Assembly (NCBI GenBank): GCA_018814355.1
Contig: JAHIZT010000115.1
Coordinates: 1-32,111 of the forward strand
From: Candidatus Thermoplasmatota archaeon
Lineage (GTDB): Archaea; Thermoplasmatota; Thermoplasmata; UBA10834
Direction: 5' to 3'
Length of the DNA stretch: 32,111 bases
Position numbers and translations under genes: made by a program. This document shows positions 1-32,111 of this stretch, piece after piece. The first letter of the stretch is position 1, and each line of letters begins with the position of its first letter. Under the pieces are notes generated by a model. That model was not told the origin of the DNA. It was given only the letters and a program-made list of their open reading frames with translations, and searched no databases.

Positions 1-459
1 GGGATTTGCCCCAATCCATAGGACGCACTCGAAGTGCACTCTTTTCCCGGGGTCGGATCCGTGACAAGAATATCGTATGGTCTTTCGACTATTCGTATCC
101 TGCGGATACTAAGGGACGATTTCATCATAACATCCATAGGGGAGTGACTGCTCCCAATACCGTTCGAGTGTAGGCTTCTAGCAGACTGACGCATATTGCG
201 AGAATCGGTTGCAAGCGTGTTGAGTTGCTGGAATCTGCAGTAACAGAACGTCGCTTTTCCCGCGCGTCGGACGATGATCTCTCATTCATCGGGCTCTCGC
301 TTGGACTCCTCTTCCTCCTCGTGCCTCGCTCCCGCCGTATCCTGTGACGTCACTGTCAATGCAAAAAATCAAGAATATCAGAAGATGTTTCTCGACGGTC
401 AGGCGTCGCGAATTGCAAAGCTTTACGGTCATTCCGCCCATTCACGGGCGGGTTCAACG
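1..459. other. Gene-free left edge
   Basis: I see no convincing gene here. An open frame from 274 runs into the transporter gene, but its first 62 codons are serine-rich and unlike the family, so I treat them as non-coding. Three short perfect hairpins are present: stems at 25-29/33-37, 95-100/104-109 and 140-144/151-155. None is followed by a clear T tract, and I cannot assign them a role. Confidence 0.5.
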
Positions 460-1398
460 ATGGAAGTTAGAAGGCGGTACATCGTCGTCGCCCTGATAGC
501 CGCTCTTGTCGTCGCTTTTGAATCTATCGCGGTCGAGGGTGCTCTGAACATCGCCGACATCGATATCTTTCTTGTGTCTTCTGTGCCATCGATCATCGGC
601 GGCCTTATTCTGATTGGCATCTACCCGAGAGGCACTGTCGCCTTTACACGGTCTCTTGGGAGACGCGGTTGGCTCATCATGCTGGGCCTTTGTGCTATCA
701 TTGCTGCAGGCGTACTTCTCTGGTTCGACGCAGTCGGCAAGATAGGGGCGAGCAAGGAAGCTATCCTTGGGGGAGGATCCTCGGAGGTCCTTTTCGTCAT
801 CATCTTGTCAGCGATCTTCCTGTCTGAGCGCTTGACCTTTCTTGAAGGCGTGGGCGGCGTCTTGGTCATCGTGGGGGTTTTCGTTGTCCTCACCGACATC
901 GAGTCAACAAGCCTGACGCTCGGGTTAGGAGAGATTGAAGCGATAATCAGCTCGTTGCTCCTGGGAACGGCAGTGGTAGTGACGACCTCTCTCTTGAGGA
1001 CTTATGAGCTAACGCCGCTTTCAGGTGTCGAGCTACTGATTTCTGGCATCATAGTGGTGACCTTCGGGACGGCTACTGGTCTTGTTGTTCTACCCAAGCC
1101 CTCCGCTTGGATGACCTTGGTCATCCTAGGTCTATTCCCCGCTGTTGGACTTCTGATGTACAACGCGCCCCTGCCGAAGATCGGCGCATCGTTGACGTCT
1201 GTACTATTTGCGCTCAACGGCATATTCACTGTCGGGGCGCAGCTGCTGATACTCGTTGTCTTCCCGGACGCCAACCTCAAGTTGCCTCAGAACGTTCTTT
1301 TAACGGTGTTCGGAGGCGCGATCGCATTCGTTGGTGTGTACTTGCTAAACAAGAGACGGGCAGGAGAGAAGGCCGAGTTCGCACCGCGATTGGTTTGA
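460..1398 (+). CDS. EamA/DMT-family membrane transporter
   Basis: This is a predicted inner-membrane transporter of the drug/metabolite (EamA) superfamily, whose members usually export small metabolites or amino acids. The 312-residue product is almost entirely hydrophobic, with about ten membrane segments arranged as two similar halves. The second segment of each half has the glycine-rich, small-residue pattern of EamA repeats (for example SKEAILGGGSSEV in the first half). The protein ends in a short basic tail (NKRRAGEK). I chose the ATG at 460 because the membrane part begins right after it and 312 residues is near the usual EamA length of about 300. A longer frame from ATG 274 would add 62 polar residues with no family match. 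Substrate cannot be told from sequence. The gene stands alone and ends just before the oppositely oriented tRNA-Ser. Confidence 0.8.
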   Translation: MEVRRRYIVVALIAALVVAFESIAVEGALNIADIDIFLVSSVPSIIGGLILIGIYPRGTVAFTRSLGRRGWLIMLGLCAIIAAGVLLWFDAVGKIGASKEAILGGGSSEVLFVIILSAIFLSERLTFLEGVGGVLVIVGVFVVLTDIESTSLTLGLGEIEAIISSLLLGTAVVVTTSLLRTYELTPLSGVELLISGIIVVTFGTATGLVVLPKPSAWMTLVILGLFPAVGLLMYNAPLPKIGASLTSVLFALNGIFTVGAQLLILVVFPDANLKLPQNVLLTVFGGAIAFVGVYLLNKRRAGEKAEFAPRLV

Positions 1399-1435
1399 CG
1401 ATTTGGATTCTCGTGCCCGCATGTATGCCTAGGAG

Positions 1436-1522
1436 CGCTGAGGGGGAGATTTGAACTCCCGAGGTACGTAGTACCACCAGCTCTCAAGGCTGGCGCCTTA
1501 AACCGAGCTTAGCTACCTCAGC
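1436..1522 (-). tRNA. tRNA-Ser(UGA)
   Basis: Read on the minus strand, this folds as a class II tRNA. A 7-bp acceptor stem joins 1516-1522 to 1437-1443. The anticodon loop is CTTGAGA with anticodon TGA (plus-strand TCA at 1484-1486), and there is a long variable arm (GGTAC/GTACC stem). The T arm has a GGGAG/CTCCC stem with loop TTCAAAT. The discriminator base is G, as expected for serine. Leucine was considered because of the long variable arm, but the anticodon reads UCA. CCA is not encoded. Confidence 0.95.
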
Positions 1523-1593
1523 AGATGCGTGGCATTGCTCTTGTCAGGGTATCAGGTCGAGCGCCGATATGACAGTTTCGGAGGAGCCGCAGC

Positions 1594-3258
1594 TCACTGT
1601 CCGCGCGGTGATGAGCGCAGCCCGAAGATCTTCTCCAGGTCCAACTCGAATGCGACCGTGGGATACTTGAGCTCGAACGCTTCGATCGTGGAGGGAGCAA
1701 CCTCACCGAAGTATCCGAGTTGCGCCTGGCCAGAAGCAACAGATGCGCATCTTCCCTTGATGAAGCTAGGATGATCGTTCGCGGTTACTTCGATGGGGAC
1801 GCTCATGCTAGATAGAACGGACTGCACCAATGACTTGACCTCTGTGAAACTGGCCCTGGCGTGGATAGACACGCCTGCCATCAACGTCTTGTTGGTGCCT
1901 CCCAGGACGACCTCGCCTACCTCGAACATCCTCTGGGGGAGTTCTCTGTGCTTGTTCTTTCTCAGCATGTTCATCAGACTCGGCACAAGAGATGTCCTCA
2001 CCAGGACATGATCCTCACTTACCGGATTCCGTACTCTTACCGCTTTCTTGTCGTCCTCCAGGTTCATAGAGACGTATTGGTCCCGGGGATTAGACAGTGA
2101 AAGGGAGACGACCTCGAAGTAACCGAATCCGAGCATTATCTCCTTGACGGACTTCGAGAACGCAATCATCGTGTCCTCGACGCCGAAAGTGGCGTGCTTG
2201 GGCAGGATGTTCCCGAACCGCTCGAAGCCGTGCCCGATTGCGGCATCCTCCGCAAGGTCCACAGGGTGCAGGATGTCCGCCCTGTACCTCGGGATAAGAA
2301 CCTGGATGCCGTTCTTTCCAGTGCTCGTCCCGTAGCCCATGCGCCTCAGGCAATCCATAACCTCGTTGTCGTTCAGGGCCGTGCCGTTCCATTGGTTAGC
2401 GTACTTCAGGTCGAGGGTCATCTCTCTGGGTTTCAGATCGGGTGCAAATACGGTCTTGCCGTCCTGGTGTATCCTGACCGTCTTGACCCTTCCTCCGCGC
2501 TCAGCAAGGGCAGTGGTCAGTATGTTCACGGCGTACGTGACTGCATTCAGATCGGTGCCCGTGCAGTCGACGAATATGTCTTTGGTATCTTCTGTGATGG
2601 CCGTGGTCACCCCGTTGATGATTGGAGGGAATGAGAGGACCTCGCCTTCCCTGTCAACTATCATAGGATACCGCGTCTTCCCTTCGAGAACGAAGGCGTA
2701 TGCCATCCCTTTCTCGTGCTCCTTGAGGATCTGAGCAGGGGTCATCCTCTTCGAGCCCTGAAGTGGCACGAAGGAGATCTCGTCGGGAAGGACCGCCTTG
2801 TAAGTGAAGGGCGGCTTGACCGTCCTGAAATCGTGGATGCCTATCGCCACCTTGCGCCTGTTGCGTCCCAGGGTCAGATGCAGCTTCTCCTGAAGGTCCA
2901 TAATCGACCGTATCAAGGGATCTGTGATCTCGTTCCCCTCTACTAGCGCGGACCATATGAACGGTCTAACCTCATTGACGGATGGATCCACATGCAGGTC
3001 CACGTCGCACTCCCCGACGGCGTACGACCTGAGCCCGGGCTCAAACCCTAGGAACGCCTTCATGGCTCTGGCAATGCCTTCGACCGAGTAGAGGTCCGGC
3101 CTGTCGGGGAAGAACTCGAACGAGGCGTCGTCGGACGAATCCTCAAGGGATTTCATGTCCGCCCCTATCATCGGTAGCCTCTCCCGGATGACCTCCTTGG
3201 GGACATCGCGACCCATGAGTTCGCACAGGTCGGAGTAACTGAAGTTGATGACTGGCAT
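1594..3258 (-). CDS. pheT: Phenylalanyl-tRNA synthetase, beta subunit
   Basis: This is the beta subunit of the heterotetrameric cytoplasmic phenylalanyl-tRNA synthetase, which charges tRNA-Phe together with the catalytic alpha subunit (PheS). At 554 residues it has the short archaeal/eukaryotic form, without the bacterial N-terminal EMAP-like domain. Residues 49-61 carry the family signature FFPDRPDLYSVEG. The central B3/B4 editing-type region follows, then the B5 domain around residues 325-350 with a DILHPVDLAEDAAIGHGFERF-like stretch whose acidic residues are typical. PheS is not in the window, so the subunits are not adjacent on this side. The ATG at 3258 lies about 27 bases downstream of a minus-strand TATA-like box, which suggests a leaderless or nearly leaderless transcript. 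The gene stops with TGA 71 bases before the tRNA-Ser on the same strand. Confidence 0.95.
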   Translation of the reverse strand: MPVINFSYSDLCELMGRDVPKEVIRERLPMIGADMKSLEDSSDDASFEFFPDRPDLYSVEGIARAMKAFLGFEPGLRSYAVGECDVDLHVDPSVNEVRPFIWSALVEGNEITDPLIRSIMDLQEKLHLTLGRNRRKVAIGIHDFRTVKPPFTYKAVLPDEISFVPLQGSKRMTPAQILKEHEKGMAYAFVLEGKTRYPMIVDREGEVLSFPPIINGVTTAITEDTKDIFVDCTGTDLNAVTYAVNILTTALAERGGRVKTVRIHQDGKTVFAPDLKPREMTLDLKYANQWNGTALNDNEVMDCLRRMGYGTSTGKNGIQVLIPRYRADILHPVDLAEDAAIGHGFERFGNILPKHATFGVEDTMIAFSKSVKEIMLGFGYFEVVSLSLSNPRDQYVSMNLEDDKKAVRVRNPVSEDHVLVRTSLVPSLMNMLRKNKHRELPQRMFEVGEVVLGGTNKTLMAGVSIHARASFTEVKSLVQSVLSSMSVPIEVTANDHPSFIKGRCASVASGQAQLGYFGEVAPSTIEAFELKYPTVAFELDLEKIFGLRSSPRGQ

Positions 3259-3280
3259 CGGTTGATGGAAACGGTTGCGC

Positions 3281-3290
3281 GTATAATAAG
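3281..3290 (-). promoter_or_regulatory. TATA-like box of pheT
   Basis: On the minus strand this reads CTTATTATAC. Its centre is about 27 bases before the pheT ATG, the spacing expected for an archaeal TATA box on a leaderless transcript. Confidence 0.55.
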
Positions 3291-3404
3291 GTTGTCAGAA
3301 TCTAGAACCCGGCTCAGCACTTGACGCAAGCCATTACCAGCCCCAAGTGCACTACCACAGCCTCGTTCGTTCGGCTCTTGCTTCGCGTTCAGGGAATAGC
3401 AAGG

Positions 3405-3414
3405 AAAAATATAA
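3405..3414 (+). promoter_or_regulatory. TATA-like box of the KaiC-like pair
   Basis: The sequence AAAAATATAA follows GG and lies about 70 bases before the ATG at 3481. It is the most A/T-rich stretch of the intergenic region and would place transcription start near 3437-3440, giving a leader of about 40 bases. Confidence 0.55.
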
Positions 3415-3480
3415 GGACAACCAATTGGAATCCAGACGGTGTAGTCAGTATTGGTTCTTCTCAGAGACCAGAGGCATACG

Positions 3481-4440
3481 ATGATCAAGGATAAGGTCAA
3501 GACTGGGGCCCCAGGACTTGACGATATGCTGGAGGGCGGCCTCATACCAGGAAGGGCTTACGTTGTCTCAGGTACCTCTGGGACCGGTAAGACCACTTTG
3601 GCGATGCAGTTCCTTCTCGAGGGCGCTAGATGCGGAGAGCGGGTCGTTTACGTCTCGATAGACGAGCCCCCAAACGAGGTCAAGCAGAACATGGGCGCGT
3701 TTGGCTGGGACATAGGCAGGATCCAGGTGTTCGACGCCACCCCCGATGTGATGAACTATGACAAGACCCCGGTCAGGGACGTTTCCACCGAGCGAAAGGT
3801 AGTGTATTTCTCTGACATCGGTCCCGGGATAAGGCAGACATCTGATAGAAACCCCGTCGATATGACCATCAGCACTCTCCAGGAGATTCTGAAGCAGGAG
3901 ATGAGGGCGAGGAAGTACTCAAGGATCGTTGTCGACTCGATCACCTCGCTCAGATACTTCTACATCAGGACGAGCGAAGAGAATACAACGCTGATGTCGT
4001 TCTTCAGGCTGCTTTCCGATTTGGGCGTCACGGCCCTTCTCACCGTGCAGCTGCCTGAGATATCGAAACCCGATGTCGAAGTGCATGTGGCGCGAGGCGA
4101 TATCAGGCTCCATAAGTGGTTCGACGGGAGAGGGTTGATGAGGGGCATCACAGTGGAAAAATACAGGGGCTCGTCCCACGACCAGAGGCTCCGTATGATG
4201 AAGATCTCCTCCGCCGGAATCGATGTCAAGACACAGGCCCCGGAGAAACGCGAGGAAGCATCTGATGAAGAGAGTCCGCATGTAGCAGGCTCCGCGGATC
4301 TCCCCGAACCGCCTCCGCCATCAGACGAGGCGCTAGCCCCGCCTGCAGAACCGACGCCCGCACAGCCTACTGGCCAGAGTCCTCCCTCCGAACTCCATCC
4401 GAAACCTGTGGTGCATCTCAAGGACGGTGGTGGGATATGA
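3481..4440 (+). CDS. KaiC-like RecA-superfamily ATPase with acidic/proline tail
   Basis: This is a single-domain KaiC/RadA-type ATPase of the kind common in archaea, usually thought to act in signalling or regulation; no partner is proven. Walker A is GTSGTGKTT (residues 31-39). Walker B is around D152 in RIVVDSIT. The position of the usual KaiC catalytic Glu-Glu pair reads Asp-Glu (residues 61-62, in SIDEPP), so the first acid is shortened but kept. After the core (about residue 255) comes a roughly 65-residue tail rich in Glu, Pro and Ala, probably disordered and absent from the sister gene. I prefer ATG 3481 to an upstream TTG at 3451, because family members begin just before the KTGxPGLD motif. 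The stop overlaps the next start as ATGA. Residues are counted from ATG 3481. Confidence 0.88.
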   Translation: MIKDKVKTGAPGLDDMLEGGLIPGRAYVVSGTSGTGKTTLAMQFLLEGARCGERVVYVSIDEPPNEVKQNMGAFGWDIGRIQVFDATPDVMNYDKTPVRDVSTERKVVYFSDIGPGIRQTSDRNPVDMTISTLQEILKQEMRARKYSRIVVDSITSLRYFYIRTSEENTTLMSFFRLLSDLGVTALLTVQLPEISKPDVEVHVARGDIRLHKWFDGRGLMRGITVEKYRGSSHDQRLRMMKISSAGIDVKTQAPEKREEASDEESPHVAGSADLPEPPPPSDEALAPPAEPTPAQPTGQSPPSELHPKPVVHLKDGGGI

Positions 4441-5267
4441 AGCCGAGCACCGATGAGCGGGTCAGCACTGGGGTCCCTGGAATCGATGATATGCTCAAGG
4501 GAGGTCTCATCTCGGGAAGGCCGTACGTCGTCTCCGGCACGACCGGGAGCGGGAAGACCATTTTGGCAGTTCAATTCCTCCATCAGGGTGTGAAGCAGGG
4601 CGAGCGGGCGCTGCTCGTTGCCATAGACGAGCCTCCTCAGGAGATAAGGGAGAATGTGCGGGCGCTCGGATGGGACGTCGGCAAGATCAGGATCCTGGAC
4701 GTGCATCCAGCGGCAAAGGCCTACAGCAAGCGCGTCTCGCTCGTCGAGGTTGCAGCTCAGAGGAGCGTCGGCTCTCTTCGAGATGCGGGGCCGAGCGCAA
4801 AGACAGAGGCGATGAAGGCAGCCTCACCCGACGTATCGGTCCAATCGCTGCAGCTCATGCTGAAGCAGGAGCTTCATGAGATCCAGTACTCCCGCGTCGT
4901 CATAGATTCGCTCACATCGTTGAAGAAGCTCTCGGAATCCATGGGAGACGCCAATTCGAGCATCATGTCGCTGCTGAGATATCTTTCCGAATCAGGAGTC
5001 ACGAGCCTCATCATCACGGACCTCCCGGATCCGACGGAGCTGGAGCCGGAGATGTTCATCTGCAGAGGGGAGATCCGGCTCCACAAACGGATGGTGGCGA
5101 ACAGGATAGACAGATGCGTCACGATCGAGAAGTTCAGGGGGTCGCCGCACGACCCGATGCCCAGACCAATGAGCATATCCGACACCGGGATATCCGTAGA
5201 TTCAAACAAGAAGATCCCTAAGGCGTCATTGCGGATGCTCCAGGCGTTCACGCAGTACGCCAGATGA
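4437..5267 (+). CDS. KaiC-like RecA-superfamily ATPase, second copy
   Basis: This is the paralogue of the preceding gene: 276 residues, overlapping it by four bases (ATGA), so the two are probably co-translated and may form mixed oligomers. The order is the same: STGVPGIDDML near the N-terminus, Walker A GTTGSGKT (34-41), an Asp-Glu pair in AIDEPP (64-65) and Walker B around D157 in RVVIDSLT. Between the Asp-Glu pair and Walker B both copies carry a long variable insert (residues about 92-130 here). It is typical of divergent archaeal KaiC-like proteins and may be the specificity region. The C-terminal tail seen in the first copy is absent. The role is inferred as regulatory or sensory; the sequence gives no substrate. 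Confidence 0.87.
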   Translation: MKPSTDERVSTGVPGIDDMLKGGLISGRPYVVSGTTGSGKTILAVQFLHQGVKQGERALLVAIDEPPQEIRENVRALGWDVGKIRILDVHPAAKAYSKRVSLVEVAAQRSVGSLRDAGPSAKTEAMKAASPDVSVQSLQLMLKQELHEIQYSRVVIDSLTSLKKLSESMGDANSSIMSLLRYLSESGVTSLIITDLPDPTELEPEMFICRGEIRLHKRMVANRIDRCVTIEKFRGSPHDPMPRPMSISDTGISVDSNKKIPKASLRMLQAFTQYAR

Positions 5268-5322
5268 CCGCCTTGGGAAACGCACCTTATTTACCCGCGT
5301 ACGCGTTCCGGGGCGAGGGAAC

Positions 5323-6393
5323 ATGAGCAGCAAGAAGCAACTGCCACTCGTCGAGGCGTCTGGAAAACCGTATGACATGGGCAAGGCGATCGGCAAGAAG
5401 TGCGCGCCCAAGGCTGTGGTTTACAGGAAGGGCATTGCCGAAGGCATCAAGCACGTTACTGGCTTTGACTGGACGAGGGCCGTCGACAGGGCGAAGCTGT
5501 ACTTGCCCTACGCGGAGGAGTTCTACCCTGACTTCATCGATGAGATCAGGGGATACTCGGACGGGGCGAAGATGCCCTTCGAGGAAGCTTTCACACTCTG
5601 CTGCCACGAGCTTCTGTCCTCTCAGGGATTCAGGGGCTGCACCGACGTGGCCGTGTCAGGCGACGTGACCGACGACGGACGGGTACTGGCCGCGCACAAC
5701 GAGGACTGGTCCAACAACGCCCTGGAGACGGTGGTCTTCCTGCACGCCAAGCCACAGGGTAAGCCTGAGTTCTTCACTACGTCGTACGCAGGCCTGCTTC
5801 CGTCCTGCGGCATCAACAGCGCTGGCATCGGCCTGACCGGGAACGCGCTAGAACCGAACGATGTCAGGATCGGCATCCCAAAGGTCTTCCCTGTCAGGAA
5901 GATCATGGAGGCGAGGCGGATCGGGGAGGCGCTCGAGTCCGCGCTTCCGGAGGACAGAGCATCCAGCTACAACAACATCGTCTCCGACAAGAACGGAGAG
6001 ATGTATTCGCTGGAGGGGTCTGCTACGAGCTGCGCCTGGCTGTATGCGATAGATGGATACCTTGTCCATACGAATCACTACACGGCCGACAAGATGCAGA
6101 GGTACGAATCATATCCATCTTCAATATCGTGCTCGGTGTTCAGGTACAACAGAGCTCTGAGGCTCATCGAGGACCAGCTCGGCTCCGTCACCGTGGATTC
6201 GCTGAAGTCCCTCCTTGGGGACCATGTCAACAAGCCTGGTTCGATATGCAGGCACGCGGTGCCCGGGATGCATCCGCTCGATGTCTCGGAAACGATATTC
6301 TCGGTCATCTACGACCTCACTCACCTTGAGGCCCATGTGCTGAAGGGGAAGCCGTGCTCGTCCACCTGGGTGAAGCACACGCTGAAGAAGTGA
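5323..6393 (+). CDS. C45-family N-terminal-nucleophile amidase/acyltransferase
   Basis: This belongs to the acyl-CoA:6-aminopenicillanate acyltransferase-like (AAT, peptidase C45) family. Known relatives are autoprocessed Ntn hydrolases that cut or form amide bonds on N-acyl amino acids and peptides. The 356-residue length fits. The expected self-cleavage site is G105/C106 in RGCTDVAVSG, making Cys106 the mature N-terminal nucleophile. The conserved stretch VLAAHNEDWSNN follows about 20 residues later, with NSAGIGLTGN further on. No signal peptide or membrane segment is visible, so action is probably cytoplasmic. A possible TATA box (CTTATTTAC, 5286-5294) and a GAGGGA ribosome site at 5315-5320 support the ATG at 5323. 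The true substrate is unknown. Several other amide hydrolases in this window suggest a scavenging role. Confidence 0.85.
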   Translation: MSSKKQLPLVEASGKPYDMGKAIGKKCAPKAVVYRKGIAEGIKHVTGFDWTRAVDRAKLYLPYAEEFYPDFIDEIRGYSDGAKMPFEEAFTLCCHELLSSQGFRGCTDVAVSGDVTDDGRVLAAHNEDWSNNALETVVFLHAKPQGKPEFFTTSYAGLLPSCGINSAGIGLTGNALEPNDVRIGIPKVFPVRKIMEARRIGEALESALPEDRASSYNNIVSDKNGEMYSLEGSATSCAWLYAIDGYLVHTNHYTADKMQRYESYPSSISCSVFRYNRALRLIEDQLGSVTVDSLKSLLGDHVNKPGSICRHAVPGMHPLDVSETIFSVIYDLTHLEAHVLKGKPCSSTWVKHTLKK

Positions 6394-6416
6394 TGCGCGC
6401 AGAGAGCGTCTAGGAA

Positions 6417-6426
6417 AGTATTTAAT
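6417..6426 (+). promoter_or_regulatory. TATA-like box of tRNA-Ile
   Basis: AGTATTTAAT lies 32-41 bases before the tRNA 5' end, suitable for a transcript that starts just upstream of the mature tRNA. Confidence 0.55.
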
Positions 6427-6457
6427 CCACATCACGGTATTGCGCAAAAGTCATCAT

Positions 6458-6532
6458 GGGCCCATAGCTTAGCTTGGTTGGAGCACCCGGCTGATAACCG
6501 GGAGGTCACCGGTCCGAATCCGGTTGGGCCCA
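6458..6532 (+). tRNA. tRNA-Ile(GAU)
   Basis: A complete 75-base cloverleaf. The acceptor stem pairs 6458-6464 (GGGCCCA) with 6525-6531 (TGGGCCC), and the discriminator is A6532. The anticodon stem is CCCGG/CCGGG with loop CTGATAA, giving anticodon GAT at 6493-6495. The T arm is ACCGG/CCGGT with loop TCCGAAT. CCA is not encoded. A T/C-rich stretch (CTTTCTTCTC) directly follows and may terminate the transcript. No intron is present. Confidence 0.96.
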
Positions 6533-6769
6533 CTTTCTTCTCACTCGACATGGTCCTCCCTCGCCACCGAGTACCTCTTCGAGGTCGGCCGGTCATTTCG
6601 GTGGTCCCAACCTCCCCCGATCCACTCATGCGTTACTCAGGACTCGTCCTGATCGCTCGGACAAGAGAAGGTCTCATGGGAGAGAATGGTGAAAACATCT
6701 GCATGGAAGGACATCGGGGCCGGGTGTCGAAGCGAAAGGTACGAAAACTGGAACGACATACACCGTCTC

Positions 6770-7168
6770 ATGGATGACACGGATGTCATGATCCTGAATC
6801 TCCTCAGAGACAACTCCAGGATGAAGAACACTGAGATCGCCAGACATGTGAAGCTGACCGAAAGGGCGGTTCGGGCCAGGATTGAGAAGCTCACTCGAGA
6901 GGGCGTGATACGTAAGTTCACGATAGAAACCTCGCCGGTCGGCGTGGAGGGCTTGGTCTTAATCGATACCAATGTTGGCAGGACGCCGGCGGTCAAAGAG
7001 AAGGCCAGGGAACTGTCAGATGCGATTTTCGAGTGCTCGGGAGAGTTCGACGTCGCTGTTCGGTTGCGTGCAGATTCGCTTGACGAACTCAACAAGCGAG
7101 TGGACGAATTGCGGGCGTTTCCGGGAGTCATCCGCACCTCGACTCTTATCAAGCTCCTTGAAGACTGA
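6770..7168 (+). CDS. Lrp/AsnC-family transcriptional regulator
   Basis: This is a DNA-binding regulator of the leucine-responsive/AsnC type, common in archaea for amino-acid and energy metabolism genes. With the ATG at 6770 it is 132 residues. A winged helix-turn-helix occupies residues 1-50 (DVMILNLLRDNSR, then NTEIARHVKLTERAVRARI). A C-terminal half shows the beta-alpha pattern of the RAM/ligand-binding domain (GEFDVAVRLRADSLDELNKRV). An in-frame ATG at 6686 would add 28 residues unlike the family, so I rejected it. I see no strong ribosome site or TATA box before 6770. The target is unknown. It is a reasonable candidate to bind the spaced inverted repeat in the kamA/thiolase promoter region, but nothing in the sequence proves it. 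Confidence 0.85.
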   Translation: MDDTDVMILNLLRDNSRMKNTEIARHVKLTERAVRARIEKLTREGVIRKFTIETSPVGVEGLVLIDTNVGRTPAVKEKARELSDAIFECSGEFDVAVRLRADSLDELNKRVDELRAFPGVIRTSTLIKLLED

Positions 7169-7244
7169 CAGTGCCTTCGTCAGCCTTGATTCGTAGCACA
7201 GGTACGTCTTTGCCAGACAGTTTCACACTGTGTCAATTACGAGC

Positions 7245-7256
7245 AAAGATTAATAC
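7245..7256 (+). promoter_or_regulatory. TATA-like box of the nitroreductase gene
   Basis: AAAGATTAATAC has its centre about 38 bases before the ATG at 7289, predicting a leader of roughly ten bases. Confidence 0.5.
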
Positions 7257-7288
7257 TCCCATGGATTCTTTACCAAAACAGTGACCCC

Positions 7289-7807
7289 ATGGACCTGATG
7301 GAGGCCATCAAGACAAGAAGGAGTATCAGGAGATACAAGCCGATCCCTGTTCCCGAGGGCCTCCTCAAAGAGGTTCTGAACGCCGCGCGACTAGCGCCTT
7401 CCGCCGACAATGCGCAGCCTTGGAAGATCGTCATGGTCAGGGACGAGCAGACAAAGCTCAAACTGGCAGCCGCATCGAACAATCAGAAGTTCATTGCGCA
7501 GGCGCCGTTTGTCCTGGTCGCATGCGGCATACCTGACGATGCCTTTCCAACCGTCGGGGGCTACATGAGCAGCCATGTCATCGACGTTTCAATCGCGATA
7601 GACCATCTGACTCTGGCGGCGCATTCGGTGGGTCTCGGAACCTGCTGGATCGCGTGGTTCAAGGAGGACAAGGTCAGGGAGATCTTGGGAATCCCCGAGG
7701 ACGTGCGAGTAATAGCGCTTACGCCTCTCGGCTATCCGGACGAGGCGCCAGAGCGGACTGATAGGAAGAACCTCGAAGAGCTCGTGGTGTACGACAGATA
7801 TCAATAA
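7289..7807 (+). CDS. Nitroreductase-family FMN oxidoreductase
   Basis: This is a flavin-dependent NAD(P)H oxidoreductase of the nitroreductase superfamily. The 172-residue length is that of the small archaeal members. The N-terminal FMN-phosphate motif is visible as TRRSIRRYKPIPVP (residues 9-22). It is followed by RLAPSADNAQPWKIVMV, the conserved Ser/Asn-Gln-Pro-Trp segment, and by the late GLGTCWIAWF segment that packs on the flavin. The natural electron acceptor cannot be read from sequence; relatives reduce nitroaromatics, quinones or enones, or dehalogenate. A TATA-like box sits just upstream and the gene appears monocistronic. It ends with TAA, unlike most neighbours, which use TGA. Confidence 0.9.
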   Translation: MDLMEAIKTRRSIRRYKPIPVPEGLLKEVLNAARLAPSADNAQPWKIVMVRDEQTKLKLAAASNNQKFIAQAPFVLVACGIPDDAFPTVGGYMSSHVIDVSIAIDHLTLAAHSVGLGTCWIAWFKEDKVREILGIPEDVRVIALTPLGYPDEAPERTDRKNLEELVVYDRYQ

Positions 7808-7909
7808 ACCGTTTACCAGCACTATGGTCGTCAAGAACCATCCCAGCATCAGCAATAATCTGGGACAACAAACGGCCATTATGGGCCAATCCTGGCACGG
7901 AGAGATAGT

Positions 7910-9181
7910 TTGGCTTCGAAGGGTGTGACTAGGTCAGGAGATGCATACTGCATGTCTTGCCACCAGATGGTGGAGCGGGAAGCGACGAAGTGCGAGGGGT
8001 GCCTATCGGAGCTCACCGAGCAGGTCAAGGCGTTCCCATGTCCAAAATGCAAGACTGTGATCGCTCTAGGAGATCCCCAGTGTTCCAGCTGTGGGCTTAA
8101 GTTCAAGGTGAGGACTGTCAAGCCGAAGGACAACGCACAGGACGATCAGTTCTTGATCAAGCTCATTGAGTGGGGGAAGGCTCCGGAGGAGGAACGGTCG
8201 GAATCCACGCCACCTATCCCTGAGGCGGTTGACCTTGCCAAGCCTGTGGAGGAGCCGGCGCAGGACAAGGTGCAGCGCCTGGCCCAGCTCAGGGAAAGCG
8301 TCAAAGATCTCATGGCGAACAGATCAGAGATGCTCGAGCGGATGGAGAGACGCATCGAGAACGAGAAGGCGCGGCTGGCCGAAATATCCGACATGGACGA
8401 CAAATCATCTTCCGTCGACCAGGTCGAGGCCGAGATCATGGCACTTGCTGACGAGATGGCGGACATCACGATGCTTCAGGCCCATATGGAGTCATTATCA
8501 GACGAGATATCATCCCTTCTTGAGTCAGTGGATGTCAGCGAACCAGTCAAGGAGAGGGGATTGGCCGCCAGGGCGCTTAGAAAGAAGCTGGATGCCAAGG
8601 AGAAAGAGGTCGAGGAGCTGAAGGCTAAGGAGGAGCAGATAGCCAAGCGTGAGGAGATGGTCGACCGGAAGATCCAGGCGTATGCTTTGAAGAAGAAGCA
8701 ACTCGATGACCACGAGGAGGAGCTCAAAGCTAAGCTCACGAAGCTGGAAGGGGAGAGACAGGAGCTTGAGAGGCTAAGGGCTGTTGCCCAGGGCGCCAGC
8801 ACGGAATCGGAGCGCGAACAGGCGAAAGCCGAATGGTCAGAGGATCAGAAGAGGCTACGGCAGAAGCTCGTGGGCATCAGGTCGACAGTTACGCTTCATC
8901 AGACTAGCAATGAGGCTCCTCAGGAAGAGATCGAGCTGACGGAAGGCGACATAGAGAGCATGATGTCGGACTTGGAGGCTCAGATAGGCGCCCTGATCGT
9001 CGAGAAGATAGACCTCCAGAGCAAGATAACCGAGGCTTCGATGCTGGACGAGGACATGAAGAAGCTTCTGAAGGTGCTGGACCAGATGCTAGGCCAGTTG
9101 CCCGAGGAATCAATCGAGCGATTCTCCAAGTCAGACGAATTCGCGGTGTACGAACGCATCCTAGATAGATTCAAGATTTGA
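7910..9181 (+). CDS. Double zinc-ribbon coiled-coil protein
   Basis: I do not recognise a named family. The N-terminus carries two zinc-ribbon modules made of four CxxC pairs: C14/C17 with C28/C31, and C44/C47 with C58/C61. Together they could bind two zinc ions. From about residue 110 to 400 the protein is strongly charged and heptad-like (many EEL, KLE, ERE stretches), predicting long coiled coils with a break near residues 300-330. No ATPase, membrane or signal sequence is seen. The TTG start at 7910 is chosen because GGAGAG precedes it by five bases and no ATG is available before the first Cys pair. The next gene, 88 bases downstream on the same strand, is a giant coiled-coil protein, so the two may form one structure. 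Function is unknown. Confidence 0.75.
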   Translation: MASKGVTRSGDAYCMSCHQMVEREATKCEGCLSELTEQVKAFPCPKCKTVIALGDPQCSSCGLKFKVRTVKPKDNAQDDQFLIKLIEWGKAPEEERSESTPPIPEAVDLAKPVEEPAQDKVQRLAQLRESVKDLMANRSEMLERMERRIENEKARLAEISDMDDKSSSVDQVEAEIMALADEMADITMLQAHMESLSDEISSLLESVDVSEPVKERGLAARALRKKLDAKEKEVEELKAKEEQIAKREEMVDRKIQAYALKKKQLDDHEEELKAKLTKLEGERQELERLRAVAQGASTESEREQAKAEWSEDQKRLRQKLVGIRSTVTLHQTSNEAPQEEIELTEGDIESMMSDLEAQIGALIVEKIDLQSKITEASMLDEDMKKLLKVLDQMLGQLPEESIERFSKSDEFAVYERILDRFKI

Positions 9182-9269
9182 AAAACCCCTTAATCTACAA
9201 GGCCATATATCCCCAGACTAATACAGCAACATCCCCCAGCGATAGGTACGCAGATGGAGCCCGGCCACT

Positions 9270-12200
9270 ATGGGTCTTAGAGACAAGGCTAGAGAGAGTG
9301 CATCGAAATCGGCCTCAGAGCCGGTCATCAGTGAGCCCGCTAAGGCTCTGTCAGAGCAACCTCCATCTACACCGCCGACCCCAGAACCTTCTACAGAGGC
9401 CCACCCTAAGGCCCTGGAACCGTCCGTGACATACCTCGTTGAGGAGGAAAGGCCTGACCTGGCCTACAAGCTGTTCATGGATGCGGCAGCACAGGGAATT
9501 CGGGGCATGATTGTATCGAGAACCTACCCCAAGAACCTCAGGAAGGCACTCGACCTTGGAGATGCCCCAGTGTACTGGCTGACGAATGCCATGAGCGACG
9601 AGGCCATAGGCCCCAAGGACCTCGAACGTCTGACCCTCGCAATAAGGAGGTATCTTGATGAGGGAGGCGGCCAGATGGTCCTCATAGACTCTCTCGAGTA
9701 CATCATAACCAACAACAAGTTCGTCAGTGTTCTCCGGCTCATCCAAACCATCCGCGACCTCGTGGCCGTACGCAAGGCTGTGGGGATAGTCTCGATCAAG
9801 TCATCCACCCTTGAGCCAAGCAAACTAGCGTCCATCCAGAGAGAGCTCGAGGTATACTCCACCGACAGGAACGCGCGGCCCTCGGTCGTGCAACCAGACG
9901 CAGAGTCGAAGCTCATAAGCGAGCTCAAGCACGACGAGATAATCATCGAGGCCGAGAAGCTCGATGAGGCGAGGAAGAATCTCTCGACCCAAAGCGCGAA
10001 GATGGCCTCGGATACGCAGAGACTCACCCTCGACAGGCAGGAGCTCGAGAAGGAGCGTATGGAGGTCCGGCAGACCCTGGTCAGAGTGAGACAGACCCGG
10101 AAGGAGCTAGAGGATTTCAGGATCAAGCTTACCAAGGAAGAGGCGGAGCTGACCTCCAGGGTCAGGATCAAACTCGCCAAGGAGATGCAATCTCTAGACT
10201 CGAAGAAGGCAAACCTCGAGATGATGGAGAAAGAGGTCGAGACGAGGTATCAGCAGCTGGACAGGATCGTCGGTCTCAAGACAGAACAGAAGATGTTCGA
10301 AATCTCGGGTGAGAAGAAGCGCCAGGACGCGGAGCGGCAGAAGCTCTCCGAGATGATGTCCCGGATCGAGGCTGACCGCAGGACGATCGATGAGAGACTG
10401 CAGAGCATCCAGGAGAAGGAAGAGTTAGCAGAGAAATCTTCCGACGAGGCCAAGGTCCGAGAGAAGAAGCTCCAGGAGCGGGAGCACGCGATCGCGATCG
10501 ACAAGGTCGAGATAGAGAAGGAGCGAGCTGCGGTCGATACTGAACGCAAGGATGTCGACAGGTCGAGAAAGACTCAGGACGACGAGATCGCGCAGATGAA
10601 GGCCGAGATCGGGAGGATGTCGGCTGATGTCACTCAGCGAGAGGAATCGGCCTCGACGCTCACTCACGAGCTCGAGACCCTCAAGTCCCGACTTGTCACC
10701 CAGGAGCAGATGCTGAACGAGCGGGAGAAGTCCGTGGCTCTGCGAACCGACGGCTTAGACAAGCGTGAGTCGTCCCTCGCATCTCTCGAGACCGAGGCCA
10801 GGCAGATGCTGGAGAAGGCAAACCTGCTCGATACTGCCGCAAAGAACAAGGAGGCTCAGCTCAACAACGAGCATGAGAAGATCCAAGAGGAGATCGAGAA
10901 CCTCAGAGTAGAGCTCAACAAACGCTCGGCTGACCTGCAGAAGCACGAGGAGAAGCTGAGGTCGGATGAGGACAGGTTCTCGAAGGAGAGCGAGGCAAGG
11001 GGCAAGGCCCTAGCAGAACTGGAATCGCATCTGAAGGAGCAGGGCGCTAGTCTGCAGAAACTCAGGGATGCTCTCGACAAACGCGAGGTCGCCGTGAAGA
11101 CCGTCGAGGTGGAAATCGACCAGATCAAGAACGAGTCTGAGGAGTTCGCGGCCTCCTTGAACGATCAGAAGGCCGCATTCGAGAAGGAGTCGCAGAAGAC
11201 CAAAGCTAGCTTGATCGAGGAGAGGAACGCGTTCGAGCAGGACACGCTAGCCTTTGAGCGTGACAGGGCCGATACTCAGAGACAGATCGCAGAGGCGGAG
11301 AAGGAGATAGACGAGAAGCTGGCGAGGATCGAGGAGGAGCGCAGGGAGGTCGAGGAGAAGTCTCTCGCAGTTGAGGAGATGAAGACCATACTGAACCAGC
11401 GTGCCAGCGATGTGGCCTCCTCGGAGCTCAAGATGGCGGAGGAGCGCGTATCGATCGAAGGGCTGAGGCGCGAGTTGACGAAGAAGCGGGAAGAGATGGA
11501 GATGCTGGAGCGCGACCTGGCAATCAAGCATCAGAACATCCAGGCCACCGCCGAGCTGGTCCAGAATACCAAATCAACCGTGGACGAGCGGGAAGGTCTC
11601 CTGAGGGAGCAGCTGTTGGTCTCAGAGAATGAAAGGAACACGCTGGAGGCAAAGAGAGTTGCCTTGGAAAGCCAACAGTCGGAGCTGGAGAAAGAGAGGG
11701 ACGAGGTCGCTACTAAGGCTGAGGAGACAGCTGCTCAGCAGACCGAGCTGGAAGAGTGGAAAGCCCAGCTCGATGAGATCTCAGAATCATTGAAGGCCAA
11801 GGGGGCCGAGATCAAGGCAAAAGAAGCTGCGATCCTGGCGTCCAAGGACGATTACACGAAGATGAAGGAGGAGCTCGTAGCCGAGAAGGCCGAGCTTGAA
11901 GGCGATTACAATTCGAAGTTCTCGCAGATCGAGGACAAGAGCAGGCTCCTCGAGGCGGAGGCCGCATCGCTCGAAGCGGTCCGCAACAAGATGACGCTCT
12001 CAGAACAGGATGCGAGCGGACGGGAGGAGGCCATACTCGCGGCAGAAGGCGTCCTCGGGGAACGTGAAAAGAAGCTTGCGGATTCAGAACTGGCGTTCCA
12101 ATCGGCCAAGAGGGCAATAAGCGAGCAGTTGGATAACCTGAAGCTCGAGAAGCAGTCCATGGAGGAACAGAAGAACAAACTTGCGAAGGACTGGGAGGCC

Positions 12201-14264
12201 CTCCAGCAGGAAAAGGACGGGATCCAGAAAGAGATAGAAGCCTCGTGGACCGAACTGGAGTCGGCCAAGAAGGACTTGGAGGAGCGGGCCGGGGCACTCG
12301 AGGAGAAGGGAGATGCACTGTCAGCCCGTGAGAATGACCTCAATACATCCGCGGGAGATGTTGCCGCGAGGAAAGCAGAGTTGCAGCAACTTGAGCTCAG
12401 ACTGAACGAATCGCATTCGACGCTCAAATCAAAAGAGGAAGAGCTCAAGAGGATGACTACAGAGATCGAGGGGCTCAAGATTGAGGTCGGCCAGAAACAT
12501 GAGGCATCTCAGCAGAGCATAATGGCGATGCAGCACGACCTCGAGCAGAAGACGGCCGCTCTCGAGGAGGAGAAGGCTGGGCTCGAAGCCGAAAAGGCAC
12601 GGACGATTGCGAGCATTGAATCTGAACGGGCGGCCATTGCCTCTGAACAGTCCCGAATTATCGATGAATTGAATTCCGAGAAGGCGACTGTGGCGACCGA
12701 GAAGGCGGAACTGAAGCAAGAGGCCAGCAGGATCTCGACCGCCAAGGCCGAGATCGTTCAGGCGCAGGAGCAGATCGAGGCGAAGTATGCAGAGACCGAG
12801 ACGCGGGCGCGGGAGGGCAAGTCCCGTGATGAGAAGATCGTGCAGAGGGAGATACTTCTAGCGGAGCGAGAGGCTGCGGTTGCCAGCACCGAGGTTGAGT
12901 CAAGAAAGGCACTCGAGGCAGAAGGAATGACCCTCCAGAGAGCCAAGGCAGAAATCGACTCCCTGAGGGCAGAACTTGGACGGGAAGAAGCCGCCTTGGA
13001 GGAATCACGGAATGACCTGTCTGAGGCTCACATGGAACTGGGGCAGGAGAAGGTTGCCCTGGAAGAATCAAGGAAGCAACTCTCTGAAGCTCATGCAGAA
13101 TTGGCTGACAACAAGACCCTTCTGGAACAGAAGGAGGCCGCGATCAGCAGCGGCTCTGCCGAATTGGGGCTGGAGAAAGCTGCCTTGGAGGAGTCCGAGA
13201 AGGAACTGGCAGAAGCGCACGCAGAGCTGGCCCAGAAGAAGCAGTTTCTAGACCAGAACGAATCCGCCATCGCCAGCGGCTCTGCAGAACTGACGTCGCA
13301 GATGTCAGCACTCGAAGAATCAAAGCAGGGGATGACTAGAGCTCTTGCGGAACTAGCTGAGAAGAAGACGGTCCTCGAACAGAAGGAAGCTGCGATATTC
13401 AACAGCTCCGCGGAGCTGGAGAACAAAGCCATGAGCCTCGCGCAGATGGAGTCCAAGCTCGCGGGTGAGATGAAATCCCTCGAGAGCAGACAAGCTGCCC
13501 TGAACATGAGAGAGCAGGATGCAGGGAAGTCCATGGACGAATACAGGGCCGTCCTGGACGAGATCGCCAAAGAGGGAGAGGGTCTGAAATCGAAGGAGTC
13601 AGACTTGAAGGCACGCACGGCGCAACTCGAACAGAGCATCAACGACCTCGAGCTACTTCAGGCGGCTACCGAAAGAGAGAGGAATCTGATTGATCAGAAG
13701 GATGCCGGGCTCGAGCAGCTCAGGATGGAGCTCGAGAAGTGGCGCATCGAACTCATGGACAAGAGGGAGCAGCTGGAGGAAGAGGTCCGGGAGAGGGTCA
13801 CGGAGGTCTCCCATCAAGCGGCGAGCTTGACGAGACCGCAGGCTGCCACCGTCACTGACGATGCCCTGCTCAGGCGGGAGATAGAGCTGCGGAACCTCGA
13901 AGAGCATCTTCGTTCAAGAGGACGCGATCTCGAGACGAAGGAGCGGACAGTCGCTGTCGAGATGGAGAGGCTTGAGAAGGAGCGGACGGAGGTCCAGGAT
14001 ATCTGGGACAAGGTAGACTTCTCGAAGAAGGGGATCGCCGCGGTCATGGATGAGAAGACAATCGTAGAGCTAGAGAGGAGGAAGCAAGAGCTGGACCAGC
14101 TGTACCTGAAGCTCTCCGACCGAGAGGAGACCATACGCAAGGACGAAGCACGCCTTGAGGGTGAATGGAGCAGGCTTCAGACGATCGAGGAGGAGCTCTC
14201 CGATCTAGCGCGAGTCCTGAAGTCCAAGGACGATGACATAAAGAGGCTGGACGGGCCGGCCTAG
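9270..14264 (+). CDS. Giant DUF835-domain coiled-coil protein
   Basis: A 1664-residue protein of unknown function. Residues 1-50 are Ser/Pro/Ala-rich and probably flexible. Residues about 52-196 match the archaeal DUF835 domain: TYLVEEERPDLAYKLF, VSRTYPKNLRK, PVYWLT and the hallmark VLIDSLEYIITNN (137-149). From about 215 to the end the sequence is almost continuous Glu/Lys/Gln/Arg/Leu heptads, predicting a very long coiled coil. The segment encoded by 12993-13433 consists of near-identical 42-residue repeats. There is no Walker motif, so it is not an SMC or Rad50 ATPase. There is no membrane segment or signal peptide. Possible TATA boxes lie at 9187-9197 and 9202-9212. The gene stops with TAG, convergent with the S-adenosylmethionine synthetase gene 24 bases away. 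Confidence 0.85.
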   Translation: MGLRDKARESASKSASEPVISEPAKALSEQPPSTPPTPEPSTEAHPKALEPSVTYLVEEERPDLAYKLFMDAAAQGIRGMIVSRTYPKNLRKALDLGDAPVYWLTNAMSDEAIGPKDLERLTLAIRRYLDEGGGQMVLIDSLEYIITNNKFVSVLRLIQTIRDLVAVRKAVGIVSIKSSTLEPSKLASIQRELEVYSTDRNARPSVVQPDAESKLISELKHDEIIIEAEKLDEARKNLSTQSAKMASDTQRLTLDRQELEKERMEVRQTLVRVRQTRKELEDFRIKLTKEEAELTSRVRIKLAKEMQSLDSKKANLEMMEKEVETRYQQLDRIVGLKTEQKMFEISGEKKRQDAERQKLSEMMSRIEADRRTIDERLQSIQEKEELAEKSSDEAKVREKKLQEREHAIAIDKVEIEKERAAVDTERKDVDRSRKTQDDEIAQMKAEIGRMSADVTQREESASTLTHELETLKSRLVTQEQMLNEREKSVALRTDGLDKRESSLASLETEARQMLEKANLLDTAAKNKEAQLNNEHEKIQEEIENLRVELNKRSADLQKHEEKLRSDEDRFSKESEARGKALAELESHLKEQGASLQKLRDALDKREVAVKTVEVEIDQIKNESEEFAASLNDQKAAFEKESQKTKASLIEERNAFEQDTLAFERDRADTQRQIAEAEKEIDEKLARIEEERREVEEKSLAVEEMKTILNQRASDVASSELKMAEERVSIEGLRRELTKKREEMEMLERDLAIKHQNIQATAELVQNTKSTVDEREGLLREQLLVSENERNTLEAKRVALESQQSELEKERDEVATKAEETAAQQTELEEWKAQLDEISESLKAKGAEIKAKEAAILASKDDYTKMKEELVAEKAELEGDYNSKFSQIEDKSRLLEAEAASLEAVRNKMTLSEQDASGREEAILAAEGVLGEREKKLADSELAFQSAKRAISEQLDNLKLEKQSMEEQKNKLAKDWEALQQEKDGIQKEIEASWTELESAKKDLEERAGALEEKGDALSARENDLNTSAGDVAARKAELQQLELRLNESHSTLKSKEEELKRMTTEIEGLKIEVGQKHEASQQSIMAMQHDLEQKTAALEEEKAGLEAEKARTIASIESERAAIASEQSRIIDELNSEKATVATEKAELKQEASRISTAKAEIVQAQEQIEAKYAETETRAREGKSRDEKIVQREILLAEREAAVASTEVESRKALEAEGMTLQRAKAEIDSLRAELGREEAALEESRNDLSEAHMELGQEKVALEESRKQLSEAHAELADNKTLLEQKEAAISSGSAELGLEKAALEESEKELAEAHAELAQKKQFLDQNESAIASGSAELTSQMSALEESKQGMTRALAELAEKKTVLEQKEAAIFNSSAELENKAMSLAQMESKLAGEMKSLESRQAALNMREQDAGKSMDEYRAVLDEIAKEGEGLKSKESDLKARTAQLEQSINDLELLQAATERERNLIDQKDAGLEQLRMELEKWRIELMDKREQLEEEVRERVTEVSHQAASLTRPQAATVTDDALLRREIELRNLEEHLRSRGRDLETKERTVAVEMERLEKERTEVQDIWDKVDFSKKGIAAVMDEKTIVELERRKQELDQLYLKLSDREETIRKDEARLEGEWSRLQTIEEELSDLARVLKSKDDDIKRLDGPA
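12993..13433 (+). repeat. 126-bp in-frame tandem repeats
   Basis: Three 126-bp units start at 13056, 13182 and 13308, each encoding a 42-residue unit that begins ALEES and includes AELxxKK, a xQKEAAI-like step and SSAEL or GSAEL. A half unit of 63 bp (12993-13055) precedes them. 42 residues is exactly six heptads, so the expansion keeps the coiled-coil register. DNA identity is imperfect, so the duplication is recent but not fresh. Confidence 0.85.
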
Positions 14265-14288
14265 CCCGACCATTTGTTCTTGAGAGGC

Positions 14289-15485
14289 TCAGAACACAGT
14301 GACCTTGCCCTTCACGATCAAGTCCGTCAGGTCGGTTATTCTAGCGAGTCCGTCGTCATAGATCGCCCTGATCTCCTTCTCGTACCTCTTCTGGTTCACA
14401 TTCGGGGCGTAGATGACGTTGGCGCTAGCGGCCTGGGGTGCGTCGATCGGACGGCCGATCTGAGAAAGCATCCTGGTGTGCACCTCGACGATGTCCCCCT
14501 TGCCCATCTTGATGATGTCGCTGGCAACAATGTTGGCCAGTATGTTATACAGCTTGCCAACATGTGTGACTGGGTTCTTGCCCGCGGATGCCTCCATGCT
14601 CATCGGCCTCATCGGTGTGATCAAGCCGTTGGCGCGGTTGCCTCTGCCCACAGAACCATCATCGCCATTCTCCATGCTCAGCCCCGACACCGTCAGGTAG
14701 TAGATGCCCTTCCTGTAATCGTCCGCGGTGTTGACGAAAACTTTGAGCTTCCTGTCCGTGAATCCCTGGGCGAAATCATGGATCTTGCTGGTCGCCTCCT
14801 CGATGGCGCTCTCATAATGGCCCTTGTCTGGGACCTTGGAGGAAACTATCGCGACCGCGACTGTCAGATCGATCTCGTCGCCCATCCGGCAAGCCATGAC
14901 CTTGACATCCTCACCAAGCTCGGGAAGCTTGTGCCAAAGCTTGCAGTTGATGAACTTCTCAGTCTCGAGCGTGATCTTCTCGGTCTCGCTGAGGGGCGCG
15001 AATCCGACTCCGAACGAAGTGTCGTTTGCGAGAAGCCGCTTGGTCTCGTAGAGTCCTCTCAGGTCGACGCTGCCCTGTCCGATCCTGCAGTCAAGGGTCA
15101 CATCCCATTCCACATCAAGGTTCTTGCAGGTCTTCTCCAGGTAGGAATACGCGGCTTTTAGGGCACACGTCCTGTACGGGAGCCTCTCTCCGTTGACTTC
15201 AGTGGTCGCTCGACCAACCAGGAGCACATATATCGGCTCTAGCATGTACCCGCCGCCGAACCTGGGTGCGGACTGGCCGCCAACGACCTCCACCTCATCG
15301 GTGTTGTGGTGCAGTATCCTGCCGTACCTCTCCCGGTACATCTTGCACAGAGCCCTGGAAACACTCTCGGCCAGCCCGTCAGCGATGCTGTCCGGGTGTC
15401 CGATACCCTTCCTCTCGACGAACTCGATGTTCTGCTTTTCAATGGGAGTGTGGGTCAGTTGCTCAATGAAAATGTTCCTTTCCAT
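14289..15485 (-). CDS. mat: S-adenosylmethionine synthetase, archaeal type
   Basis: This makes S-adenosylmethionine from methionine and ATP in the cytoplasm. The sequence is the distinct archaeal family, not the bacterial MetK type: 398 residues (family about 400), ERKGIGHPDSIADGLAE at residues 24-40, and the HHNTDEVEVVGGQSAPRFGGG segment around residues 58-80. Late motifs include GRGNRANGLITPMRPMS and the SQIGRPIDAPQ stretch. A minus-strand TATA-like box lies about 33 bases before the ATG. The lysine 2,3-aminomutase gene sits immediately upstream on the same strand. That enzyme consumes this product as its cofactor, so the pairing makes sense. A long open frame on the opposite strand (14274-15161) is a shadow of this gene. 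Confidence 0.95.
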   Translation of the reverse strand: MERNIFIEQLTHTPIEKQNIEFVERKGIGHPDSIADGLAESVSRALCKMYRERYGRILHHNTDEVEVVGGQSAPRFGGGYMLEPIYVLLVGRATTEVNGERLPYRTCALKAAYSYLEKTCKNLDVEWDVTLDCRIGQGSVDLRGLYETKRLLANDTSFGVGFAPLSETEKITLETEKFINCKLWHKLPELGEDVKVMACRMGDEIDLTVAVAIVSSKVPDKGHYESAIEEATSKIHDFAQGFTDRKLKVFVNTADDYRKGIYYLTVSGLSMENGDDGSVGRGNRANGLITPMRPMSMEASAGKNPVTHVGKLYNILANIVASDIIKMGKGDIVEVHTRMLSQIGRPIDAPQAASANVIYAPNVNQKRYEKEIRAIYDDGLARITDLTDLIVKGKVTVF

Positions 15486-15513
15486 AAGCTCATCTCAACC
15501 AAGCTGAAGGCGA

Positions 15514-15523
15514 AGAATAAAAT
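15514..15523 (-). promoter_or_regulatory. TATA-like box of the SAM synthetase gene
   Basis: The minus strand reads CATTTTATTC. Its centre is about 33 bases upstream of the ATG at 15485, indicating that this gene has its own promoter despite following kamA. Confidence 0.5.
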
Positions 15524-15581
15524 GGTCGCACTTAACCTTTTCGGACATGCACGTCCCGCTGTGGAGAGATGTGCAGGGTGC

Positions 15582-16856
15582 TCACTTCTTCTTGCGATAT
15601 CCCTTCCGTCTGGACTCCCTGAGGCTGCCTTCAGGGACGAGGCACATCTTCTTGCCAGAGAGAACGCCAGCGACGCCCTCCTTGCTCTCTACCTTGCTGT
15701 AGTCGTCGCACATCTTGCAGGTCGGAGGGCAGACGGATATGCGGTCCTTCGGCTCTGGGTACGAGAACGTTCCGCCCTCGTAGTTCCTCAGCACGACGCG
15801 CTTGTCGGACATGGATATCAAGTATTGAGGCGCTATCGGTATCTTCCCTCCGCCGCCAGGGCCGTCAACGATGAAAGTCGGAATGGAGAACCCTGACGTG
15901 TGTCCCCTGAGCGCTTCCGCGATCTCGATGCCCTTCGCAACCGATGTCCTGAAGTGCTCGATGCCCCTTGAAAGATCGCACTGGTAGAAGTAGTACGGTC
16001 TGCACCTGATCTTCACGAGATCCTGTACGAGCTTCTTCATAATCGTCGGGCAGTCGTTTATCCCCTTGAGCAACACAGACTGGTTCCCAACCGGGATGCC
16101 GTGGTCGACAAGCATCTCGACGGCCTTCTTCGACTCAGGGGTGATCTCCTTCGGATGGTTGAAGTGCGTGTTCAGCCACATGGGATGGTACTTCGTGAGC
16201 ATCTTGCACAGTTCGGGCGTGATCCTCTGAGGCATCGTGCATGGCGTCCGGCTTCCTATGCGGACGATCTCAACATGGTCGATGGCCTTCAAGCGTTTGA
16301 TGATGTCTTCAAGGAACGAGTCTGAAACTAGCAGAGGGTCGCCCCCAGACAACAGAACGTCTCTGATCTCCTCGTGCTTAGTGATGTACTTGATGGCGGC
16401 GTCAATCGAAGCCTTGTCTCGCTGGTGGTCCTGCTGTCCTGCCAGCCTTCTCCTCGTGCAGTGCCTGCAGTAGTTGGCACACATATCGGTGATGAGGAAC
16501 AGAACTCTGTCCGGGTACCTGTGCGTGAGGCCGTGCACGGGCGAGTCTATGTCCTCGAACAGAGGGTCCTCCATGTCAGATGCGCTGAAATCCAATTCCT
16601 TGATCGTGGGTATGGCCTGCATCCTGATAGGGTCGTGCGGGTCGTCCGGGTCCATTAACATTGCGAAGTACGGGCTGATGGCCATTCTGAGAATCTTGAG
16701 CGATTCGTGCACTCCCGCCTCTTCATCTGGGGTGAGGTTGACGACCTCCTTGAGCTGGTCGACGGTGGTGATCCTATTCGCGACCTGCCATCTCCAATCG
16801 TCCCACTGCTCTTTCGTGACGTTCTTCCAGAGAGAGACTTCTTTGTAAGACCTCAT
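15582..16856 (-). CDS. kamA: Lysine 2,3-aminomutase (radical SAM, PLP)
   Basis: This converts L-lysine to L-beta-lysine (3,6-diaminohexanoate) using a [4Fe-4S] cluster, SAM and pyridoxal phosphate. The radical-SAM triad is C126, C130 and C133 in CANYCRHC. The PLP lysine is K338 in the PGGGGK motif. D294 (in QCDLSRG) and D331 (in IVDGPGG) occupy the positions of the two aspartates that hold the lysine side-chain amine in the clostridial enzyme. That favours a true lysine aminomutase over the EF-P-modifying paralogue, EpmB. Length 424 is normal. Archaea use KamA for the osmolyte N-acetyl-beta-lysine (with AblB) or for lysine breakdown. No AblB is beside it, while a thiolase/CoA-transferase/aminotransferase operon diverges from it, which favours catabolism (inference). 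Confidence 0.93.
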   Translation of the reverse strand: MRSYKEVSLWKNVTKEQWDDWRWQVANRITTVDQLKEVVNLTPDEEAGVHESLKILRMAISPYFAMLMDPDDPHDPIRMQAIPTIKELDFSASDMEDPLFEDIDSPVHGLTHRYPDRVLFLITDMCANYCRHCTRRRLAGQQDHQRDKASIDAAIKYITKHEEIRDVLLSGGDPLLVSDSFLEDIIKRLKAIDHVEIVRIGSRTPCTMPQRITPELCKMLTKYHPMWLNTHFNHPKEITPESKKAVEMLVDHGIPVGNQSVLLKGINDCPTIMKKLVQDLVKIRCRPYYFYQCDLSRGIEHFRTSVAKGIEIAEALRGHTSGFSIPTFIVDGPGGGGKIPIAPQYLISMSDKRVVLRNYEGGTFSYPEPKDRISVCPPTCKMCDDYSKVESKEGVAGVLSGKKMCLVPEGSLRESRRKGYRKKK

Positions 16857-16901
16857 GACACATCCCTTTCAGGGCTGACAGAATTCCACATTGTTCGACA
16901 C

Positions 16902-16911
16902 TCTATTTATC
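16902..16911 (-). promoter_or_regulatory. TATA-like box of kamA
   Basis: The minus strand reads GATAAATAGA, about 50 bases before the kamA ATG. This predicts a leader of roughly 25 bases. Confidence 0.5.
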
Positions 16912-16944
16912 ATCTGCCCAGCACATGGCTAGCAGCGTTACGAA

Positions 16945-17004
16945 CTCCGATAACACAATACGAAATCGGAAGGCTCTTCCCGCGCTCGATGAACGTTATC
17001 GGAG
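16945..17004. promoter_or_regulatory. Spaced inverted repeat, candidate operator
   Basis: CTCCGATAAC at 16945-16954 is perfectly repeated in inverse at 16995-17004 (GTTATCGGAG), centre to centre 50 bases, close to five helical turns. A third half-site, ATCGGA, lies at 16965-16970 and pairs with TCCGAT at 16946-16951 across 13 bases. The array sits between the kamA TATA box (16902-16911) and the thiolase TATA box (17051-17060), so one regulator bound here could control both directions. The regulator is unknown; an Lrp-type protein is a guess. Confidence 0.5.
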
Positions 17005-17050
17005 GCGCGTGTCTAATCGCATCTTCTGCGAACCGTGTTGTTCACCAATG

Positions 17051-17060
17051 GTTAAATATG
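17051..17060 (+). promoter_or_regulatory. TATA-like box of the thiolase operon
   Basis: GTTAAATATG has a good archaeal TATA composition and lies about 120 bases before the thiolase ATG, leaving a leader near 90-95 bases. I see no small coding frame with a ribosome site in that leader. Confidence 0.5.
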
Positions 17061-17176
17061 CTAACTCTGATTCGAGAAAAAGCCGTTCCAGAAGGCCGGA
17101 AGCAGTCGTTAGTTACGCGCGTTTCCGCGACCTCGAGGTTGATCGCGAGTGATGCGGTCTACGCAAAGGTGTTGGC

Positions 17177-18343
17177 ATGAAGAGAGTTGCAATAGTCGGA
17201 GCAGGACAAAGCAAGTATGGCGAATTCACCGACAAGGGCATCAAAGAACTGTTCTTCGAAGCATACAAGGACATGAGCGCTAGCGTAGACAATGGTCTAG
17301 ACCCGAAAGCCATCGAGGCCGCCTACATAGGCAACCTCGGCTCGGGAGGCTTTCAGCTTGGAAACATGTCCGCTCTGGTGATGGAGTATTGCGGCCTTCC
17401 TTACATCTTGACGATGAGGATTGAGAACGCATGTGCATCAGGCGGGTACGCGCTCGTCGCCGCGATAATGGATGTGCTCTCTGGCACACACAAGGTTGCA
17501 TTGGCTGGAGGCGTCGAGAAGATGACAGACGTGTCTAGCACGAAGCAGAAGTACTGGCTCGGCGTCTCTGGTGACACCGAGTACGAGAGACTTGCCGGCA
17601 CGACCTTCTCCGGCCTGTACGCGCTGATCGCTCAGAGACACATGCACGAGTTCGGAACCAAGCGCGAACATCTATCGATGGTGGCTGTCAAGAACCACAA
17701 GAACGGCGCACAGAACCCGAAGGCGCAGTTCCAGAGGGAGATCACCCTCGAGCAAGCGATGAAAGGGCCGATTGTTGCCGCTCCCTTGAATCTGTTCGAC
17801 TGCTGTTCGACCACCGATGGCGCCTCGGCAGTTCTCGTGTGCGATGCGGACATCGCTAAACAGTTCACTGACACACCGATCTACGTGGCTGGGTTCGGCA
17901 CATCGAGCGACTACCTGGCGATCCATGACAGGGTGAACACCGTCACTCTCGAGGGCACAAAGAAGGCCAGCGAGAGGGCATACAAGATGGCGGGACTAAC
18001 GGCAAAGGATATTCATCTTGCAGAGGTCCACGACTGTTTCACGATAGCCGAGCTCCTTGCGTACGAAGATCTCGGATTCTGCGAGAAGGGCAAGGCAGGG
18101 CAGTTCATCGAAGAAGGCCACACCCAGATAGGTGGGGACAAGCCCGTAAATGCTAGCGGCGGCCTGAAGTCCAAAGGACATCCGATTGGATCGACCGGGA
18201 CAGGACAGGCGTATGAGATGTTCAACCAGCTCAGAGGAACGGTTCAGAAACCCACAAGACAGGTCAAGAACGCCGAAATAGGGTTGGTGCACAATGTAGG
18301 CGGTTCAGGTGGGACCGTCGCTGTTACAATCATGAGGAGGTGA
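17177..18343 (+). CDS. Thiolase (acetyl-CoA C-acetyltransferase/3-ketoacyl-CoA thiolase, archaeal SCP2-like)
   Basis: This either condenses two acyl-CoA units or, in the other direction, cleaves 3-ketoacyl-CoA to acetyl-CoA plus a shorter acyl-CoA. The catalytic set looks complete: C86 in ENACASGG is the acyl-carrying Cys, and H335 in GHPIGSTG is the conserved His. HNVGG (H372) replaces the second Cys motif, as in archaeal/SCP2-type thiolases; the family HDCFT motif is at 285-289. Length 388 is typical. AAGGTG precedes the ATG at 17177 by five bases. In archaea such genes form a stable complex with a DUF35 protein and HMG-CoA synthase, and both neighbours are present in that order. Here the HMG-CoA-synthase partner lacks its catalytic residues and a CoA-transferase pair follows, so thiolytic breakdown is the favoured direction (inference). 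Confidence 0.92.
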   Translation: MKRVAIVGAGQSKYGEFTDKGIKELFFEAYKDMSASVDNGLDPKAIEAAYIGNLGSGGFQLGNMSALVMEYCGLPYILTMRIENACASGGYALVAAIMDVLSGTHKVALAGGVEKMTDVSSTKQKYWLGVSGDTEYERLAGTTFSGLYALIAQRHMHEFGTKREHLSMVAVKNHKNGAQNPKAQFQREITLEQAMKGPIVAAPLNLFDCCSTTDGASAVLVCDADIAKQFTDTPIYVAGFGTSSDYLAIHDRVNTVTLEGTKKASERAYKMAGLTAKDIHLAEVHDCFTIAELLAYEDLGFCEKGKAGQFIEEGHTQIGGDKPVNASGGLKSKGHPIGSTGTGQAYEMFNQLRGTVQKPTRQVKNAEIGLVHNVGGSGGTVAVTIMRR

Positions 18344-18348
18344 ACGGG

Positions 18349-19365
18349 TTGGCGACTGGCATTTCAGGATATGGTACATACATCCCGAGGTTCAGGATCA
18401 AGAAGGAAGAGTACACAAAGGCCTGGGGTTCGTTCTCTGCCGCTGGTGTGAACGAGAAATCCGTCATGGGCTTCGACGAGGACGTGTTGACATCGGCGGT
18501 CAAGGTTTCGAAGCGAGCGCTTGAATCCGTGCCGCTCACGCCTGATAAGGTGTCGAGATTCGCCTTGGCATCCACTTCCGCTCCGTATGTCGAGAAGCTG
18601 CTGTCGGGCACGGTGCTCGTGAGCCTGGGCATACCGAACTCCGCGTTCGCATCGGATCACACAACATCTACAAGGGCGGGAACCGAAGCCATGATATCCA
18701 GCTTCGAGCACCTGGCCGCCAACCACGGTGGAAACGCGGTGGTCGCCGCCGCGGACGCACCTAGGGCAAGCATGTGGAACTCGTTCGAGCATCCACTGGG
18801 AGCTGGCGCCGCAGCGTTCGTCCTTTCGGGAGACAACCTTATAGCCGAGCTCGAAGGGCATGCGTCATACGCCAGCGAGTACTTCGGAGAGCGGTTCAAG
18901 GCGAGGAACGACGAGCTGATCCAGGACATAAACGTTAAGAAGTTCGAGGAATCGTCCCTGATTGTCAACACCACGAAGGCAGGCACCGCGCTCATGAAGA
19001 AGCTGAACAGGAATCCCGAGGACTACCAGCACGTGGTCATACAGCAGCCCGACGCCAAGGTCCCGGCCACGGTAGCCGCGAGACTGCACTTCACTGATGT
19101 TCAACTGGCAGCGGGCCTGGTCTCGAAATCGGTCGGCGACCTCGGGGCAGGCTCTGCGCTCGTGGGACTCGCAGCAGTCCTGGACGTCGCGAAGGTCGGC
19201 GACAAGGTGATGGTAATCTCCTACGGTTCAGGCGCTGGCAGCGACGCCCTGAGCTTCAAGGTTGTCAGCGAGAGGAAATCACCCTTCAAGGTACAGACAG
19301 AGCTCGACCGCAAGGAGTACATCGACTATGTCAAGTACCTCAAACTCAAAGGAGCAATCGTGTGA
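18349..19365 (+). CDS. HMG-CoA-synthase-like protein lacking the catalytic residues
   Basis: The 338-residue sequence aligns along its whole length with archaeal HMG-CoA synthases: GYGTYIPRFRI, VNEKSVMGFDED, GAGAAAFVLSG, LVGLAAVLDVAK and SYGSGAGSDALSF. The three active-site residues of that family are all replaced. The Glu of the SESxPY motif is T76 (STSAPY), the acyl-carrying Cys of ACKAGT is T108 (STRAGT), and the His of HQPNGK is Q232 (QQPDAK). Ordinary HMG-CoA synthesis is therefore unlikely. It could scaffold the thiolase/DUF35 complex or do chemistry without an acyl-enzyme. I chose the TTG at 18349 because GAGGAGGTGA (18334-18343) is well placed. The GTG at 18340 overlaps the thiolase stop and that ribosome site. 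Alignment is from memory of the family, with high similarity at each motif. Residues are counted from the TTG. Confidence 0.85.
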   Translation: MATGISGYGTYIPRFRIKKEEYTKAWGSFSAAGVNEKSVMGFDEDVLTSAVKVSKRALESVPLTPDKVSRFALASTSAPYVEKLLSGTVLVSLGIPNSAFASDHTTSTRAGTEAMISSFEHLAANHGGNAVVAAADAPRASMWNSFEHPLGAGAAAFVLSGDNLIAELEGHASYASEYFGERFKARNDELIQDINVKKFEESSLIVNTTKAGTALMKKLNRNPEDYQHVVIQQPDAKVPATVAARLHFTDVQLAAGLVSKSVGDLGAGSALVGLAAVLDVAKVGDKVMVISYGSGAGSDALSFKVVSERKSPFKVQTELDRKEYIDYVKYLKLKGAIV

Positions 19366-19376
19366 GGTGAGATGAT

Positions 19377-19802
19377 ATGGCACATGTTTCAATCCCGATG
19401 TATTGGAGGACCATCCCCCAGAGGTACAAGCTCGTAGGTCACAAGTGCAAGAAGTGCGGCCACATCAACTTCCCGCCCAAGGGCGTCTGCAAGTCCTGCA
19501 ACGCATCCTCGGAGTTCGAGGAGGTGCAGATGAGCGGCAGGGGGAAGATCCACACCTTCGTCCTGATAAGCGCAGGCGGTGCGCCCCCGGAATTCGCGGA
19601 GCAGGAGAAGGCAGGAGGACAGTACCCAGTGGCCATCGTGGAGTTCGAGGAGGGCCCGAAGGTCATAGGCCAGATTGCGGACGCCGACCCGAAGGAGGTC
19701 AAGATCGGGATGCCGGTCAAGACCGAGCTAAGGAAGATATACAGCGAAGAGGGCGTCATAAGATACGGATTCAAGTTCGTCCCAGTAGCGGAAGGAAAGT
19801 GA
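19377..19802 (+). CDS. DUF35 zinc-ribbon/OB-fold protein, thiolase partner
   Basis: A 141-residue protein with an N-terminal rubredoxin-like zinc ribbon (C24, C27, C38, C41) and a C-terminal OB fold (GRGKIHTFVLISAG through VIGQIADADPKEVKIGMPV). In archaea this family bridges thiolase and HMG-CoA synthase, providing a shared CoA-binding groove so that acetoacetyl-CoA passes between active sites. In bacteria, relatives pair with thiolase-like aldolases. Here it immediately follows the HMG-CoA-synthase-like gene, with GAGGTGA (19364-19370) six bases before the ATG, so it almost surely binds both upstream products. It shows no catalytic residues of its own. Confidence 0.9.
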   Translation: MAHVSIPMYWRTIPQRYKLVGHKCKKCGHINFPPKGVCKSCNASSEFEEVQMSGRGKIHTFVLISAGGAPPEFAEQEKAGGQYPVAIVEFEEGPKVIGQIADADPKEVKIGMPVKTELRKIYSEEGVIRYGFKFVPVAEGK

Positions 19803-19806
19803 TTAG

Positions 19807-20724
19807 ATGGACCCTGGAAAGATGATGACAATGAAGGAGGCGGTGTCGAAGTACGTCAAGGACGACGACATCATCTACTTGGCGGGATTCACGCACATGA
19901 TCCCGTTCGCTGCAGGCCATGAGATCATCCGGCAGAAGAGGCGGAACATGACCCTCTGCCGGGCAACGCCGGATATCATATACGATCAGATGATAGCTGC
20001 CGGTTGCTGCAAGAAGGCGATGTTCAGCTACGCCGGAAACCCTGGCGTCGGTTCACTTAGGTGCTTCAGGAGGGCCCTGGAGAAGGGCCAGCCGAACAAG
20101 ATCGAGATCGAGGAGTATACGCACTTCGGCCTGTCAGGCAGGCTTTACGCGGGGGCGACCAACATGCCGTTCCTGCCGATGCGCACGAACCTTGGCTCGG
20201 ACCTCCCGGCACAGAACCCCAACATGAAGACGATCAAGGACCCATACTCTGGCGACGAGGTGTCCATCGTACCGCCGCTGAAGCCAGACCTGGCGGTCGT
20301 GCATGTCCAGAGATGTGACATAGAGGGCAACTCGCACATATGGGGGATCATAGGTGAGCAGAAGGATGCGGCGTTCGCGTCCAAGAAGGTCATAATCAGC
20401 ACAGAGGACATCGTGGACGAGTCGGTCATAAGATCCGACCCGAACAGGACCGTGATTCCGGACTTCGTTGTACACGCGGTCGTGCACGAGCCATGGTGCG
20501 CGCACCCGTCATACACCCAGGGGTACTACGACAGAGACAACGAATTCTACATGCAGTGGGACGAGATAACTAAGGAGCACGACACGACATTGAAGTACCT
20601 GGATGAATGGGTCTTCGGAGTCGAGGACAGGGCGGCGTACATGAAGAAGATCTCGGCGGAGAAGCTGCTGAAGCTGAAGCCGAAGGCGGCCTACTGCACG
20701 CCCGTCGACTACGGGACTTTGTGA
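19807..20724 (+). CDS. Family I CoA-transferase, subunit A (GctA/IpdA-like)
   Basis: Alpha subunit of a two-gene family I CoA-transferase, 305 residues, resembling glutaconate CoA-transferase A and the steroid-ring hydrolase subunit IpdA more than the shorter SCOT/AtoD-type A subunits. Visible features are the N-terminal MKEAVSKYVKDDDIIYLAGF segment with its Gly-rich turn, the PDLAVVHVQRCDIEGN stretch conserved in the family, and a late SYTQGYYDRDNEFY segment. The catalytic glutamate is expected on the B subunit, encoded next. The partner acid is unknown; a 3-keto or related carboxylate is likely from the thiolase context. The ATG at 19807 is four bases after the DUF35 stop, with GGAAAG just upstream, so it belongs to the same operon. 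Confidence 0.87.
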   Translation: MDPGKMMTMKEAVSKYVKDDDIIYLAGFTHMIPFAAGHEIIRQKRRNMTLCRATPDIIYDQMIAAGCCKKAMFSYAGNPGVGSLRCFRRALEKGQPNKIEIEEYTHFGLSGRLYAGATNMPFLPMRTNLGSDLPAQNPNMKTIKDPYSGDEVSIVPPLKPDLAVVHVQRCDIEGNSHIWGIIGEQKDAAFASKKVIISTEDIVDESVIRSDPNRTVIPDFVVHAVVHEPWCAHPSYTQGYYDRDNEFYMQWDEITKEHDTTLKYLDEWVFGVEDRAAYMKKISAEKLLKLKPKAAYCTPVDYGTL

Positions 20725-20729
20725 GGAGG

Positions 20730-21500
20730 ATGATGACTGTGACAGAAGTAACTCCGAGCGAATTGATGGTCATAGTAGCGGCAAGGGAACTCAAGGACAG
20801 GGAATCGGTCCTTGTAGGCGTGGGCATTCCGAACCTGGCAGCCAACCTGGCGAAGAAGCTCCAGGCGCCGCACCTGAACATGGTGTACGAGTCGGGGGCG
20901 GTGGGCTCCAACCCAACAAGGATGCCTTTATCCATAGGCGACCCATGCCTCGTCACGGGCGCGAAGAGCGTCTGCTCGATGTACGAGCAGTTCGCATACT
21001 ACCTTCAGGGCGGTAGGATAGACGTCGGCTTCCTTGGAGGCGCGCAGATCGACAAATACGGGAACATCAACTCGACGGTCATCGGCCAGTACGCTGCTCC
21101 CAAGGTCAGACTGCCTGGCAGTGGCGGAGCATGCGACATCGCGTCAAACGTCAAGAAGATCATCGTGATAACCCCCCACGAGAAACGCAGGTTCGTCGAG
21201 AAAGTGGACTTCCTGACGAGTCCGGGGTTCATCGACGGCAAGGAGAAGTGGAAGCAGCTGAAGTTGCAGGGCGGCGGCCCCTTTGCAGTCATCACAAACC
21301 TGTGCACAATGAAGTTTGACGAGATCACAGGCGAGATGACCGTCGTGTCTCTCCATCCCGGCGTCACGCTAGAAAAGGTTCAGGAGAACACCCCTTGGAA
21401 GCTCAAGGTGGTCGAGAGATTGGAGAACACTCCCGCGCCGACGGATAGAGAAATCGCAACGCTCCGCGCGCTAGATCCCGCTAAGACATATCTGGGGTGA
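20730..21500 (+). CDS. Family I CoA-transferase, subunit B (GctB/IpdB-like)
   Basis: Beta subunit paired with the preceding gene. The family's active-site glutamate is present as E54 in VYESGAVG, which forms the glutamyl-CoA thioester in true transferases. MPLSIGDP follows, and the nucleotide-like DVGFLGGAQIDKYGNINS segment lies near residue 98. Retaining this Glu argues for CoA transfer rather than an IpdB-like hydrolase. Starts at ATG 20730, ATG 20733 and GTG 20739 are all possible: GAGGAGG at 20723-20729 touches the first and is better spaced for the last. An in-frame extension back to 20607 overlaps the A subunit and is rejected. The gap after the A subunit is five bases, so co-translation is likely. 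Numbering is from 20730. Confidence 0.88.
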   Translation: MMTVTEVTPSELMVIVAARELKDRESVLVGVGIPNLAANLAKKLQAPHLNMVYESGAVGSNPTRMPLSIGDPCLVTGAKSVCSMYEQFAYYLQGGRIDVGFLGGAQIDKYGNINSTVIGQYAAPKVRLPGSGGACDIASNVKKIIVITPHEKRRFVEKVDFLTSPGFIDGKEKWKQLKLQGGGPFAVITNLCTMKFDEITGEMTVVSLHPGVTLEKVQENTPWKLKVVERLENTPAPTDREIATLRALDPAKTYLG

Positions 21501-21506
21501 TTGCAG

Positions 21507-22853
21507 GTGTGCGCTGAATTCGATCCGATCTCTGAATATCAAGCGAAGACGACGAAGAGCTTTGAACTGTTCAAGCACGCTTGCCAACACCTCCCTGGTG
21601 GTGTCACGGGCAATATCAAGTTCTACAAACCGTACCCGATCTACGCAAAGCGTGCGAAGGGATCTCACCTCTGGGATGTAGACGGCAACGAGTACATAGA
21701 CTACATGCTGTGCTTCGGTCCTCTGATTCTGGGGCATGGACACCCGAGGGTGATGCAAGCGATCCAGAAGCAGCTGGAGGACGATGGCACTACAATCTTC
21801 GGCCCGCCACATGAGCTCGAGGTGAAGATGGCTGAGCGGCTGAACCGCATCTTCCCCAGCGCGGAGATGACACGATTCGCGAACTCCGGGCTCGAAGCGA
21901 CCATGCACGCGCTACGGGTTGCCAGAGGGTTCAAACGGAAGAGCCGAATCGCCAAGTTCGAGGGACACTATCACGGGTGCTACGACGAGGCTTTGGTCAG
22001 CCTGACGCCGTCCGAGGAGACAGCCGGGCCGGAGGCGGCCCCCCAGCCAGTGTCCTGTTCGATGGGGACATCGGACTACACCCTCCAGAGCGTACAGGTC
22101 CTGCCTTTCAACGACACGGAGAACACAATTCGGCTGCTGAGAGCGCACAAGGGCGATCTGGCAGCAGTGATCATGGAGCCGATCCAGAGGGGGTTCATCC
22201 CCTCAGATCCCGAGTTCTTGAAGGCCGTCCGCGAGACGACAACTGAGCTTGGGATCGTATTGATATTCGACGAGGTGATGTCGGGCTTCCGCATGGATCG
22301 ACTGGGTGGAGCGCAAACGATGATGGGAGTAACTCCGGACTTGATGTGCCTAGGCAAGATCATCGGTGGAGGATTCCCATGTGGCGCGTTCCTCGGCAGG
22401 CGGGAGATCATGGAAGTGGTCAATCCCTTCACCAGGAACAAGGATGATAGAGTCTTCCACGGCGGCACATTCAACGGCCATCCGACAATACTGGCCGCAG
22501 GAATGGCAACATTGGATGTGCTCGATGAACCAGAGACCTATCCATACCTGAACCGGATCACGGAGAAGCTTCAAAATGGCATGAACGATCTCTTCGATAG
22601 ACTGAATGTTGAGGCCCAAGCTATAGGTCCGGGTTCGACGTTCAAGATTGTCTTCAGCAAGAGGAAGCTGTGCGACTACAGGGACGCTCTGAAGTGTGAC
22701 CAGAAGAAGCAGCAGCTTTTCGACTTTGGCATGATCTCACGAGGCATCCACTTCCACCCTGACAAGCCGTTCTACACATGCACTGAGCATACAGACAAGG
22801 ATGTCGAACACACCCTGAATGTCGCCGAAGAAGTCCTCATGAAGATGAGGTAG
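21507..22853 (+). CDS. Class III aminotransferase, glutamate-1-semialdehyde-aminomutase-like
   Basis: A PLP-dependent fold-type I enzyme of 448 residues. The Schiff-base lysine is K284 in LGKIIGGGFPCGAF, and the PLP-binding Asp is D255 in IFDEVMSGFR. ANSGLEATMHALRVAR and FEGHYHGCYDEAL mark the GSA-aminomutase-like branch. A true HemL is doubtful: the NSGTEAT threonine is Leu (L129), and the operon contains no tetrapyrrole genes. The same branch includes beta-amino-acid aminotransferases, which would suit beta-lysine or its N-acyl form as substrate (inference). The GTG at 21507 is chosen because GGGGTGA, which contains the stop of the preceding gene, ends seven bases before it. A TTG at 21501 is also open. 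The stop is TAG. Confidence 0.85.
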   Translation: MCAEFDPISEYQAKTTKSFELFKHACQHLPGGVTGNIKFYKPYPIYAKRAKGSHLWDVDGNEYIDYMLCFGPLILGHGHPRVMQAIQKQLEDDGTTIFGPPHELEVKMAERLNRIFPSAEMTRFANSGLEATMHALRVARGFKRKSRIAKFEGHYHGCYDEALVSLTPSEETAGPEAAPQPVSCSMGTSDYTLQSVQVLPFNDTENTIRLLRAHKGDLAAVIMEPIQRGFIPSDPEFLKAVRETTTELGIVLIFDEVMSGFRMDRLGGAQTMMGVTPDLMCLGKIIGGGFPCGAFLGRREIMEVVNPFTRNKDDRVFHGGTFNGHPTILAAGMATLDVLDEPETYPYLNRITEKLQNGMNDLFDRLNVEAQAIGPGSTFKIVFSKRKLCDYRDALKCDQKKQQLFDFGMISRGIHFHPDKPFYTCTEHTDKDVEHTLNVAEEVLMKMR

Positions 22854-22861
22854 GCGGATAA

Positions 22862-23722
22862 TCAGACCTCGGCAACCAGCTTGCCCTCGAACTCGGCTAC
22901 TGCGGGGCCTGTCATATAGGCGTTGCCGTCCTTGGCGAACTCAATCCCGATGTCCCCTCCGAGTGCATGTACTGTCACAATGCCCGGCTTGACCCACCCC
23001 AGGGTGTGCGCCACAAAAGCGCTCGCGGTGGCGCCTGTCCCACATGCCATGGTCTCGTTGTAGACTCCTCGCTCGTAGGTCCTGACCTTTATCTCGTGAT
23101 CCCCCACGACCTGCACAAAATTGATGTTGATGCCATCGGGGAAGCGAGTGCGGTCCCCGTTCACCAAGTCGCCGATCATCCTCACGTTCTCGGAACCAAG
23201 ATGCTCGGACCTCACGACAACATGCGGCTCCCCTGAGTTGACGACATATCCGGACAGGGACCGTTCGGTTGAATCTAACGGGATGACAATCAGCCCGTCC
23301 TTCACACTCAGTCTCCCTGGAATGTACTCTCTGAGGTCCTTCGTGCCAGTCCTGACGGATCCCATATTCGCGCGATACTGTCCGCCGGCATGCGTAACCT
23401 GCTTGACACCATCCTTCGTCAGGATGTCTACAGCATCTTTGCCTAGCTTGTTCGCAACATAGGCGGCCACGCACCGCAGTCCGTTACCGCACATGTCTGC
23501 TTCATTTCCAGCGGGCTCGAAGAGCCTCATGGAGCCGTGCACGCCTTCTGCCTTCTCGATGAATATGACACCGTCCGCGCCGACCTTGAAATGCCTATCG
23601 CATAGCTTACGGGCCAGCTTGCTTCGGTCCGAGTCAGGGGTTACAGGACCTTCCATCTCGTCCTTGATGATGAAATCGTTCCCGCAACCCTGGTACTTGA
23701 CGAACCTGAAATCGTATTTCAT
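22862..23722 (-). CDS. dapF: Diaminopimelate epimerase
   Basis: This interconverts LL- and meso-diaminopimelate without a cofactor in lysine (and, in bacteria, peptidoglycan) synthesis. The 286-residue protein keeps both catalytic cysteines: C78 in EADMCGNGLRC and C227 in ETMACGTGATAS. The N-terminal KYQGCGNDFI motif (9-18) is also intact. Archaea with DapF normally make lysine by the DapL route, but no other dap gene is in this window. Its place next to a putative lysine-breakdown cluster may be accidental. A wider amino-acid racemase role cannot be excluded, since the FEPAGNEADM segment differs from the common FNADGSEAEM. It converges with the aminotransferase gene, eight bases apart, and has its own promoter. 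Confidence 0.92.
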   Translation of the reverse strand: MKYDFRFVKYQGCGNDFIIKDEMEGPVTPDSDRSKLARKLCDRHFKVGADGVIFIEKAEGVHGSMRLFEPAGNEADMCGNGLRCVAAYVANKLGKDAVDILTKDGVKQVTHAGGQYRANMGSVRTGTKDLREYIPGRLSVKDGLIVIPLDSTERSLSGYVVNSGEPHVVVRSEHLGSENVRMIGDLVNGDRTRFPDGININFVQVVGDHEIKVRTYERGVYNETMACGTGATASAFVAHTLGWVKPGIVTVHALGGDIGIEFAKDGNAYMTGPAVAEFEGKLVAEV

Positions 23723-23746
23723 ACCGGTACCTGGATGGCAAGTCAG

Positions 23747-23755
23747 GATTTAATC
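23747..23755 (-). promoter_or_regulatory. TATA-like box of dapF
   Basis: The minus strand reads GATTAAATC. Its centre is about 29 bases before the ATG at 23722, which implies a leaderless transcript. Confidence 0.55.
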
Positions 23756-23786
23756 ATGATGCGCAGGACATCAACCCAGACAACCG

Positions 23787-23795
23787 TTAAATAAG
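23787..23795 (+). promoter_or_regulatory. TATA-like box of the N-acyl-D-amino-acid deacylase gene
   Basis: TTAAATAAG lies about 60 bases before the TTG start at 23851, predicting a leader of about 33 bases that carries the GGAGGA ribosome site. Confidence 0.55.
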
Positions 23796-23850
23796 CAGGG
23801 CGGGATTCCTGAATCCGAACCAGCTCGCTCTCGGGACAGGGGAGGAAGCA

Positions 23851-25086
23851 TTGCACGACATTCTGATCAAAGGCGGGAGGGTCATTGACGGCTCGGGAGC
23901 TCCTGCGACTCCGCTTGATGTGGCAATCGACGCGACGAAGATATCCGGCCTTCACAAGCGCTCAGATTCTAGGGCAACCGTGACAATCGATGCCGCCGGC
24001 AAGGTCGTTTGCCCTGGGTTTATCGATATCCACTCCCACTCGGAACTGTCCCTGCTCTGCAATCCACTGGCAGAGAGCAAGATCCGGCAGGGGGTCACGA
24101 CAGAGCTCGTAGGCAACTGCGGGATGTCGCCCGCTCCCGTGATCGGTGCTGCCAAGGACTACATTGAAGAGTACGCCAGAATGCTCGATGTCTATGTCGA
24201 CTGGGTGACCCTCGACGAGTACCTGCTCAGGTTATTGAACCTTAGGACGTCCGTCAATGTCGCCTCTCTCATCGGAGCGGGAATGCTCCGGGCAAGCGTC
24301 ATCGGTACAAAAGACGTCAGCGCGGATGAAGAACAGCTCAGCAAGATGAACCAACTGCTCGCGGATGCGATGCTCCAGGGCGCATTCGGCCTGTCCTCGG
24401 GCCTGATATACGCCCCTGACTGCTACTCAAGCACCCAGGAACTGGTATCCCTCGCTTCCACATCGGCCTCCATGGGCGGACTATACACCAGCCATATAAG
24501 AGGGGAGGGCAGAACCCTGGTGTCGGCAGTACGGGAGGCCATCCAGATTGGACGGGAGGCTCCGACCAGGGTCGAGATATCCCATCATAAGGCTTGCGGC
24601 AAGTCCAGCTGGGGGGTCGTGAACCAGACGCTCAAGATGATCGAGGATGCGAGGACGTCGGGGGTCGACGTCGCCTTTGACGTCTACCCGTACACCGCCT
24701 CGAGCACGACCCTGGACACCATCCTGCCGCCATGGGCAAGAGAGGGGGACAAGGAGACGATTCTTGCTAGGCTTGCGGACCCCGAAACGAGGAAGAGGAT
24801 ATGCGAGGAGTTCAGGAACTCGTCCGATACCTGGGAGGACATCGCCGCGGAGACCGGATGGGATAAGATCATCCTTGTGGGCTTCAGTAGGGAATCCAAT
24901 AGGAGATTCGAGAACAAGTCCGTGACGCAGATAGCTGCCATGCTCGGCAAGAGCCCAGATGACACCGCCCTTGATCTCATAGCGGACGAGGAACTTCAAC
25001 TAGCAGCTATATTCCATGAGATAGACGAGAACGACGTGATGAAGGTCATAAGCCATCCACTGGCGTCCATCGGTTCCGACGGGTAG
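23851..25086 (+). CDS. N-acyl-D-amino-acid deacylase, reading frame up to an in-frame TAG
   Basis: A zinc amidohydrolase of the D-aminoacylase/dihydroorotase-like superfamily, which removes acyl groups from N-acyl-D-amino acids. Metal-site residues are in place: H61 and H63 in GFIDIHSHSE, C90 in VGNCGMSP, the histidines of YTSHIRGEG and EISHHKACG, and the catalytic Asp of GSDG (D410). Translation meets TAG directly after that GSDG, at codon 412. The same frame then continues for 124 codons with family sequence up to 25461. With readthrough the product would be 536 residues, the normal family size. The TTG start is chosen because GGAGGA (23841-23846) is well spaced and no ATG is near. Whether this is a dead gene, a sequence error or recoding is open. 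Without the C-terminal part, activity is doubtful. Confidence 0.85.
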   Translation: MHDILIKGGRVIDGSGAPATPLDVAIDATKISGLHKRSDSRATVTIDAAGKVVCPGFIDIHSHSELSLLCNPLAESKIRQGVTTELVGNCGMSPAPVIGAAKDYIEEYARMLDVYVDWVTLDEYLLRLLNLRTSVNVASLIGAGMLRASVIGTKDVSADEEQLSKMNQLLADAMLQGAFGLSSGLIYAPDCYSSTQELVSLASTSASMGGLYTSHIRGEGRTLVSAVREAIQIGREAPTRVEISHHKACGKSSWGVVNQTLKMIEDARTSGVDVAFDVYPYTASSTTLDTILPPWAREGDKETILARLADPETRKRICEEFRNSSDTWEDIAAETGWDKIILVGFSRESNRRFENKSVTQIAAMLGKSPDDTALDLIADEELQLAAIFHEIDENDVMKVISHPLASIGSDG

Positions 25087-25461
25087 GCAGAAGCTCCTTA
25101 CGGCCCTTCGGGCAAGTCGGCAACTCATCCGAGGGCCTACGGCGCGTTCCCACGGGTCATCAGGAGATACGTCGTTGAGAAGGGGCTGTTCTCGCTTGAG
25201 GAAGCAATCAGGAAGATGACCTCGTGGCCTGCGGAGCGAATAGGTTTGACTGACAGGGGCGTTCTGGCAAAGGGAATGGCGGCCGATGTCGTGATTTTCG
25301 ATCCCGAGAAGATCAGAGATATGGCGACCTTTGAGGATTCCCACAGATACCCGGAAGGAATAACGAGTGTGATTGTCAACGGCGCAGTGACGATCGACAA
25401 TGGCGAACACACGAAGGAGCGCGCTGGCCAGGTCCTGAGACACTTGCCCCGGGTCTCTTAG
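25087..25461 (+). pseudogene. C-terminal remainder of the N-acyl-D-amino-acid deacylase
   Basis: In frame with the preceding segment and without further stops until TAG 25459-25461. It contains the family's HPRAYGAFPRVIRRYV stretch, the EAIRKMTSWPAERIGL helix and the GMAADVVIFDP beta-sandwich strand. It has no ribosome site or promoter of its own; an internal ATG at 25216 would start past the HPRAYG motif, so independent expression is unlikely. Codon use looks like the upstream part, which suggests that the break is recent or only apparent. Its last bases overlap the stop of the convergent M20 gene (shared TTAG). Confidence 0.7.
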
Positions 25462-26678
25462 CCTTTCATGCTCAAACCGCAGATGTCCAGCGCGACCTCG
25501 GAATACACCTTCTGGCATTTGAGCAGGTCGTCTACGAGGACATATTCGATGCGGGCATGTGCTCCCGCACCACCTGGCCCAAAAACGACCGTCGGCATCT
25601 TTGCGAAGTGAGTCATGAGGGCAGCATCGGTCCATCCCCAGAAGCTGGTCGTCTTCGCAGGTTTCTTGGTCACGTCCCTAACAGCTCTCTCCAACGACTT
25701 GACGACCGGATGCCCTGTCGAAACCACATTCGGTACATGGTTCATGGTCTTCATGTTTGAGGGGTCCCGCTTGAGCTCTGCCCTGAACCTGGGGTCCTCC
25801 TTCTTTATGTCGTCGAAGATGTCGTAGATCTCCTGAAAGACTTGCTGGAGCTTCTCCTCAGGGATCCATCTCCTGTCGATCCTAATGACGCAGTGTTCCG
25901 CTACAGAGCTTGGCTGCTGACCCCCTTGAATCACTCCCAGGTTGAGAGTAGGCGGAAGCGTGTGCCTGGACTTGCGCTCCCGAAGCCGTGGGAGCAAGTC
26001 AGTCTCGACAGCGTTGACGAACTTGGCCGCCATGGAGATCGCGTTCACGCCTCGGTCAGCTTGGCCGCCATGTGCCGCTTTACCGTAGAAGTGCACATTT
26101 AGCCATTCCAGGCCTCTGTGAGAAGGCTGGACCTCGAGGTCGGTGGGCTCCCCAACAATCGCCATGTCCGCCCTGGGACCTTTGAGGATCAAGTCCTCGG
26201 TCCCTTCGCTCTTTCGCTCCTCCCCAACGACAGCCGTAAAGTGCAGGTCCCCCTCAAGCTTGATTCTGGCTCGATCGATGGCAACCAAGGCCATCGCCAT
26301 AGCCCCTAGACCGCCTTTCATGTCGAGGGCGCCTCTGCCATACAGTCTGCCCTTGACGATCTTAGGGGTGAATGGCGGGATATCCATGTCGAATGCTGGG
26401 ACGGTATCAGTGTGTCCGTTCAGCATTAAGCTCCTGCCTTTCCCGTGCCCCTTTATCACAGCAATCACGTTCGGCCTGCTCTTCTCCACAAGCCTCAGTC
26501 TCGAATCGATCCCCTCACCAAGAAGGAACTCGTTCATGTGCTCGGCGACCGCCTTCTCTTGCGTTGGGACCTCCGGATGGCTCTCTATCCTCACGAGGTC
26601 CTTCACCAGTTTCTCGATCTCGGACTTCCTCACTGCTCGCCAGACCCTGTCCAGATGATTGGATGACTTCGCGGTCAT
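25458..26678 (-). CDS. M20-family metallopeptidase/deacylase (ArgE/DapE/CPG2-like)
   Basis: A cytoplasmic two-zinc amidohydrolase of 406 residues. The metal and catalytic residues are visible: H89 and D91 in NGHTDTVP, D119 in GALDMKGG, the catalytic Glu pair E153/E154 in VGEERKSEGT, the acid in IVGEPTDL, and the last His in GAGAHARIEYV. The middle section, around the HFYGKAAHGGQ stretch, is the dimerisation lid. The family covers acetylornithine deacetylase, succinyl-diaminopimelate desuccinylase, aminoacylase and carboxypeptidase G2. The exact substrate cannot be fixed; de-acylation of N-acyl amino acids or dipeptides is the safe reading. It is the last leftward gene after the Opp/P1 operon, separated by 78 bases that hold a palindrome, so it may have its own control. 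Confidence 0.9.
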   Translation of the reverse strand: MTAKSSNHLDRVWRAVRKSEIEKLVKDLVRIESHPEVPTQEKAVAEHMNEFLLGEGIDSRLRLVEKSRPNVIAVIKGHGKGRSLMLNGHTDTVPAFDMDIPPFTPKIVKGRLYGRGALDMKGGLGAMAMALVAIDRARIKLEGDLHFTAVVGEERKSEGTEDLILKGPRADMAIVGEPTDLEVQPSHRGLEWLNVHFYGKAAHGGQADRGVNAISMAAKFVNAVETDLLPRLRERKSRHTLPPTLNLGVIQGGQQPSSVAEHCVIRIDRRWIPEEKLQQVFQEIYDIFDDIKKEDPRFRAELKRDPSNMKTMNHVPNVVSTGHPVVKSLERAVRDVTKKPAKTTSFWGWTDAALMTHFAKMPTVVFGPGGAGAHARIEYVLVDDLLKCQKVYSEVALDICGLSMKG

Positions 26679-26696
26679 GTGGGGACCAACCTAGTA

Positions 26697-26727
26697 CCAA
26701 GCGCTTGGCGGATGCGGATAGCGCTTG
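26697..26727. promoter_or_regulatory. Palindrome plus repeated half-site before the M20 gene
   Basis: CCAAGCGCTTGG (26697-26708) is a perfect 12-base palindrome. The core AGCGCTTG recurs at 26720-26727, exactly 20 bases from the first copy at 26700-26707, i.e. about two helical turns on the same face. The sites end 19 bases before the M20 start codon, a position suited to an operator. No obvious TATA box accompanies them, so the assignment is tentative. Confidence 0.4.
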
Positions 26728-26756
26728 CACGCGAAAAAAGTATCTGACGGCATCCA

Positions 26757-27851
26757 TCAGCTTTTGAGGCGTCCGTGCTCCTTGATAATCTCCAGAGTCC
26801 GGTCGATCGGGAGTGCCATCACCACATGGTCATCTCTGCCCTGCATCGTCTCCGCCTTGAACAGGGAGTTGATGATCGATTCAGCCACCGAGTCCGCCGT
26901 AGCCCTGAACAACACGTTCATGTCCCTATCGAGCAAGAGGTGCTCGGTCACCAAACCGTTGTGTCTGTATCTCTCATGGATGTTCGCGGTCGAGAACGCG
27001 AGGACGATGTCTCCGCTCCCGTTGTGGGATGCAGAACCTGTAGTCGCCAGGCCCATGATTGCCCTTTTGGCTATCCTGCCCAACTGTCTGGAATCCAGTG
27101 GCGCGTCCGTTGCGACGACCATCACGATAGATCCCTGCTCGGGTCGCTTGTAGTCGGGCGACCCCAGAAGGCTGCCGACCGGCACACCGTCGATCCTGAG
27201 CTCGTTCCAGTCTCCGTGGTTGGACAGGACTAACGTGCCAACAGTGAACTTCCCTGCTTGCACGGAGACAACTCTAGAGGAGGTTCCGATGCCACCCTTG
27301 TAGTCATAGCAGCTCATCCCTGTGCCAGCGCCAACCGCGCCCTCCTGGACCGTCGAGTTGGCTCCTTCGAGCGCAGCCAATACATGCTCTTCTCTTACAT
27401 GCATGCCCTGAGAGTCGTTCAAGTAGCTGTCGTCGCACTCAGTCACGATCGGTATGATTGTATCGTCAAGACTGCCGACGGTGGGGTTGCTCTTGACCAT
27501 GTACCTGATGACCGCATCGGCCACCGTACCCATGGACATCGTGTTCGTCAGCATGATCGGAGAGTCGATGAGACCGAACTCCTTGATCTGGAGGGAACCA
27601 GTGAGTCCGCCGCAACCATTGAAATCGAAGTACGCTCCCTTGACTGGTCGCTCGTAGGAGTTGCCCTCATGAGGGAAGATCGCTGTCACTCCTGTTCTCA
27701 CCGGTCCAGTCCCGGGTAGTAGTGGCCCCGAACCCCTTATGATGCTACAGTGGCCGACCCTGACCCCGGAAACGTCTGTGATCATGTTCTTGGGCCCGGT
27801 GGGCAGCTCCCCGAACCAGATCCCGGCCTCCCTGGCTCTTGGTCTGGTCAC
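26757..27851 (-). CDS. P1-family aminopeptidase/amidase (DmpA/BapA-like, S58)
   Basis: An autoprocessed N-terminal-nucleophile hydrolase of 364 residues. Relatives are L-aminopeptidase/D-amidase DmpA and beta-aminopeptidase BapA, which cut short peptides, D-amides or beta-peptides. The self-cleavage site is visible as G240/S241 in PEQGSIVMVVATDAPL, making Ser241 the mature nucleophile. The N-terminal GPKNMITDVSGVRVGH and the GAVGAGTGM...GGIGTSSR segments are hallmarks. I chose the GTG at 27851, overlapping the OppF stop as GTGA, because family proteins begin at RAREAGI. A longer frame from 27974 adds 41 residues that overlap oppF. Translational coupling to the Opp ATPases suggests that it processes the imported peptides (inference). 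Numbering is from the GTG. Confidence 0.9.
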   Translation of the reverse strand: MTRPRAREAGIWFGELPTGPKNMITDVSGVRVGHCSIIRGSGPLLPGTGPVRTGVTAIFPHEGNSYERPVKGAYFDFNGCGGLTGSLQIKEFGLIDSPIMLTNTMSMGTVADAVIRYMVKSNPTVGSLDDTIIPIVTECDDSYLNDSQGMHVREEHVLAALEGANSTVQEGAVGAGTGMSCYDYKGGIGTSSRVVSVQAGKFTVGTLVLSNHGDWNELRIDGVPVGSLLGSPDYKRPEQGSIVMVVATDAPLDSRQLGRIAKRAIMGLATTGSASHNGSGDIVLAFSTANIHERYRHNGLVTEHLLLDRDMNVLFRATADSVAESIINSLFKAETMQGRDDHVVMALPIDRTLEIIKEHGRLKS

Positions 27852-28954
27852 TTCTTGCCCTCTCCGGACTCGAGCCAACAAGACACCCAGTGTTCCTGCG
27901 AGACGAACATCGGCTGCGGCTCCTTCGACTTGCAGACATCCATGACGAACGGACATCTGGGGTGGAACCGGCATCCTGGCGGGATGTGCGCCGGGTCGGG
28001 CCTCTCGCCCTTAAGGATTATCTTCTCAGTCTTCATTCTCGGGTCCGGCTTCGGCACGACGGAGATGAGCGCCTTGGTGTAGGGATGTTTCGGACCCTTG
28101 ATGACCTCCTCGGTCGGACCGAGCTCCACAATCTTGCCCAGGTACATGATGCCGATCCTGTCGCTGAAGACATACGCGACGCCCAGGTCGTGGGTGATGA
28201 ACAAGTATGTGAGGCCCTTCTTATCCCTGAGGTCGAGCATAAGCTTCAGGATCTCGGACCTGATGGAGACGTCGAGCATGGACACCGGTTCGTCCGCGAC
28301 CAAGAACTTCGGTTCAAGGACCAGCGCGCCTGCGATGCCGATCCTCTGTCTTTGTCCGCCGGAGACCTCGTGCGGGTACCTCCACATGAAGTCCTTCGGG
28401 GGCCTCAGGCCTGCGTCGTCTATTGCCTTAGCGACCCTCTTCTCTCTATCGGCCTCGTTCGCGCCAAGGTTGTTGACCACAAGTGGCTCCGCCACTATGT
28501 CGTAGATGGACTGCTTAGGGTTCAGGGACTCGTACGGGTCCTGGAATATCATCTGCATCTTCTGCCGGAGCAGTTTCATCTTGTCCTTGGTGAGCCTTCG
28601 GACATCGATGGTTCCGCTTGCGATGTTGATCTCTGCCTCCTTCTTGGTCATGGTCTTCTTTGCGACCGCTCGTTCCAAGGCACCCTTGATCTGAGCAGGT
28701 GTCAGTCCCTCTCCAGCGTAAGTGACCTCTCCACCAGTCGGTTCCACGAGCCTCAGAATGGCCTTCCCCGTTGTTGTCTTCCCGCAACCAGATTCGCCGA
28801 CCAGGCAGAATATCTCCCTCTCCTTGATCTTGAAGGAGATGCCATCCACAGCCTTCACGAAACGCTGCTCTTTCGATGTGAGGCCCTCTATGAAACCTCG
28901 CCTGACCGGGAACCAGACCTGCAAGTCCGTGACGCTCAGAATATCCTTGACCAT
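27848..28954 (-). CDS. oppF: Oligopeptide/dipeptide ABC transporter ATPase (OppF-type)
   Basis: ATP-hydrolysing subunit of a peptide importer, working with the OppD-type protein encoded just upstream. Walker A is GESGCGKTT (53-61), the Q-loop follows in MIFQDPYESLNP (135-146), and the signature VSGGQRQR, Walker B (FLVADEPVSMLD) and the switch His (FITHD) are present. The C-terminal oligopeptide/dipeptide-transporter extension contains CRFHPRC and a later Cys. About 35 residues (roughly 83-117, Lys/Glu/Ala-rich) are inserted between Walker A and the Q-loop compared with enterobacterial OppF. No permease or binding protein is in the window, so the partners are encoded elsewhere or beyond the operon. 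The gene follows oppD by five bases. Confidence 0.92.
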   Translation of the reverse strand: MVKDILSVTDLQVWFPVRRGFIEGLTSKEQRFVKAVDGISFKIKEREIFCLVGESGCGKTTTGKAILRLVEPTGGEVTYAGEGLTPAQIKGALERAVAKKTMTKKEAEINIASGTIDVRRLTKDKMKLLRQKMQMIFQDPYESLNPKQSIYDIVAEPLVVNNLGANEADREKRVAKAIDDAGLRPPKDFMWRYPHEVSGGQRQRIGIAGALVLEPKFLVADEPVSMLDVSIRSEILKLMLDLRDKKGLTYLFITHDLGVAYVFSDRIGIMYLGKIVELGPTEEVIKGPKHPYTKALISVVPKPDPRMKTEKIILKGERPDPAHIPPGCRFHPRCPFVMDVCKSKEPQPMFVSQEHWVSCWLESGEGKK

Positions 28955-28959
28955 TCAGT

Positions 28960-29922
28960 TCACCCCTTCGGTCGTACGAAATGACATGCAGCGTAATGCC
29001 CAGGCAGAACCTCGATCAGCGGAGGTTCTTCCACCTTGCATACATCCTGCGCCATGTAGCATCTGTCAGCGAACCTGCAGCCCACAGGTGCCCTGATCAG
29101 GTTCGGAGGGTTGCCTGCGATCGATGCGGGCATCTTCCTCTCGCCCTTGATATTGGGGAAAGCCGCTATCAATCCCTTTGTGTACGGGTGCTGCGGGTTC
29201 GAGAAGACCTCTATCGCAGAGGACCGCTCGACAATCTTGCCAGCGTACATGATCGCCAGGAACTCGCAGGTTTCTGCTAGGACGGACAAGTCGTGCGATA
29301 TTATGATCATAGCTAGCTCCAGTTCGTTCTGCAGATTCTTCAACAGCTGCAGGATCTGCGCCTGAATCATGACATCAAGAGCGGTTGTGGGCTCGTCGCA
29401 GAGGACCAACTTCGGCCTGCATGCGAGCGCCATGGCAATCATCACCCTCTGCCTCATTCCTCCACTGAACTCGTGCGGATACTCCCTGATCCTGTTCGGG
29501 TTGATCCCGACAAGCTCGAAGAGCTCCTTGACCCTCTTCAGGGCCACTTCCTCGTCCACTTTCTCGTGGAGCAGGATAGGCTCGGTGATCTGGTCTCCCA
29601 CCCTCTTGACAGGGTTGAGCGCGTTCATCGCGCCCTGGAATATGATTGAAATGTCTCTCCACCTGATGGCTCTCAGCCTTTCACCGGTGATCTTGGACAT
29701 GTCCTGACCCATGAAGTTGATCTGGCCGCCCGCGATGTATCCGTTCGCTGGCAGGAGCTTCATGATCGACAGCGCGGCCGTTGTCTTGCCGCAACCCGAT
29801 TCGCCCGCAAGCCCCATCGCCTGGCCTTTGTCCAGAACGAAGCTGATCCCATCGACGGCCTTCAGCGTGCCCTCTTGCGTTTTAAAATATGTCTTTAAGC
29901 CATTGACTTCGAGCAATGTCAT
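28960..29922 (-). CDS. oppD: Oligopeptide/dipeptide ABC transporter ATPase (OppD-type)
   Basis: First gene of the leftward oppD-oppF-P1 operon, 320 residues. It carries Walker A GESGCGKTT, the Q-loop IIFQGAMNALNP, the signature FSGGMRQR, Walker B LVLCDEPTTALD and the switch IISHD. The C-terminal extension GCRFADRCYMAQDVC is the cysteine-containing end typical of peptide/nickel importer ATPases; in some family members these cysteines bind an iron-sulfur cluster. It forms a heterodimer with OppF at the cytoplasmic face of the membrane. The permease genes that usually precede oppD are missing: the next gene upstream is a DUF1028 protein. Nickel or other substrates are possible, but coupling to a peptidase gene favours peptides. 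Confidence 0.92.
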   Translation of the reverse strand: MTLLEVNGLKTYFKTQEGTLKAVDGISFVLDKGQAMGLAGESGCGKTTAALSIMKLLPANGYIAGGQINFMGQDMSKITGERLRAIRWRDISIIFQGAMNALNPVKRVGDQITEPILLHEKVDEEVALKRVKELFELVGINPNRIREYPHEFSGGMRQRVMIAMALACRPKLVLCDEPTTALDVMIQAQILQLLKNLQNELELAMIIISHDLSVLAETCEFLAIMYAGKIVERSSAIEVFSNPQHPYTKGLIAAFPNIKGERKMPASIAGNPPNLIRAPVGCRFADRCYMAQDVCKVEEPPLIEVLPGHYAACHFVRPKG

Positions 29923-30036
29923 CGTTCGGTTCCCCCTTAACGATTTCAGTTGTCGATTGTCGTTGCTTCAAGGAGCGAGCGATCAGGCAAACAGCTTTCT
30001 ATCCGCTGCTCCTGGACCTTCGGTGAATCCGATTTC

Positions 30037-30045
30037 GCTATAAAT
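30037..30045 (-). promoter_or_regulatory. TATA-like box of the opp/P1 operon
   Basis: The minus strand reads GCATTTATA. It is the best archaeal box in the 208-base gap before oppD and would start a leader of about 90 bases. The same bases also read CTATAAATG on the plus strand, so direction is not certain. The rest of this gap (29923-30130) shows nothing else recognisable. Confidence 0.4.
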
Positions 30046-30130
30046 GCGTTTTGGATTGACTGAGATTCGTGTTGGTGTCCCAATTCGAGGCTTTCGAACG
30101 GAGTACACTCATTCGAAGGGCCATGAGCGC

Positions 30131-30805
30131 TCATCTTCGGACAGTGGCAACTCGATATCGAAGGACTTCGCCATCATCGTCGTTCCCGTACTCCTCCTGC
30201 ATCTGCTCGCATATCCCGAATACCCGTTTGAGTTCGTCAAGCGGGTGATTGTGGCAGTCGACTCGCAAATCATGATAGAGCTTCGGCTTCGAAGAGGCGA
30301 CGAGCAGGGCGGCGGACATCTTGCCCCGCTTGTCTCCTCCGACCTCCTGGCCCGCAACCAGAGCCCTTAGAAGCCTGTGCGCTAGCTCACCCTTCGATTT
30401 CTTGAAGGTATCGGCCATTGCCTCGAGCACGCCTACGCTGACTAGAATGTTCCCCGCAACTGCGAAATCGTCCCCAAGGACATGGCCCTTTGAGTCGCTA
30501 CACTCGTCGCCCGTGAACCCATAACAGGAATTCGCATCGATTCCGATGACCTGTCTTCTCGCTCTCCCTTCATCCGCGGAAAGCAGCGATTCGATAGCGG
30601 TCTTCACTGGCAGGCCTTGCCTCATGAGATCTAGCCCCTGAAAACCCAGGTTCACGTTCACCCATGCCTGCGTGGCTATTGCTCCGACGCCTTCCTGGGC
30701 GAACGGAAGAAACGCTCCGACACAGGGAGCTGCCGTGGTGGATGCGACGCCGTAGTCGCCTGTCCTCTTGTCCCTCGCGACGATGGAGAATGTTCCTCTC
30801 TGCAT
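30131..30805 (-). CDS. DUF1028 Ntn-hydrolase-fold protein
   Basis: A 224-residue member of the DUF1028 family, whose solved relative has an Ntn-hydrolase-like fold; no activity is established to my knowledge. Conserved features are the N-terminal FSIVARDKRTGDYGVA, then GVGAIATQAWVNVNLG, the RQVIGID and TGDECSD stretches, AGNILVS and GGDKRGKMSAALLV. The usual C-terminal peptidoglycan-binding extension of some bacterial relatives is absent. In genome contexts I know, the family often sits near peptide or amide hydrolases and transporters, as here beside Opp ATPases. Whether it is autoprocessed is unclear, since the residue after a putative cut would be Thr5 in RGTFS. It follows RNase Z on the same strand by 41 bases. 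Confidence 0.87.
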   Translation of the reverse strand: MQRGTFSIVARDKRTGDYGVASTTAAPCVGAFLPFAQEGVGAIATQAWVNVNLGFQGLDLMRQGLPVKTAIESLLSADEGRARRQVIGIDANSCYGFTGDECSDSKGHVLGDDFAVAGNILVSVGVLEAMADTFKKSKGELAHRLLRALVAGQEVGGDKRGKMSAALLVASSKPKLYHDLRVDCHNHPLDELKRVFGICEQMQEEYGNDDDGEVLRYRVATVRR

Positions 30806-30846
30806 CGTCGGGTGTATGAACCGCGTCCCAGATAACCAATATGGTT

Positions 30847-31755
30847 CTAATCCTGATATCTCACGAAGTACTCATCGAGATCTTCAGCCACTCTCGAGTT
30901 CCTGAAAACCGTCCTCGCCTCCTTTTCGAGCACGCTGATGTCCTCGTATCTTGGGCTTAGATGCACCAGAAAGAGAACATCCACGCCCGCACGTTTGGCC
31001 ACTCCGGCGGCCTCCTTAGCCGTGGAGTGACCGAACCTCGCAGCGAGAGTCGAGTGGGACGTGTCCAGAGTGCAGTCGTGCACTAGCACATCAGCCCCTC
31101 GCGCGAGCTCCACCACCCTCTTGCTAGGTTTCGTGTCCCCCGAATAGACGATCTTTCTTCCAGGTCGCGACTTCCCCAATACCTGGTCCGGGGCGATCGT
31201 CTTCCCTCCGACGATGACCGATTTGCCTTCCTGCAGCCTCCGGTACATCGGTCCTTCTGGAATGCCAAGCCGCTTGGCCTTCTTCAGATCGAACCTGCCC
31301 CGCCGCGGCTTCTCCTCCAACGAAAACGCAAGGGAAGGAATGCTATGGTCTGCCCGAACGCACTTCACTGCATATCCGCCGAAATCTATTGACGTGCCGG
31401 GTCGAAGGGAGGACGCGACTACTTTGAATCCGCTCTTGAAGTATCCGAGGCCCATCATCGCGTCGACTGTCTCGACGATGCCCTCCGGTCCGAATATACT
31501 GAGCTCATCCTCACGACCGTTCAGGCTCATGCTCTGGATGAGCCCTGGAAGACCAAGGAAATGGTCCGCGTGCAGATGCGAGATGAATATCTTCTTGATC
31601 TTCATGAAGGAGACCGAGGACCGCATGAGCTGCCTCTGAGTGCCCTCTCCGCAGTCGAACATCACCACCTCGCCAGGCATCTGCAAGGCGATTGATGTGA
31701 CGTTCCGCAGCTTCGACGGGTAGGTCCCCCCCGTACCCAGGAACACAATCTTCAT
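30847..31755 (-). CDS. rnz: Ribonuclease Z (tRNA 3' endonuclease)
   Basis: This metallo-beta-lactamase-fold enzyme cuts the 3' trailer from tRNA precursors, leaving the end for CCA addition. That fits the CCA-less tRNA genes here. At 302 residues it is the short (ElaC-type) form. The metal site is visible as H60, H62, D64 and H65 in SHLHADH, a His in RADHSIPS, an Asp in YSGDTKPS and a late His in LVHLSPRY. The substrate-gripping exosite arm is in the middle (KPRRGRFDLKKAKRLGIPEGP). GAGGT lies about six bases ahead of the ATG at 31755. The stop is TAG. Confidence 0.95.
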   Translation of the reverse strand: MKIVFLGTGGTYPSKLRNVTSIALQMPGEVVMFDCGEGTQRQLMRSSVSFMKIKKIFISHLHADHFLGLPGLIQSMSLNGREDELSIFGPEGIVETVDAMMGLGYFKSGFKVVASSLRPGTSIDFGGYAVKCVRADHSIPSLAFSLEEKPRRGRFDLKKAKRLGIPEGPMYRRLQEGKSVIVGGKTIAPDQVLGKSRPGRKIVYSGDTKPSKRVVELARGADVLVHDCTLDTSHSTLAARFGHSTAKEAAGVAKRAGVDVLFLVHLSPRYEDISVLEKEARTVFRNSRVAEDLDEYFVRYQD

Positions 31756-31856
31756 TGAGATACCTCAGAACCGCGTTCAATCTGTGCTATTCGCTTAGAT
31801 GACTGCATTTTGACAACTTCTGTGGAGAACCGTACCGCGAAACGATAGAAAAAGAT

Positions 31857-31883
31857 GCCCATGAATCCCAGTGGTTCATGGGC
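31857..31883. repeat. 9-bp perfect inverted repeat
   Basis: GCCCATGAA (31857-31865) and TTCATGGGC (31875-31883) are separated by nine bases and can form a stable hairpin. No T tract follows on either strand, so it does not look like a simple terminator. Confidence 0.6.
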
Positions 31884-32061
31884 TGGTGAATGAGTTTATT
31901 GGTATCCCGCGATGCGGCTAACCTTCGGGGTAGCTTGGTTATGGTCAATGAGGTCGAATCTTCTCCCGGTGGATCATGGGGCTCGTCCGTTGTGCTCTGT
32001 AGAAACCCTGTGAAAAGCGACATTCTGGAAAGGTAGAAACGTCGGCACAGCATGGCCCCTC

Positions 32062-32105
32062 CCTGGAGTCAAGCCAGTTCCGGAAAGAGTTGTCTTGACT
32101 CCAGG
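32062..32105. repeat. 12-bp perfect inverted repeat at the window end
   Basis: CCTGGAGTCAAG (32062-32073) is matched exactly in inverse by CTTGACTCCAGG (32094-32105) around a 20-base loop. The length and perfection suggest an RNA hairpin or an element end. The window stops six bases later, so context is missing. Confidence 0.65.
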
Positions 32106-32111
32106 ATGGGA

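Follow-up and report, generated by a model that had tools for sequence, protein, structure and literature searches.

An HMG-CoA-synthase-like protein lacking the catalytic Glu, Cys and His as a probable non-catalytic subunit of an archaeal thiolase complex

In the window analyzed here, a stretch of 32,111 nucleotides from a Candidatus Thermoplasmatota archaeon, a gene is present that encodes a homolog of HMG-CoA synthase (HMGCS) in which all three active-site residues are replaced. The best explanation overall, to which we assign a probability of roughly 0.7, is that this HMG-CoA-synthase-like protein (HMGSL) is a non-catalytic member of a thiolase complex, which most likely ends a lysine-degradation route. 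The gene lies among the following features:

14289..15485, minus strand: archaeal S-adenosylmethionine synthetase, encoded downstream of kamA, with which it shares the strand
15582..16856, minus strand: lysine 2,3-aminomutase (KamA), divergent, QCDLS and FIVDGPGGGGK motifs kept
17177..18343, plus strand: SCP2/archaeal-type thiolase, presumed catalytic subunit, with intact Cys (ENACASGG), HD (EVHDCF) and GHP
18349..19365, plus strand: HMGSL, 338 residues, T76/T108/Q232 replacing E/C/H; translation could alternatively begin at a GTG at 18340
18574..18576, plus strand: codon ACT of Thr76, at the position of the general-base Glu in HMGCS (alignment and codon read)
18670..18672, plus strand: codon ACA of Thr108, at the position of the acyl-carrying Cys in HMGCS (alignment and codon read)
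19042..19044, plus strand: codon CAG of Gln232, at the position of the His in HMGCS; PhlA likewise has Gln
19377..19802, plus strand: DUF35 protein, ChsH2-type zinc ribbon and OB fold, four zinc-ribbon Cys present
19807..20724, plus strand: CoA-transferase subunit A (CoAtA), among solved structures closest to glutaconate CoA-transferase A (1poi)
20730..21500, plus strand: CoA-transferase subunit B (CoAtB), among solved structures closest to glutaconate CoA-transferase B (1poi); ESG motif, Glu conserved
21501..22853, plus strand: class-III aminotransferase (AT3), HemL-like, below the HemL equivalog cut-off

The reading frame of HMGSL is open and intact, and since a GAGGAGGTGA stretch precedes the TTG at 18349, this start and the residue numbering are reasonable. 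A phmmer alignment with the HMGCS of M. thermolithotrophicus (6esq) spans the whole length (E 4e-43, residues 7-340) and pairs gsEshpy, faCkagt and fHqpngk of 6esq with aSTSapy, tsTragt and iQqpdak of HMGSL, respectively. This alignment and the codons confirm the original prediction that Glu, Cys and His are exchanged for Thr76, Thr108 and Gln232 within well-kept motifs. Furthermore, HMGSL does not contain a single Cys and its family displays no conserved Cys column. A relocated active-site Cys is thereby ruled out, and a relocated Cys/Glu/His set becomes unlikely. An AlphaFold model of HMGSL based on a five-row alignment reached a pLDDT of 33 and was discarded.

The exchanged residues are conserved. 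Thr76 and Gln232 are present in all 16 full-length orthologs, which belong to three genera of one GTDB family of Thermoplasmata, and position 108 is occupied by Thr in ten and by Ser in six of them. A homolog from another family of the phylum (genome G046), sharing 41% identity with HMGSL, likewise reads T/T/Q. Other positions have been switched and then fixed, e.g., N264D and Y266G, both of which are found in PhlA too. Within the genus, dN/dS amounts to 0.06–0.13 for HMGSL and 0.03–0.07 for the partner thiolase, and HMGSL evolves about twofold faster than the latter; the genomes compared are mostly MAGs. This combination of a conserved residue loss with purifying selection indicates that HMGSL is maintained by selection for another task, and, as judged from the sequences, chance or pseudogene decay is excluded as the origin of the loss.

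The same genome encodes a second HMGCS on contig 61 (G000:C61), which is Cys-containing (GSESHPY, FACKAGT, FHQPNGK), as the original prediction had suggested to look for, and which is followed by thiolase and DUF35 genes. Glu, Cys and His are kept in the canonical HMGCS of every genome of the class in which one was examined. HMGSL and all of its 16 orthologs lack this Glu/Cys/His set, by which membership among the HMG-CoA synthases is judged. Here, the profile models disagree: HMGSL passes NF003274 (HMG-CoA synthase equivalog) with 275.3 bits against a cut-off of 244, and fails TIGR00748 (the NCBIfam archaeal equivalog) with 189.6 against 353.35 bits. The warning that automatic annotation as HMGCS would be wrong was therefore justified, and NCBIfam PRK04262 would give HMGSL a wrong name. 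Curated models would wrongly label the gene as an enzyme of the mevalonate pathway.

Only gaps of a few bases separate the thl, HMGSL, DUF35, CoAtA, CoAtB and AT3 genes, and the order kamA-thl-HMGSL-DUF35-CoAtA-CoAtB-AT3 is identical in every relative with a sufficiently long contig. The thiolase beside HMGSL keeps ENACASGG, EVHDCF and KSKGHP in all orthologs. The operon had been described as intact with a thiolase and DUF35, which holds since both are present and intact, but it is larger than assumed and additionally comprises two CoA-transferase subunits and an aminotransferase. Elsewhere in the window, two KaiC-type ATPase genes are located at 3451-5267, and a protein of 1664 residues encoded at 9270-14264 displays an N-terminal DUF835 followed by a long, charged, coiled-coil-like remainder; its position is conserved, with an identity between relatives of only 32–58%. 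After the operon, genes for an M20 peptidase, an S58 (DmpA/beta-aminopeptidase-type) peptidase and Dpp/Opp ABC ATPases lie on the minus strand (25458-31755), which suggests a peptide-using lifestyle.

For the function of HMGSL, a precedent exists in the Friedel-Crafts acylase PhlABC. Here, PhlA lacks the Cys and Glu, the substrate is contacted by residues of PhlC only, and according to the authors the complex very likely depends on PhlA and PhlB for its proper folding (PMC6392133). In our alignment the triad positions read C/G/Q in PhlA, with Gln in place of the His, and C/E/Q in 9vbo_A. HMGSL shares two characteristics with a PhlA-type subunit: it is devoid of Glu and Cys, and it is encoded together with a Cys/His-intact thiolase and DUF35. 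A non-synthase HMGCS-like subunit is thus already known in kind and less novel than had been implied. In a first single-gene tree, all degenerate HMGCS forms fall on one side of a branch, with 9vbo on a very long branch; in a second one PhlA joins the canonical HMGCS side, the deep order being blurred by long branches.

Further support comes from proteins in which an HMGCS-like domain is fused to DUF35. A tblastn search located these beside thiolase genes on plasmids of haloarchaea and sphingomonads; the loci (L145-L151) belong to haloarchaea, Sphingopyxis, Novosphingobium and Diaphorobacter, and annotation lists the fusions as zinc-ribbon, OB-fold or ACP-synthase proteins. In all six aligned fusions the Glu is replaced by Thr or Ser and the Cys by Thr, Gln or Arg, while the His is replaced in four and kept in those of Haladaptatus and Sphingopyxis; the Halorubrum fusion reads T/T/Q. 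All of the adjacent thiolases keep their Cys and His. The thiolase of the operon (17177..18343) shares 52–54% identity with the haloarchaeal ones, compared to 49% with the mevalonate thiolase paralog of its own genome. According to the Rosetta-stone principle, the fusions support a physical contact between HMGSL and DUF35.

Taken together, HMGSL very probably belongs to a complex with the thiolase and DUF35 in which it has no catalytic function, where the physical complex as well as the structural role are deduced from the genes and their relatives. The architecture of such a complex would resemble that of the archaeal thiolase/HMGCS/DUF35 complex and of PhlABC. DUF35 would bridge both partners and keep HMGSL in contact with the thiolase. 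HMGSL itself would lend stability to the assembly and contribute to the cavity for CoA or substrate, whereas all covalent chemistry, including C-C cleavage, would take place at the thiolase Cys. A non-catalytic role is favored because E/C/H are lost in all orthologs while the adjoining thiolases keep Cys, His and GHP, and a role other than synthesis is favored because the canonical HMGCS is retained in the same genomes. This supports the original prediction of a conserved non-synthase role, which rests on the fixed residue loss, the canonical HMGCS elsewhere and the intact thiolase and DUF35. Among the options offered, namely scaffold, regulatory subunit or chemistry without an acyl-enzyme, the scaffold is the best supported, due to the PhlA precedent (PMC6392133) and the fused HMGCS-like/DUF35 proteins.

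Nevertheless, also an enzymatic activity without a Cys acyl-enzyme has to be considered, in which the hydroxyl of Thr/Ser108 together with Thr76 and Gln232 would mediate, e.g., acyl transfer, hydrolysis or decarboxylation. T76, T/S108 and Q232 have stayed fixed across widely diverged sequences, among them G046 and Halorubrum with T/T/Q, the hydroxyl at position 108 makes a residual chemistry conceivable, and the SYGSGAGSD loop as well as many motif residues are retained. However, the general-base Glu and the His are both lost, and Gly, Gln or Arg occupies position 108 in PhlA and the bacterial fusions, which form the same type of complex, so that a common chemistry would not be present there. 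We therefore regard an enzymatic HMGSL as improbable. The same low likelihood is given to HMGSL as an allosteric sensor of CoA or acyl-CoA, which would have kept the CoA-binding half and would tune the direction of the thiolase. This would be in line with the retained SYGSGAGSD loop and with the CoA site common to thiolase and HMGCS at their interface in the M. thermolithotrophicus complex (PMC12329534), but by sequence such a sensor is hard to tell from a structural subunit. That HMGSL is a decaying paralog without function is scarcely credible. Its twofold faster evolution compared to the thiolase would fit, but this idea is refuted by the conservation of HMGSL, which is intact and syntenic in 16 genomes of three genera, with the low dN/dS given above and fixed substitutions.

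In the mevalonate locus of these archaea the thiolase, and not the HMGCS, is degenerate. Beside the canonical HMGCS and DUF35, the thiolase Cys is changed to Gly, Asp, Glu or Thr in 41 of the 43 Thermoplasmata genomes inspected (G000:C61, at L001:1896-3068 and L052:4289-5449, and loci L019-L032, L054-L073 and L085-L103), and the His of GHP is usually changed too. Cys and GHP are kept in two of these 43 genomes only, both of family f14. A classical thiolase with GHP and CxGGG motifs is present in the own genome and in 16 others searched, and was not found in the two f14 genomes. On a simple reading, the classical thiolase would supply acetoacetyl-CoA, and the Cys-less thiolase would persist as structural partner of HMGCS. 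A Cys-less thiolase beside a live HMGCS, and a residue-less HMGSL beside an intact thiolase, therefore represent a mirror-image decay of two complexes. In the open-licence literature, which was covered in part, no report on the HMGSL family or on Cys-less mevalonate thiolases was found. We tentatively propose, as a possibility rather than an expectation, a reciprocal subunit inactivation in Thermoplasmata, in which the complex with the live thiolase and dead HMGCS would serve a so far undescribed lysine degradation in archaea, leading via beta-lysine to acetyl-CoA and 4-aminobutyryl-CoA. The mirror-image decay itself indicates that either enzyme of a well-known substrate-channeling complex can be lost singly while the assembly is kept, and it makes the non-catalytic contribution of each subunit testable, be it the CoA site, stability or channeling.

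The substrate of the operon is suggested by the neighboring genes. KamA lies above the TIGR03820 cut-off (591.1 vs. 525.4 bits) and aligns with 2a5h (E 9e-172) including the Asp motifs QCDLS and FIVDGPGGGGK; this Asp pair (QCDLS, VDGPGGGGK) binds the lysine side chain. KamA would convert lysine to beta-lysine, and the CoA-transferase and the HemL-like aminotransferase, in either order, would produce 3-oxo-6-aminohexanoyl-CoA by CoA activation (CoAtA/B) and transamination of the beta-amino group (AT3). The thiolase would then cleave this intermediate to acetyl-CoA and 4-aminobutyryl-CoA. The transamination step is supported by Kat, a HemL-like beta-aminoacyl-CoA transaminase encoded beside a thiolase gene and proven in the bacterial lysine fermenter Cloacamonas (PMC3149608). 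Beta-transaminases are also among the relatives of AT3. A hydrolase-type (IpdAB-like) role of the CoA-transferase pair is less likely, given the best matches to glutaconate CoA-transferase and the kept Glu motif. The synthesis of the osmolyte N-acetyl-beta-lysine was rejected, since the acetyltransferase AblB (TIGR03827) had no match in the own genome, while control genomes matched. Counting against a link to lysine, the thiolase-HMGSL-DUF35 trio of G046 (L083:8665-11286; T/T/Q) lacks kamA, CoA-transferase and aminotransferase neighbors and lies upstream of proB/proA-like genes, and the haloarchaeal fusion homologs are located in phenylacetate or beta-oxidation clusters. Complexes of this type thus occur outside a lysine context as well. 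Although the operon looks built for lysine breakdown, we hold this particular route at slightly less than even odds. If the reading of the operon is correct, it places genes of uncultured archaea in a pathway of lysine catabolism.

Alternatively, the operon could be the tail of a Cloacamonas-type lysine fermentation, with HMGSL still a non-catalytic subunit. Here, a 5,6-aminomutase, Kdd and Kce encoded elsewhere would process beta-lysine, the aminotransferase would act as Kat on 3-aminobutyryl-CoA to yield acetoacetyl-CoA, the CoA-transferase would activate acetoacetate and the thiolase would cleave acetoacetyl-CoA. In line with this, Kat is HemL-like and adjoins a thiolase gene in Cloacamonas (PMC3149608), and a protein of the BKACE (beta-keto acid cleavage) family is encoded in the own genome. 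However, this BKACE gene (G000:C37:3769-4635; L081) lies outside any lysine cluster, and a search for KamD (PF09043) gave no hit in the own genome and none in 390 Thermoplasmatota genomes, a result to be read with the control genomes likewise unmatched. This alternative is unlikely, albeit less so than an enzymatic or sensing HMGSL.

In comparison to known systems, the archaeal acetoacetyl-CoA thiolase/HMGCS/DUF35 complex (6esq) shares the three-gene operon and the full-length homology of thiolase and HMGCS. In contrast, HMGSL lacks the HMGCS active site, and its operon adds the genes of CoA-transferase, aminotransferase and KamA. PhlA (5m3k, 9skh) resembles HMGSL as an HMGCS-fold relative without Glu and Cys and with His replaced by Gln, and the partners correspond as well, namely a Cys thiolase (PhlC) and DUF35 (PhlB). 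The triad positions differ (C/G/Q vs. T/T/Q), and PhlABC acylates phloroglucinols, whereas the HMGSL operon is catabolic and archaeal. The haloarchaeal thiolase with its "zinc ribbon domain-containing protein" shows the same exchange of Glu to Thr or Ser and of Cys to Thr, with the His mostly replaced, but HMGCS-like domain and DUF35 form one chain there and the neighbors belong to phenylacetate degradation or beta-oxidation. The benzoylsuccinyl-CoA thiolase BbsAB (7pxp) and the haloarchaeal two-subunit thiolases BktB/PhaA have in common a thiolase with a second, small OB-fold subunit; an HMGCS-like subunit is not described for them in the literature examined. An identity with the characterized BktB of Haloferax is unsupported, since the H. 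mediterranei thiolase found has a Cys and BktB-alpha reportedly uses Ser. The Kat fermentation of Cloacamonas shares KamA, a HemL-like aminotransferase by a thiolase gene and a CoA-transferase with the operon. It differs in that a 5,6-aminomutase was not found for the operon, and in the archaeal thiolase of the latter, which would act in a complex together with HMGSL and DUF35.
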